Assembly (NCBI GenBank): GCA_016937945.1
Contig: JAFGVP010000113.1
Coordinates: 1-55,277 of the forward strand
Direction: 5' to 3'
DNA length: 55,277 nt
Source: Pontiellaceae bacterium
Lineage (GTDB): Bacteria > Verrucomicrobiota > Kiritimatiellia > Kiritimatiellales > Pontiellaceae
Shown: positions 1-55,277 of the stretch, piece after piece
Layout of the letters: every line of letters begins with the position of its first letter
How positions within the stretch are numbered: position 1 is the first letter of the stretch
Made by a program: the position numbers and the translations under genes
The notes under the pieces: model-generated
The model's database searches: none
Told to the model about the DNA's origin: nothing
The model's input: only the letters and a program-made list of their open reading frames with translations

Positions 1-106
1 ATCAGATCTGTTTTGCTCATAGACACCCATGTAAGCAGAACCTATATTCATTGCCAACTGGCGGTCTGCGAAATTTAACGTCCAGACCGGCAAAAGGACC
101 TGATAC

Positions 107-925
107 ATGACGCTTTTCCATCTCTTCTATTCCTGCATTGCAGCGGCGGCGCTCGCTGGTGCGTTTATCCTGATCATCCACATGAATCGGCGCCGGATCC
201 GGCAACAGCCTCCGGGCGGAAACTGGACGGCAATCCTGAAACGTAACCTGCCGATGTTTGAGCATTTGACTGGCGAACAGCGCACCCGTCTCTATGGCAT
301 GATGCATCTGTTTCTCGCCCGCAAAAAATTTGAGGGGTGCGGGGGGCAGGAGATTACCGAGGAGATCAAAGTCACGATTGCCGCACAGGCCTGCCTGCTG
401 CTGATCGGCCACAAGACCAAGGCATATCCCCGACTGAAAACCATTCTGGTTTATCCGCACGCCTACCAGAGTGGACAAAAAGGCCTCTTCGGAGGAGATA
501 ATGGACAGAGCGCCCGACTGGGCGAGTCGTGGAACAGCGGGGTTGTGGTGCTGGCATGGGACAGTGTTCTGGGCGGCGCACGCAACATCCTCGATGGACA
601 CAACGTGACCCTGCACGAATTTGCGCATCAACTGGATCAGGAAGATGGTGCGGCAGACGGTGCGCCCATTCTTGCGCAGAGGACGGCCTATGTCGACTGG
701 GCACGGGTCTTCCGGCAGGAATATACGGAGCTCGTTGATAAAACCCGCAGAGGCCGCAAAAGTACACTGGACCGCTACGGAGCCACCAATCCGGCAGAAT
801 TCTTTGCAGTGGCCACGGAAACCTTTTTTGAAAAACCGCACCAGCTCAAATCGCGACATCCGGAACTCTATGCAGAACTGCAGGATTACTATCGTCTGGA
901 TCCAGGGAACTGGCAGGAACCGTGA
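107..925 (+). CDS. mtfA: MtfA-like zinc metallopeptidase (M90 family)
   Basis: Probably a membrane-tethered zinc peptidase of the MtfA family; in E. coli MtfA binds the glucose-PTS repressor Mlc, but no Mlc or PTS gene is seen here, so the partner is unknown. An N-terminal hydrophobic segment (about residues 5-25) would anchor it. The zinc motif HEFAH lies at residues 170-174, preceded by the family stretch WDSVLGGARN and followed by a downstream glutamate in NPAEFFAVATETFF, the likely third ligand. The length of 272 residues fits the family. The ATG follows AAAAGGACC at good spacing. A GGTCTG/CAGACC inverted repeat (63-88) lies in the leader. The gene converges on the DUF2867 gene with a 6 bp gap. 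The family call is firm; the physiological role is inferred. Confidence 0.88.
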   Translation: MTLFHLFYSCIAAAALAGAFILIIHMNRRRIRQQPPGGNWTAILKRNLPMFEHLTGEQRTRLYGMMHLFLARKKFEGCGGQEITEEIKVTIAAQACLLLIGHKTKAYPRLKTILVYPHAYQSGQKGLFGGDNGQSARLGESWNSGVVVLAWDSVLGGARNILDGHNVTLHEFAHQLDQEDGAADGAPILAQRTAYVDWARVFRQEYTELVDKTRRGRKSTLDRYGATNPAEFFAVATETFFEKPHQLKSRHPELYAELQDYYRLDPGNWQEP

Positions 926-931
926 TTCGGG

Positions 932-2368
932 CTACTCACTGCGCCGCTCGATCTGACGGATCAGGTCGTTGAAGATAAAATGATGAAACGGTAGGAAAAT
1001 AAACCAGTAGGTGTGCCCCCAAAGGCCCTTGGTTTCATAATAGGCGGTCACGGAAAGTCGATTCTTGTCGCCGATTATCGGGTCCACCCGAAACTCCAGC
1101 CAGGCATAGCCCGGCACCTTCATCTCAGCCCGAAGCAGCAATTGACGATGATAATGAATCTTTTCGACGCGCCAGAAATCGACAACATCGTTGACGCGCA
1201 GACTGGTGGCGCTTCGCCGGCCGCGCGTGGTCCCGACCCCTCGCAGAAGTCGATCCATTCCGCCGCGAATACGCCATAGAATGGTGCTGTGAAACCAACC
1301 GTTTTTCCCGCCGATATGCGTGATGGAGCGGAACAGCGCCTCGGCGGTTTTGTCGGTTACCAACGAGTAGGAACTCGTATAGGTCGGAGCCCCGTTGATT
1401 TCACTGAGCTTGATCGCCAGTTCATAGTCCGGCGGATAACTGTCGGACCAACGCGTATGAACGGCATCCTGGTCCTCTCGGGAAAGCGCAAGAACCAGGG
1501 CCTCCTTGCAGGAGATACGACGAAACGGCAGTAATTCAAGAATCTCGTTCTCCTGACAGACCACATCGTGTGTCACGCTTTCCATCAGGCACCAGGTGAT
1601 GGCGGCAGGAACGGGTGTAAGCAGACTGGTGATGTAGGAATAGAACCGGATACTCCAGATGGGAGATGGCAGAAAAATGCGCCGGCGCCCGAGAATGCCG
1701 GCATGGGTCTGAAGGATTTCGGCATAGGTCAGGATATCACCGCCCCCGATATCAAACATCCGATTGGCGGTTTCAGGAATCTCCAGGACACCGACGAGGG
1801 ATTTAATCACATCACGCACACCGATGGGCTGGCATTTTGTCTTGGCCCAGCGAGGTACCAGAAAAAGCGGAATGCGCCGGACCAGATGGTTGATCATTTC
1901 ATAGGAGGCGCTGCCGGATCCGATGATGATGGCCGCCCGTAGAATCGTGGTAGGAACCGTTCCCTTGCGGAATTCCCGGGCCACCTGCGCTCGACTGGAC
2001 AGATGCGGCGACAAGTTCGTCTGCGTATCGCCGAGACCGCCCAGATAGATAATGCGCCGCACACCCTTCTGCTCCGCCGCTTTCCTGAAATTCCGAGCCG
2101 CTTCGATATCCACCCCTTCAAACCGATGCAGGCCGATCAGCATGGAGTGAATGAGATAGTACGCTGTATCAACCCCGTCCAGCGCCTTTAAAACACTGTC
2201 CGGATCGAGCGCATCCGCCTCAACAATCTCGGCATCGGGCCATCGTTCATGATGCTCCGGCGACTCCGCCCTCACCATCACGCGAACCCGATAATCCCGA
2301 GCAATCAGCTCCGGCACTAAACGACCGCCGATATATCCGGTTCCGCCAGCCACCAACACACGTCCCAT
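932..2368 (-). CDS. SDR-type NAD(P)-binding protein with C-terminal DUF2867
   Basis: A two-domain oxidoreductase-like protein. The N-terminal Rossmann domain opens with GRVLVAGGTGYIGGRLVPEL, the glycine-rich dinucleotide site of atypical SDRs. YYLIHSM and the GGLGDTQTNLSPHLSSR region follow as in YbjT-like proteins. The C-terminal third (GWFHSTILWRIRGGMDRL through LRAEMKVPGYAWLEF to LPFHHFIFNDLI) is DUF2867. The substrate is unknown. The reading frame is open to an ATG at 2479, which would add 37 residues unlike a Rossmann start. The ATG at 2368, just before the glycine motif, is preferred, although its SD is weak and 2479 cannot be excluded. The gene is divergent from the ferritin-like gene. 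Confidence 0.82.
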   Translation of the reverse strand: MGRVLVAGGTGYIGGRLVPELIARDYRVRVMVRAESPEHHERWPDAEIVEADALDPDSVLKALDGVDTAYYLIHSMLIGLHRFEGVDIEAARNFRKAAEQKGVRRIIYLGGLGDTQTNLSPHLSSRAQVAREFRKGTVPTTILRAAIIIGSGSASYEMINHLVRRIPLFLVPRWAKTKCQPIGVRDVIKSLVGVLEIPETANRMFDIGGGDILTYAEILQTHAGILGRRRIFLPSPIWSIRFYSYITSLLTPVPAAITWCLMESVTHDVVCQENEILELLPFRRISCKEALVLALSREDQDAVHTRWSDSYPPDYELAIKLSEINGAPTYTSSYSLVTDKTAEALFRSITHIGGKNGWFHSTILWRIRGGMDRLLRGVGTTRGRRSATSLRVNDVVDFWRVEKIHYHRQLLLRAEMKVPGYAWLEFRVDPIIGDKNRLSVTAYYETKGLWGHTYWFIFLPFHHFIFNDLIRQIERRSE

Positions 2369-2578
2369 TGAGAGGTTCCGTTTGGTCGGCAGCTCGTCAC
2401 AAAGAATGGACTCAGAAACAGTTGCCACGATACCCGATCCTTTTAGTCGCATTTTAAGCGACCCATCAAAGAAGCGCAAGATCCATAAACAATGACAATA
2501 TGAAGCATAATACCTGCATTTAATTGTTTAAAAGTTTTCACTCGACAACATTATCGGGCTCTGGGAGTTTGCGTAGAC

Positions 2579-3091
2579 ATGGAGAGAGATGAGACTATTC
2601 AACTGTTGCATGCTGCCATCGACGTCGAACTGGCCATGGGAGAACTCTACGCAATTTTTGCAACGACGCTGCCGGATGATCGTGAATTCTGGTCGCAACT
2701 GCATCTTGAAGAGAAGCATCATGCCTCGCTGCTGCGCACCGCGCTTGATTCATTTTCCAACCGCGCCCTGCTTGCAGAACGATTGCTTCCCGACTCACTG
2801 GTACGCGTCAAGAATGCCCACCGGCGGATTATCCGACTGATTGCCGAGTTCAGGAATGACGTACCGGACCGCAAGGCGGCCTGCAGACTGAGTATTCTTC
2901 TGGAACGGGAGATCGGCGAGGAGCACTACAATCAGTTCATGCATCAAATTCCGGAATCACCCATTGAATCCGTTTTCCAGCAACTGAACCTCAACGACAA
3001 AGATCACGCCGAGCGAATCACCTCGTACCTGAATGAGCTTGAAATTCAGGAAGGGAAACGGGGTTCTATGAACACTGCAGGATGCAGGTAG
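2579..3091 (+). CDS. Ferritin-like (rubrerythrin-type) four-helix protein
   Basis: A small, wholly helical protein of 170 residues. Conserved carboxylates and histidines sit where a ferritin-like di-iron site is expected: AIDVELAMGELYAIF in helix 1 and LHLEEKHHASLL (ExxH) in helix 2, then REIGEEHYNQF and NDKDHAERI in the second helical pair. This suggests a di-iron or metal-storage/oxidation role, but no rubredoxin domain is present and activity is unproven. GGGAG precedes the ATG by about 10 bases. Its 3' end overlaps the 3' end of the convergent tsaB by 46 bp. The last residues (GKRGSMNTAGCR), coded within the overlap, are probably not structured. Confidence 0.7.
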   Translation: MERDETIQLLHAAIDVELAMGELYAIFATTLPDDREFWSQLHLEEKHHASLLRTALDSFSNRALLAERLLPDSLVRVKNAHRRIIRLIAEFRNDVPDRKAACRLSILLEREIGEEHYNQFMHQIPESPIESVFQQLNLNDKDHAERITSYLNELEIQEGKRGSMNTAGCR

Positions 3092-3684
3092 AGCGGCTCC
3101 ATCGGCTCAGACGCAATATTATTTTTGAGTCGATCATAAACCAGTACGCCTAGAACCGATGCAGAAGGGAAAACCGATTCCTGCATGCAGTTTCGGTCTA
3201 TCGAAGCAAACAGCACCTCAAGCCGATCAAACTCTGGACTCAGCACAACGGCATCTTCCGGAATAAATCCGGCGAGTTCATCGCGCTCAAGCAAGGCGAA
3301 TTCCTGTTCCAGCTTCTGATGATTGAACAGGCCCGCCCAAACCTGATTCCTGCGGGCATCGCCGACGACCGCCACCTTTTTTTCAGGATATGAAGCAGCC
3401 AAAGCAGCGCCGCTGTTGAGTGCATAGACCGGTTTGCGCGCCGGAGCCGCCAGTGAGTTGGCCACGGAAAATGCAATTCGCATACCGGAAAAGGCACCGG
3501 GTCCACGGCCCACCGCAAAACAATCGATATTGTCCCACTTAATGGAAAGTGATGCCATAGCATCAAAAAGCTGCTGCCGGTTCTTGAAATTCTCTTCCCA
3601 CTGCTTTTCCGCAATGACAACGCCGTCTTCAATCAGGGCGATACTGCCGAACCGGGAACTCAGTTCGATACTGAAAATAATCAT
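3046..3684 (-). CDS. tsaB: tRNA threonylcarbamoyladenosine biosynthesis protein TsaB
   Basis: Non-catalytic ASKHA-fold partner of TsaD in the complex that transfers threonylcarbamoyl to A37 of ANN-decoding tRNAs. The N-terminus MIIFSIELSSRFGSIALIE resembles the family's LaIDTS...a..l start. FAVGRGPGAFSGMRIAFSVAN (near residues 57-77) matches the diagnostic GPGSFTGlRig...k motif. The length of 212 residues is usual. Its ATG overlaps the tsaE stop as ATGA, so the two are translationally coupled in a tsaE-tsaB operon. tsaD is not in the window. The 3' end runs 46 bp into the convergent ferritin-like gene. Confidence 0.93.
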   Translation of the reverse strand: MIIFSIELSSRFGSIALIEDGVVIAEKQWEENFKNRQQLFDAMASLSIKWDNIDCFAVGRGPGAFSGMRIAFSVANSLAAPARKPVYALNSGAALAASYPEKKVAVVGDARRNQVWAGLFNHQKLEQEFALLERDELAGFIPEDAVVLSPEFDRLEVLFASIDRNCMQESVFPSASVLGVLVYDRLKNNIASEPMEPLYLHPAVFIEPRFPS

Positions 3685-4109
3685 GCTTCACCCTCTCTGA
3701 AAATGCGGAATGTCCGCTCCTGTGTTTGTTCATCGGCTTCAATACAAATATGAAGAAGATCCGACGGCAACAGTCCATCGGCCCGTTCCGCCCATTCGAT
3801 CGCGGTGATACCGTTGGCATCGAAATATTCCTCCAGCCCAAGTCCCAGCGCTTCAGTTGGTCCGGAAAGCCGATAAAGATCAATATGATGAAGCGGCAGA
3901 CGGCCTTCATATTCACCGATCAGGGTGTATGTCGGACTGGTGATCGGCTCGTCAATGCCGAGAGCCGCGGCAAGTCCCTGAATAAAACAGGTCTTCCCCG
4001 CACCCAGATCGCCGTGCAGGGCCATCACGGTACCGGGGTCCAGCTCATCGGCCAGTTCAGCCGCCAGAGCCCAGGTTTCATCAGGACTGTTGGTTTTAAC
4101 AATGCGCAT
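3681..4109 (-). CDS. tsaE: tRNA threonylcarbamoyladenosine biosynthesis ATPase TsaE
   Basis: P-loop ATPase that drives the TsaB-TsaD-TsaE cycle for t6A37 formation. The Walker A motif GDLGAGKT lies near residues 34-41. It is followed by the family signature FIQGLAAALGI, then SPTYTLIGEYEG (residues about 58-69), HIDLYRL and ITAIEWAER. The length of 142 residues is typical. The ATG at 4109 is preferred over an adjacent GTG because AAGGAG lies seven bases upstream. The gene ends in a 4 bp overlap with tsaB. Family identity is secure. Confidence 0.94.
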   Translation of the reverse strand: MRIVKTNSPDETWALAAELADELDPGTVMALHGDLGAGKTCFIQGLAAALGIDEPITSPTYTLIGEYEGRLPLHHIDLYRLSGPTEALGLGLEEYFDANGITAIEWAERADGLLPSDLLHICIEADEQTQERTFRIFREGEA

Positions 4110-4185
4110 CACGATGCTCCTTCAGGAAAACGGGGGCGAAAAATACTATCAAGCTCGCGTGTTTGGAAGAACAGAATCAGGCCTC

Positions 4186-5883
4186 TTACTGGGCAAATGT
4201 TACAGTCAATGCAAGCGGCTCACTGGCCACCTTCATGCCGTCTGAATACACTCCGACCACCTGTACCGCACTGCGCCCTTCGCCCAGCAACTGTTCGTCC
4301 AGCGTAAGCAGCAGTTCATTTGAATAATCCTGCTCATCCAGAATCTCTCCGCCCTTGATAAGCCGGACGCTCCGGGGGGTCTGAATACCCCCGATCCTGA
4401 CACCGAGCTCATGGGTGTATTTCCCGGTTTTTTTAATCGATGCCGGATCGATTTCAATCGAACGGTCCATGGTGTCCACCATAATTCCTTTGGTTGCTGA
4501 AGCACCGAATTCAACATCGTGCTTCGGTGATACGAACACACGCAGCTCATGATATCCGTCGGACAAACTGAAAATCGGCACCCAGACCGTGCTGTCAGAC
4601 GATGCCGCATGGATGATCTTTCCATCCATCAGAAACGTGTACATGTATTCCACATTGGCCAACTTTGAATTGGCCATTGCGGCAAAGGTAAAATCATCTT
4701 TGATCTTATCCGCGCCTAACAACCGCACCACAATCATCGGGGCATACGGACGGGCCAGCGGGTCGCCGAGCAGAAGAACCTGCAGCGGACAGGCAATGGA
4801 TTGATAGAAACTCTCCATGACCGAGCAGCCGCCGATGTAATGTACAAAGAAGCGAGCCGAAGGAAACTTGTTGGGATTTGAATAGGGCTCAACCACCGTC
4901 CCGGCGGTCGCCGTCGCACCGGCCTTGATCCAGTCCGTAATCTTGGTCTGCGGTTTCTGGAATTCAGCGCCCCAGCTCGTAAGATGCTCCGCCATTGCTC
5001 CGGGAGCAAATGATCCGATAAGGGAGGTATCGACCGACTCGGCCCCCATCATCAGCCCCATCAGCCGTTCCTTTCCGGCAGGGAAATTCGTGGTTACATT
5101 TGCGCTGATGCCGCGTTGCTTAAGTTCATTGGCAGCGGGATAAAACTGCCACTCGCGGCAGGTCGAACGAACATCATCGCTCATTAAATAATAGAGACCG
5201 GTATGAGCACCGTGGAAGTCCGAACGCACGCCGCGATTGATCGTATCCAGCACCTCCTGCAAATCATTGCCGTTTTCACCGGTATATCCGAGCATCATGC
5301 TTGGCAACGGCATCTCATCCCCCAAACCGTTCCGCAGGTAACTCATCTCTGCCGGAACATCTCGATCCTCTCCCAGACCATCGCGGTATTTGTTGAAAGA
5401 GAGCGCAGAAAGTTCCAGCTTGACCCGCTCGTTCGGTCCGGCAAACAGCTTCGAAAGATATTTCCCCTCCTCGACCAGACTCAGACCGGGAATCCGGTTC
5501 CGCATAAAGGTAAGCCCGATCACCGACATCTGCTTGCGATCGTAGGAATCAGTTTGAACCCGAATAGGAAAATCAACGGAATAGACCCATGCAAGAATAT
5601 GGTCATCAATACCGCGCTGTGCCGCAGCAGCAGAAGCCGGCTCCCATATCAATTGGGTAAACTGCTCCGGCGTCATGGTGGCGCGTCCGCCGTAAACCTC
5701 TTCCGGAATATCCAGATAAACCAGATTCTGTGGAGGAATCTGCCGCGCCACCGCGTAGGCATTCGCCACCTTGAGCGAGTCCAGCGACTGCTTATTCGCA
5801 AGCAGAAGCACCTCATGAGACTGCTGCGACCAGGCACTGACCGAGAACATGAACGCAAAAACAAAACAGATATACTTAACCAT
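4186..5883 (-). CDS. Secreted TIGR03790-family protein
   Basis: A 565-residue exported protein of the TIGR03790 family, known mainly from Verrucomicrobia/Planctomycetes-like bacteria and of unknown function. The signal peptide is MVKYICFVFAFMFSVSAWSQ. Early family features are EVLLLANKQSLDSLKVANAY and RQIPPQNLVYLDIP. The middle carries the conserved YYLMSDDVRST, GSFAPGAMAEHLTSWGA and the GATATAGTVVEPY segments, and then YYQSIACP-like and LLLGDPLARPY elements. The last about 170 residues look like beta-sandwich domains. The ATG at 5883 is chosen because GGAGAG stands six bases upstream and the signal peptide starts there. A longer reading to 5913 lacks support. It lies upstream of tsaE on the same strand, 76 bp away. 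Confidence 0.82.
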   Translation of the reverse strand: MVKYICFVFAFMFSVSAWSQQSHEVLLLANKQSLDSLKVANAYAVARQIPPQNLVYLDIPEEVYGGRATMTPEQFTQLIWEPASAAAAQRGIDDHILAWVYSVDFPIRVQTDSYDRKQMSVIGLTFMRNRIPGLSLVEEGKYLSKLFAGPNERVKLELSALSFNKYRDGLGEDRDVPAEMSYLRNGLGDEMPLPSMMLGYTGENGNDLQEVLDTINRGVRSDFHGAHTGLYYLMSDDVRSTCREWQFYPAANELKQRGISANVTTNFPAGKERLMGLMMGAESVDTSLIGSFAPGAMAEHLTSWGAEFQKPQTKITDWIKAGATATAGTVVEPYSNPNKFPSARFFVHYIGGCSVMESFYQSIACPLQVLLLGDPLARPYAPMIVVRLLGADKIKDDFTFAAMANSKLANVEYMYTFLMDGKIIHAASSDSTVWVPIFSLSDGYHELRVFVSPKHDVEFGASATKGIMVDTMDRSIEIDPASIKKTGKYTHELGVRIGGIQTPRSVRLIKGGEILDEQDYSNELLLTLDEQLLGEGRSAVQVVGVYSDGMKVASEPLALTVTFAQ

Positions 5884-5978
5884 AGAATCTCTCCAAATAG
5901 ATCCGCTCATCATGGCGGTTCGCTAAAATGAATTCAACCCGCTTGCCCAAAAAGCTTACAACACATACACTGCCGGTT

Positions 5979-6830
5979 ATGACAAAATCTTTCATCACCC
6001 TTATCGTTCTTCTGATCAGTTCAATTCCGGCTTGCGCCGGACTGGATGGACTGTTCTATCAACCGGACCATCGACTCTACACGACACCCGCCCGGGACGG
6101 CTATGCCTATGAGGAGGTTCAGTTCGAAAGTGCCGATGGAACCATGCTTTCCGGATGGTTTATTCCTGCCAAAGGACCCGCCAAGGGAACCGTGGTTCAT
6201 TTTCACGGCAATGCACAGAATCTTTCGGCGCACTATTCCTTCGTATCCTGGCTTCCGGTCAACGGATTCAATCTCTTTGAATTTGACTACCGGGGCTTCG
6301 GAAGGTCCGAAGGCGAACCTGACCGCAAAGGGGTTTATGAGGATTCTATCGCGGCGCTTCAGTACATCAAGTCACGCACGGATATCGACCAGAACCGGAT
6401 CATTGTCTTCGGCCAGAGCATTGGCGGCGCCAATGCCCTGACCGTTCTTGGAATAAATCGTTTCGACGGGATCGTCGGCGTGGTCTCCGACTCGGCGTTT
6501 TCGACCTACAAGGGCGTTGCGAGCGACCACGCCGGCCTGCTGAAACCGCTTGCATGGCTCCTTATCGGCAATCGTCTGAGTCCGGCGCGCCACGTCGGAA
6601 ACATCGCTCCGGTTCCGCTGGTTATAATCCATGGAACTCATGATCGTGTCGCTCCCTATCGTCATGCCGAAAAACTATTCAGCAAAGCGAACGAACCCAA
6701 GGAACTCTGGACCATTAAAGGCGGCACGCATACATCGGCGCTGGGACCGGGCCGATCCGTTTATGCACCTCGCCTGCTTCAGCTTTTCAATCGATGGTGC
6801 AACGAAAGTCCGGCAAAACAGCCCGATTAA
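5979..6830 (+). CDS. Exported alpha/beta hydrolase (COG1073 type)
   Basis: A serine hydrolase with the alpha/beta fold, substrate unknown. The start MTKSFITLIVLLISSIPACAG is an export signal. The cysteine after IPA could be a lipobox, but proline at -2 is atypical. Fold markers are VHFHGNAQN (oxyanion HGN), FEFDYRGFGRSEG, the nucleophile elbow GQSIGG, and late Asp/His in HGTHDRVAPYRHA and KGGTHTSA. An upstream in-frame ATG (5928) would hide the signal sequence and lacks an SD. The protein is similar to the hydrolase at 8595 in this window. Its 3' end overlaps the convergent DUF2007 gene by 4 bp. Confidence 0.8.
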   Translation: MTKSFITLIVLLISSIPACAGLDGLFYQPDHRLYTTPARDGYAYEEVQFESADGTMLSGWFIPAKGPAKGTVVHFHGNAQNLSAHYSFVSWLPVNGFNLFEFDYRGFGRSEGEPDRKGVYEDSIAALQYIKSRTDIDQNRIIVFGQSIGGANALTVLGINRFDGIVGVVSDSAFSTYKGVASDHAGLLKPLAWLLIGNRLSPARHVGNIAPVPLVIIHGTHDRVAPYRHAEKLFSKANEPKELWTIKGGTHTSALGPGRSVYAPRLLQLFNRWCNESPAKQPD

Positions 6831-7057
6831 GCCGGATCATCCCGGAATGCGTCCTTCCAGCTCAGGTATAACGATTCCATCGAGTCATACACATCATCTG
6901 CCACGCGAATTACACCCCAGCCGAACTGCGTCTGAAAAAGACCATCATACGCAGTATCGTGATAAGATTCTGCGGCATAGGGAATCTCCTCTGAATCAAG
7001 CAAAGCCATAACAGCGAGCGCCTCGGCGTCATTTTCAGGTTTACAGAGAATCTTCAT
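6827..7057 (-). CDS. DUF2007-type small protein
   Basis: A 76-residue protein of the DUF2007 (putative signal-transducing, GlnB-like fold) type: MKILCKPENDAEALAVMALL is the usual start, in which a short chain scans two-element inputs, followed by EIPYAAESYHDTAYDG, FGWGVIRVADDVYDS and a final acidic helix. Function is not established for the family. The ATG at 7057 has GAGAGGA seven bases upstream; the open frame reaches 7120 but that extension lies inside the upstream gene. It overlaps the 3' end of the MEMO-AMMECR1 gene by 17 bp, so co-translation is likely. Confidence 0.7.
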   Translation of the reverse strand: MKILCKPENDAEALAVMALLDSEEIPYAAESYHDTAYDGLFQTQFGWGVIRVADDVYDSMESLYLSWKDAFRDDPA

Positions 7058-8474
7058 GATTCCTCTCACCAAATACAATGGCTTCAAACACATAAAAATC
7101 GCAGTCGGATTGCCATGCATCAGCAGGAAGGCCGGCTTTCATACTCAGATGGGATAACATCTCCGCAAGCCCCCATCCCTGCTCCGGCGCCACCTGCGGA
7201 AGGAAGACGGCAGAATGCATGCCCTTTCTGAGAACAACTCCGTGCCGCCCGACCTCAATAGATGCATAGGACGGCACCTCTTCCGGTGCCGTCAAAGCCG
7301 AGATCTCAATATCAATCAAACCAAGCTCATCGGCGCGGAGCTGTGGAAACCGGGGATCATGAAATGCCGAATTAACCGCCTGCTCCCGAATCGCCTCATG
7401 GAGCGGCCGGGTTGGAAATATTTCACCGATACATCCCCGAAGCTGCCCGTTCTTATGCAGCGTGACAAACGCACCCATGAGTTCTTTCATGGACTGAGTA
7501 ACCGCAAGCTCAGCCGTCGGAGCATCCGGAAGAAGCTGTTCGCAAATCCGCTGGCGGGCAAAGTGCAGCAGCGCGGACTTGTCCTCAGCAGTCAGCGTCT
7601 CATTTTCGTGGTTTCCAGGGGTCTTCCAACGGCCGGTAACCGCCGCAGAAACATAGCTGACACAATGCATCCAATCGCCGGTAAGGTTTCCGGAAGTATC
7701 ATATTTCAACAGCTGCACTTCGGCATCCGCCGGCAGCATGGCGAGCAGAATGCTGATAGGAACCCGTCCGCAAATCGTGGCGCCGGTCTTTGAAATATAT
7801 TCAGAAAATCCGGCAAGATCATGCTTCAGGATCAGTTGAAAAGCGTTCATATCAAGCTGTTCCAGATTTTCCTGAATGGATTCGGTAAACGGAACGTAAC
7901 CGAATGTTCCGCCGAAATGGGTAAAATCGGAGCTGATGACAACGAGCGTCTCATCATCGATATATTTCAGAAGTGTTTTCCCCACCTCACGTACTGCATT
8001 CAACGAAAGATCTCCGCAGACAATCGGAAGCAGGGTAAAGTCGCCCAGAGCCCGTTGCAGCAAAGGAAGCTCAATCTGAACACTGTGTTCATGAGAGTGA
8101 GCGGATGGATGACAGGTAAAATGCTCGTGATCCCATAACTGCTCGGCCAGCGCACAATCCACCCGAACCGCACCGAGCGGAGTTTCGATGGCTTTCACAT
8201 CCGGAATACTGACCTGATCCGGCATATGAACCCGATGGCTCGGCCCCAGAACAATCACACGCGAGAATGTACGACCGGCCACCTCGCGCAATCCTGCCGC
8301 CGCCACCATGCCGGAATATCGATAACCCGCATGAGGAAGCAGCAGCGCAATAACAGTGCCGGTAATTGTTTTCGTTCCTGCATCCAGATATACATCCACC
8401 TCGCGCGCCAGCAGATCCGGATTATCGTTATACCACACCCCGGCCAGCTCCGACCTTAAAACATCCTGTTTCAC
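7041..8474 (-). CDS. AmmeMemoRadiSam system protein B-A fusion (MEMO + AMMECR1)
   Basis: A single chain joining a MEMO1-like domain to an AMMECR1 domain; these are the B and A partners of the uncharacterised AmmeMemoRadiSam system. The MEMO half has ELAGVWYNDNPDLL, LLPHAGYRYSGMVAA, VIVLGPSHRVHM, EHSVQIELPLLQ and VVISSDFTHFG, the class III dioxygenase-like metal-site pattern. The AMMECR1 half has FVTLHKNGQLRGCIGEI, AFHDPRFPQL and DIEISALTAPEEV, with GRHGVVLRKG and VAPEQGW near the end. The third partner, a radical SAM protein, is not nearby. The GTG at 8474 is favoured because GAGG stands five bases upstream and it gives the normal MEMO start; an ATG at 8558 is possible but lacks an SD. Confidence 0.85.
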   Translation of the reverse strand: MKQDVLRSELAGVWYNDNPDLLAREVDVYLDAGTKTITGTVIALLLPHAGYRYSGMVAAAGLREVAGRTFSRVIVLGPSHRVHMPDQVSIPDVKAIETPLGAVRVDCALAEQLWDHEHFTCHPSAHSHEHSVQIELPLLQRALGDFTLLPIVCGDLSLNAVREVGKTLLKYIDDETLVVISSDFTHFGGTFGYVPFTESIQENLEQLDMNAFQLILKHDLAGFSEYISKTGATICGRVPISILLAMLPADAEVQLLKYDTSGNLTGDWMHCVSYVSAAVTGRWKTPGNHENETLTAEDKSALLHFARQRICEQLLPDAPTAELAVTQSMKELMGAFVTLHKNGQLRGCIGEIFPTRPLHEAIREQAVNSAFHDPRFPQLRADELGLIDIEISALTAPEEVPSYASIEVGRHGVVLRKGMHSAVFLPQVAPEQGWGLAEMLSHLSMKAGLPADAWQSDCDFYVFEAIVFGERNHEDSL

Positions 8475-8594
8475 ACTCACCTCATGCCCCCTGCTTTCGG
8501 GGAGTTTTATAACGATCGAGGTCGTTCCGCAATGCTTCAGGCAACAGAATCTTTCCATTGCCGACTGCGAAGCAGCACTTTAGAGTTCATCATC

Positions 8595-9398
8595 ATGGTC
8601 ACAGAAATTATATGGTTACTGATTAGCGGCATCGGCGCCTACCTGATGCTCAACCTGTATGCCCTGCTCATTTCGGACCGACTGCTCTTCCGGCCGCGGG
8701 AAGCCAGCTATCATCACCTTCCGAACGAGGTCCGGATTCCGCAGGATTCGGGATCGACCCTGACGGCGGTTTATCTGGAGCATCCTTCGCCGCGCTGCAC
8801 ACTGCTGTTCAGTCATGGAAATGCAGAGGATCTCGGCAATGTGGTTCCCTTCATGCAACCGTTTCATGAATGCGGCTGCTCTGTGCTGATGTATGACTAC
8901 AGCGGCTACGGTACGAGCAAGGGCCGTCCATCCACCGCCCGAGTAAAACAGAACGCGGCCGCTGCCTACCGATGGCTGATCAATGAGAATGGTATTGATC
9001 CGAAAACCATCATATCCCATGGACGCTCACTCGGAGGCGCCGTAGCCGTCTGGCTGGCGGCCCGTCATGAAACGGGAGGCGTTATTACGGAGGTTTCCTT
9101 TGCTTCGGCCTTCCGCGTAAAGACCCGTTTGAAAATTCTGCCATGGGATAAATTCGACAGCCTGAAAGCGGTCCGGCGCATTCACTCGCCGATACTCGTA
9201 ATTCACGGAACCGGCGATGAGATTATCCCGGAATGGCATGGCCGGAAGGTTTTCGCCGCGGCAAATAAGCCGAAACAGCATCTGTGGATTCCGGGCGGCT
9301 CGCATTTTAACTATGCCTATATCAACGAGCAGGAATATCTGAACACCATCATGACATTCATCGGGGATTCGATAAAAAACGGCCGCCGGACCACTTAA
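8595..9398 (+). CDS. Membrane-anchored alpha/beta hydrolase (COG1073 type)
   Basis: A serine hydrolase related to the one at 5979. The N-terminus VTEIIWLLISGIGAYLMLNL is a membrane anchor or uncleaved signal. It is followed by LLFRPR, typical of this subgroup. Fold markers are LLFSHGNAEDLG, LMYDYSGYGTSKG, the nucleophile elbow GRSLGG, the acid region HGTGDEIIPEWHG and the histidine region GGSHFNY. The substrate is unknown. The ATG at 8595 is chosen because it starts the hydrophobic segment; the frame is open to 8484, across the start of the divergent gene. The 3' end overlaps the cupin gene by 4 bp, convergently. Confidence 0.8.
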   Translation: MVTEIIWLLISGIGAYLMLNLYALLISDRLLFRPREASYHHLPNEVRIPQDSGSTLTAVYLEHPSPRCTLLFSHGNAEDLGNVVPFMQPFHECGCSVLMYDYSGYGTSKGRPSTARVKQNAAAAYRWLINENGIDPKTIISHGRSLGGAVAVWLAARHETGGVITEVSFASAFRVKTRLKILPWDKFDSLKAVRRIHSPILVIHGTGDEIIPEWHGRKVFAAANKPKQHLWIPGGSHFNYAYINEQEYLNTIMTFIGDSIKNGRRTT

Positions 9399-9730
9399 AC
9401 AAGAAGGCCGAAATAGGAGATCACCAGATTCTTATCGCCGGTATTCACGATTTCATGCACGTCGCCCGGTTCGACGATTGCCACCATGCCGGCCTTAAAT
9501 ACATAGGCGACATCGTTGACCCGGATTTCACCGCACCCCGACTCCACCCGGAACACCTCGGCCATGTCGTTATGAAGATGACTTCCCGCTTTTTCACCCG
9601 GCGGAAACACGGCCTGCGAAAACATGGTCATGTTTCCCAGTTCACCGTTTCCTATGATTTCGCGCTTACGAATCCGGGCGTTATGCGAAACCGCCTTTTC
9701 GGGCAATTCATTGATTTTGATCAGCTTCAT
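9395..9730 (-). CDS. Cupin-domain protein
   Basis: A single-domain small beta-barrel of 111 residues. Cupin motif 1 is seen as PGEKAGSHLHNDMAEVFRVE and motif 2 as AIVEPGDVHEIVNTG. Two histidines of motif 1, a glutamate and the motif 2 histidine could bind a metal. Members of this size often bind or isomerise small molecules, but the substrate here cannot be read from sequence. The start has GGAGATAAG upstream of the ATG. The gene lies 66 bp downstream of the DUF1643 gene on the same strand, perhaps in one transcript. Confidence 0.8.
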   Translation of the reverse strand: MKLIKINELPEKAVSHNARIRKREIIGNGELGNMTMFSQAVFPPGEKAGSHLHNDMAEVFRVESGCGEIRVNDVAYVFKAGMVAIVEPGDVHEIVNTGDKNLVISYFGLLV

Positions 9731-9796
9731 AATGGCTTATCTCCGGCCGATTCTTCTCCCTCTTCTGAAAGCGAGAGAACAGAAAACGCATTCCGC

Positions 9797-10498
9797 TTAA
9801 CCTATCGCCGCCAGAATAGAGTCCAGCCACAAAAGTTTTTTCGACTGAAGCATGGGGCTCGGATGCGCATTCAGCAAAGGGTGTACATCAGAAGAAACGG
9901 TGCAGACCGGCTCACGGTCCAATCGTTTCATACACTGCTCCGCGAGCGGAATGAGTCCGACATCCTGCCCCCAGCCCAGCAAAATCGGAGTTGGCCGACT
10001 GCGTTTCAGGGAATGTACACACTCGGCGGTCCGTTCCTGAGAAAATATGCTGTGCATATGACCGCCGATGATTCCGCCCAATGCGTCAACCTTCTGAAGA
10101 AAACTGCCGGACCTGGGATCCCGCAGATCCGAAAGGTTGAGCACGCGGATATGTTTCCAGCCCTTTTGAACGGCCACACGCATTATCTGATACTGCGTGT
10201 TATCCGGCTGGGTCAGAACCAGCTGTTTCCGCATGCACGCCCCCGAACGGGGATAGTTGATCTCCTCGTCGATGTGATAGATATCCTTCGGATGCGATGA
10301 ACCCGGATTCATCATGATGACCACAACGTCCGGCTTCCGCTCTGAAATATCGGATGGGTTATCCTGTGGAATGGATTGCTCCACGATTTCCAGAACGCTT
10401 CGGCATTTAGCCCGCTCTCCGTTCATAAGCATGAGCTCATAAAAATGCCCATAGCAGGTAAACTGCTTTTTCAACTCCGCCGCGTAGATAAAGTCCAT
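9797..10498 (-). CDS. DUF1643-like protein
   Basis: A 233-residue cytosolic protein resembling DUF1643. The pattern is VVVIMMNPGSSHPKD near residue 80, a basic cluster at ACMRKQL, then HIRVLNLSDLRDPRSGSF and the later PTPILLGWGQD and HPSPML segments. DUF1643 proteins have a conserved MxNPS..., an N-[LF]-rich strand and an HPS motif, which are all present here in modified form. The catalytic activity of the family is not known. The first ATG is used; GGAATGG precedes it. It probably shares a promoter with the cupin gene. Confidence 0.6.
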   Translation of the reverse strand: MDFIYAAELKKQFTCYGHFYELMLMNGERAKCRSVLEIVEQSIPQDNPSDISERKPDVVVIMMNPGSSHPKDIYHIDEEINYPRSGACMRKQLVLTQPDNTQYQIMRVAVQKGWKHIRVLNLSDLRDPRSGSFLQKVDALGGIIGGHMHSIFSQERTAECVHSLKRSRPTPILLGWGQDVGLIPLAEQCMKRLDREPVCTVSSDVHPLLNAHPSPMLQSKKLLWLDSILAAIG

Positions 10499-10634
10499 AA
10501 CCGAGTTTCCATTCCTTTCAGATAATCTGCAGACAACATAGCCTGAGCGACCGGCGAAAGGACAGTCATTTTAGACTTTCTGCATGAAAGGCAACCCACT
10601 ACGATGCGGAAGAACAAACGGATCCATAAAGACT

Positions 10635-11549
10635 ATGCATTTCATCATCGACTTCATTGTTGGAATCCTGCTTCTGCACACCGCGTGGAGAGGCTGGAGA
10701 AAGGGTGTTGTACTTTCTTCACTCGGAGTACTTCAAATTGTGCTGTCCTCGATCGCCGCCTATTTTGCCGGTCGTCATCTCGGGCCTTGGCTGGCGGAAG
10801 CCATGTATCGCCCGCGCATCGTCATGATGCCGGTCACCGCCGGACTCACGTTTGTCTCGATCTCCTTCGGCATACAGATCCTGATGTGGAAGATCAGCGA
10901 AGGGTACCGCGTAAAGATCGAAAAGGAGGCGTTTCACCTGCCGTGGATACACCGACTCGGAGGAAGTCTGGTTTCGTTTGCAAGCGGCGTTTTCACTACG
11001 ATTGTCTTTTTCTGGCTGCTTGATCTGGCGCTGACCGGCGTCTCCGGTCACGGCATTCCCGGAGCCGACCGTTCGACCTTCGGCCGCTTTGCCCAGCGTG
11101 CCGCATACGAGGGGGTCTACATGGCAACGGCGAAAGAAGGACGGGAATCGCAGGCGGCGGCAACCGCGCGGGTGATCAGTAATCCGGCGAAAGGAATCCG
11201 GCATCTTCGTAACGTACTTAGTGCGGACTCCATCAAAGACCTGCTGGTTGATCCGGATATCGGACAGGATCTGTTGAGCGGCGATCCCGAACGGGTGGAA
11301 CTGAATCTTTCCATACAGGCGTTGCTTGCAGACCGGAACACTCTGAACGAACTGAAAGAACTCGGGATTATCTCCGGTAAGGAGACTCGATCCGGGCTTT
11401 GCGATAAACTTTCCAGTCTGGGAAAAAATGAAACCATCCGCTACAGCATCGAAAATCTCAAGATGCGTGATCTGCTCCGAACGGACAAAATCACCCTGCT
11501 GATTCGCGACCCCTATTTTGATGTCATTGTGCAGGAGCTATTAAAATAG
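10635..11549 (+). CDS. CvpA-family membrane protein
   Basis: The first about 150 residues have four hydrophobic segments in the CvpA arrangement: MHFIIDFIVGILLLHTAWRG, then GVLQIVLSSIAAYFAG, MPVTAGLTFVSISFGIQ and SFASGVFTTIVFFWLLDLAL. The remaining about 150 residues are soluble and helical, with a run of acidic and leucine-rich helices (LLVDPDIGQDLLSGDPERVE). In E. coli CvpA is needed for colicin V production; more general roles in envelope stress are reported. The soluble tail makes this longer than the plain family. The start at 10635 begins the first membrane segment; an upstream in-frame ATG adds 17 polar residues. Confidence 0.68.
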   Translation: MHFIIDFIVGILLLHTAWRGWRKGVVLSSLGVLQIVLSSIAAYFAGRHLGPWLAEAMYRPRIVMMPVTAGLTFVSISFGIQILMWKISEGYRVKIEKEAFHLPWIHRLGGSLVSFASGVFTTIVFFWLLDLALTGVSGHGIPGADRSTFGRFAQRAAYEGVYMATAKEGRESQAAATARVISNPAKGIRHLRNVLSADSIKDLLVDPDIGQDLLSGDPERVELNLSIQALLADRNTLNELKELGIISGKETRSGLCDKLSSLGKNETIRYSIENLKMRDLLRTDKITLLIRDPYFDVIVQELLK

Positions 11550-11556
11550 GACGCGC

Positions 11557-11961
11557 TTAATCATCGGGCCGGATGCGACCGCGCAGCTTCTTTTTCTCGC
11601 CCTGCTTCGTCTTTGCATCGAGCATACGCGCCTTGGCGCGACGGGAGCGACGCCGCTTCTGTCGCCGGATTTTTTCGATGGCCTGCTGCCTTGCGCTTTG
11701 TTCGCCCAGCGCCATTTCTTCAATCCGGTCACAGAGTTCACGACGCGCCCAATAGCGGTTATCCGCCTGAGACCGCGTCTGCTGGCAGCGTATTTCTATC
11801 CCGCTGGGATGATGATTCAACTGCACGCAGGATGACGTTTTATTGATCTTCTGCCCGCCTTTTCCAGAGCCACGGATAAAATGCTCATCAAGATCCTCTT
11901 CCCGGATACCGAGCTGTGCCATGCGCTCATTCAGCTTTTCCTGTTTTTCCTGCGTAATCAT
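11557..11961 (-). CDS. GGQ peptide-chain-release-factor-like protein
   Basis: A 134-residue protein with only the catalytic RF-1 domain: EHFIRGSGKGGQKINKTS carries the GGQ tripeptide that triggers peptidyl-tRNA hydrolysis in the ribosome. HHPSGIEIRCQQTRSQADNR follows, the usual strand-turn after GGQ. The C-terminus is a very basic helix (RRQKRRRSRRAKARM), as in ArfB/YaeJ-type rescue factors, where it enters the empty mRNA channel. There is no codon-recognition domain, so ribosome rescue is more likely than stop-codon reading. The ATG at 11961 starts the canonical domain; the frame is open to 12165 but there overlaps the divergent CPBP gene. Confidence 0.83.
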   Translation of the reverse strand: MITQEKQEKLNERMAQLGIREEDLDEHFIRGSGKGGQKINKTSSCVQLNHHPSGIEIRCQQTRSQADNRYWARRELCDRIEEMALGEQSARQQAIEKIRRQKRRRSRRAKARMLDAKTKQGEKKKLRGRIRPDD

Positions 11962-12030
11962 TTTTACATAGTAGGTATCATGTTCGGCTTTCGCAATTGA
12001 TTTCACGTGCCGCCCCCCTATGATGTCCAA

Positions 12031-12852
12031 ATGGAAGTTACGCAGGAAACCACAACGATTCTCGCACTGATCGGCCTTCTGATGATCGGTGGGTGCCTTG
12101 TTTCTATTCTGGGACTGGTGCTTTTCCACATAAAATATCCGGCCGATCCGGATGATCTTACCCAACGCATGGAACAGCAGGCATGGAGCGCCGGACAGGT
12201 TGGAATCATGGCCTGTGTTCTGATGCTTGGCATGGTGCTCATGGCGCTGATCGGAGCACTGTTACCCGGCGATGCAAACGGCCCGGCACCACTGCTCCTT
12301 GCGCTCTCATTTGCAACCACCCAGCTGATTGCCCTGATCCTGCTCGGGCGCCAACGCCGGACCACATGGCGCGAAGATTTTTCCATGACCGGACAAAAAC
12401 TGAAAGCGGTCGGTCTGGCGCCACTGATCTACCTGTCCGCCGTTCCTGTCATCGGCATTGCCACAACCATCTACCATGCGCTGCTGCGAAGATTCGGAAT
12501 CGAACCCGGTCTTCAGAATGTCGTTGAGCTGATTGCCGCCAGCAGTGCCTGGGTAAAGGTCGGCTATGTATTCCTTGCGGTCGTGGCGGCGCCGTTTTAT
12601 GAAGAGCTGATTTTCCGCGGCACATTCCTGCCGTTCATGGTTCGTCGATTCGGACTGGTTCCGGGGATCACAATGGTTTCACTGATATTTGCGGCAATCC
12701 ATTTCCATCTACCGACCATGGTACCGCTCTTTCTCTTTTCTGTGGTCCTCTGTCTGGCCTACTGGCGCACACGTACGCTCTGGACCAGCATTGCACTGCA
12801 TGCCGTGTTCAACGCCGTAACGGTACTGCTGGCGCCACTCTACGTGCAGTAA
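12031..12852 (+). CDS. CPBP-family intramembrane glutamic protease
   Basis: A multi-spanning membrane protein of 273 residues with about seven hydrophobic segments. The family signature EELIFRGTFLPFM (motif 1, EExxxR) is followed by SLIFAAIHFHLPTM (motif 2, FxxxH) and LWTSIALHAVFNA (motif 3, HxxxN). Members cleave membrane-embedded or prenylated substrates, or protect against bacteriocins; the target here is unknown. The ATG at 12031 is preferred; a GTG at 12007 is in frame. Divergent from the GGQ gene with 69 bp between the two starts, a shared promoter region. Confidence 0.87.
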   Translation: MEVTQETTTILALIGLLMIGGCLVSILGLVLFHIKYPADPDDLTQRMEQQAWSAGQVGIMACVLMLGMVLMALIGALLPGDANGPAPLLLALSFATTQLIALILLGRQRRTTWREDFSMTGQKLKAVGLAPLIYLSAVPVIGIATTIYHALLRRFGIEPGLQNVVELIAASSAWVKVGYVFLAVVAAPFYEELIFRGTFLPFMVRRFGLVPGITMVSLIFAAIHFHLPTMVPLFLFSVVLCLAYWRTRTLWTSIALHAVFNAVTVLLAPLYVQ

Positions 12853-12860
12853 CCCATCCG

Positions 12861-14147
12861 CTAGGCAAACGTCGTGAGTCCGGCGATCGCAGCACCAAGA
12901 ACCGGAGCATCGTCCACCTGTATACAACGAATGTGCAGACCGCGCTCATTCAGCATTTTTCCGAGACAGGCCTGAACCTTGTCGGCCAGTCCGAAGGTTT
13001 TGTAGTAGGTTGAACCATCAATATTAATGCAGACGGGCCGAGCCGGGTCCTGTCCGGCACCGCTCTTCACCACCGCCGCCAGAATATTGACCGCCGTCAG
13101 CAGGGCCGCACGATCGACAACCGCCCCAAAAACGGTCTTCATGATTTCGCGATCGGCATCCGTGAAGACCTCGCTACCGAGCACGCCGATATCCCGTCCG
13201 TTATCCGCCACAAGATTATCAATGTGAATCGTGGAGAGCTCTTTCATGACAGCAAGCGCCGCGCCGCCGGCATCGGAAAACACCTGCTCGGTTGCAATCG
13301 ACTGCAGCAGTTCGAGGGTCAACGGCCCCATGTAAACACCGGAAATACATTTTTCAAAGACATGTCCTCCGGGATTGACGCTGCGGGCATCCAGTTGCAG
13401 ATCCAGCGGCCCGCGCGCAAAAGCGGAAAATGCGCCGGACTCCACATTGATCACCTGCGATCCGGATCCGCTTTCAAGTTTCCCGATATTGCTGTTCTGT
13501 TCGACGTAAGCCGTATTGGTTCCGGTTCCCAGAATAAAGCCGACATACGAAGAAGCGTTAAAGCCCTGCCCCTGCGCAAGACCGGCCAGAAGGCAGGCTA
13601 CGGTATCGTTCAGTACCACGACTTTTTTCCCGCACACTCCGCGCGCCTCAAGCGACTTCAGCAGGCCGGCGCCGATATGCGTCCCCACCAGTTCAGGAAT
13701 CTTGATCTCCTTGGTCCAGTGCAGCAGGCATCCGTCATAATCCGGCATAATGGTGGCCGGATAGGAAAAACAAAAACCGATCTCCTCGAACTCGTCCTTC
13801 ATCGGCTCCAGCGCATCGGCCAGCACGCCGTAAAACTCGGCCGCCGATATTTCGTGATCCCGACCGGGCATCGGCTGCTTACTGAAATTGGAAATATCAA
13901 CGGCGCCGTCATCGGAAAACCGCACCGTACAGATACGCAGGTTGGTTCCGCCGGCATCGATGACTGCCACGGATTTATCGGAAGGAACCGCGTGCTCCGT
14001 ATTCACATACGCAGGAATCATGGCAAGTGAACCGGGTTCACCATCAAGGCCTTTCTTCATCTCATTCAGAAATCCTTCGAGCAGTGCGCCGGCGTCATAT
14101 GCATCCGCCGCCACATGCTGTTCCTTCAGCCAGCCGTTGATATCCAT
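12861..14147 (-). CDS. Hexokinase-family sugar kinase
   Basis: An ASKHA-fold sugar kinase of the eukaryote-like hexokinase type, phosphorylating a hexose with ATP. Motifs in order are VAVIDAGGTNLRICTVRF (phosphate 1), FCFSYPAT, WTKEIKIPELVG (sugar binding), VVVLNDTVACLLAG (with the catalytic aspartate), GFILGTGTNTAYVE (phosphate 2), and near the end INIDGSTYYK and DDAPVLGAAIAG (adenosine). At 428 residues it is close to a single-unit hexokinase. The ATG at 14147 follows AGGGAGA. It faces the CPBP gene with an 8 bp gap. Which hexose is used cannot be told. Confidence 0.88.
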   Translation of the reverse strand: MDINGWLKEQHVAADAYDAGALLEGFLNEMKKGLDGEPGSLAMIPAYVNTEHAVPSDKSVAVIDAGGTNLRICTVRFSDDGAVDISNFSKQPMPGRDHEISAAEFYGVLADALEPMKDEFEEIGFCFSYPATIMPDYDGCLLHWTKEIKIPELVGTHIGAGLLKSLEARGVCGKKVVVLNDTVACLLAGLAQGQGFNASSYVGFILGTGTNTAYVEQNSNIGKLESGSGSQVINVESGAFSAFARGPLDLQLDARSVNPGGHVFEKCISGVYMGPLTLELLQSIATEQVFSDAGGAALAVMKELSTIHIDNLVADNGRDIGVLGSEVFTDADREIMKTVFGAVVDRAALLTAVNILAAVVKSGAGQDPARPVCINIDGSTYYKTFGLADKVQACLGKMLNERGLHIRCIQVDDAPVLGAAIAGLTTFA

Positions 14148-14216
14148 TGTATTCTCCCTTTTTGCAAAACGCAGATTGATACATACCCTTCCACCATGAT
14201 GCAACTGTCCAAATGG

Positions 14217-15707
14217 TTAGTATTGGTAAACCTGTTCAAGAAATGCGTGCGAATAGTATGCCGTCAGATGCTGTCCGTGACGATGCAACTCCATTTTAAC
14301 ATACAACTGCCGAAAGCGTTCATCATCGGTCAGTCCCTTCAGCACCTTATAGTCAAATGCCGGATCCTCGCCGCACAGCAGAATGTCCGGCGCCCACGCA
14401 TAAAAAAGATCCCGATTAAATGCCGCATGATTTTTAAACCCGGAGCGCGGCCCCGGAGCATGCGCCATTTCCGTTGAATTCAGACCCATCAGATCGAGGA
14501 CGGGACCGTCATAGGCCAGTTTGATTCCGCCGGCTGTGATGGTCGCGACTTCCGGCTGCACTTCAGATCCGGAAAACATTTCGGATAAAACACGCCCCGT
14601 CGTCCGGCCCGATGCGGCAATACGGAATTCATGTTCAAGCCGAGATGTGGCAGGAAACAGCCCCCACCCGCACACAACCAAAAGAGCCAGAATCACTCGC
14701 CACTTCTTTCGACTCCATCCAGCGAATCGACGAACCCACTCATCTGCCGCCAAAAGACACAGAAGCGGCCACAGTGGCTGATAAAAGCGAAAACCGCCAA
14801 AGTGATCTCCACCCACCAATACCGGAATACCGATTCCGGGGAGCAGGCACAGAGCGACAATGCCGGAAAAACTGAATCCGTTTTTCCATTCCCGGACCGT
14901 ACGGACCAGAAGGATCAGCCAGGTTGCAGCGACCAGCAGGTGCACCGGATTAAACAGCAGATAGCGCAACAGATAGCCGGCCCCTGACCAAATGTTGGCA
15001 AAAAGACCCGGAGAAACCTTTGCATAATAGGTATTGGGAACCGGATAGCCGAAATAGTGTAGACGAAAAATAATCAGGCCCGCCAGAGCAGCCAAAAACA
15101 GCATGGCCGGAACAACGACAGATTTCGGTCCCTCACGAGAGTGAGACGGCTTGAATACAAAAGCAGAAACCAGCAGAAGCCACCCCCCCCAAAGCATTGC
15201 CTCAGGGCGCGTCAGCACCAACAGCGGAAGCAAAACGCTCATCAGCCAAATGTGACGCTCCGCAACGGCCAGTACCAGAAACGTCAGCAACAGGCACCAC
15301 AGACCGGACTCCATCAGCGTCACATGGCTCCATGCAAACCAGGCCGGCGCCGATGCAAGCAGGCCGATAAGAATCAATGGATTCCCGGTCCGATGCACAA
15401 TCAGCCCCACAACCATCACTCCGATCAGTACATTCAGGAGATAAAGCGGAATTTCAACAGAATCGGTAAAGCGATAGAAAACTGAGCAGATCAGTGTCCA
15501 CAGCAAGGAGGTAAAACCCTCCACATGCTCGCCGCCGACGTTATAAACAAATCCGTCTCCGCCCGCAAAATGGCGGGCATACACGAAGAATATGTCGGCA
15601 TCGTCGATTCCCGTCGAAGGGCGCCCAAGTAGAATCCATGTCGTAAGACTCCCGCCGAGAACAACCAGTAATGCAATCAGCCAGCGATGAATACTCGATC
15701 TATTCAT
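14217..15707 (-). CDS. GT-C type membrane glycosyltransferase
   Basis: A polytopic membrane protein of 496 residues with about 10 hydrophobic segments. The first loop carries GIDDADIFFVYARHFAGGDG, the acidic DD motif typical of GT-C transferases that use lipid-linked donors, followed by VEGFTSLLW. This pattern occurs in the ArnT/AftB-like group. The C-terminal part (from about residue 360) is soluble, with GGIKLAYDGPVLDLMGLNS and a PDILL segment. The acceptor is unknown; a role in envelope glycan or protein glycosylation is inferred. Its start overlaps the end of rlmH by 8 bp, so the two are co-transcribed. Confidence 0.75.
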   Translation of the reverse strand: MNRSSIHRWLIALLVVLGGSLTTWILLGRPSTGIDDADIFFVYARHFAGGDGFVYNVGGEHVEGFTSLLWTLICSVFYRFTDSVEIPLYLLNVLIGVMVVGLIVHRTGNPLILIGLLASAPAWFAWSHVTLMESGLWCLLLTFLVLAVAERHIWLMSVLLPLLVLTRPEAMLWGGWLLLVSAFVFKPSHSREGPKSVVVPAMLFLAALAGLIIFRLHYFGYPVPNTYYAKVSPGLFANIWSGAGYLLRYLLFNPVHLLVAATWLILLVRTVREWKNGFSFSGIVALCLLPGIGIPVLVGGDHFGGFRFYQPLWPLLCLLAADEWVRRFAGWSRKKWRVILALLVVCGWGLFPATSRLEHEFRIAASGRTTGRVLSEMFSGSEVQPEVATITAGGIKLAYDGPVLDLMGLNSTEMAHAPGPRSGFKNHAAFNRDLFYAWAPDILLCGEDPAFDYKVLKGLTDDERFRQLYVKMELHRHGQHLTAYYSHAFLEQVYQY

Positions 15708-16182
15708 TGTGATACGGATGCCCTTCTACCACCGTAAACGCACGATACACCCCTTCAAGCAGCACGATTCTAGCCACGCCGCCGGCCATCACCAGCGAAG
15801 AGAGAGACCATACGACATCGGCCTTTTCGCGCACGGATTCCGCCAGTCCCAATGCCCCGCCGATCGCAACCACGATACGACGACGACCAGCAAACGGATG
15901 CCCGCCGGAACGGGAGGCCCGAATCATATCGGCCATTTCGACCGTTTTTATGGATCGGCCACGCTCATCGCAGGCAATCAGGTAGTCGCCCTCCTTCATG
16001 AGTTTGAATATCCGATCCGCCTCGGCCTGCTTGATCTGCTCCGGCGTTCGCGAAGAAACCTTTTCGTCTTTATACTCCACGACATCCACGCCAAAGCTCT
16101 TCAGGCGGCGGATATATTCCTCCTGAGCAGCTCCAAGCGCCTTTGGCTTAATCTTTCCCGGCAGCAGTACGCAAATCTTCAT
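15700..16182 (-). CDS. rlmH: 23S rRNA pseudouridine-1915 N3-methyltransferase RlmH
   Basis: SPOUT methyltransferase that methylates pseudouridine 1915 in helix 69 of 23S rRNA using S-adenosylmethionine. Matches to the family: MKICVLLPGKIK start, EYIRRL, YLIACDERGR, IVVAIGGALGLAE (the knot's SAM-binding glycine loop) and the C-terminal RIVLLEGVYRAF and EGHPYHNE. The 160 residue length is standard. The SD is weak. A strong terminator lies just upstream (16213-16251), so it has its own promoter or reads through. The glycosyltransferase gene overlaps its 3' end. Confidence 0.95.
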   Translation of the reverse strand: MKICVLLPGKIKPKALGAAQEEYIRRLKSFGVDVVEYKDEKVSSRTPEQIKQAEADRIFKLMKEGDYLIACDERGRSIKTVEMADMIRASRSGGHPFAGRRRIVVAIGGALGLAESVREKADVVWSLSSLVMAGGVARIVLLEGVYRAFTVVEGHPYHNE

Positions 16183-16212
16183 GGCTGCGTTTTATGCAGG
16201 ATTCGCGCCATC

Positions 16213-16251
16213 AAAAAAAGCAAAAGCCGGAAACAGCGTACTGTTCCCGGC
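16213..16251 (-). terminator. Intrinsic terminator of the nfeD-SPFH operon
   Basis: On the minus strand, an 11-bp stem (GCCGGGAACAG paired with CTGTTTCCGGC, one internal mismatch) closes a TACG loop and is followed by TTTTGCTTTTTTT. It lies 22 bp after the end of the small membrane protein gene and before rlmH, so it should end the 18064-16274 operon. Confidence 0.85.
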
Positions 16252-16273
16252 TCATGACACCCTGCAGCCCCCC

Positions 16274-16693
16274 TTATCCGGCGATGTAACCGGATCGCGC
16301 CATGAAGATCTGACGTACAGACTCCTTCGACAAAAGAATCAGCGTAAAGATTCCAAGTACGGTTCCAAACGGCGTAAAGAAGCATTCAATGCCGGCCACA
16401 ACCATACAGAATATGCGCTGGCGGCGCTGATGAAGCCGCCGTCCGGCCAGTATCATGCAGATCGCTGTCGCCCATCCACCGAATACCGCGACAGAACCGG
16501 AGATAACAAACATCCAGCCCATTATCGGCGGCGGACCGCTGGAGACCTCTTCCCCGAAAAAATTCCCGTTCAGCATGCCTATACCCATGAAAATATGCAT
16601 AACAAACATACAGGAGAAGAGTCCGACAATCCCTCCTACGACATAATAAAAGATTGCCAAAAGATCCAGATGTCTTAATTCCTCATCGTTCAT
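16274..16693 (-). CDS. Small four-helix membrane protein, unknown function
   Basis: A 139-residue protein with about four hydrophobic segments: LLAIFYYVVGGIVGLFSCMF, then MGWMFVISGSVAVFGGWATA, RIFCMVVAGIECFFTPFG and VLGIFTLILL. A short acidic N-terminus (MNDEELRHLDL) precedes them and a basic stretch RRLHQRRQR lies in a loop. No named family is recognised with certainty; similar small proteins are common in Verrucomicrobia-like genomes. The start codon overlaps the SPFH stop as ATGA, so it is the third cistron of the nfeD-SPFH operon, and may act with those membrane-organising proteins. Confidence 0.72.
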   Translation of the reverse strand: MNDEELRHLDLLAIFYYVVGGIVGLFSCMFVMHIFMGIGMLNGNFFGEEVSSGPPPIMGWMFVISGSVAVFGGWATAICMILAGRRLHQRRQRIFCMVVAGIECFFTPFGTVLGIFTLILLSKESVRQIFMARSGYIAG

Positions 16694-17619
16694 GCAGATT
16701 TACCTGCTCCCATCTTTCCGATCACTTCCTTGGCGGTTGCCACCACACCGGCGACATCGGACAGGTTGGTCGGAATAATCATCGTATTGTTGGTTTTTGC
16801 GAGGTTGCCGAATTCCGAAATATACTGCTCAGCAATCCGCAGGTTGACCGCGTCACTTCCGCCATCAGCATTGATCGACTTGGCAATCGCATCGATCCCC
16901 TCGGCCGTCGCCATGGCAACCGCTCGAATTTCGGCGGCGCGGCCTTCGGCTTCGTTGATTCGTTTCATCTTTTCGCCTTCGGAACGGGCAATCGCCGCCT
17001 GCTTTTCACCGTCCGCCTGATTGATGGCGGCCTGTCGTTCCCCTTCGGACTCAGCGATCGTGGCGCGCTTTTCACGCTCGGCACGCATCTGCTTTTCCAT
17101 GGCGTCCTTGATGCTCTGCGGCGGAACAATGTTTTTTACTTCGTAGCGCGTTACCTTCACGCCCCATGGATCGGAAGCAAGGTCGACCGCCTGCACAATC
17201 GCGTGATTGATCGAATCTCGCTCCTCGAACGTCTTGTCGAGGTCCAGCTTACCGATTACCGAACGCATGGTGGTCTGGGCCAGCTGCGTGGAGGCGAAAG
17301 CATAGTTATTGATCCCGTACGACGCATTTTTCGGATCCATCACCTGCATGTAGAGAATCCCGTCCACCTCGACGGAAATATTGTCCTTGGTGATACACAT
17401 CTGCGGAGGAACATCCACGGCCTGCTCCTTGAGCGTATGCCTGTAGGCAACCTTATCGATGAACGGGATCAGGATATGCATCCCGGCCTCAAGGGTCTTG
17501 TTGTATTTGCCCAGTCGCTCAACGATATAGGCATGCCGCTGCGGCACGATCCGCATCGTCTTGATGATCGAAACAACAACAAAGATCAGCACAACTCCAG
17601 CGATGATTAAACCAGCCAT
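16690..17619 (-). CDS. SPFH/Band 7 stomatin-like protein (QmcA type)
   Basis: A slipin/stomatin homologue anchored by one N-terminal helix (AGLIIAGVVLIFVVVSII). Then come the SPFH core (VERLGKYNKTLEAGMHILIPF, VDVPPQMCITKDNISVEVDG, AQTTMRSVIGKLDLD) and an alanine/glutamate-rich coiled coil with EREKRATIAESEGERQAAI-type repeats (about residues 180-235). The C-terminal segment is AKTNNTMIIPTNLSDVAG. Such proteins form large oligomeric cages in the inner membrane and pair with NfeD. GGAGGTGG precedes the ATG. It is the middle gene of an nfeD-SPFH-small membrane protein operon. Confidence 0.93.
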   Translation of the reverse strand: MAGLIIAGVVLIFVVVSIIKTMRIVPQRHAYIVERLGKYNKTLEAGMHILIPFIDKVAYRHTLKEQAVDVPPQMCITKDNISVEVDGILYMQVMDPKNASYGINNYAFASTQLAQTTMRSVIGKLDLDKTFEERDSINHAIVQAVDLASDPWGVKVTRYEVKNIVPPQSIKDAMEKQMRAEREKRATIAESEGERQAAINQADGEKQAAIARSEGEKMKRINEAEGRAAEIRAVAMATAEGIDAIAKSINADGGSDAVNLRIAEQYISEFGNLAKTNNTMIIPTNLSDVAGVVATAKEVIGKMGAGKSA

Positions 17620-17632
17620 TATCCACCTCCAC

Positions 17633-18064
17633 TTATTTTGCTTTTACGATTAAAGTCAGGCTTTTCTGCCCTGAAATCTCTACCTGCCGACCGACCTCCA
17701 GCGACTCTTCCGATTCCGCCTTCCAATCTGCGCCATGCAGCATCACCTTGCCCGGAACTCCCGGAGCAATTGCAACGCTGACCGTCGCGGTCTCTCCCAC
17801 CAGCGTTTCAGTCATGGCGGCTGAATCCCCGGTCCGACCCATAAAAACGGGTTTAAGCAACCGGCGCAGGCCAAACAGAAAAACAAGCGACGCCACGGTA
17901 AAAAACACCAGTTGGATCGTCAGGGATAAGTCAAAAACGCCCGTCAGAAGCGCCGTCAGAAGGGCTCCCAGCCCGAAGAAAAACAGAATCAATCCGGGCA
18001 CGGCAAATTCGCAGATCATCAGAGTCACCCCGACAAGAGCCCACCAGAATGATGCACTAAACAT
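17633..18064 (-). CDS. NfeD-like protein
   Basis: A short NfeD of 143 residues: hydrophobic helices (FWWALVGVTLMICEFAVPGL, LILFFFGLGALLTALLTGVF and LTIQLVFFTVASLVFLFGLR) followed by an OB-fold domain (about residues 80-140: GETATVSVAIAPGVPGKVML, ADWKAESEESLEVGRQVEI). NfeD proteins pair with SPFH proteins, and indeed the stomatin gene starts 13 bp downstream. There is no serine-protease domain, so it is the short class. AAAGGAGG precedes the ATG. First gene of its operon. Confidence 0.92.
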   Translation of the reverse strand: MFSASFWWALVGVTLMICEFAVPGLILFFFGLGALLTALLTGVFDLSLTIQLVFFTVASLVFLFGLRRLLKPVFMGRTGDSAAMTETLVGETATVSVAIAPGVPGKVMLHGADWKAESEESLEVGRQVEISGQKSLTLIVKAK

Positions 18065-18189
18065 AACAACCTCCTTTGCATGGTCCGGTCTCGCGATTCA
18101 CCGGTTCGTCCATGCTCGGAAAGATAGGTAAAGCGGAGCAACACTTCGATTATAAAAGGCATATTCCTTTGCAACGGATTTGAAGAATA

Positions 18190-18260
18190 ATCGAGTAGGC
18201 GGGTTGCCCCGCCTCTCACACCACCGCACGCGCCTTTTATGGCATATGGCGGTTTCCGCT
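18190..18260 (-). mobile_element. Group II intron 3' end (domains V and VI), remnant
   Basis: Read on the minus strand, 18253-18220 is exactly 34 nt and folds as domain V: ACCGCC pairs with GGTGGT (one G-T wobble), a 2-nt GC bulge lies on the 3' arm, and an upper stem ends in GCC/GGC around an A-rich loop. A domain VI hairpin follows: GGCGGG, GCAA tetraloop, CCCGCC (18213-18198), then TACTCGAT with an unpaired A at 18196, seven bases from a 3' end in AT at 18190, as expected for the branch point. No intron-encoded protein and no GTGYG-type 5' end could be found on the far side, so it is a 3' fragment. This is read from structure and is not based on a database match. Confidence 0.72.
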
Positions 18261-18261
18261 A

Positions 18262-18692
18262 AGTAAACAGCTCCAACTTCATATACTGTTCTGCGAAACA
18301 TGCATACTTGATTTCCCTGAACCACTGCTCTCCCATGGCTCGGTGAGATCGTCTTCGTCACAGCCGATTGCGCAAACGCGTTACCGGAACATGTGCTCAA
18401 TGGAGTGCTTCACGCTCGACTTGCGCCGAACATCCAGAATAAGCAGGGCCGCCGTACGGGTGAGCCCCAATTTTGAGTCAGCTTGCTTAAGCGCCGTTGC
18501 ATGTAATGCCCCCAAGAAATCGACCGAAGCCGTTCGGGATTGGCAGGATGGAAAATCAAAATTTGTTTGTGAATTATTCAGGCTATTTCCTGCGGAAATT
18601 ATCTGCGCGTTGCTTCGGGCCGATGCGGTCGTATTTGTTTTCACAGATATGATGTCTACGGGCAGTGTATTTACTCTCCAGTTCCCGCTTTA
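18262..18692. other. Gene-poor stretch between intron remnant and sulfatase
   Basis: No convincing gene. A minus-strand reading frame at 18381-18644 (87 residues, start MKTNTTASARSN, end SSVKHSIEHMFR) and an opposing plus-strand frame at 18343-18750 both lack an SD and any family resemblance. The part next to the intron domain V may be more intron sequence. It separates the housekeeping half of the window from the carbohydrate island. Confidence 0.4.
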
Positions 18693-20105
18693 TCAGGGTT
18701 GTGCCGGCTTCATACAGACCGCTTTCCGGTTGGCGTTCAGGGCGTCGTAGCTATCCATCATTTCCCCGGGATCCTTTTCATCATCCAGCCATTTTAACAA
18801 CGTATTGCGCAGACGGTTACGTATCGCATCGTATTCCGGTTTCAGCGCAAGATTATCCAGTTCAAATGGATCAGAGATTGTGCAATAGAGTTCCTCCGGA
18901 GGCCGCTTGACCATGCGCTGAACAATCTTTCCGGCATAGGTATCGCCGCCGGCGGCGGCCTCTTCCATGGAGGCAAACCAGCTGGATGGTTTTTTCCCGT
19001 TAATGTAGCGGCCCACATAGTTCAATTCGGAATCCAGATTCATGATAAAGCGATAGGTTCCGTCGTAGACCGTCCGGATGGGATACGGCTTGCCCTCCGG
19101 CACATTATTATGAATTCCAAAGACCACATCGCGGTGCTTATCGGTCATGCCCAACAGCACATTCATGAAACTGCGCCCGTCAAAATCGGCGGCGGCGGGC
19201 GTACCACCGGCCAGCTCGACAAAGGTCGGTAGTACGTCGCAGATCTGCACGAGTGCATCCGTTTCGCGCCCTGCCTGAATGTGACCGGGCCAGCGAGCGA
19301 TAAATGCCGTGTGCAAACTCAGGTCCCAACAGTTCCATTTGCCGCCGGGAAACTGCCAGCCCTGCTCGGAACTGAACAGGACGACGGTGTTTTCATCGAG
19401 CCCGTTCTCCTTAAGCAGACGCATGATATCGCCCACCTGCTCATCCAGCTTGGCCACTTCCGCCAGATACTGCGTCAGGTTGCTGCGAATCTCCGGCGTA
19501 TCGGCAAGCGCAGCGGGCAGCGTCAGTTCGGAGGCATTAAACTGAGATGGATCGCCGTCGGTCCAGGGCCGATGCGGATGCGTTGAGCAGATGTAGAGCG
19601 CAAACGGCTGATCAGCATTTCGAGTCAGGAACGGCACGATTTTTTCCGGATTGTAATGATTGATCTTTGCCACACAGTTTTTTTCAAACCCGGCCACGGT
19701 CTCGAACGGGAAGTTGGATTCCGGATGAAAGTGCCGCTTGCCGCTAATCCCGACACGATAGCCCAGCTCCGAAAGCCAGGTCGGCGCACTGCGGGTTCCC
19801 GGATGGGTGGCGGAATGATTCCAAGCACATCCGCTGCGGTAAGGATAGAGCCCTGTATAGAGCTCGGCGCGAAACGGCACGCACATCGACATCGTCACAA
19901 AGGCCTGATTAAACTTCAAACCTTCCTGTGCAAGCCGATCAATATTGGGTGTCGCCACATTTTTCCCGCCATAGCAGCCCAGTGAAGAGTGCGCACAGTC
20001 ATCAGCCAATATGAACACCAGATTGGGGCGTCGGACTTCCGCAGCATGGGCCATGGTACAGCCAAGAAGAACCGTCAACGCCCAATATCGTTTCGTCCCA
20101 ATCAT
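18693..20105 (-). CDS. Secreted formylglycine-dependent sulfatase
   Basis: A type I (S1 family) sulfatase that hydrolyses sulfate esters on a polysaccharide or oligosaccharide. The signal peptide MIGTKRYWALTVLLGCTMAH is followed by the metal-binding start NLVFILADDCAHS. The formylglycine motif CVPFR has its cysteine at residue 75, so it is of the Cys type needing FGE or anSME. Later conserved elements are YRVGISGKRHFHPES, STHPHRPWTDGD, VVLFSSEQGWQFPGGKWNCW and FIARWPGH. The length of 470 residues fits heparan N-sulfatase-like members; the substrate is not certain. GGAGGTAGGA precedes the ATG. It follows the sulfatase fusion by 34 bp, probably in one operon; a small GGGCG/CGCCC hairpin (20124-20137) sits in that gap. 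Confidence 0.93.
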   Translation of the reverse strand: MIGTKRYWALTVLLGCTMAHAAEVRRPNLVFILADDCAHSSLGCYGGKNVATPNIDRLAQEGLKFNQAFVTMSMCVPFRAELYTGLYPYRSGCAWNHSATHPGTRSAPTWLSELGYRVGISGKRHFHPESNFPFETVAGFEKNCVAKINHYNPEKIVPFLTRNADQPFALYICSTHPHRPWTDGDPSQFNASELTLPAALADTPEIRSNLTQYLAEVAKLDEQVGDIMRLLKENGLDENTVVLFSSEQGWQFPGGKWNCWDLSLHTAFIARWPGHIQAGRETDALVQICDVLPTFVELAGGTPAAADFDGRSFMNVLLGMTDKHRDVVFGIHNNVPEGKPYPIRTVYDGTYRFIMNLDSELNYVGRYINGKKPSSWFASMEEAAAGGDTYAGKIVQRMVKRPPEELYCTISDPFELDNLALKPEYDAIRNRLRNTLLKWLDDEKDPGEMMDSYDALNANRKAVCMKPAQP

Positions 20106-20139
20106 TCCTACCTCCGCTCAATTGGGCGAAACCGCCCCG

Positions 20140-23100
20140 TCATAATTTAAAAAAAGCCTGATTGCTCCCGGCCGCTGCGCCGAATTCCATCCAGCGGATC
20201 GTGCCGTGTTCATTGGTGACCGATCCGGAGGGAATCCACGGCAAGGCAAGATTCGTGCTGCACTGCGGCTCAAAAACCATGTTCGGCTGTACATTCCAAT
20301 ATACACGAGGCGTCGGCTCAATCTGAGCCAGCTGCCCCACCGGCTGTCCCACGGTCGTGATGGAGCTGTTGTTCACCTGAGTCAGCTCCACGGAGACATT
20401 ATCATAGTAAACCGTGCCTTCATGCGCGGCCGTGTCAAAAATCAGGTAACGCGCCGAGTTCGAGTTATTGAACCGGAATGCGCCGGACGCCACCGAGCTA
20501 CCGTTCACGAAGATTTCATAGGTCGACGAATAGTCGGACGTATTATCGTTGAAATCAGAAATCACCATCCGGAGCGCCACCGGCGTCCCGACCGGCAATC
20601 CACTGACCAGCATTCTGTTAATGTCTCCGGTGCCGCTCTGCGATCCGGCGTCCATCCGAAGGAATACCCCCAGCCCTCCGGCACCATCCGTACCGACCTG
20701 CAGGCCCAGATCAACATCACCAATCACCAGATTGGAGACATCGGCAAGACTCAACGACATACGCTGCGCATACTGGCTGCCGACCACATCAACATCCATA
20801 TCAACGGAAACCTCATAAACGTTCCCAGCCAGATAGTTGCCGAAATTAAAGGCGCCGGCCCCGTCAGGACTCAGTTCAAAACGGCCGTTTGCATTCCGCG
20901 GAATCACGGCCATCCGGTTGCCGCCGACACTGAAATCAGTGGCAGGACGTGTTCCATCGCCGTATCGATACCCCCAAAGATCCGATGCCGCAGAACCGCC
21001 GACACGCGAGGCAAACTCATAGTTCACGCCGGCATTCTCGGAAAAGCCGGAACTGGGCGCGCTGCCTCCCGTCACGGAAAAATCGTCGTAAAAGATGACT
21101 CCGGTTTCGACCGTCTGATTAGTGATCGTCACCGTATCGATTCCGTTGCCGAGCACCGTTTCGTTATACCAGGCCATCACCTGCGCACGCATGTCTGCAA
21201 CCCGATCCTGTAACGACGCCTCACCGGACAGATTGGTGGTCTCCTCCTTGTCGACGGAAAGATCGAACAGTTTCAGCTCAGAACCATCGGGATTAACCAA
21301 CAGCTTATAGTTTCCGGAACGCATCGCCAGCATCGGCGATGCCGAACCGAGACCGGATACGGTGCCATATTCCCAGAATTGCGGGCGACGCCGCGTCCGG
21401 CTGCTTCCCTGAAATACATCGCTCATGTCCTCCCCGGCAAACGGGGCATTGGGCAGTTCAATGCCGGCAAAGCTGGCGTAGGTCGGAAGCAGGTCCAGCG
21501 TTGATACGGCGGTCGTCGTATTCACCGTTCCTTCGGGAACCAGCCCTGGACAGCGCACAATAAACGGCTCGCGAATACCGCCTTCCCATAGATTGCCTTT
21601 GCCGCCGCTCAGTCCGCCGTTTCGGCGGAGGATGCCGTTAATGGTGTCGTTCGGAGCTCCATTATCGCCGACAATCACAATCAGCGTGTTGGTTCCGACA
21701 CCAAGATCGTCGACGGCCTGCACAAGGCGTCCGATTTCCTTATCGAGCTCATGCATTTCGGAAAGGAAGAGCTGGGCGGTGGTATTGTCTGTGATGTGAT
21801 CAAAGTCGTCTTCCTTACCCGGATCCGTGTTGTATGGAGAATGGACATCATTGTACGGAACGTGCACATAGAAGTTTTTGTTCGACTGAACGGCCCGCGA
21901 GATAAAGTCGATGGCGGCATCGGTGTGGATATCGGCCCCCTCGTACCATTCGGCCCAGGTAATGTTCCCCTCCACATCCGCATTTGCCGACGAGAGCCCG
22001 TCGCCGTTATACAGCACCCGGTCGCCCATCCCTTCAAAAGCCACAAGCGACTCCTGAAAACCATAGGCCTGCGGGAACGGCGCGTGGTTGACATCGCGAC
22101 CGCCGCCCATGTGCCATTTTCCAAACTGCCCGGTCACATAACCGGCATCGCGGAACAGGCGCGGGGCCGCCACCGTATATGGATCAAGCCAATCGTTCAT
22201 ATTGCGGTTGTCATTAGCGCTCTTGTCGTTCAGAAAACTGTATATGGCATAGCGCTGCGATTCGATTCCGGTCATCACGCAAACACGTGAAGGAGAGCAG
22301 ATCGGGGCCCCGGTGTAGCCTTCGGTAAAACGAATCCCCTGCGATGCCAGCGAGTCGAGATGCGGTGTCACAACGCCGCCGTCCTTGGTCGTTACGGGAT
22401 TCCCGTAACACGACATATCGCCCCATCCCATGTCATCGATAAAGATAAACAGGATGTTCAGACCATGCGCGTCATAATCACCGGGAACCACCACAAAGGC
22501 ATCCTCGGACAGCGTGGATTCGATCCCGCCGGCCACGCTGCTCACGGCATAGTAATAGTGATCGTAGGCAGACACCGACGTGTCCTCGAAAAACGATCCG
22601 CTCACACCGGTCTGGAACGGTGTACCGTAACCGCCCCGAATGGTGGAGCGATAGATATTATACGTTTCCGCGCCGGTTCCCTCCGGCCACTCCAGTCGCA
22701 CGTGACCATTGGTCGGGAAGGCATCCAGCGATTCCGGCGGAAGCAGAAGAACCGTTCCTTCCACCACAGCAAACGCACTGCCTACGCCGGCAAACCCACC
22801 GTCCGGCGACAGATCCGTTCGATTGGCGGAACTGCTGATATACGACGCCAGCGTTTCCCAGCCCTCCAGATCGCCGGCGGCAGATGCCTGATAATAGCGG
22901 GAGCCTGCACTGCTGTCGGAATCCGGATAGTAAAAGTTATGGATATTTCCGCCATAGCTGGCAGGCGACACGCTCGCATTCTGATTGTTAATGAAATCGC
23001 TGAGCGTGGCATATTTGCCGATGTCCCCTTCCAGATCGCCCCCTTCGTACACAACGTAGTATCCGCCGGTGAAACCGTCGTAGCTGCAGCCATGAATGCC

Positions 23101-23454
23101 GCCGGCGCCGTACACGCCGCTGCTCTCGGCGACCGGCGCATCACCGGAAAGCCATGAAGCGAGCGTATTCCAGCGGTCGACTCCGCCGGAAGCATTAACT
23201 CCATACACCATCCCGTCCGGCGCCTGCGTAAAGCCGAGATAGGTTCCATACGATGCGATGGTGGTCACCGGGGTACCGCCCGAAAAGGTGTTGTCTTCAA
23301 TCGGATTGATTCCCGAAGCGGCTCCCGAAAAGGAACGGATTACTCCACTGCCGTTCACGGTATAGATCATCGCGGCATTCACGACTCCGCAGAATCCGAG
23401 CACCCCTGCCATCGCGGCGCTTTTAAACCGCCTGTTCCATTTAACCTGTCTCAT
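20140..23454 (-). CDS. Multidomain secreted sulfatase with N-terminal repeat domain and FN3
   Basis: An 1104-residue exported sulfatase. Order: signal peptide (1-28); an unnamed repeat domain (about 30-232) with GGVDRWNTLASWL, GDIGKYATLSDFI and GDLEGWETLASYI; an FN3-like domain (about 238-325, ending YYYAVSSVAGG); the S1 sulfatase core (about 331-790); a beta-rich domain with YFDN-type features (about 830-1030); and a C-terminal module with FEPQCSTNLALPW. The sulfatase has ILFIFIDDMGWGDMSCYGN, the formylglycine motif CSPSR (Cys386), FGKWHMGGG, FYVHVPYNDVHSP and VIVGDNGAP. It probably binds its glycan through the added domains. The N-terminal domain recurs in the neighbouring gene. An AAGG stands 11 bases before the ATG. 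Desulfation is secure; the substrate is unknown. Confidence 0.9.
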   Translation of the reverse strand: MRQVKWNRRFKSAAMAGVLGFCGVVNAAMIYTVNGSGVIRSFSGAASGINPIEDNTFSGGTPVTTIASYGTYLGFTQAPDGMVYGVNASGGVDRWNTLASWLSGDAPVAESSGVYGAGGIHGCSYDGFTGGYYVVYEGGDLEGDIGKYATLSDFINNQNASVSPASYGGNIHNFYYPDSDSSAGSRYYQASAAGDLEGWETLASYISSSANRTDLSPDGGFAGVGSAFAVVEGTVLLLPPESLDAFPTNGHVRLEWPEGTGAETYNIYRSTIRGGYGTPFQTGVSGSFFEDTSVSAYDHYYYAVSSVAGGIESTLSEDAFVVVPGDYDAHGLNILFIFIDDMGWGDMSCYGNPVTTKDGGVVTPHLDSLASQGIRFTEGYTGAPICSPSRVCVMTGIESQRYAIYSFLNDKSANDNRNMNDWLDPYTVAAPRLFRDAGYVTGQFGKWHMGGGRDVNHAPFPQAYGFQESLVAFEGMGDRVLYNGDGLSSANADVEGNITWAEWYEGADIHTDAAIDFISRAVQSNKNFYVHVPYNDVHSPYNTDPGKEDDFDHITDNTTAQLFLSEMHELDKEIGRLVQAVDDLGVGTNTLIVIVGDNGAPNDTINGILRRNGGLSGGKGNLWEGGIREPFIVRCPGLVPEGTVNTTTAVSTLDLLPTYASFAGIELPNAPFAGEDMSDVFQGSSRTRRRPQFWEYGTVSGLGSASPMLAMRSGNYKLLVNPDGSELKLFDLSVDKEETTNLSGEASLQDRVADMRAQVMAWYNETVLGNGIDTVTITNQTVETGVIFYDDFSVTGGSAPSSGFSENAGVNYEFASRVGGSAASDLWGYRYGDGTRPATDFSVGGNRMAVIPRNANGRFELSPDGAGAFNFGNYLAGNVYEVSVDMDVDVVGSQYAQRMSLSLADVSNLVIGDVDLGLQVGTDGAGGLGVFLRMDAGSQSGTGDINRMLVSGLPVGTPVALRMVISDFNDNTSDYSSTYEIFVNGSSVASGAFRFNNSNSARYLIFDTAAHEGTVYYDNVSVELTQVNNSSITTVGQPVGQLAQIEPTPRVYWNVQPNMVFEPQCSTNLALPWIPSGSVTNEHGTIRWMEFGAAAGSNQAFFKL

Positions 23455-23517
23455 GCTTTACGTACCTTCTGTATTTCATTTTCAAGAGTCCTCTTAACAA
23501 CAGCACATTGCAAGAGG

Positions 23518-23531
23518 CCAAAATAAGTCAC
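23518..23531. promoter_or_regulatory. Candidate operator, CCTAAATAA-type motif
   Basis: CCAAAATAAGTCAC, upstream of the sulfatase fusion. It resembles 14-base sequences in three other promoter regions of the island (26644, 32543, 47331). Inferred from comparison by eye only. Confidence 0.3.
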
Positions 23532-23572
23532 ATGGATACCCTCGGCATCCATGCGACATCGTCCATTCGGGG

Positions 23573-25741
23573 TTACTTTACGCGGATGCGATAGAACGTC
23601 CGGTTGTCGGCGGGGGCGACCGAAACCGACACATATCCGTTGATGCTTTCCAGATCGGTGGCGACATCCACCCAGCCGGAATCAACGAGCCGGCTCTTCG
23701 ATTGCAGCACATACAGCGTACCGTCGCTTGTTCCGTCTGCAGTAACAATGATCTGACCATCCACATGCCCGATCGAAACCCTTCCGACTCCTCCATTCGA
23801 AAAGGTGGCGAACGCGCCCACGGTTGTCACCCCCGTGCTGAACCCGCCCAACCGGAAGGTTTCGGCCGGTGTTCCCTTAACATAGTCGGCCAGCGTGAGC
23901 CAGCCCTCCAGGTTTCCGTTGCCGGCAATCTGGAAGTAGAGCGCACCTGAAGCGGCATTCGCGTAGGATCCGTAGTTGTGCGGGGCATCATCGAAGGGAT
24001 AATAGAAATTACAGACATTTCCGTTGTAGCTTGCCGTGTAGTTGGTAGTCGGCGTATTGGCCAACAGGGCCGCCAGGTCGGGATATTCGCCGATATCGCC
24101 TTCATAGGTTCCGCTTCCCTGCACGGAATAGAACCCCTTTGTATTTAGATCATAACTGAAGCCGTGTACTTCGGCACTGAGCCATTCACCAAACCCTTCG
24201 GAGGAAACGGTGACCGCATTGACGTCATCGATCCACGACGTGAGATCCGGCCATTCCATCACATCGCCGAACGAGTTGATTCCGTAGATCCTGCCGTCCG
24301 GAACGGATGCAAAACCCTGGTATTCGCCATAGTCCGGATTTGTCGCCACGGCGACCCCGTTGGTCACATGGCCCTGCCCCATGCAGCTGATGCCGTTGGA
24401 CGCCACGCTGGTGAATGCATAGATCTCACCCGTATCCAGCACAAAGAAGACATTCTTCGGACCGGTCAACGGCATAACCTTCACACTTGTTTCTATACTG
24501 GCAGTACTCTGCAGTCCGGCATAATCCACAGCACGGATTACATAGTAATAGGTTGTTCCGATCTCGACCTCCTCGTCCGTATAGGAGTTTCCGGTCAGGT
24601 CGGATGCAATCGGATCTCCATAGGAACCGCTGACGGTGGAACGGTATACTGAATAGGACTTCACATCAGGGTCCCCGCTGTCATTCCAAGACAGTTCAAC
24701 CCATGCGCCATAGGGATTCTTTGCGGCAAAGCTTGTCGGCGCCGCCGGCGGAACCGTATCGCCGGTGTCATAGGGAGTCGCCTCAACCTCACCGGAGAGA
24801 ATGGACTCTGTGCTGCCGGATACGCTGACGACGCTGTAGTAGTACGTCGTAAAATTTTCTGCTGTTGCATCCGTATAGGTCAGGCCGGTGATTCCGGTCT
24901 GCAATGCCACGCCGTATTCACCGCTGACGGTGGAACGGTAGATCGTGTAGCTGACGGCATTCTGTCCGGCACTCCATTCCAGCAGAACCGAGCCGCTGTT
25001 TACCGGATCGGCGCTTACGGATGCCGGCGGCAACAACGCCTCCGGATCATCCGCATAAATAAAATCAAACGTCAGGCCGTTCACGCGGAAGCCGCCTACA
25101 TCACCGGAAAACAGAGCGGCGACCGGATTCGTACTTCCGGCCGTGGCAATCAGGTTCAGACTGCTCACATCAATCGTGCCGGCCGTTATTTCCTCTTCCT
25201 GCGGATGAACGGTCATCGATTCCCGCGTAGCGAGATTTACAACCGTAAACGATTCATCATACGGATCCGTATTGATTCGTCCAATATTCTGCACATCGAT
25301 GCCGGTAATCTGGACCGCCAGCACCGATGGCAGATCGGTGATTTCATCAATGATAAAGGAGAGCCCTTCGTGGTTTGACCCATCGGCACCAATGCCGCCA
25401 CCGTTCGGATTATCCGAAACCCCCATGAAGCCGTTTCCATCACGGTCAATCCCGCCATCGACCAGTTTGTCGCCCAGTGTCACAGCATTTGTTGATGCGT
25501 TTTTCATGGCGTCCATGGATATACCGATCGTACTGCCGGCAGCTCCGGACAATCCGGCGGAACCGCTCACGTTAAACCAGGGACTTGGCGTGGAGGCATT
25601 ACCCTCCGAGTCAATATTCACATTAAGGTTGATGCTCGACCCCGGGTTGGCGTCGGAAACAGAATCCACAACGATTGCAGCCTGCGATCCTGCTGCAGCC
25701 AGGCCGACAAATACTACCAGTGACCGAAAGGTGTTAGTCAT
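23573..25741 (-). CDS. Secreted FN3 protein with PEP-CTERM-paralogue head and repeat domain
   Basis: A 722-residue exported protein without a recognised catalytic domain. The N-terminal about 215 residues are a close paralogue of the whole PEP-CTERM protein encoded next upstream, sharing DRDGNGFMGVSDNPNGGGIG and DVQNIGRINTD-type segments. Two FN3-like domains follow (IYRSTVSGEYG and VYRSTVSGSYG mark them), then a domain of about 230 residues shared with the start of the sulfatase fusion (YGINSFGDVMEWPDLTSW, GDIGEYPDLAALL, GNLEGWLTLADYV). A C-terminal module (YVLQSKSRLVDSGW to FYRIRVK) ends it, with no PEP-CTERM tail. The ATG at 25741 has AAGGAG seven bases upstream; an ATG at 25759 lies before the SD. 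A glycan-binding or surface role is inferred. Confidence 0.8.
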   Translation of the reverse strand: MTNTFRSLVVFVGLAAAGSQAAIVVDSVSDANPGSSINLNVNIDSEGNASTPSPWFNVSGSAGLSGAAGSTIGISMDAMKNASTNAVTLGDKLVDGGIDRDGNGFMGVSDNPNGGGIGADGSNHEGLSFIIDEITDLPSVLAVQITGIDVQNIGRINTDPYDESFTVVNLATRESMTVHPQEEEITAGTIDVSSLNLIATAGSTNPVAALFSGDVGGFRVNGLTFDFIYADDPEALLPPASVSADPVNSGSVLLEWSAGQNAVSYTIYRSTVSGEYGVALQTGITGLTYTDATAENFTTYYYSVVSVSGSTESILSGEVEATPYDTGDTVPPAAPTSFAAKNPYGAWVELSWNDSGDPDVKSYSVYRSTVSGSYGDPIASDLTGNSYTDEEVEIGTTYYYVIRAVDYAGLQSTASIETSVKVMPLTGPKNVFFVLDTGEIYAFTSVASNGISCMGQGHVTNGVAVATNPDYGEYQGFASVPDGRIYGINSFGDVMEWPDLTSWIDDVNAVTVSSEGFGEWLSAEVHGFSYDLNTKGFYSVQGSGTYEGDIGEYPDLAALLANTPTTNYTASYNGNVCNFYYPFDDAPHNYGSYANAASGALYFQIAGNGNLEGWLTLADYVKGTPAETFRLGGFSTGVTTVGAFATFSNGGVGRVSIGHVDGQIIVTADGTSDGTLYVLQSKSRLVDSGWVDVATDLESINGYVSVSVAPADNRTFYRIRVK

Positions 25742-25782
25742 GGCATTCTCCTTTTTCATTATTCATTCAGTCCATTGATATT

Positions 25783-26544
25783 CTACATCGCGAAGAAACG
25801 ACGCACGGCAATCAGACCGAGGCCGCTCACGGCAACCATCCCCAGCGTCTCCGGCTCCGGAATTACTTCGATGGTCAGGCCGTCTACACGGAAACCACCG
25901 ACATCACCCGAAAAGATGGCTGCAACCGGATTCATGCTTCCGGCAGTGGCAATCAGGTTCAGGCCGCTGACATCAATCGTGCCGGCGGTAATTCCGTCAG
26001 TGAGCGGCGTATAAGTGAATGAATCCCGCGTGATCAGGTTCACGATGGTGAATGACTCATCGGCGGCATCGGTGCCGGCGCGACCGATATTCTGGACATT
26101 GATTCCCGTAATCTGGATAGACAGCGAAGGATCGAGTCCGGTGATCTCGTCAATATTGAAGGCAAGTCCTTCATGATTCGATGCATCGGCACCGATCCCG
26201 CCGCCGTTCGGATTATCGGTAACACCGATAAAGCCGGCGGCGTCCCGATCGATTCCGCCATCCGTCAGCTTGTCACCCAGCGTGCCGGCGGCCAGCGAAA
26301 CATTTTTCATCGCATCGATGGTGACCCCGATGGCGCCGTCAAAAGCACCCGACTCGGTTGTCCCCCCGGAAACACTGAACCAAGGACTTCCGGTAGACGC
26401 GGCGCCGGTTCCGCCAATAAACACATTCATGTCGATGGTGGATGCCAGCGAGCCGCCGGCGGTCGACTCAATGGAGATGGATGCCGACGCTCCCACGGCA
26501 ACCAGACACGCAAGCGATACTGCTGCGGTTATTCTTTTATTCAT
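25783..26544 (-). CDS. PEP-CTERM sorted exported protein
   Basis: A 253-residue secreted protein. A signal peptide (MNKRITAAVSLACLVAVGAS) leads, and the C-terminus has the PEP-CTERM sorting signal: IPEPETLG, a hydrophobic segment (MVAVSGLGLIAV), then RRFF. The body is beta-rich with many Gly, Asn and Asp, including DNPNGGGIGADASNHEG and GITAGTIDVSGLNLIATAGS. It should be processed by an exosortase, not in this window, and attached at the cell surface or in matrix. The downstream gene starts with a paralogue of this protein. AGGAGA precedes the ATG. Its molecular role is unknown. Confidence 0.87.
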   Translation of the reverse strand: MNKRITAAVSLACLVAVGASASISIESTAGGSLASTIDMNVFIGGTGAASTGSPWFSVSGGTTESGAFDGAIGVTIDAMKNVSLAAGTLGDKLTDGGIDRDAAGFIGVTDNPNGGGIGADASNHEGLAFNIDEITGLDPSLSIQITGINVQNIGRAGTDAADESFTIVNLITRDSFTYTPLTDGITAGTIDVSGLNLIATAGSMNPVAAIFSGDVGGFRVDGLTIEVIPEPETLGMVAVSGLGLIAVRRFFAM

Positions 26545-26643
26545 GGTTTTCTCCTTCTGCTTTCACCGGATTACATGCCCAGAGAATCTGAACCGAACCC
26601 GATGCAAAACATGGAACCATGAGAAGGCAAGAGTGTCATCTCG

Positions 26644-26657
26644 CCTAAATAAATCAC
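26644..26657. promoter_or_regulatory. Candidate operator, CCTAAATAA-type motif
   Basis: CCTAAATAAATCAC, 100 bp upstream of the PEP-CTERM gene and downstream of the response regulator. One of four similar sites in the island; inference by eye. Confidence 0.3.
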
Positions 26658-26752
26658 GAAGGAAGAGCAGGCGTAGCATAAATACACCACATGCCGAAAC
26701 ATGATGCGACGCGCCGATAGAAGAAATAAAGAATGGTCCAGATCAACCCGGT

Positions 26753-27382
26753 TTACTCAAGCCCGGAGAGAATGGCTGCGGCTTCGGCCCGAGAGTTGAC
26801 CTGCAGCTTTTCGTAGATCCGGCGGATATGGCTGTTGAGGGTGTGAATGGAAATCTCCAGATCGTCCGCGATCACTTTATAGGAGCGCCCGCGCGCCATC
26901 TGCTGGAGCACTTCGAGCTGACGTTCCGAAAGATCCCCGATACCGTCGGTCCGGCGCGCCGCCGGCTTTTGAAAGGATTCCACCACCAGACGGGCAATTG
27001 AGCTGTCCATAGGCGACCCGCCCTCGGCCGATTTCCGAAGTTCACTGACCAGCGAACCGACAATGCTTCGTTTAAGCAGATAACCGATTGCACCGGCCTC
27101 CAGCGCCTGGAAAATGAGTTCGGACTCATCGTAGGCGGTGAGCATGACAAAGTCGGTATTTTCAAGCCAGGGTTTCAGGCGCCGGACACACTCAATTCCG
27201 TTGGAGCCGGGCATGTTGATATCCATCAGCACAATATCTGTTGGATTGGCAAGAATTCCCTTAATCGCCTCTTCCGCATTGCTGTAAAGGTACTTGCACT
27301 CAAAATCAGCTTCACCGAAAAGCTTATCGGCAATCAGTTCGCGCGTGCCTCGGTCATCATCCACGATCGATATTGTCTGCAT
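26753..27382 (-). CDS. NarL/LuxR-type response regulator
   Basis: A two-component transcription factor. The receiver domain ([27 protein letters not shown] with the phospho-accepting aspartate at residue 54, [16 protein letters not shown]) is followed by a LuxR helix-turn-helix (LSERQLEVLQQMARGRSYKV, IHTLNSHIRRIYEKLQVNSR). It starts just after the stop of the kinase gene, so the two are co-transcribed and form a cognate pair. Several starts are possible: GTG at 27409, ATG at 27391, ATG at 27382. The last is used because GGAG lies ten bases before it. Likely regulates the island, perhaps through the downstream PEP-CTERM/sulfatase genes. It is paralogous to the regulator at 50374. Confidence 0.92.
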   Translation of the reverse strand: MQTISIVDDDRGTRELIADKLFGEADFECKYLYSNAEEAIKGILANPTDIVLMDINMPGSNGIECVRRLKPWLENTDFVMLTAYDESELIFQALEAGAIGYLLKRSIVGSLVSELRKSAEGGSPMDSSIARLVVESFQKPAARRTDGIGDLSERQLEVLQQMARGRSYKVIADDLEISIHTLNSHIRRIYEKLQVNSRAEAAAILSGLE

Positions 27383-27415
27383 ACTCGCCATGCTCCATAC
27401 ATTGCACACGCATCA

Positions 27416-30232
27416 TTACGTAGCCAGCTCTATTTCGATTTTCGTTCCGCCGGCCTCTCCATTCTTCGCCTGGAACCGGCCACCGGCCATCCGCATACGG
27501 CGGGCCATACTTTCGAGCCCCCGCTTGAATTCAGCATCATCGTCTTCCGGGAGCCCGCAGCCGTCGTCTTCAATCGTCAGGTAAACGGAACAGTTCTTCA
27601 CCTGTGCCGAGAAAATCACCCGGCTTGCCGAAGCATGCTTGACCACATTGTTGAGGGCTTCTTTGACACACAGGAAGACGTTATGGCGGACCGGCCCGGA
27701 AATCATGCAGTCCGGGACACTGATCGGCATATCAAGGTCGCACTCAATCCCCGCCTCTTCCATAAAGCCGGCGGCAAACTTGCCCAGATAGCCCAGCAGA
27801 CTGCGAAGCGTATCGTTGCGCGGACGAACCACCCAGACAATTTCATCCAGCGACCGGACCAGCTTTCCGGACACCCGGTCAAGTTCAACCAGATGGCGTG
27901 GCGCATGCGTCCAGTCCTGATTGCGGAATGCCATGGAAAACTGATCGCACAGCAGACTGATACGCGTCATCTGCGATCCCATTTCATCATGAATGTCCAT
28001 CGCAATACGCGTGCGTTCCTCTTCCACCGCCTTCTGCATTTCCGCAAGAATCAGTTTCCGGCGGTTCAGTCGGTCGGCGATCGCCAGCGCCAGTAGCACG
28101 GCAATCAGCAGGCTTCCTCCGTAAAGAAAAAACCGGAACCAGGGGCGCTGCCAGAAAAAAGGAAGAACGTGAATACGGATCACTTCCGGCTCCGCATTCC
28201 ACCGGCCGTCCCGATTGGCCGCCAGCAACTCAAAGCGATAGGTTCCAGGAGACAGATGCTGAAAGTTGGCTTCCCGTCGATTGCCAAGCTGTCGCCAATC
28301 TTCTTCCTGCCCGACCATGCGGCATTTAAAACGGATGCGTTCCGAGGAGACATAGTTCAGGGCGGAAAACCGGATATCCAGCCGATGTACTCCAGGGCCG
28401 ACTTCCAGTTCATCAACACCCGAAACTTCCCTTCGGCCGTCATTCACCACCATTTCGTGGATACTCAGGGTAACCGGTTCTTCTGAGCGCAGAATCTTGG
28501 CCGGATCAAACATGAGCAGCTCATTTTCACAGATGACCCCGATGGTCCCGTCCTTTTTCCGGCACATCGTGTGAAGCGATGATTCAAAGTCGAGGGTCGG
28601 GCTGACACCTTCACTGCGGTCAATCAGAATCGGGGCAACAGGATCGGCCGCCACGGTTGGCGCACGGCGCAGCAGTTCTTCCTCGACAACGGCAATGCCT
28701 GCCTCGGTTAACAGCCACAGTCGATCATAATCATCTCGAAGCATCTGGGTAATGACATGCTGTTCAAGAGGAATCCTACGGAAACGGCTGCCGGCATAAC
28801 GGTAAAGACCGCCGCCACAGGTTCCAACCCACATCCCCTGCCCATCGGAATCAGGCAATAATGCCGAAACATAAATCCGGGGCAGTCCCGACTCCTCACC
28901 CAGCACCCGACAATCCGTCCCGTCCCAGACGGCGATCCCGCCGGTCTCCATGCCGATCCAGATTGTATTTCCCGGACCGTGCTCAAGGCAGCGAATGCGG
29001 GATAACGAAGCATCGGGAAATTCCACGGACTGCCAGCGAACCTCAGGTTGTTTCTTCCACAGCCCTTGCTCACCGCCGGCCCAAAGGGTTCCGTCATCGT
29101 CTTCAAGAAATGCCCATATGTGGTCCACCTGCTTATTCATTGGGAGCACATTTCTATATCCCGCCGAATCCACCCGTAAAAGAAACTGACGATCCAGATC
29201 GCTCCAGACAATTTCAGCGTCATCTTCGTAAACCGCGAATATACTGCGAGCCAGTGCGGACGGACGCGCCAGCTGAAAGAATTCCCCTCCTTCAACACGC
29301 CAGAGTGATTCGTCATTACTGCCCATCCAGATGCGGTTATCCCGGGCACAAATGGATACCGGCCGGGTAAAGGCGTTGCCGATGATGTAGCCGGAATAGC
29401 GATCGTAGCGAAACGATTGCAGCCCCGACTTGGTGCCGAGCCACAGGGTATGTTCGCGATCTTCTGCCAGGCTGAGTACCGTGTGCGACAGCAGGCCGAC
29501 ACCGCGGTCCAGTCGCGTCACCGTATGATCCGGATGCATGATCCACACTCCACCGTAGGTCATCCCGGCAACCACATCGCCATTGGAGAGTTCCAGAAAA
29601 CGGATATCCTGTGTCACATCCCATGGCACGGAACCCCATCGCCGGACCACTTCGCCATCAAGAACCTGAACCACATCGCCATCCCGCTCGGTCCAGCCGT
29701 TGGCGGGGCCGGGCAACGGATCAAATACCGGCCACTCCGATTCCGGCACCGGACGCATTACAGGCTGACCGTCCCTGCTTACCGGCATTCGGTTGCCGTT
29801 TTTAAATACCGCCCAGAGGCTTTCGTCGGAACACAAAACAAAGCGGTCTATGGAGTCGTTCACATACTCTTCCGCACCGGTAATTTCATAAAAACGGTTA
29901 CCGATCCGCACGCTGATCCGGCCCGTTTCGTGACCGAGGAATAAATTACCGGCACGGTCTTCCGCCAGCTTCATGACCCGATTGTCAGGCAGCCCGGCGG
30001 TCTGCATGTTGAAGACCTCGAACTGCGCACCGTCAAAACGCGCCGGACCGTTCAGCGTAGCCACCCAGATAAAGCCGTTTTCACGTTGAATGACATCCTG
30101 AATCTGATTAAACGGCAGGCCGTCACTGACCTGCCAGGATTGCAGGCGATAGGAAGGAATTCGGACAAGCTCCATCTGGTTGAACTTGACCTTCCCATGA
30201 CAGAACATCGCCAGCAGGCTGGCGGCAGACAT
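27416..30232 (-). CDS. Propeller/Y_Y_Y sensor histidine kinase
   Basis: A membrane histidine kinase of 938 residues with a periplasmic two-component-regulator propeller. Many blades are visible (GFIWVATLNGPARFDG, HTLWLGTKSGLQSF, NTIWIGMETGGIAVWDG, QGMWVGTCGGGLYRY). A Y_Y_Y domain (IRFKCRMVGQEEDWRQLG, LSPGTYRFELLAANRDG) precedes one membrane helix (about GGSLLIAVLLALAIADRLN). The HisKA_3 phosphoacceptor helix is [20 protein letters not shown] (His about 748), followed by a HATPase domain (VKEALNNVVKH, IEDDGCGLPED). Such kinases sense oligosaccharides. The start is unsure: GTG at 30235 or ATG at 30232, neither with an SD. The hydrophobic signal-like stretch continues upstream of both. See findings. 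Confidence 0.9.
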   Translation of the reverse strand: MSAASLLAMFCHGKVKFNQMELVRIPSYRLQSWQVSDGLPFNQIQDVIQRENGFIWVATLNGPARFDGAQFEVFNMQTAGLPDNRVMKLAEDRAGNLFLGHETGRISVRIGNRFYEITGAEEYVNDSIDRFVLCSDESLWAVFKNGNRMPVSRDGQPVMRPVPESEWPVFDPLPGPANGWTERDGDVVQVLDGEVVRRWGSVPWDVTQDIRFLELSNGDVVAGMTYGGVWIMHPDHTVTRLDRGVGLLSHTVLSLAEDREHTLWLGTKSGLQSFRYDRYSGYIIGNAFTRPVSICARDNRIWMGSNDESLWRVEGGEFFQLARPSALARSIFAVYEDDAEIVWSDLDRQFLLRVDSAGYRNVLPMNKQVDHIWAFLEDDDGTLWAGGEQGLWKKQPEVRWQSVEFPDASLSRIRCLEHGPGNTIWIGMETGGIAVWDGTDCRVLGEESGLPRIYVSALLPDSDGQGMWVGTCGGGLYRYAGSRFRRIPLEQHVITQMLRDDYDRLWLLTEAGIAVVEEELLRRAPTVAADPVAPILIDRSEGVSPTLDFESSLHTMCRKKDGTIGVICENELLMFDPAKILRSEEPVTLSIHEMVVNDGRREVSGVDELEVGPGVHRLDIRFSALNYVSSERIRFKCRMVGQEEDWRQLGNRREANFQHLSPGTYRFELLAANRDGRWNAEPEVIRIHVLPFFWQRPWFRFFLYGGSLLIAVLLALAIADRLNRRKLILAEMQKAVEEERTRIAMDIHDEMGSQMTRISLLCDQFSMAFRNQDWTHAPRHLVELDRVSGKLVRSLDEIVWVVRPRNDTLRSLLGYLGKFAAGFMEEAGIECDLDMPISVPDCMISGPVRHNVFLCVKEALNNVVKHASASRVIFSAQVKNCSVYLTIEDDGCGLPEDDDAEFKRGLESMARRMRMAGGRFQAKNGEAGGTKIEIELAT

Positions 30233-30293
30233 CACGAAGAATTTACCAATGGATTCATGTTCAGCGTATCAGCATCCATTTCCTCGTAAACAA

Positions 30294-30327
30294 AGCGACC
30301 GGCGGCGTGAAGCCGCCGTATAGTCGC
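30294..30327 (-). terminator. Hairpin between glycosidase and kinase genes
   Basis: On the minus strand AGCGAC, GGCGGC, a short loop, GCCGCC and GTCGCT form two nested stems just after the glycosidase stop. There is no strong U tract (GGTCGCTTTG), so it may stabilise the upstream mRNA or only weakly terminate before the kinase gene. Confidence 0.5.
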
Positions 30328-32295
30328 TTACAGGCTCAGTGTATGCACTCCTTTGGTCAGCCGGAAGATCTTCGTGCCGCCGGACCAGTTAACAGTCAGT
30401 TCAAAATCACGATCCGTATCAACCGAAATGACCGGGGCCGAGGAAGGCCCCGTCCGTGCCTCGCAAATGAGATCTGTGGTCACATCACCAAAACGGAGTT
30501 TTTTGATGCCGTGTCGATCCGTGCGCGTCAGGTTCCAGGCAAGCCGGTTATTCACTCCGTCGGGTCGAAAACCGATAATGTTTTCAATCAGCAGAGCAAT
30601 CGGGCCGCAGCCGGTCCAGCCGACAAAGTCGGGACGCGCCTCATGCTCCCGTGAACCGGTATGGCCCGATCCCTGCCGGTCCATGTCCGGCGCATACAGC
30701 TCCCAGACCGTACCCGTTTTTTTGTAGACCCGATACATAGCATCGAGATGGCGCCGGGTTGCCTCCAGCGCAAACCCTTCATGTCCCCGTTCGGTCAACC
30801 CGCGAATAATCGCATAGGTTGTAGGCGGCCACACACCGCCCCGCCAGTAACCGCCGGTAGGTTCATAAAGCTTCTGGTCTGCCGCCAGCGACGGGAATCC
30901 ATTCTTTCTCCAGAAGGTTTCCGGATCCTTAAGGTTCGCAATCAGACGGACTTCCTGCTGCTCACTGGTAATTCCGGCCAGCATCGGCCAGAAACAGGCA
31001 ACCGTCTTCCACTTGATCTGATTTCCCCGATCATCCACGTCGTAGTAGAGACCGTCCTCCTCATTCCACATCCACCGGTTGATTTTTTCGGCAATCGCAT
31101 CGGCGTGTTCACGAAAAGTCTCCGCCTTTTCCCTTTCCCCCAGCTGCTCGCACATGGCGGCAAGGTCATTGTATTGAATGACCATCTGGGCGGACATATC
31201 GACCCAGCCCGAACCGTTGCGGGGGGTGTTGTCCATTCCGGACCCGAGCGCGTTGCTCCAGTAAAGGCCATGTACGGCATCCGGCTTTCTGCGTCCGGTC
31301 TCCAGCCACTTCACATACCTTTCCAAAACAGGCAGCACCAGCTCCAGCCGGGATCGGTCACCGGTCACCCGGAAGTTTTCCATCTCCGCCCAGCTGAACA
31401 GCGGCGGGTTGATCGCCTCGGGACTCTGCTCGGAATGGTGGTCCTTTCCGGACTGCTCCCAGATCTCCCGGCAGATAAATCCGTTGTAATGCTGCTTGCA
31501 GTAAAAATTATCGAGCGACGTGATCGCCGGAAGCACATGGTTTCCATAACGGGCGAACATGATCATAAAAATCGTGTCCCACTGGAAGATATTCGGATTA
31601 AACGCCTCATCCAGATAGTTGGCGATAAATCCATTGCCCGGCTCCGGCTGCTTATAATGCCCAAATGCCAGCTCCCAGCATTTCCAGTACATGTCCAGAT
31701 AATCCGGATTATCCTCCAGCACCGGTTCCGGCAACTGATCACGACAGAGGTCGAAAACCGGCAGTTCTTCCGGCTTATACTGCTTTTTGGCAAAGTAGAT
31801 CCCCCGCTGTTTTTCCAGCGGAATAAATTCACGGGCTCCTTCGGCGGCATCGCCTTCAAGAATGATCGCCCGCAGATTCATTACAGCCTTATCCTTTTTC
31901 GACAAGGCCCGGACAACCACCCGAACTTTGCCCGCCTCGCGTATGGTAAGACTCCCCAGCTCTACAACCGTAAATTTTCCCCAGTCGCCGGTATCCTGAA
32001 CCGAGCCTTCGACGGACACCTTTCCGATTGATACCGAATACCGATTACCGGCACTTGAATCCATTGCGGCCTGCACCGCCGAAATGTGAATCGTTCCCGT
32101 CTTCTTAAGCTCAATATCCCAACTCACCGTGGCGCCGGCATTTTCCCAGCTGCCGATGCAATCCCGATCGTTCCGACTTTCATACCTAATATCATTGCCC
32201 TGAATATCTGCGTGCGACGCCGGCAGCTGCAGCTGCCCAGCGGTTCCCTTTCCGGCCATAAGCAAGCCGACCATACAAACCAAACTCTTTAACAT
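30328..32295 (-). CDS. MGH1/GH63-like secreted glycoside hydrolase
   Basis: A 655-residue exported glycosidase. After the signal peptide (MLKSLVCMVGLLMAGKGTAG) a beta-sandwich of about 120 residues (WENAGATVSWDIELKKTG) may bind sugar. The catalytic (alpha/alpha)6 barrel is of the MGH1/GH63/GH37-like type: IFQWDTIFMIMFARYG, REIWEQSGKDHHSEQSPEA, NRWMWNEEDGLYYDVDD, GYWRGGVWPPTTYAIIRGL and WELYAPDMDR. Linkage specificity is not known. A short beta-rich tail ends the chain. The ATG at 32295 follows GGGAG at seven bases. It is divergent from the GH67 gene, with an about 300 bp shared regulatory region, and upstream of the kinase-regulator pair. Confidence 0.75.
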   Translation of the reverse strand: MLKSLVCMVGLLMAGKGTAGQLQLPASHADIQGNDIRYESRNDRDCIGSWENAGATVSWDIELKKTGTIHISAVQAAMDSSAGNRYSVSIGKVSVEGSVQDTGDWGKFTVVELGSLTIREAGKVRVVVRALSKKDKAVMNLRAIILEGDAAEGAREFIPLEKQRGIYFAKKQYKPEELPVFDLCRDQLPEPVLEDNPDYLDMYWKCWELAFGHYKQPEPGNGFIANYLDEAFNPNIFQWDTIFMIMFARYGNHVLPAITSLDNFYCKQHYNGFICREIWEQSGKDHHSEQSPEAINPPLFSWAEMENFRVTGDRSRLELVLPVLERYVKWLETGRRKPDAVHGLYWSNALGSGMDNTPRNGSGWVDMSAQMVIQYNDLAAMCEQLGEREKAETFREHADAIAEKINRWMWNEEDGLYYDVDDRGNQIKWKTVACFWPMLAGITSEQQEVRLIANLKDPETFWRKNGFPSLAADQKLYEPTGGYWRGGVWPPTTYAIIRGLTERGHEGFALEATRRHLDAMYRVYKKTGTVWELYAPDMDRQGSGHTGSREHEARPDFVGWTGCGPIALLIENIIGFRPDGVNNRLAWNLTRTDRHGIKKLRFGDVTTDLICEARTGPSSAPVISVDTDRDFELTVNWSGGTKIFRLTKGVHTLSL

Positions 32296-32542
32296 CGTTA
32301 TCTCCCTTGAGGGCAATTCAAATACCCGTTATGAGGACAGGGCGTAATACCGCCGCACCATCGGACATTTTTTTGTGACGGGACAATGAAGCCGGTACTC
32401 AATAGTAAATAAAAACGACGGAGACGGAACCATTCTTATGTAGCAAGAATAGGCCACATAAAGCACCGAAGGAATCCTTGCGAACAGACGGGCATCCAGA
32501 GATCACAAAAAACACTCAAACGTTAACCATCGATAATTGACA

Positions 32543-32556
32543 CCTAAATAAGTGAC
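32543..32556. promoter_or_regulatory. Candidate operator, CCTAAATAA-type motif
   Basis: CCTAAATAAGTGAC in the divergent region between the GH63-like gene and GH67; the longer TTGACAC...GTGACAA is a near-palindrome. The rest of the 32296-32592 spacer is A/T-rich with no gene. Inference by eye. Confidence 0.35.
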
Positions 32557-32592
32557 AATACATCCTAATCACCAACCCGTACATTGGTGATC

Positions 32593-34686
32593 ATGAATCA
32601 TACTATGTCAGATAAAACAAACAGGGTGCTGTTTCTTTCGCTGCTGACCTTCTGTGGCCTCGCCGGAACCCATGCGACCGGAAAAGAAAATGCGCCGGAT
32701 GTACAGGAATCACGACTTTGGCTGCAGTATCAAGCGGAAGGAAACCCACGGCTGAAGGAATCCGCGGAGGATCTGCGGAGCATTTATGTTCCGTCATCGT
32801 CCTCGCCCATCCTGAAGAACGCCGTCAGCGAACTCTCCGAGGCCGGCACCCGGATGCTCGGACATGCAATCACGTCCGATGGCGCCGCCCAGAACGGCAC
32901 GGTGGTGCTGGGTACGCTTGCCGAGCTGAAACGCTATCTCCCGAAAGAGAGCATCAACCGGGTTGCATCGCTGAATGACGAAGGCTACCTGATTAAAAGC
33001 CTGACCGCTGCGGGGAAGCGAATCACGGTTATTACATCCCGGACGGACCGCGGCGTACTGTATGGCGTATTTCATTTTATCCGCCTGATGCAGACCGGAG
33101 AATCGCTGCGCTCTCTTGATCTGGCAGAACAGCCGGCCGTTCACCTCCGGATGCTGAACCACTGGGATAATCCAGACGGTTCCGTGGAACGCGGATACGC
33201 CGGCCGAAGCCTTTGGAAATGGGGGGAACTTCCGGAAAAAACCGATCCGCGCTATCGCGAATATGCCCGTTTCTGTGCTTCGATCGGGATCAATGGTGTG
33301 GTGCTGAACAATGTAAACGCCGACCCCGTGATGATGCGCAGCGACTATATCGAAAAGACCGCCGCGCTTGCGGATATTTTCCGTCAATGGGGAATTCGAA
33401 CTTACCTGACGCCCAACTTTGCGTCGCCCATGGTCCTGTCGAAAAATCTGAATACCGCCGATCCGATGAATCGGGATGTTCAGGCCTGGTGGGCCGACAA
33501 AACGGATGAAATATACCAGCGCATTCCGGATTTCGGCGGATTCCTGATCAAGGCCGATTCCGAAGGACAGCCCGGCCCGAAGAGCTATGACCGAAGCCAT
33601 GTCGAAGGCGCCAATATGCTGGCCGAGGCATTGGAACCGCATGGCGGCATCGTGCTCTGGCGCGCCTTCGTTTACGGCAAGAGTGAGGACCGGGCGAAAG
33701 ATGCCTATAACGAATTCCGCAAATTCGATGGCTGTTTTAATGACAACGTATTTCTGCAGATTAAAAACGGCCCGCTCGATTTCCAACCGCGCGAACCGTT
33801 CACCCCCCTCTTCGGGGCCATGCCCAAGACCTCCATCGCTCTGGAGCTCCAGATTACCAAGGAGTATCTGGGCCACTCCACCTCCTCCGCCTATCTGGCT
33901 CCTATGTGGGAAGAGTTGCTGCAGACGGATACCTATGCAAAAGGCAAGGGTTCCACCATTGCCCGAATCGTGGATGGATCGCTTGATCGTCACGCGCTGA
34001 GCTGCATCGCCGGCGTTGCAAATATCGGCGATGATGCCAACTGGTGCGGAAGTATCTTTAACCAGGCGAACTGGTATGCCTTCGGGCGCCTTGCATGGAA
34101 TCCTGACCTGAGTGCTGCGGCGATTGCCGACGAATGGATCCGAATGACCTTTTGCAGCGATGTGGAAACCTGCACAACCATCCGCAAGATGATGATGGGG
34201 TCCTACGAAGCCTGTGTGGATTACACGATGCCGATCGGTCTCAACTTTCTCTGCAACACGGGTTCACACTTCAAGCCGGATCCGGCGAAACGCAAAGCAT
34301 ATCATGGTGCCGATGCCTCGGGTCTGGGCATCAATCGTTCAAAAAACGGATCGGATTATTCCGGCCAGTATGCTCCGGAACTGCAGGCCGTTTTTAATGA
34401 CATGGATCGAATCCCGTTGAAATATCTGTTGTGGTTCCACCATGTTCCGTGGGACCATACTCTGTCCTCCGGCCGCACCTTGCTCGATGAACTGGAATAC
34501 CGTTATGATCGAGGCGTAAGTTATGTCGATACCATGATCATGGAATGGATCGGCCTTAAAGATAACGTCGATGCGGAAATACATGCCTCTGTTCTTGAGC
34601 AGCTCAAAAAGGAACAGGCATGGGCCCGGACATGGAACACCACCTGCATGGACTATTTTTCCGGCGTGGCAGACACTGAAAAGTGA
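32593..34686 (+). CDS. aguA: GH67 alpha-glucuronidase, secreted
   Basis: A GH67 enzyme that removes 4-O-methylglucuronate from xylo-oligosaccharides, or a related uronate linkage. An N-terminal signal (TNRVLFLSLLTFCGLAGTHA) is preceded by several polar residues. The beta-alpha domain (GYLIKSLTAAGKRITVITSR) leads into the TIM barrel: RMLNHWDNPDGSVERGYAG, FGGFLIKADSEGQPGP (with the likely acid Glu near residue 324), QIKNGPLDFQPREPFTPLFG (Asp about 396) and ALELQITKEYLGH (Glu about 418). It ends with LWFHHVPWDH. The ATG at 32593 is used; a GTG at 32584 and an ATG at 32605 are also in frame. It starts a GH67-phosphoesterase-GH28 transcript. Confidence 0.92.
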   Translation: MNHTMSDKTNRVLFLSLLTFCGLAGTHATGKENAPDVQESRLWLQYQAEGNPRLKESAEDLRSIYVPSSSSPILKNAVSELSEAGTRMLGHAITSDGAAQNGTVVLGTLAELKRYLPKESINRVASLNDEGYLIKSLTAAGKRITVITSRTDRGVLYGVFHFIRLMQTGESLRSLDLAEQPAVHLRMLNHWDNPDGSVERGYAGRSLWKWGELPEKTDPRYREYARFCASIGINGVVLNNVNADPVMMRSDYIEKTAALADIFRQWGIRTYLTPNFASPMVLSKNLNTADPMNRDVQAWWADKTDEIYQRIPDFGGFLIKADSEGQPGPKSYDRSHVEGANMLAEALEPHGGIVLWRAFVYGKSEDRAKDAYNEFRKFDGCFNDNVFLQIKNGPLDFQPREPFTPLFGAMPKTSIALELQITKEYLGHSTSSAYLAPMWEELLQTDTYAKGKGSTIARIVDGSLDRHALSCIAGVANIGDDANWCGSIFNQANWYAFGRLAWNPDLSAAAIADEWIRMTFCSDVETCTTIRKMMMGSYEACVDYTMPIGLNFLCNTGSHFKPDPAKRKAYHGADASGLGINRSKNGSDYSGQYAPELQAVFNDMDRIPLKYLLWFHHVPWDHTLSSGRTLLDELEYRYDRGVSYVDTMIMEWIGLKDNVDAEIHASVLEQLKKEQAWARTWNTTCMDYFSGVADTEK

Positions 34687-34718
34687 TTCGAGAGCAACCT
34701 GAATGAATGGAGATGAAC

Positions 34719-35843
34719 ATGCGGAATCTGAAAAAAACAGGCATCCTTCTTCTTGTCCTGACCTGTACGGTTCCGGCGCTTCGTGCACAGCAGCGCGCCG
34801 ATCGGCAGCAGCTTTCCAATCCAGAATCCTTCAGCATGATTCTGCTGGGCGATCCGCAGGGGTATATAAAATACGACATTAACCAGCCGTTGATGGATCT
34901 GTGCATGGCATGGATTTCGGACAACATTGCCACCCTGAATATCAAAGCCGTTCTGTGCACCGGCGATCTGGTTGAGCAGAATGAAAACATGATCATGAAC
35001 CGGAACATGGTGAACCAGACCAGCCGGGAAATGTGGACAGCCGTATCCGACAGCTTCAAGTGGCTGGATCATAAAGTGCCCTACATGATTTCTCCCGGAA
35101 ACCATGACTACGGCTACATCAATGCAGAAAACGGCATGACCCATTTTCCCGAATACTTCCCCTTTGAGCGCAATTCAATCTGGAGAAACAGCTGCGTTGC
35201 AGCTCATCCCAACCGGAACGGAATTCCCTCGATGGAAAATGCGGCGATTGAAATCAATGCGCCCAACTGGGGGACGATCCTGATCATCACCACCGAGTTT
35301 TTCCCGCGCGACGAGGTACTGGAATGGGCCGGGAATCTTGCGGCGGATGATAAATACAAGAACAGCCCCGTTATCTTCATGACGCATTCCTATCTGAATG
35401 AAGGCGAAAAGGCGGAGCGCCTTAAGCGGGAGCACTATAAAATTGAACCAGGGAATTCCGGTGTTCAGATCTGGGAAAAACTGGTACAGCCCGCTGCGAA
35501 TATTGACCTGGTGATCTGCGGGCACAGCTGTGATGGAAACGGTGAATTCAAGGATAACGTCGCCTTTCGTGTAGATAACAATACGGCCGGCCGACCGGTC
35601 TATCAGATGATGTTCAATGTCCAGACGCTTGGCGGCGGCTACGAAGGAAACGGCGGCGATGGATGGTTGCGCATTCTTGAATTCCTGCCCGATGGGAAAA
35701 CGATCAGGGTGAACACCTATTCGCCGCTGTTCGGCATATCACCGACCACCCGGCATCTGGCCCACCGAAGCGAACCCTATGACCAGTTCGACATGGTGCT
35801 TGGACCCCGGATCGCGGCGCCGGACTCACCAAAAACGGAATAG
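34719..35843 (+). CDS. Secreted calcineurin-like metallophosphoesterase
   Basis: A 374-residue exported phosphoesterase. Signal peptide: MRNLKKTGILLLVLTCTVPA. Metal-site motifs are MILLGDPQGY, AVLCTGDLVEQN (GD), ISPGNHDYGY (GNHD) and FMTHSYLNEGEKAE, with LVICGHSCDGNGEF (GHxC where GHxH is usual). The last position is altered, so the second metal site may be weak. It could remove phosphate from a sugar or act on a cyclic phosphodiester; context suggests the carbon utilisation pathway. The ATG at 34719 is chosen because GGAG stands six bases upstream. It follows GH67 by 32 bp. Confidence 0.83.
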   Translation: MRNLKKTGILLLVLTCTVPALRAQQRADRQQLSNPESFSMILLGDPQGYIKYDINQPLMDLCMAWISDNIATLNIKAVLCTGDLVEQNENMIMNRNMVNQTSREMWTAVSDSFKWLDHKVPYMISPGNHDYGYINAENGMTHFPEYFPFERNSIWRNSCVAAHPNRNGIPSMENAAIEINAPNWGTILIITTEFFPRDEVLEWAGNLAADDKYKNSPVIFMTHSYLNEGEKAERLKREHYKIEPGNSGVQIWEKLVQPAANIDLVICGHSCDGNGEFKDNVAFRVDNNTAGRPVYQMMFNVQTLGGGYEGNGGDGWLRILEFLPDGKTIRVNTYSPLFGISPTTRHLAHRSEPYDQFDMVLGPRIAAPDSPKTE

Positions 35844-35857
35844 AGAAAGACCAACAC

Positions 35858-37657
35858 ATGACGCGCTTATTCCAAAAAACACGATTGGCTTTATTCTCCC
35901 TGATGATTTCGTCCGGTGCAACGTATGCTGCCGGCTATTTCACGGCACATTTTGAAGCAGAAAACGCCTTTTTCAAACAGGGCGGCCGGATCGAATCAGA
36001 AAACTTTCCTTACATCGGCACCGGCTATGCCGTCCTTCCGGAAAAGGGATCGGCCGTGGCATGGGATAATCTCTTCGTGCCCGAAACCGGAACCTATATT
36101 CTGACGATCAAATATGCCAACGGCTCCGGCGCCGCCAAACCCTGCCGACTGGAGGTGAACGGTCGACCGGTCGGGACGCTGGAACTCCGTCCGGTTTTCG
36201 ACGAGTGGAACTCCTATTGGAACGCCCGGGCCACGGTCAAACTGAAGGCGGGCAAAAACCGGATTCTGTTGACCGCGGTTTCAGACGCCGGCGGCCCGAA
36301 CATTGACAACATCGCCCTGAGCAGTGCAACCACCCTGCCACCTCAGAGCCGCCGGTTCGACGTGCGTAAATATGGCGCCAAGGGAGACGGCACGGCAGAT
36401 GACACGGAAGCCATCCAGAAGGCGATCGACGCCTGTTCCACCGGCGGAGCCGTTATCCTTTCCGACGGGGTTTTTATGACCGGAACCATCAGGCTGAAAT
36501 CAGACATGACGTTCTGGATTGATGAAACCGCGACCCTGCGGGCCATTCAGAAAGGCGACCTTTTTCAGGACTGCGATCCGCCGACCCAGAATGTCAGCGT
36601 CGACGACGAGCTGGGCAAGGCGTTTGTCTGCTCACAGGGCGCCGACAACCTGATTATTACCGGAGGAGGAACCATTGACGGGAACGGCGAGTGCGAAATC
36701 TGGGACATCAACAAGGATGAATCCGTGCGTCCGATTCCGGTCTACCTGACGCAGGGCAAGAATATTCAGTTCAGCCACATCGATGTGGTTCGCGGCGCCA
36801 TGTGGAACGTGGTTCCGCTAGAGAGCGATGACGTGATTATTGACGGCATCAATATCCGGAGCACCTGGGGGATGAACAAAGACGGGATTGATCCCTGCGA
36901 CTGCCACCGCGTCCTGATCGCCAATTGTACCCTGTACGTTGAGGATGATGCACTGTGCCCGAAAAGCGGACACGCCCGGGGCTGTGAGGACATCACCTAT
37001 CGCAATGTCACCGTGAACCATACCATCTGCGGACTGGTAAAATTCGGCACGAAAAGCTACGGCCACTTTAAAAACATGGTCTTTGAGGATCTCGCGCTTT
37101 ATGGACACATCACGCACAAGGAATCCAACGTAGGCATAAACCTGTCCACCGTGGACGGCGCAGAGATTGAAGACGTCATCATCCGGCGCGTCAACATGCG
37201 CAATGCAGCAACAGCGGTATTCATCCTGCATGGCGCCGGAAGAAAGTCACGCAATCCGAAAGGATCGCCGGACAAACCCGGCAAATATGTCCGGAATATC
37301 CTGATCGAGGATGTGGACGCCCGCGAATGCCACGATCCGTTCGGCAACTTTATTACCGGTTCCGAGTTTAACGGAAAGACCTATAAGGTTACGGACATAA
37401 CCTTCCGGAACGTAAGAATTGAATGCAAAGGCGGACTGACCGAGATTCCGAAAAGCCCTATTGAATATTCCGGCCAGTACCCGAACTATGACTGGTGCAA
37501 AACCGATCTTCCGGCATGGGGCTATTATATCCGCCACGCTGAAAACATTGTCTTTGAAAACTGCACGGAAGAGCTCACGTCCGACGATTGCCGCCCGCGA
37601 ATAATCGCGGAACAGTCCAAAGGCATACGCATTGACGGAAGCGAACTCCCCGAATAA
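35858..37657 (+). CDS. Secreted GH28-like pectate hydrolase with N-terminal carbohydrate-binding module
   Basis: A 599-residue exported enzyme. A signal peptide is followed by a beta-sandwich like CBM35/CBM6 (FEAENAFFKQGGRIESENF to LLTAVSDAGGPNIDNI, about residues 30-155). A right-handed beta-helix then begins with FDVRKYGAKGDGTADDTEAI, the usual GH28 opening. Conserved acidic residues lie in GMNKDGIDPCDC and TLYVEDDALCPKSG. The GHG histidine motif of canonical polygalacturonases is not evident; CGLVKFGTKS stands in that position. It may therefore be a diverged member acting on another uronate linkage. It follows the metallophosphoesterase by 14 bp; AGAGAAAG precedes the ATG. Confidence 0.8.
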   Translation: MTRLFQKTRLALFSLMISSGATYAAGYFTAHFEAENAFFKQGGRIESENFPYIGTGYAVLPEKGSAVAWDNLFVPETGTYILTIKYANGSGAAKPCRLEVNGRPVGTLELRPVFDEWNSYWNARATVKLKAGKNRILLTAVSDAGGPNIDNIALSSATTLPPQSRRFDVRKYGAKGDGTADDTEAIQKAIDACSTGGAVILSDGVFMTGTIRLKSDMTFWIDETATLRAIQKGDLFQDCDPPTQNVSVDDELGKAFVCSQGADNLIITGGGTIDGNGECEIWDINKDESVRPIPVYLTQGKNIQFSHIDVVRGAMWNVVPLESDDVIIDGINIRSTWGMNKDGIDPCDCHRVLIANCTLYVEDDALCPKSGHARGCEDITYRNVTVNHTICGLVKFGTKSYGHFKNMVFEDLALYGHITHKESNVGINLSTVDGAEIEDVIIRRVNMRNAATAVFILHGAGRKSRNPKGSPDKPGKYVRNILIEDVDARECHDPFGNFITGSEFNGKTYKVTDITFRNVRIECKGGLTEIPKSPIEYSGQYPNYDWCKTDLPAWGYYIRHAENIVFENCTEELTSDDCRPRIIAEQSKGIRIDGSELPE

Positions 37658-37742
37658 ACAAAAAAGGCGGGATGCCTGCGATACGGTCAATGCGTGTCAT
37701 AGACGTCCTGCCCTGCCCGGCGAGCATGAATAATCCAAAGGA

Positions 37743-38387
37743 CTACCCTTTACGGGCTTTCACATAATCCTTCCAGAGATTATCAAGGGATTTTCCGGAG
37801 CAATCGCGAAAGATGCGTTCGTCATAATCTTTCTTGCGCATTGCACTATCCAGCTGGCGGACAATGCCCGGCGCCGGACCGCGTTCGAGCCACAGGAAAA
37901 AACCGGCCGTTACCTGATAGCTGTCTTCATAGCCATTTTTCTTACTGGATTGCGGGAACCATGAAAGCGGCTTGCCTTCATAAATGCCCCACCGGAAATA
38001 ATCAGCCAGCCCCTCAACCACCCATGCGGGATTGTAGGTCGGATAGTGCTGTACCACATGCACCAGCTCATGAATAGTCAGGCCGATGTCTTCCGGATGA
38101 CTGGTGACCCAGCCTGACATGGCAACCATCTGCGTTCCGGCGGTGTATGCCACGCCGTCGTTCGAGTCCTTGATCTGGAAGTTGATCTCGCTAGGCATCG
38201 ATTCCCCTTCCGGCGCCATCAGGTTAATCAGGCGCGGAAACCATGCTTCCATTTCGCTCTTGGCCTGCTCGCACCAGCCCTGCAGCTGCGGCGCCTGAGA
38301 AGCGTCGATATTCACCTTGAGGCTCTGCTGGGCAAAACCCATGGCCGGCATCAATAAAACCAATATTCCTGTCTGAAGCTTATTCAT
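37743..38387 (-). CDS. Basic-secretory-protein-type metallopeptidase
   Basis: A 214-residue exported protein resembling the plant basic secretory proteins and their bacterial homologues, which are zinc-dependent peptidases. The signal peptide is MNKLQTGILVLLMPAMGFA. The HExxH motif is in LTIHELVHVVQHY, with WVVEGLADYFRWG downstream as the expected second helix. Its role may be remodelling of surface or host matrix protein around the polysaccharide. The SD (GGAGAAATAGGA) lies inside the end of the upstream gene, whose stop is 2 bp from this ATG, so translation is coupled. It is the last gene of its operon. Confidence 0.78.
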   Translation of the reverse strand: MNKLQTGILVLLMPAMGFAQQSLKVNIDASQAPQLQGWCEQAKSEMEAWFPRLINLMAPEGESMPSEINFQIKDSNDGVAYTAGTQMVAMSGWVTSHPEDIGLTIHELVHVVQHYPTYNPAWVVEGLADYFRWGIYEGKPLSWFPQSSKKNGYEDSYQVTAGFFLWLERGPAPGIVRQLDSAMRKKDYDERIFRDCSGKSLDNLWKDYVKARKG

Positions 38388-38389
38388 TC

Positions 38390-40591
38390 CTATTTCTCCC
38401 ATTTAATTTGAATATCCCGCGCCGCTCCGTCAGCCGGCGTATTGAAAAACAACGTGCGGCTTCCCGCATCCCAGACCGCATCCGAAAACACCTGTCCATT
38501 GATCGTCATGGATTGCGGTTTCTTTGGTAACCGGATACGGGTTGCTCCCGGAACGCCGATGGTAGCGGTCTGAGTAAAGGCAACTCCGCCTTCAAGCGTC
38601 TCCCAGCTTTCAAAGCGCGACGACGATGCAATCGGCTGCGCCTTTTCCGGATCGAGACGGTTGAGATCCATCAGGAAACCGCGCTGTCCGGGATTGAGCG
38701 TCACACTCTTCTGCACGGGAAGCGCCGGATCAAAGACATCCACAAACAGTCCATCGAGCTTCAGCGGCTGATCCGAAACCGACTCTTCCAGACAAGCGGC
38801 AATCACATACGGACCGCGCCGCAGTTTCAGGAAGTTTCGCTCATTATACGCAAGTCCGGCTTTTTCCGTGGCCTGACGAATCAACGTTCGATATTCATCC
38901 GCCGCTTCCTTTGAGCGGGTGTAATAGGCCGGATGCTTGCGGGCAACAAGAACCTCGCCCTTGCCGAAAGCATAGCAGCCTTCCTTCGCATTCCGGTCCA
39001 GGCCGACCAGCTCCATCAGATGCTGCGACGGCACTTCATAATCACATGCGCCGGAATTCCACCAATGGGAAACCGTGTTGAATGGGTCCGTATCCGCTCC
39101 GACATACACCAGAACGCCGCCTTTGGCCGTCCACTCTGCCAGCGCCTGATTCATCGCCGGCGACTGCGGCTTCATGAATTCATAGCTGACAACGAGCACC
39201 TTGTATCCCGCAAGATAGTTGGCAAAACGAACCGTGTTATCCAGCTGGACCGGCTGCACGGGGATCCCGTATTTCAATAACGGCAGCGTCAGGCCGTAGA
39301 AACCGGAGAAATCATGTACTTCAGAACGTTCGGCGGTTTTTGGATCGTTCTTATCTTTGGCGGCCAGCTGGAAGCAGGGCTCTGCCCGCTGGTACATGCC
39401 GGAGTCGGCAATCAGTACCCCGATGCCGTGCGTCGCGTTTTCCCAGTCGACGTCCGGCTGATTCATGTCGCGCAACTGATTAAATACGGTGCAAAGCGTG
39501 GTGGCGTAATCCGACGGAATAAACGTGGCATCATCCGAGTTACGCGGATATTTCTCTTCAAAAACACGCGGGGGCCATGGGCAGATCTCATAATGCCAGA
39601 CCTTCGGATGCAGCAACGATGCAATCAGCGTGGCCTTGTAATTATAACGGTAGTCATTCCAATCGTGCGCGGCGTTATCCTCAATCGGGTCGTGCAGGAA
39701 CCACATGCGACGCCCTGTATTGCGCACCAGCTCCTGCATCACGCCGTATTCAAGAAACGCCGTTTCAAATGTACGCTCTTCGCGCTGTCCCTGATAAACA
39801 TTCGGCGTACGCGACGTACCGGTCCAGATCTGCGCAATGCAGCCGTCAATCACATCCGAATCAATCAGTGACGACTGCGGCGAAACAATACCCCACTGGG
39901 TATAGTTAATCAAACTGTGCGTTGGCACATACATGCGCACTTCGCGATTATACTTCTGCTTTGCATATTCCTTGCAGCTTTCCGCCACGCGTCGCAGGGT
40001 CCGGCTGTAGAGATAATATTTCAGGCGGCTGGCCTTGTATTGCGCGTCAGGGGAAGCATCCGCACGGACATAGGGTTCATCATAATAAAGTTCCCACTCC
40101 CGTTCGAATGCCTTGGAAAACCCGGTATAGGCCCAGAACTCCGGCTCCTCGAGATGGATGGCCACAACGCCGGCATCGATTGCCGCCTTAAGCTTTCCGG
40201 ACATGTAATCCGCAAACTCAATGGAGGGCACAATGTAAGGCGTTCGGTATCCGTGCCCTTTTTCATTGCCGTTGCGCTCCACCTGAATCAGCGACATCAC
40301 GTCGTTGCCGTTCATATCACGGAAATCGGCATACTGCCCCCAGGCGATCCCTGTCATCATCTGCGGCACATAGCCCTTTTCCACCCACGACTGGATGAAC
40401 TCAATCAGCCGGGGATTATCTGCGCCATACACCATCGCAAAGTCATTGCGGAAATCGGTTTCCGGGTTATACCCGCCGTGGTCCTGAAAGCCGGTAAGCT
40501 CCAGACCGCGGTCCGTGACAAGACGGACCCCTTCATCCGCGCAGATAGAAACCGCTGCGCACAAACTCATCAAGCCAATATATCTGTTCAT
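38390..40591 (-). CDS. Secreted TIM-barrel glycosidase-like protein, family not recognised
   Basis: A 733-residue exported protein whose family I cannot name. The first half looks like a (beta/alpha)8 barrel: DHGGYNPETDFRNDFAMVYG, MTGIAWGQYADFRDMNGND, AIHLEEPEFWAYTG (an LEEP strand end that could carry a catalytic glutamate), VRMYVPTHSLINYTQWG, DGCIAQIWTG and MWFLHDPIED. The middle (about 440-560) is like a class-1 glutamine amidotransferase fold (KVLVVSYEFMKPQS, GGVLVYVGADTDPF), and the C-terminus is beta-rich. This three-part order resembles GH42-type enzymes without clear sequence similarity. It lies between GH92 and the peptidase, on one strand, which supports a glycan-cleaving job. AAGGG precedes the ATG. 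Confidence 0.65.
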   Translation of the reverse strand: MNRYIGLMSLCAAVSICADEGVRLVTDRGLELTGFQDHGGYNPETDFRNDFAMVYGADNPRLIEFIQSWVEKGYVPQMMTGIAWGQYADFRDMNGNDVMSLIQVERNGNEKGHGYRTPYIVPSIEFADYMSGKLKAAIDAGVVAIHLEEPEFWAYTGFSKAFEREWELYYDEPYVRADASPDAQYKASRLKYYLYSRTLRRVAESCKEYAKQKYNREVRMYVPTHSLINYTQWGIVSPQSSLIDSDVIDGCIAQIWTGTSRTPNVYQGQREERTFETAFLEYGVMQELVRNTGRRMWFLHDPIEDNAAHDWNDYRYNYKATLIASLLHPKVWHYEICPWPPRVFEEKYPRNSDDATFIPSDYATTLCTVFNQLRDMNQPDVDWENATHGIGVLIADSGMYQRAEPCFQLAAKDKNDPKTAERSEVHDFSGFYGLTLPLLKYGIPVQPVQLDNTVRFANYLAGYKVLVVSYEFMKPQSPAMNQALAEWTAKGGVLVYVGADTDPFNTVSHWWNSGACDYEVPSQHLMELVGLDRNAKEGCYAFGKGEVLVARKHPAYYTRSKEAADEYRTLIRQATEKAGLAYNERNFLKLRRGPYVIAACLEESVSDQPLKLDGLFVDVFDPALPVQKSVTLNPGQRGFLMDLNRLDPEKAQPIASSSRFESWETLEGGVAFTQTATIGVPGATRIRLPKKPQSMTINGQVFSDAVWDAGSRTLFFNTPADGAARDIQIKWEK

Positions 40592-40613
40592 TGATTACCC
40601 TTCACCGTCATCA

Positions 40614-40680
40614 GAAAACACGAAGGCACCAAGGACACAAAGTATATTACTCTCGGTGTTCTCGGCACCTTTGCGTTTAA
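40614..40680. repeat. Intercistronic imperfect inverted repeat
   Basis: Arms AACACGAAGGCACCAAGG and CTCGGTGTTCTCGGCACC-TTTGCGTTT oppose each other around a TATATTA centre; with G-U pairs they form a long RNA hairpin on the minus strand. It sits between GH92 and the TIM-barrel gene. The style (CACAAAG, GGTGCC-rich arms) resembles dispersed inverted repeats found in many genomes. No other copy was seen in the window. Confidence 0.45.
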
Positions 40681-40729
40681 TTAATCTGCATTAAGGCAGC
40701 GCTCCTGCATGGTTGCATTCGTAATTCGA

Positions 40730-43009
40730 TCAGTCTTCGTTGGTCATCGAATACGGGAAGCTAGCCGGCGATGTGCAGCGCATCTTGTTCGGCTTGTCCG
40801 CCATGCGGAAAGACAGTGTTCCACCCTTCTGCAGATCACCATGCTTAATGTAGTTCTTCTGGTATTCCTTACCGTTCAATACCGTCTGATCCACATAAAG
40901 ATTGGACGCCGAATTGTTGGCCGCATTGATGACAAACGTATTGCCGTTTTCCATCTGCAGCGTGATCTTGTTGAACAGCGGAGCACCGAATACATATTCA
41001 TCCGTGCCCGGGCATACCGGGTAGAAGCCCATGGCGCTGAACACATACCAGGCTGAAGTCTGCCCGTTGTCTTCATCACCGCAATAGCCGTCCGGCTGGC
41101 AGTTATAGAGCTTGGTCAGCACTTCACGCACATGCTGCTGTGCCTTCCACGGCTGGGAGGAGAAGCCGTAGAGGTAAATCATGTGCTGGATCGGCTGGTT
41201 TCCGTGCGCATAGTTCCCCATGCCGGCCACTTGCATTTCACGAATTTCATGAATGACGCCGCCATAGTAGGAGTCGTCAAAAATCGGAGGAACGGTAAAG
41301 ACCGTATCAAGCATCTTCACAAACTCGTCATCTCCGCCCATCAGGTGTTTCAGGCCTTCAATATCCTGAAAGACGCTCCAGGTATAGTGCCAGCTGTTTC
41401 CTTCCGTGAAGGCATCGCCCCATTTATACGGACTGAAAGGCGTCTGGAAGTTTCCGTCCTTGTTCTTGCCGCGCATCAGGTTGTTTTCCTTGTCGAAAAC
41501 ATTCCGGTAATTGCGCGCACGATTTTTGAAGAGCCGGATTTCATCCTTCGGACGGTCGAGTTCCTCTGCCAATTTCCAGATACAGTAATCGGCATAGGCA
41601 TATTCCAGCGTACGGGCCGTATTTTCGTTAATCCCCACATCGTACGGAACATAACCGTATTCGTTGTACTGTTCGGCGCCCAGCCGTCCGACGGAAGGCA
41701 CTTCACGCATGAATCCCTTCGTATTCTTGATCATGGCTTCATAGAGCTTTTCAATGTCGTAGCCCCGAATGCCCTTCAGGTAGGAGTCGGCGATCAGTGA
41801 AGATGAGTTGGAACCGATCATGCAGCCACGGTGTCCCGGACTCGCCCATTCCGGAAGCCAGCCGCTCTCGTCGTAGGTATTGACCAGCCCCTGCATGATC
41901 TGGGAGTTAAGCTCCGGATACATCAGCGTAAAGAACGGGAAAACGGCGCGGAATGTATCCCAGAAACCGTTATCCGTGAACATATAGCCCGGACGGACTT
42001 CACCGTTGTAGGGGCTGTAATGAACCACCTTATTCGATGCATCCAGTTCATAGAACTTACGGGGGAACAGCAGCGTACGATAGAGGCAGGAATAGAAGGT
42101 TTTCTGCTGCGCTTCGGTACCGCCTTCAACACGGATGCGGGAGAGTTCCTTTTCCCAGACGGCGGCGCCTTCGCTCTTCACCTCGTCAAAACTTTTTTTG
42201 CCGATTTCGCGGGAAAGATTCAGCTCTGCCTGTTCCAGGCTGATGAACGACGAAGCTATTCTGACGTGAACCAGTTCCCCCTTCTTGGTAGAGAACCCAA
42301 TCACCGCGCCGACGTGATCGCCTTCGGCCTCTTTGCCCGATTTCAGATCATCGCCGTTCCATGTCTTAACGTCCTTGAACTCTTTGTCAAACACCGCCAC
42401 GAACCAGTTCTTGAAGTTGGAGGGAACGCCGCCGTGATTGTTGCGGCAATAGCCGATAATCTTCCGTTCGGAAGGAATCACCTTAACCATAGAACCGCCG
42501 TTGTATCCATCCAGCAAGATGTAGGATTCATCATTTTCAGGGAACGTGAAGCGGAACGATACCGCGCGTTCGGTCGGGGTCAGCTCGGTGATTACATCAT
42601 AATCCGCGAGATAGGCGCGGTAATAATTCGGCTGAGCGACTTCCGCCTTGTGCGAAAACCACGACGCACGTTCATCTTCCTTAAATTTCAGCGGGCCGGT
42701 AATCGGCATGATGGAGAATGCGGCATAGTCATTAATCCACGGGCTCGGCTGATGGGTCTGCTTAAAGCCGCGGATCTTGTAATGGTCATAATTATAGGTC
42801 CAGCCATCGCCCATCTTGGCAGTTTGCGGCGTCCAGAAGTTCATGCCCCACGGCCGGGCAATGGCCGGGTAGGTATTGCCGTTCGATAGCTTAAACTCGG
42901 AATCTGTACCGACCAATGGATTCACAAGGTCCACCAGTTTACCTTCAGAACCGGCCAAGGCGGCGCCGGCGATCATTAATGCCCCGAATATCGAAATTGA
43001 ATATCTCAT
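40730..43009 (-). CDS. GH92 alpha-mannosidase, secreted
   Basis: A 759-residue calcium-dependent exo-alpha-mannosidase. The signal peptide (MRYSISIFGALMIAGAALAG) is followed by the GH92 start LVDLVNPLVGTDSEFKLSNG and NTYPAIARPWGMNFWTPQT. The (alpha/alpha)6 domain includes DNGFWDTFRAVFPFFTLMYP, EWASPGHRGCMIGSNSSSLI, HYTWSVFQDIEGL, YAHGNQPIQHMIYLYGF and the catalytic-base region CGDEDNGQTSAWYVFSAMGF. The GNQP motif differs from the GNEP/HEP usual at this subsite. The substrate is probably a mannoside in a glycan. It belongs to the five-gene minus-strand run from 47207. AGAGGTGA precedes the ATG. Confidence 0.93.
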   Translation of the reverse strand: MRYSISIFGALMIAGAALAGSEGKLVDLVNPLVGTDSEFKLSNGNTYPAIARPWGMNFWTPQTAKMGDGWTYNYDHYKIRGFKQTHQPSPWINDYAAFSIMPITGPLKFKEDERASWFSHKAEVAQPNYYRAYLADYDVITELTPTERAVSFRFTFPENDESYILLDGYNGGSMVKVIPSERKIIGYCRNNHGGVPSNFKNWFVAVFDKEFKDVKTWNGDDLKSGKEAEGDHVGAVIGFSTKKGELVHVRIASSFISLEQAELNLSREIGKKSFDEVKSEGAAVWEKELSRIRVEGGTEAQQKTFYSCLYRTLLFPRKFYELDASNKVVHYSPYNGEVRPGYMFTDNGFWDTFRAVFPFFTLMYPELNSQIMQGLVNTYDESGWLPEWASPGHRGCMIGSNSSSLIADSYLKGIRGYDIEKLYEAMIKNTKGFMREVPSVGRLGAEQYNEYGYVPYDVGINENTARTLEYAYADYCIWKLAEELDRPKDEIRLFKNRARNYRNVFDKENNLMRGKNKDGNFQTPFSPYKWGDAFTEGNSWHYTWSVFQDIEGLKHLMGGDDEFVKMLDTVFTVPPIFDDSYYGGVIHEIREMQVAGMGNYAHGNQPIQHMIYLYGFSSQPWKAQQHVREVLTKLYNCQPDGYCGDEDNGQTSAWYVFSAMGFYPVCPGTDEYVFGAPLFNKITLQMENGNTFVINAANNSASNLYVDQTVLNGKEYQKNYIKHGDLQKGGTLSFRMADKPNKMRCTSPASFPYSMTNED

Positions 43010-43105
43010 GATGTCACCTCTTTATATGCTGTGTTCCCTCAACACAAAGGTGCGAAGCCCCTTCTGTTCGGCGCTCCGCCCCTGTTGCTTACGTCTCTGT
43101 TCTGA

Positions 43106-45676
43106 TTATTCCTGCTCAATTACCTTTACAAAACCGGCATCAATGTACTGGCCACCGCCGGTCTGATGGCAGTGGATAGCGATGGTATTCCTGCCTCGCT
43201 TCAACGCCTTGCGCATATTCTCGTTCAGCGGCATCCAGCTGTAGCTCGCATTATACCCGTAAAGCTTCATGACCTGCTTTCCGTTGATGTAGATTTCCGC
43301 ATCCTCATCGTGGTAGATCATCAAGTGCAGGTCATCGGAAACGCTCTGATTCATCGTGAAGGTTCTGCGAATCCAGATATCCGATGTAGTCCAGCGGGTG
43401 CGGTTGATCACGCCCGGGGTTCCGTCACTGCCGAATCCGCCGGGACCTTCTTTCCACCCGGCATCATCGGCATCGAAGTCCGTCATCATCCATTCATCTG
43501 ACGGCTTGCTGAAGGTATAAAACCAATCCTGAGGCTTATCCTCCGAAGTCGGGACCACATCGACAATTTTCGGAGGCGTGGGCAGCGGAGCCCAGGAGCC
43601 GCTGACGGAATCAGCACCCCTCACCCACTTGTTCCATACCTGCCTGTTATCCATCAGCCGGATAAACACGCCACCGACCACCGGACGGGCCTGGAAGCCG
43701 CGGTGCTTGGCATCATGCGTCCAATACCAGTCCGTCATGGGAACGCGTTGCGGCGTTTCATTAAGGAACTCAACGATCGGCGCGATCAGGGTCTCAAAAT
43801 CATCTTTGTTTCCGGTAATCGAAGCCGTCCATACAATCCAGTCGAGCTTGGTGTAATCCTTGCGGTTATCCAGCGGAAGGCCATACTTGTTCTGCATCTT
43901 CCGATAGTATGCCATTTCCTTCCGGGCAACGCTTTCAGGGAAGAGATTCAGTTTCAGCAGGCGATCCCACACGAGGTTATACTTCTGGCTCCAGCTGCCT
44001 TCACGATCGAAGGCCAGACGATAGTGATCTCCGTCGTCGGCCATCTTCATCCATTCGGCAACATATGCCTCGGCGGTCTGCCGATATTTTGACGCCGTAA
44101 TTGAATCGCCCATCATGTCAGCCATTTTGGAGTAGGCACCCAGCGCAACGATCGCCTTGACCGACAGGTTAACGTTGTGTGCCAAATGGCCGGCAAAGTC
44201 GTCCGTACAAAGCTGATTTTCCGGATCAAGACCCTTGCTCTTCAGGTATTCAGCCCAGATCGTGAGCACATCCCAATACTGCTTTGCAAAGGCAATATCC
44301 TGCTCCGCTTCCACCACGCCGGCAACCAGCAGAATCATGTTTCCGCATTCCTCGACCGGCATCTGGTTTTCTTCGCTGCGTTCACCGCCGCCATACACCT
44401 GCCCCAGTGCATGCGGGAAGGTGCCGATATCGTGCGGCGCAAACGGAAACTTCCAACGTTCGGAGCGGCCGTATTCCAGAATCGGAACAAAAGACGCTTT
44501 TGCGAGCGTCGGATTAAGCAGCAGCACCTGCGGGGCAAAGGGATAAAAGACATCTACGGTTCCCATGCAGCCATTACTGAAGTTTTCCTTGCTGAACATC
44601 AGCGGCATGCCCTTGGAATCGGCCACAATCTTATTGCCGCCCAGTGCCTGACGATAAGCCAATGCGCCGATTTTCTGGTAATTACTTCCGCCGGCATCAT
44701 ACAGGTCGGACATGAGTTCCTTATCAAACTGCTCGCACCGTTTTTTCAGCTCGGGATAATCCGTTACGGCATCCGAGATCAGCTTCCCAATGGTCTTTCC
44801 ATCCTTTTTCCAGTAAGCCGGCAGTCGTTTGCCAAAATAAAGGACCGATTCGATATCGTCATAGGCCAAAATCACCTGGCACGTGGCGAGGGTTGAGGAA
44901 ACGCTGCCAAGGTCAAACGCCATGGCCATCATCGGAGCTCCTTTGTTCACACGACGAGGCATGTCCTGCAGCACGGAACTGTCGAGTTTGCCCTTGCGGG
45001 AAAACGCTTCACGGCTGATCCCCTCTTCCTCGACCGCCGTTGTGGTGTTCTTATCGGATGCCGCAATATAAAGATAGCCCCAGTCGATCCGGACGTCATC
45101 GCCTTTGCGACCCAGCACCTGCTGGCTGATAGAACCGGCTTTCAGCACCTTCATGCCGTTGCCGCTCACACTGGCCCAGACCACTTCCTGATCGGCGTCG
45201 TTCACCACCAGATGCATCCCGGCATCAAAATAAACCTGAACATCGTGCGGTGTATCGCTTTTTGACGCGCAGGACCACGTAAGATACGTAACCGGACGAC
45301 TCATGAGATCAATATCATCCGGAAGCGCCGGCTGCATGAACGTCATTTTCACCACGAGATCATCCTGCTCAAAGGTATAGATGGTACGGGTCGGCAACAC
45401 TTCCAGGCCTGTCTGCTTAAGGATCGGAAGGGTCGAAGGAACCGTGCCCATCAGGCGATATGCCTGACCGTCAATACGAATCAGAGAGGTCAACGGATAC
45501 GGACGACCGGTCCAGTGAACGGTCTGTGCTCCGGTCAGGGTATCTGCCGGAGACCAGACGCTGAAATAGGGATCACACGCGACCAATGGAACAGAAGGTG
45601 GACGAAGATCCTTTCCCTTCGCCGCCGTTACCGTCAATAAAGCCGTCAGTAGATAAACCGCTTTTTTTAGATTCAT
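43106..45676 (-). CDS. DUF4965/DUF1793 (glutaminase A-like) protein with sugar-binding C-terminus
   Basis: An 856-residue exported protein of the DUF4964-DUF5127-DUF4965-DUF1793 type, often annotated glutaminase A family but common in glycan utilisation loci. Markers are RPPSVPLVACDPYFSVWSP (DUF4964), HWTGRPYPLTSLIRIDGQAY, KNDTPHD-like, GSNYQKIGALAYRQALGGNK, SNGCMGTVDVFYPFAPQVLL, EECGNMILLVAGV, CTDDFAGHLAHNVNLSVKAI and RAFDREGSW-like. The last about 130 residues (from about 720) form a galactose-binding-like module: IWIRRTFTMNQ, HDEDAEIYINGKQV and NTIAIHCHQTGGGQYID. The fused module suggests a glycan substrate. AGGAGGATAAG precedes the ATG. It lies between the sulfatase and GH92. Confidence 0.82.
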   Translation of the reverse strand: MNLKKAVYLLTALLTVTAAKGKDLRPPSVPLVACDPYFSVWSPADTLTGAQTVHWTGRPYPLTSLIRIDGQAYRLMGTVPSTLPILKQTGLEVLPTRTIYTFEQDDLVVKMTFMQPALPDDIDLMSRPVTYLTWSCASKSDTPHDVQVYFDAGMHLVVNDADQEVVWASVSGNGMKVLKAGSISQQVLGRKGDDVRIDWGYLYIAASDKNTTTAVEEEGISREAFSRKGKLDSSVLQDMPRRVNKGAPMMAMAFDLGSVSSTLATCQVILAYDDIESVLYFGKRLPAYWKKDGKTIGKLISDAVTDYPELKKRCEQFDKELMSDLYDAGGSNYQKIGALAYRQALGGNKIVADSKGMPLMFSKENFSNGCMGTVDVFYPFAPQVLLLNPTLAKASFVPILEYGRSERWKFPFAPHDIGTFPHALGQVYGGGERSEENQMPVEECGNMILLVAGVVEAEQDIAFAKQYWDVLTIWAEYLKSKGLDPENQLCTDDFAGHLAHNVNLSVKAIVALGAYSKMADMMGDSITASKYRQTAEAYVAEWMKMADDGDHYRLAFDREGSWSQKYNLVWDRLLKLNLFPESVARKEMAYYRKMQNKYGLPLDNRKDYTKLDWIVWTASITGNKDDFETLIAPIVEFLNETPQRVPMTDWYWTHDAKHRGFQARPVVGGVFIRLMDNRQVWNKWVRGADSVSGSWAPLPTPPKIVDVVPTSEDKPQDWFYTFSKPSDEWMMTDFDADDAGWKEGPGGFGSDGTPGVINRTRWTTSDIWIRRTFTMNQSVSDDLHLMIYHDEDAEIYINGKQVMKLYGYNASYSWMPLNENMRKALKRGRNTIAIHCHQTGGGQYIDAGFVKVIEQE

Positions 45677-45722
45677 AATCTTATCCTCCTATAACCTTTT
45701 TATATAAATACAAGCAATCGGG

Positions 45723-47207
45723 CTACCGATTTCTTCGGGCCTGTCCGCCCGGCGCCACCGCTTCGGGATACTTTGCAAGGATGGCCTTCATTTCTTTAAG
45801 GATCTCTGGATTAGAGTCCGCAATATTTTTCTTCTCAAGCGCAGACGAGCGATAATCATACAGCTCATACTCCGCGTCGCTTTCGGGCGCACCGGCCACC
45901 TTCCACTCGACCATGCGGTAGCGGTCCGTCCGAATTGCCCGTCCGACACGGTTGCCGCGGGCATACGAATGGTACACATGATCCCGGATCGACATTTCCG
46001 GATTCTCGAGAATCGGCAGCAGGCTTTCTCCATCAAGCCCCTGCGGCACATCCGGCGCATCCAGACCGGCCAGTGCGGCAAGCGTCGGGTAGATATCCAC
46101 GGTTTCCACAAAAGCCTTCGTGCTAGACCCCGGCTTTACCTGAGGCGCTACGAAGATCAGCGGAATATGGTTATCCTGTTCATAGTTTGTGTGCTTCGTC
46201 CAGGACCCATGATCCCCGAAATGCCAACCGTGGTCGCCCCACACCATGATCACGGTATCCTCGGCGAGACCCAGACGTTCAACTTCATCAAAGAGGCGGC
46301 CAAGCTGCGCATCCATGTAACTCAGGGCCGCAAAATAACCGTGCTGGAGATGGCGGGCCATGTCGTCCGGCACATTTCCGTCATCAGGAATCGGCTTAAA
46401 ATTTGCAATTTCTATGCGCGGATCCTTACAGGCATACGGCGGAGCCCCTTCGGGGGGCGTCTTGCGTTCCGTAATCTTGAAATCGCTGTCCTCATAGAGG
46501 TCCCAGTATTTCTTCGGGGCACAGAACGGCAGATGCGGCTTTACAAAACCTACGGCCAGGAAAAACGGCTTGTCTCCGTCTTTAAGTTTATTGAGCCGGC
46601 GGATCCCCTCGGAAGCAATACGGCCATCGGCATAGGCTTCGTCATCCACATCGGCACACTCCCATGCAGCACCGCGCGGCAGCCGGCCGATATCCCCCAG
46701 CGACTGATTGGTAAAATACGCTTCTTCCCGGGTAAGCCGGCCTTCCGTGCTCTCTTCCAGCACATAATCAACCACCTTATCGGGATGGAACGGAACACTC
46801 CACGATGCATCATCACCGTAGTTTCCGTGACCGATGTGATAAATCTTTCCCACGCCCTCAACCTCATACCCGTTCTGCATGAAATATTGAGGCAGCGTTA
46901 CGGCATCGGGGATGGCGGAGCGGAATTCGCGGCTTAGGCTGTAGATGCCCAATGATGTTGAGCGCAGACCGACCATCAGGTTATTTCGAGACGGACCGCA
47001 GACGGCCTGATTGCAGTATGCCCGATCAAAGCGCATCCCTCTGGCGGATAGCCGGTCGAGGTTGGGAGAGAGAATCTGCTCATTTCCGTAGGCGCCGAAT
47101 TCCGGTTTCAGATCATCCACCAGAATCATCAGCACATTTTTTTGTCCTCCCGCCGAAACTCCGGCTGCACACAGCAGCAGAGCGGTTAAAACAAAATTTC
47201 GTTTCAT
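45723..47207 (-). CDS. Secreted sulfatase, iduronate-2-sulfatase-like
   Basis: A 494-residue S1-family sulfatase. The signal peptide (MKRNFVLTALLLCAAGVSAG) precedes NVLMILVDDLKPEFGAYGNE. The formylglycine motif CGPSR has its cysteine at about residue 70. Conserved segments are VGKIYHIGHGNYGDDASW, FLAVGFVKPHLPFCAPKKYW, VIMVWGDHGWHFGDHGSWTK and LYDYRSSALEKKNIAD near the end, as in iduronate 2-sulfatases. It probably removes 2-O-type sulfate from uronate or another hexose; this is inference. The ATG at 47207 has GGGAGA seven bases upstream; a longer frame to 47258 lacks support. First gene of the minus-strand run, with a divergent kinase gene upstream. Confidence 0.93.
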   Translation of the reverse strand: MKRNFVLTALLLCAAGVSAGGQKNVLMILVDDLKPEFGAYGNEQILSPNLDRLSARGMRFDRAYCNQAVCGPSRNNLMVGLRSTSLGIYSLSREFRSAIPDAVTLPQYFMQNGYEVEGVGKIYHIGHGNYGDDASWSVPFHPDKVVDYVLEESTEGRLTREEAYFTNQSLGDIGRLPRGAAWECADVDDEAYADGRIASEGIRRLNKLKDGDKPFFLAVGFVKPHLPFCAPKKYWDLYEDSDFKITERKTPPEGAPPYACKDPRIEIANFKPIPDDGNVPDDMARHLQHGYFAALSYMDAQLGRLFDEVERLGLAEDTVIMVWGDHGWHFGDHGSWTKHTNYEQDNHIPLIFVAPQVKPGSSTKAFVETVDIYPTLAALAGLDAPDVPQGLDGESLLPILENPEMSIRDHVYHSYARGNRVGRAIRTDRYRMVEWKVAGAPESDAEYELYDYRSSALEKKNIADSNPEILKEMKAILAKYPEAVAPGGQARRNR

Positions 47208-47330
47208 AGTATCTCCCAAACCAAAACATTTCCGTAAACAAGCGATCCCCAGACGCAAACAAAAACCCGGCAGACCACACGTCAGATTGTGCTTAAAGGT
47301 ATAGAATTATTGGAGAAAAACGTCATGTCA

Positions 47331-47344
47331 CCTAAAGTAGGTAC
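47331..47344. promoter_or_regulatory. Candidate operator, CCTAAATAA-type motif
   Basis: CCTAAAGTAGGTAC (ACCTA...TAGGT is an exact half-site palindrome) in the divergent region between the sulfatase and the second kinase. Resembles the sites at 23518, 26644 and 32543. Inference by eye. Confidence 0.33.
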
Positions 47345-47500
47345 AACAGCTTCCTTGCCCGGAGAACAGGCACCTGATAGCTATAAGCACAACAAAGAAA
47401 AGAAGCTATGCGAATAACACAAGGGCACAGGAATAAACAGTTTCGGAATCCTCTTCGAGGAGTGTATGCTGTCGCCGGATTATAGGAACCACAGTTTAAG

Positions 47501-50377
47501 ATGATATCACCCCGACACGTATATCGGATTCTGAATGCGACATTTCTGATCGTGCTGCTCTCGGGCGCATTTCCGGCTCCTCCGGCGTGCGCACAGCTTG
47601 CTGCGCCCGAAGGAGTAATTGAAACCATACACCCCTACATCATCAAGACCTGGCGCATCTCCGACGGCCTTCCCTACAACCAGATCAACGACATTCTGCA
47701 AAGGCGCAATGGCTATATCTGGCTGGCCACCCCCAACGGCGCCGCACGATTTGACGGCGTATCATTCGAGCACTTCAACATGCGGGCCGTTCCGGCGCTG
47801 CCGAACAACCTAATAACAACGCTGTTTGAAGATCAGTCAGGAAACCTGATGCTCGGCCATGGGAGCGGACACATTACGATTCACACCGACAATGTTTTTT
47901 ACACCCTTGACTGCCCTGTTCAATGGATGGGCACCGCCGTTACCGGGTTTACAGAAATGGATAACGGATCGGTCTGGGCCATCAACAGCAAGGGCCAGCA
48001 CCTGCAGGTCAGCCGTGCCGGAAAAATTATGATCACCCCGGAAATATGTGCCCCGCCGGACCGGCTTTTTGAAGGCTGGGACGTCCATGACGAGCGAATT
48101 GTATACATTCAGAATGAAGAGATTACCGCCGATCTCGGGCCGACGCCATGGTCGATCAAGAAACAACAGGTCCGTCTGCTGGAACGAAAAAACGGCGACC
48201 TCGCGGTAGGAACGGTACACGGCGGCGTATTCATTCTGCATCAGACCGGCGACATCACCCGCATCCGGCTTCTGGAAGGTCTGGCATCCAGTCGAATTCT
48301 CTGCCTGATGGAAGATGCCGAGGAAACCTTATGGATCGGCACTCCGGTCGGCCTGCAGTCCATCCGCTTTCAGTGCCCCTCGTTTTCAGGAATCCACGCC
48401 AACTGGCCGTTTACTGTTTTTCGATCCGTAACGCCGCGCGCCAAAGGAGGGGTCTGGCTGGGGGCAAATAAAGGACTGATATATCGATTTGACAACAACG
48501 AACTGACCATGGAACCGGGATTCGACTATCTCGAACGGGTTTTCCGGACCCTGATCGAGGATCAGAACGGCATGCTCTGGGCCAATGATGATTTTGGATT
48601 TCTGTTAAGACACAACGAGGTCACCGGCGCCAACAGCAAGATATGGCCCCAGACGATTGCAATCGATAAAATCCAGGTACTGCACGCAGCTCCCGACGGC
48701 ACCCTTTGGGGCGGAGGAGAAAACGGTCTCTGGCAAAAGACCGACGAAGGCTGGACCAATATTCTGGGTCCGGAACGAGGCATTTCCGACATTCATTGCC
48801 TGGTCTCATCGAAGGACAATTCGCTATGGATCGGCATGAAAAACGGCCGGCTGGTTCGCTGGCACAATGGACGACGCTATTTTTACGGCGAGGAAAGCGG
48901 GCTTTCGAGTGCAGATATCTCCGTGCTTTTCATGGATCAGACCATCTCCAACCGGCTGTGGGTGGGAACATCCGGTAAAGGGCTCTTTTATCTCGAAGAC
49001 GGCATGGCCAAAGAAGTATTGATTGATCAGAACATGATTTCCGGCATTCTTCAGGATCAGCTCGGCCGCCTGTGGGTCATGGGTGAACAGGGTTTGTCCG
49101 CCTTTAAGACCGATGCCCTTCAGAGCGGCAATACGCCGGAATCGATCATTCTTCTCGATGCCAACGACGGCATCGGCACCGGCATGGATATCCGGGAGGT
49201 TTCCTCGTCGGTCTGTGAAACAGCCGACCATAAATTCTGGATTATTTCCGACCAGCAGGTGGTCTCGTTTGATCCGGTCGAAATCAAGGAGCAGACCAAG
49301 CAGGTTCCGTTGCTTCTCACCACCGCAATCGTCAACGGAGAACCGCATTCTCTCGAAGGACTCAACCACGTCACACTCAACCCGGGGGTCAATCGGCTCG
49401 ACATCCGCTATGCCGGACTGAATTTTGTTTCCGCATCACGCATCCGCTTTAGATGCCGGATGGTCGGTCTGTCCGATGAGTGGATCGATCTTGGATCCCG
49501 ACGCATTGCCAGCTATCAGCACCTCCCGCCCGGACGATACCGGTTTGAACTGACCGCCTCCAACCGGGACGGCATTTGGAACCGCAATCCCGTCTACATC
49601 AACATTCTGGTTGAGCCCCATTACTGGGAAGCCTGGTGGTTCAAAACCAGCGGATATCTGGTTGCAAGCGGCATTCTAATCCTCATCTCACTGGCCACCG
49701 CAGACCGGATGAACCGGCGCCGGCTCATCCTGATGGAAAAAAGCAAAGCGGTTGAACAGGAACGAACCCGCATCGCAATGGATCTCCACGACGAAATCGG
49801 CTCCGAACTCACGCGGTTGCAGCTCCTTTGCCACCGCGCGGAAATGGCGATAAAGAAACTCGGAATCAGTGATACGCCGCAGAGTATCTTTGAAATCAGA
49901 AGGGTCACCAACAAACTGGTGGCTGCGCTCGACGAAATGGTCTGGGTGGTGCGCCCGACCAATGACAATCTGGAGCATGTGATCGGATATCTGACCCAAT
50001 ATGCCTCCTCCTTTTTTGAAAACAGCGCGATCACCTGCAAAACTGACATGCCCCTTCAGCTTCCCGATGCCGATATTCCCGGTCCGGTCCGGCACAACCT
50101 GTATCTCGCTCTGAAAGAAGCGTTGAACAACATCGTAAAACATGCGGAAGCCACTGAAGTGCTTCTGGAAGTCAACATCGAAGAGCAGCTGTTGATTCTT
50201 TCTGTCCACGATAATGGAAAAGGGATTGATTCCCGTGAAGGCGAACGCTTTAAACGCGGTCTGGTCAGCATGCGCCGGCGCATGCAGCTCAACGGAGGAA
50301 TCTTCTCGATCCGCATCAATGAAAAACAGGGCACTACAGTCCGGTTTGAACAACCGCTAAAGGAGGGTAATACATGA
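47501..50377 (+). CDS. Propeller/Y_Y_Y sensor histidine kinase (second copy)
   Basis: A 958-residue membrane kinase paralogous to the one at 27416. The signal peptide ([18 protein letters not shown]) is intact. The propeller has blades such as [32 protein letters not shown] and [21 protein letters not shown] domain ([36 protein letters not shown]) and a membrane helix ([20 protein letters not shown]) precede the HisKA_3 helix [20 protein letters not shown] (His763) and the HATPase domain ([36 protein letters not shown]). Likely senses oligosaccharides outside the membrane. The response regulator overlaps its stop by 4 bp. Confidence 0.93.
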
Positions 50378-51021
50378 AAAACCTCGCAACCATCGCCATC
50401 GTAGACGACCACCGCAGCACGCGCGAACTGGTCGCAGACATGCTTCAGGAAGAATCCCGATTCAAGTGCATCGGTCTGTTTCCTGATGCCATAGCCGCCA
50501 TGCGCGGACTGCCGGAACTCATGCCGGACATCGTGCTGATGGACATCAACATGCCCGGAATGAAGGGCATTGAATGCATCCGAGAACTCAAACCACAAAT
50601 GCCCAAGACCAACTTTGTGATCCTGACGGTCTACAATGAATCGGATTATATTTTCGATGCCCTCTCTGCCGGCGCGGTGGGCTACCTGTTAAAACGCTCC
50701 ATTGTTGACGAACTGATTCCGGCGCTCGAAGAAGTGGCACGCGGCGGCTCACCCATGAATGGAGAAATCGCGCGTAAGGTTGTGCAGCGTTTCCACACGA
50801 CAGAAGAAGCCCCGACCGCCAAACAGGATAAGCTCGAGGAACTTTCAGAACGCGAAATGGAAGTGCTGACCCTGTTGGCCCGCGGAAGGCTCTGCAAGGA
50901 AATCGCGGACGAACTCGGAATATCCACCAACACCGTCAACACCTACAACCGCCGGATTTATGAAAAACTGCACGTACACTCCCGTGCGGAAGCCGTTGCA
51001 AAATACAACCGAATGAACTGA
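50374..51021 (+). CDS. NarL/LuxR-type response regulator (second copy)
   Basis: A 215-residue regulator paralogous to the one at 26753. Receiver: [27 protein letters not shown] (Asp57), [18 protein letters not shown] and GYLLKRSI. The DNA-binding part is [20 protein letters not shown] and [20 protein letters not shown]. Start ATG overlaps the kinase TGA (ATGA) and AAGGAGGG precedes it, so it is strongly coupled. The receiver's DD/D/K set is intact. The downstream PEP-CTERM pseudogene and transglutaminase-esterase gene may have been its targets. Confidence 0.94.
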
Positions 51022-51197
51022 CCCACCACTCCCCCGTCTGCCACGTATTCAGGGGGAATACACGGGTTGCCGCTTCTCTTATTTTCCCAACGTGTAAAAC
51101 CGTGCCGACGTTCATCAACGACCTGGCATGATTACACGGAATGTATTTCAAGGGTTTCAAGCAGGCTCAATACAGAGCCCAGAACAAAGGAGAAGCA

Positions 51198-51598
51198 ATG
51201 AAAACAGGTATATTCGTTGCTACGGTATTCGATGCAGCTGTTCCTGTGTTGTCTCAGGGGGGGGGGAATACTCTGTCAGGACACGTATGATCGGAACGCC
51301 GACTATGTCAACAGGGACATCAACTCATCGATAGATGGGATCATCAATATACCGGCACAGAATTCACACCCCGAACCGGTGGAGGCATGTATATTGCGCC
51401 GGAGGACTATAACCTTCATCTCGCATCCGGAACAGGCACTGCAAACGTGATTCAAATTATATCGGCATAGATGCCTGCGACAGCTCCGACGTGTAGCTGG
51501 ATAACTTCACGATTGAAACTATTCCGGAACCGGCCACACTGGGCTTAATCGGAATGGCATCGGTTGGATTACTGGCGGTTCGCCGTTTCAGAATATAA
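51198..51598 (+). pseudogene. Decayed PEP-CTERM protein gene
   Basis: Starts with AGGAGAAGCA-ATG and a signal-like MKTGIFVATVFDAAVPVLSQ. It then meets a run of ten G; in the current frame it stops at 51289, while one G fewer opens the frame to about 51450. Further fragments lie in different frames: GGGMYIAPEDYNLHLASGTG at about 51380-51440, YIGIDACDSSDV then an in-frame TAG, LDNFTIE, and the PEP-CTERM tail IPEPATLGLIGMASVGLLAV with RRFRI and a TAA at 51598. At least three lesions break it. The tail resembles the PEP-CTERM protein at 25783. The spacers 51022-51197 and 51599-51783 around it hold no gene that I can see. Confidence 0.8.
51257..51266. repeat. Homopolymer of ten G in a coding remnant
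   Basis: Ten consecutive G at codons 20-23 of the decayed PEP-CTERM gene. Loss of one G restores the frame for about 50 codons. Could be a slippage site or a sequencing/assembly error-prone tract. Confidence 0.9.
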
Positions 51599-51783
51599 TC
51601 TGATCACAATCCAAATCATAATTGATGAACGACAGGCCGGCCATGATGCCGGTCTGTCTGCGTATATGTGTTTTCGTTCTCGCCGGCCGCATGATGTACT
51701 GGCAACATTTCAGGATGTTCGGTAACGCATTATCAGGCTTTACCGGTGCCTTTATGCCTACAACAGATCGGACGATGATTGAA

Positions 51784-53949
51784 ATGAACAGACTCACATT
51801 ATGCCTGCTAACGCTCCTTTGCATAACCTCTGCCCATGCTGACCCGACATCGGATTTCATTCAATCCGCGAAAATAAAGTACGGTGCAGAAGGCGAGAAG
51901 GCCGCACAGTTTCTGACCAATAACATGCCGGAAAAAGACAGGCAGCAGCTTAACAGCGCCTTCCTGGAAGAAAACCTCGACCTGGCATTGCGCGCACGAA
52001 AAAGCTTTGCATGGGCGGCGCAGGTTCCGGAAAATCTGTTCCTCAATGATGTCCTCCCCTACGCAGTCGTCGATGAGCGCCGCGACCGGTGGCGCCCCGA
52101 TTATTTTGTTATGGCATCCAACATCGTAGACGGCGCAGCCAGCGCCACAGAAGCCGTTCAGCAACTCAACCGAGACTTTTTCAAGGTGGTGAACGTCCAC
52201 TACAACACAAAGCGCGAACGCCCTAACCAGAGTCCGATCGAATCGGCGGAACAGAGCATGGCCAGCTGCACCGGTCTTTCGATCATCCTCGTCGATGCCT
52301 GCCGCGCCATCGGCATTCCCGCACGTATCGCAGGCACCCCGCTATGGACCAACATGCGGGGCAATCATACGTGGGTGGAGTTCTGGGACGGCGACTGGCA
52401 TTTTATCGGGGCCGACGAATATGATGCCGCCGGCGTCGATCGGGGCTGGTTCGCGGGAGATGCATCAAAGGCCCTTGCGGATAATCCGCGGCATGCCATT
52501 TATGCTACTTCATGGAAAAAAACTGAAGGGCACTTTCCGATGGTCTGGGCGCCGGAAGATACATCCGTGGCCGGGATTAATGTAACGTCCCGCTATGCCG
52601 CGCCGGCGCCGGCAAAAGACCTGCTGGGCATTCGCCTCTATTCCACCAATGACCGCCGAGCCGCTGTTGAAGGAATGCTGCTATCGGAAGACGGTGATAT
52701 TCTGGCGCGCTTCACGACGCGCGATGAAAACCACGATATGAATGATATGCCGGAACTGGACGTCGAACCGGGCAAACGCTATCGCATCCGGTTCCGCAAC
52801 TATCTGACCGAGCCCTTCACTGCCGAGGCCGGTCTATCCACGATGGATATCCACCCACAGGATCTTTCTCAGGCTTCCGCAACCCTGACGAAGGATGCCA
52901 TTCCCGAACAAATTAAACGGATCTATGCAGAACTGCTTCAACCTTCCCTGGCAGAACGCAAAAAGGAACTGGGCAACAAACAGATTGTCATCGGCGACAA
53001 TATCTTGAAATGGAAGGAGCGCACATTTGGTAAAGCGCCGAAAACGGGTCGAAGCCTCTGGATCTCCATGCATGGAGGAGGAGGGACCACGGCTGACGTC
53101 AACGATCAGCAATGGTCAAATCAGGTTAATCTTTACGAACTGGACGAAGGCATCTGTATTGCCCCCCGCGCCCCTACCGATGCGTGGAATATGTGGCATC
53201 AGGCGCATATCGATGTGCTTTTTTCCCGGCTCATCGAGGATTGCATTGCCGTATACGGGATCAACCCCGACAAGGTGTATCTCATGGGCTATTCCGCCGG
53301 CGGTGACGGAGTCTGGCAACTGGCACCGCGCATGGCCGACCGCTTTGCTGCAGCAGCCATGATGGCGGGACATCCGAACGAAGCCTCCCTGCTGGGATTA
53401 CGCAACCTGCCGTTCGCCATGTTTGTCGGCGGGGAAGATTCGGCCTATGACCGCAATAAAATCGTCGCGGAGCGGGCCGCAAAAATGGATGAACTGCAAA
53501 AGGATGATCCGGATGGCTATGTTCACATGAGCCGGATTTACAAAGGACTCCCCCACTGGATGGACCGCAAAGATCAGGAGGGTATTCCTTGGATGGCAGA
53601 ATATACCCGCAATATCTGGCCGAAGAAGATTGTCTGGTTTCAGGATGACGTAACGCACAACCGCTTTTACTGGCTCCGGCTCCCGGACGGATCCGCCCGG
53701 CAAGGCGATCAGATCGTTGCCGCCATCGATGGCCAGCGGATCGATTTAACCGGAAAGGTTCCGTCCGGAACATGCATCCGGCTGTCGGATGAGCTGCTCA
53801 ATCTGGATGAACCTGTGACCGTGTATGTGAACGGAAAACTGGTTTGTGAGCGTTTTGTAGAGCGTAGCGAGGATGTGATTCGCCGGACACTGCAGGAGCA
53901 GATGGATCCGGCCGCAGTCGCCAGTGCCGAGATTAAGCTGGCCCTCTAA
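51784..53949 (+). CDS. Secreted transglutaminase-like/alpha-beta-esterase fusion
   Basis: A 721-residue exported protein with two enzyme domains. The signal peptide is MNRLTLCLLTLLCITSAHA. The N-terminal half has a transglutaminase-like core: SMASCTGLSIILVDACRAIG (Cys about 162), GNHTWVEFWDGDWHFIGADE (His about 195, Asp about 211). A beta-rich linker (about 275-370) follows. The C-terminal half is an alpha/beta hydrolase of the PHB-depolymerase-esterase kind: SLWISMHGGGGTTADVND, VYLMGYSAGGDGVWQLAPR (GYSAGG nucleophile elbow), PFAMFVGGEDSAYDRNK and RIYKGLPHWMDRKDQ. The target is unknown. The ATG at 51784 starts the signal peptide; the frame is open upstream to 51622. It may feed on ester groups or release peptide cross-links; this is inference. 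Confidence 0.8.
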   Translation: MNRLTLCLLTLLCITSAHADPTSDFIQSAKIKYGAEGEKAAQFLTNNMPEKDRQQLNSAFLEENLDLALRARKSFAWAAQVPENLFLNDVLPYAVVDERRDRWRPDYFVMASNIVDGAASATEAVQQLNRDFFKVVNVHYNTKRERPNQSPIESAEQSMASCTGLSIILVDACRAIGIPARIAGTPLWTNMRGNHTWVEFWDGDWHFIGADEYDAAGVDRGWFAGDASKALADNPRHAIYATSWKKTEGHFPMVWAPEDTSVAGINVTSRYAAPAPAKDLLGIRLYSTNDRRAAVEGMLLSEDGDILARFTTRDENHDMNDMPELDVEPGKRYRIRFRNYLTEPFTAEAGLSTMDIHPQDLSQASATLTKDAIPEQIKRIYAELLQPSLAERKKELGNKQIVIGDNILKWKERTFGKAPKTGRSLWISMHGGGGTTADVNDQQWSNQVNLYELDEGICIAPRAPTDAWNMWHQAHIDVLFSRLIEDCIAVYGINPDKVYLMGYSAGGDGVWQLAPRMADRFAAAAMMAGHPNEASLLGLRNLPFAMFVGGEDSAYDRNKIVAERAAKMDELQKDDPDGYVHMSRIYKGLPHWMDRKDQEGIPWMAEYTRNIWPKKIVWFQDDVTHNRFYWLRLPDGSARQGDQIVAAIDGQRIDLTGKVPSGTCIRLSDELLNLDEPVTVYVNGKLVCERFVERSEDVIRRTLQEQMDPAAVASAEIKLAL

Positions 53950-53960
53950 ATTAAACAGAG

Positions 53961-53985
53961 AAGGACGCCTCGGCACGGCGTCCTT
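53961..53985. terminator. Bidirectional hairpin between convergent genes
   Basis: AAGGACGCC, loop TCGGCAC, GGCGTCCTT: a perfect 9-bp stem 11 bp after the fusion gene's stop and 12 bp before the stop of GH43. Weak T-rich stretches flank it on both strands (CGTTCT on plus, CTCTGTTTAATTT on minus). Confidence 0.75.
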
Positions 53986-53997
53986 CGTTCTACTCAA

Positions 53998-55277
53998 TTA
54001 CTTTGCGCGGATATCGATGTTGTCGAATGATGCTTCGACGTTTACGACCCGCACTCCGGCAAAGCCGGCAGCATAGCTGGAATCCGTTGTTTCGATCACC
54101 GGTTTTCCATCCACGGAAAACTGGATCCGGTCCCCGCGGGCGACAACCTTCAGCACATAATCCCGACCGGATTCGACCGGAAGATCAACCGAAGTAATTT
54201 CAGTCCACTCTTTTCCATTCATCTTTCCGAGAATCGCCCGGTTTCGACCGGGAATAATTCCGGCAAAGTATCCCTTCATGGCGTCAAAGCCGACTGCCGG
54301 ATGCGTAACACGGAAAATCAGACCGGCATCGCGATCGCCTTTAACCACCTTGATGGTTGAAGTGAAAACAAAGTCGTCCCACACCAGATCGCGGACGATG
54401 GCCTTTTCCCCGCTCCGGTAATTATTGGCGGTTCCCCAGCCCGGATCGATGCCAAGGACCAGTGCGCGATCAACAACATCAACGTACCGGTTGTACCCGA
54501 AATACTGCCAGTTATCCCAAAGGCGGTTATCGAACGAATCATTGAACACCTTTCCGGCAACAGGCGGCTTTTCGCCGGACGGCCTGGTCAAAACCGTACC
54601 TTCCGTGGTCGGCACCGGAAAACGGGGCGAACCGTCTGCATTCCAGTCAAATTTCTCAATACGGACATTGCGTTGCCAGCCTCCCTGCGTACCGATCTTG
54701 GAATGATAGACCATCCAGTCCTCTTTTCCGTCCGGCGACTTGGTAAAGCTGCAATGACCCACGCCGTGCACGGTATCAGTGCCCTTGCAGACCGGCTCAC
54801 TCTTTTTGATCCAGCTGTCCGGATTCATCGGATCCTGTCCTTCCCTGATGGAGAGCTGTCCCAGCTTATAGGTCGGCTCCCAGGAACCGCTGCAGGAGTA
54901 GATCAGGAAAATCTGGTCGCCGTTGCGCAGGATTTCCGGACCTTCGTTCAACCCCTTGTTACCGGGCGATTCCGCAACACGCTCCCAAACATAGGTATCG
55001 TTCGCGGTAATCTTCACCCGGTTGGATTTTACCGTCCACGGATTCTCCATTTCAGCAATGAACAGCGACTGCACATCATCGTTGGCGCCGTTCCAGCCCG
55101 ACCAGATCAGGTAAAGCTTGCCGTTCATTTCCAGCGGCGTGGCATCAATTGCCCAGCGGCTGTTTTTGCCCGTTTCAATCTCATCACCCGTATAGACGGC
55201 GCCCATATCACGATAATCACCCAACGCATCGCCGGTCTTGCTTTGCAGCACCCCGGTCCGATGATCCCGGTTATTTC
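53998..55277 (-). CDS. GH43 glycoside hydrolase with C-terminal beta domain, 5' end cut by window
   Basis: Partial: the frame is open to the window edge, and the residues before 55251 (NNRDHRTGVLQSKTGDALG) are typical of the GH43 five-bladed propeller, so the GTG at 55251 is not the true start. Seen are RWAIDATPLEMNGKLYLIWS (the D/AT aspartate), NKGLNEGPEILRN (acid-type glutamate), HCSFTKSPDGKEDWMVYHSK and RIEKFDWNADGSPRFPVP. From about residue 230 of the visible part a beta-sandwich follows (FNDSFDNRLWDNWQYFG to DNIDIRAK), like LamG/DUF1080-type domains. It probably cleaves an arabinose or xylose linkage in the target glycan. The catalytic base region lies outside the window. Confidence 0.88.
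   Translation of the reverse strand, partial: NNRDHRTGVLQSKTGDALGDYRDMGAVYTGDEIETGKNSRWAIDATPLEMNGKLYLIWSGWNGANDDVQSLFIAEMENPWTVKSNRVKITANDTYVWERVAESPGNKGLNEGPEILRNGDQIFLIYSCSGSWEPTYKLGQLSIREGQDPMNPDSWIKKSEPVCKGTDTVHGVGHCSFTKSPDGKEDWMVYHSKIGTQGGWQRNVRIEKFDWNADGSPRFPVPTTEGTVLTRPSGEKPPVAGKVFNDSFDNRLWDNWQYFGYNRYVDVVDRALVLGIDPGWGTANNYRSGEKAIVRDLVWDDFVFTSTIKVVKGDRDAGLIFRVTHPAVGFDAMKGYFAGIIPGRNRAILGKMNGKEWTEITSVDLPVESGRDYVLKVVARGDRIQFSVDGKPVIETTDSSYAAGFAGVRVVNVEASFDNIDIRAK

Follow-up and report, generated by a model that had tools for sequence, protein, structure and literature searches.

What kind of domain is the segment of about 210 residues that a sulfatase and its immediate neighbour both carry in a Pontiellaceae bacterium, and what might it do for the enzyme? 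Hundreds of sulfatases per strain are reported for Pontiella, with 521 and 480 in two strains (PMC7356697), and the substrates of many of these are described as unknown (PMC10880615). A rare module that accompanies a single sulfatase subfamily across two bacterial families offers a direct handle, through whatever the module binds.

The window (the whole stretch of DNA that was analysed, 55,277 nucleotides) carries the features described here on its minus strand. The sulfatase fusion (1104 amino acids, 20140..23454) consists of a secretion signal, judged by eye, followed by the domain in question (copy 1, residues 28-235; 22750..23373), an FN3-like linker (residues ~237-325; 22480..22746), a sulfatase catalytic domain (residues 333-760; 21175..22458), a C-terminal module (residues 770-1025; 20380..21147), and a tail. 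The catalytic domain matches PF00884 (E 6.4e-45) and PF16347 and has a CSPSR motif. A Pfam fn3 search of the fusion gave no match; over residues 237-316, the linker shares 49% identity with the neighbouring protein's first FN3-like domain. The C-terminal module is 34-35% identical to a module that precedes the propeller in Haloferula and Luteolibacter. The neighbour, referred to here as the FN3 protein (728 amino acids, 23573..25759), has an N-terminal module (25040..25678), two FN3-like domains (Pfam fn3 match at E 0.00028, below the Pfam cut-off), copy 2 of the domain (residues 435-657; 23789..24457), and a C-terminal tail. Its N-terminal module is 61% identical to the next upstream gene, whose 253-amino-acid product (25783..26544) has the same module and a PEP-CTERM motif, scored above the cut-off by NCBIfam TIGR02595 and below it by Pfam PF07589. 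The second sulfatase of the cluster (PF00884) lies at 18693..20105. Other enzymes in the neighbourhood belong to GH67, GH28, GH92, and GH43 and single out no one glycan.

The two copies are homologous. Copy 1 (residues 28-235) and copy 2 (residues 435-657) share 34% identity (E 2e-30), and in the blastp comparison of 20140-23454 with 23573-25759 (both minus strand), residues 1-213 pair with 408-634 at the same identity and E value. The local score between both segments is 331, whereas 1000 shuffles averaged 46.7 and never exceeded 86. The shared segment described in the initial annotation is thus borne out, and the motifs listed there are all present, in the same order in both proteins. A third copy is found in the same genome (G000:C102:655-1329). 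That the two copies in the window arose by a recent duplication in place was considered and rejected, since they fall in separate parts of the tree described below.

Three repeats had been cited in each protein, at 23149-23184, 22990-23028, and 22837-22875 in the sulfatase fusion and at 24230-24268, 24062-24100, and 23879-23917 in the FN3 protein. An extra N-terminal repeat had been missed: GVIRSF in the fusion and GEIYAF in the FN3 protein. The motif G-x-[VIL]-x-x-[WYF] recurs at domain residues 10, 63, 116, and 167. In copy 1, these anchors are GVIRSF (23329..23346), in the blade closed by the N-terminus, GGVDRW (blade 1, 23170..23187), GDIGKY (blade 2, 23011..23028), and GDLEGW (blade 3, 22858..22875), spaced 53, 53, and 51 residues apart. 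Shuffling the domain 20,000 times never produced four such motifs at a spacing of 45-60, and the four anchors are kept in 129 of 132 cells across 33 relatives. AlphaFold2, which the initial annotation had proposed as a check, predicts a repeated fold in both copies, namely a four-bladed propeller for copy 1 (pLDDT 94.1, pTM 0.91) and for copy 2 (pLDDT 82.9, pTM 0.84), with the C-terminal strand predicted to pair with the N-terminal strands. The earlier reading of the segment as repeated blades holds as a predicted propeller-like fold, with the number of blades corrected from three to four; the three-bladed version was rejected because a fourth in-register repeat was found and the structure model closes with it. 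When the blades were compared as profiles, blade 1 aligned in register with each of the others (blade 2, E 5.6e-05; blade 3, E 0.016; blade 4, E 0.0062), with a best probability of only 38%; the match of blades 2 and 3 was weak (E 0.12), and those of 2 with 4 and 3 with 4 were both weak and out of register (E 0.31 and 0.88). The claim of a fourfold repeat rests on the motif-spacing shuffles and the structure models, not on these profile comparisons.

The domain matched no named family in Pfam, NCBIfam, or PDB sequences, in agreement with the earlier remark that it had no family name. A Pfam check of 25 members gave no match to hemopexin or YWTD propellers, and a profile search of PDB sequences at E<=10 matched no chain to the propeller. 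Pfam CBM_11 came up in 3 of the 25 members with a best E of 0.14, and its score in one of them, 11.9 bits, falls short of the cut-off of 27. In a search of the literature, none of the titles listed names such a bacterial domain. In the structural search with copy 2, the best nine matches listed are all of the hemopexin fold, at 4-9% identity. Foldseek against the PDB and the comparison with a viral structure library gave weak general propeller matches (TM by query <=0.45 and <=0.48, respectively, among the matches listed). The domain is a new sequence family on what is predicted to be the known four-bladed propeller fold of hemopexin.

The domain is rare, being present in 4 of 195, 3 of 387, and 1 of 51 genomes across surveys. 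The four genomes of the 195-genome survey that have it are the same four that have the sulfatase subfamily, which is present in 6 of the 9 propeller genomes mapped; fusion or proximity to this subfamily is seen in genomes of two bacterial families. In most propeller genomes, the propeller is fused to, beside, or sharing a genome with one rare kind of sulfatase. Its settings vary: fused N- or C-terminally to the sulfatase, unfused but next to it, following FN3 domains, in tandem at the C-terminus of an enzyme, and as solo copies in PEP-CTERM proteins. The Pfam PEP-CTERM motif is present in 5 of 8 solo-copy proteins (P0014, P0015, P0017, P0019, and P0020), and solo relatives occur in Planctomycetota. 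One GH43 protein (PF04616) has both propeller types of the window in one chain.

In a tree of 33 copies, those with the same architecture group together: the six architecture labels require five changes, the fewest that six labels allow, which implies that the module moved rarely and that each arrangement was then inherited. The unit had been called mobile; its reuse across several architectures agrees with this, and the rarity of its moves tempers it. The tree omits P0013, which close to its end departs from its nearest relative as after a frame shift, as well as L015 (identical to P0018), P0001 and P0008 (which are the copies of the window itself), and repeated retrievals of the same places. 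Its label "solo" includes L016 (a 514-residue frame running off its contig), L014a (367 residues), P0016, and L013, none of them with a Pfam match to PEP-CTERM shown. A match to L006 (E 0.003) was dropped, being partial (74 residues) and lost in the profile search. Carriage as phage or plasmid cargo was rejected, as copy 1 had no match in plasmids or phages; alignment A3 had no match in viral contigs.

What does the propeller do? It is likely an accessory unit that binds sulfated glycans, and recognition of a glycan is plausible from its association with one sulfatase subfamily. It shares one polypeptide with a PF00884 sulfatase and, in another protein, with GH43, an arrangement that fits a carbohydrate-binding module. 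The signals judged by eye suggest that these proteins would be exported. The propeller, probably non-catalytic, would then bind the glycan through a candidate site made of the polar residues of HGxSYD and GNxxNFYYPxxD, which are conserved within the inner strands of blades 2 and 3 or close to them. Among the 33 rows, the blade-specific polar residues include N143 (33/33), D153, S97, and E170 (32/33 each), and D99 and N146 (31/33 each). Solo PEP-CTERM copies may present this activity at the surface of the cell. We give about an even chance to the complete reading, in which a secreted hemopexin-fold four-bladed propeller, usually accompanied by one sulfatase subfamily, keeps the enzyme on its sulfated-glycan substrate.

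The main rival to glycan binding is protein docking, in which the propeller would bind a partner protein, either a surface scaffold or its own copy, and tether the sulfatase to the cell. Proteins are what the hemopexin domains of matrix metalloproteinases bind, so the predicted fold speaks for docking, as do the solo copies with PEP-CTERM tails near sulfatases and a second module common to the PEP-CTERM protein and its neighbours, both in the window and in genome G003. However, enzyme-borne and PEP-CTERM copies were found together in none of the eight genomes that were profile-searched whole (G000, G003, G019, G275, G414, G416, G417, and G559), and no sign of self-association was seen. Docking is rather unlikely. 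In a related proposal, a common ligand or each other would be recognised by anchored solo copies and those borne on enzymes, so that the sulfatase and GH43 partners assemble into a surface complex degrading a sulfated glycan. Since the second module shows this kind of sharing in both loci compared, and in G003 precedes an FN3-sulfatase exactly at the position of the propeller in the window, such assembly badges would be interchangeable; the proposal as a whole is improbable.

Domain shuffling in secreted proteins could also spread a rigid, exposed block that has no ligand and acts as a passive spacer or stability module. The domain is repetitive, comes with by-eye secretion signals, and is joined to FN3-like domains, often used as spacers. 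But blade-specific polar conservation and a tight link to one sulfatase subfamily are not as expected of a spacer, and this explanation has a low probability. Some other propellers are enzymes, and the conserved acids D99, D153, and E170 (31-32 of 33 rows), together with the existence of solo forms, could point to an enzyme for that same glycan, such as a lyase or hydrolase. Catalysis is nonetheless very improbable, given that the domain matched no enzyme family in Pfam, NCBIfam, or PDB profile searches and that copies in tandem behind an enzyme's catalytic part, at its C-terminus, are commoner among binding modules.

The propeller was compared with the known systems closest to it. Tachylectin-2 has five blades, whereas four blades are predicted here, with four anchors and no sequence match. 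The YWTD propellers (LRP6 and relatives) have six blades built of YWTD repeats, in contrast to four anchors of the motif given above and no Pfam match. The catalytic partner belongs with the family S1 (formylglycine) sulfatases (e.g., 7stt, 6prm, and 9fo1) by its match to PF00884 and its C-x-P-S-R motif, and its best PDB matches are N-acetylgalactosamine-6-sulfatase and kappa-carrageenan sulfatases; the propeller itself has no sequence match among PDB chains. The motif of PEP-CTERM surface proteins is present on solo relatives but absent from the two propeller proteins of the window (Pfam and NCBIfam). Hemopexin (Pfam PF00045) has a disulfide that joins the first and last blades. This has no counterpart in copy 1, with its single cysteine at residue 96, and the two cysteines of copy 2, at positions 25 and 149 in a segment of 223 residues, both lie away from the C-terminus. 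No hemopexin Pfam model matched either whole protein or the 25 domain members at E<=1, and identity to hemopexin-fold proteins is 4-10%. What the domain would share with matrix metalloproteinase C-terminal domains, serum hemopexin, vitronectin, and the plant albumin LS24 is the predicted four-bladed fold, and a hemopexin-fold family without hemopexin sequence would thereby be added to bacterial glycan degradation.

Two adjoining genes on the minus strand of the window encode a common segment of about 210 residues, predicted to be a four-bladed propeller of the hemopexin fold. The first gene codes for a sulfatase fusion of 1104 aa (20140-23454), and the second, upstream in the direction of transcription, for an FN3 protein of 728 aa (23573-25759). 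The segment occupies residues 28-235 of the fusion (copy 1) and residues 435-657 of the FN3 protein (copy 2). Its presence in both, as proposed in the initial annotation, is borne out by 34% identity (E 2e-30) and by an alignment score of 331, where 1000 shuffles reached at most 86. Pfam places a sulfatase (PF00884) at residues 333-665 of the fusion, while the fn3 match in the FN3 protein is below threshold. The segment itself had been put forward as nameless, and so it stayed: there was no Pfam match to it in either window protein, no name from NCBIfam or PHROGs, and no PDB sequence matched at E<=10 by copy 1 alone or by the profile. Across all 25 members of the domain alignment, the best matches were CBM_11 in Pfam (E 0.14, three members) and an NCBIfam hit of E 0.049 in one member.

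The repeated unit is seen as the motif G-x-[VIL]-x-x-[WYF]. In copy 1 it occupies domain residues 10, 63, 116, and 167 (with an extra, out-of-phase occurrence at 142), and in copy 2 residues 10, 64, 120, and 181 (also 146). The last three repeats are present as first described, and the fourth motif, at residue 10, had been missed. When copy 1 was shuffled 20,000 times, no such series arose. Across 33 relatives, 129 of 132 motif cells are retained; the three that are not all belong to the last repeat, and every one of the 33 rows has the four glycines. Direct profile comparison of blade with blade is convincing for blades 1 and 2 only.

The domain is rare among the genomes surveyed. In the window's order, profile searches found it in 3 of 43 genomes, each of them from the window's family (3/29); a single-sequence search gave 4 of 29 in that family, one being a weak, partial hit absent from the profile results. 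It occurs in 3 of 387 genomes of the phylum, in 4 of 195 of the Luteolibacter marinus family, and in 1 of 51 of the family of a Phycisphaeraceae genome. Protein searches returned 7, 5, and 8 proteins (the first two sets including the window's own), and one scan of genome contigs returned six loci in Phycisphaeraceae, Pontiellaceae B12227, Luteolibacter marinus, and Haloferula luteola. No match was found in the plasmids, phages, and viral contigs searched.

The propeller follows one sulfatase subfamily, defined here by the sulfatase part of the window's fusion at E<=1e-110. This close sulfatase is found in 2 of the 387 phylum genomes, and these two belong to the three that have the propeller. 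In the survey of 195 genomes, the same four carry the close sulfatase (60-68% identity) and the propeller, a coincidence with a chance of 2e-08 on the assumption, which does not hold, that genomes are independent. The genome ranked next (48% identity, E 9.1e-110) falls just short of the cut-off, and no propeller was matched in it. At E<=1e-60, which adds weaker matches (mostly 39-44% identity), 59 of the 195 have a match, so the propeller tracks the close subfamily and not sulfatases at large. The surveys overlap, since G493 and G275 agree in contig number, length, and match places and were counted as one genome. Over all surveys, six genomes have the close sulfatase, and all six have the propeller. 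The two are fused in G000 (the window's genome) and G559, and are adjacent in G275 (83 bp apart) and G003. In G416, the propeller gene is divergent and lies at a distance of about 2 kb; in G417, it is on contigs other than those of the close sulfatase, which is itself split across two contig ends. Three propeller genomes (G019, G414, and G415) lack the subfamily; their best sulfatases, of 331, 76, and 113 first-look candidates, are 41-42% identical and share the propeller's contig (7-26 kb). On L016, another contig of the G415 isolate, no sulfatase lies closer than 7.5 kb to the propeller. On L016 (3456-5629) and on L014 (5431-7613), both from Phycisphaeraceae, what appears by eye to be a sigma factor/anti-sigma pair on the opposite strand precedes solo propeller genes, the larger proteins being 28.9% identical.

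Following one sulfatase subfamily, at either chain end or unfused, the small propeller behaves as an accessory binding module. It would lie outside the cell, to judge from its FN3-like spacers, the surface sorting of solo forms, and secretion signals read by eye; there it probably holds the sulfatase on its sulfated glycan. Protein docking by the propeller is a serious rival. The strongest conserved blade-specific positions are H94, S97, D99, N143, N146, Y149, and D153 (domain numbering), each kept in 30 to 33 of the 33 rows. They belong to the inner strands of blades 2 and 3 or lie close to them, depart from the fourfold symmetry, and are our best guess at a candidate site. Some of these positions may be structural turns, and, with conserved acids among them, the domain may, less probably, be catalytic.

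Six arrangements were seen: the propeller N-terminal to a sulfatase, in tandem C-terminal to one, preceded by two FN3-like domains, solo (in most cases with PEP-CTERM), behind a sulfatase's C-terminal module (Luteolibacter, Haloferula), and in a GH43 protein. A tree of 33 copies needs five changes of arrangement, the minimum for six labels, and propeller moves are therefore few. The window's two copies fall in different parts of this tree. In the Pontiellaceae B12227 GH43 protein, one copy lies within the N-terminal-sulfatase group (support values 98/89, for an enclosing set of five) and the other, on a long branch, with the FN3 group (94/86); this chain thus joins both kinds of propeller that are neighbours in the window.

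Gene order in G003 is that of the window: PEP-CTERM protein, FN3-propeller protein, FN3-sulfatase. The G003 sulfatase starts with a module about 50% identical to that of the PEP-CTERM protein, where the window's starts with the propeller. The window's PEP-CTERM protein (25783-26544) has a module in common with the FN3 protein (61%), and the main module of its G003 counterpart (L052:16195-17022) is common to neighboring proteins (four proteins). BLAST connects the modules of one locus with those of the other only through a stretch of ~60 residues at the end of the PEP-CTERM proteins (35%, E 1e-06), and the modules appear from sequence to be locus-specific shared modules. A 994-aa sulfatase gene of G003 (L052:2675-5659) has the look of a chimera, through either recombination or assembly error: it opens with the initial portion of one sulfatase and continues as another, with 79% identity to the window's from its residue 58 onward.

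The cluster may be controlled by two proteins encoded immediately upstream (26753-30235), a Reg_prop/Y_Y_Y histidine kinase and a response regulator of the LuxR type. Beyond lies a glycan-degradation neighborhood (30328-47258) with MGH1/GH63-like, GH67, GH28 with CBM6, and GH92 proteins, a glutaminase-A-like protein, and another sulfatase, as well as a 733-aa open reading frame (38390-40591) with no Pfam match at E 0.01. The words "propeller" and "PEP-CTERM" do not occur in the main text of the two papers on Pontiella (PMC7356697, PMC10880615). According to these papers, the specific substrates of many Pontiella sulfatases are unknown, and the isolates have 521, 480, and 165 sulfatase genes.
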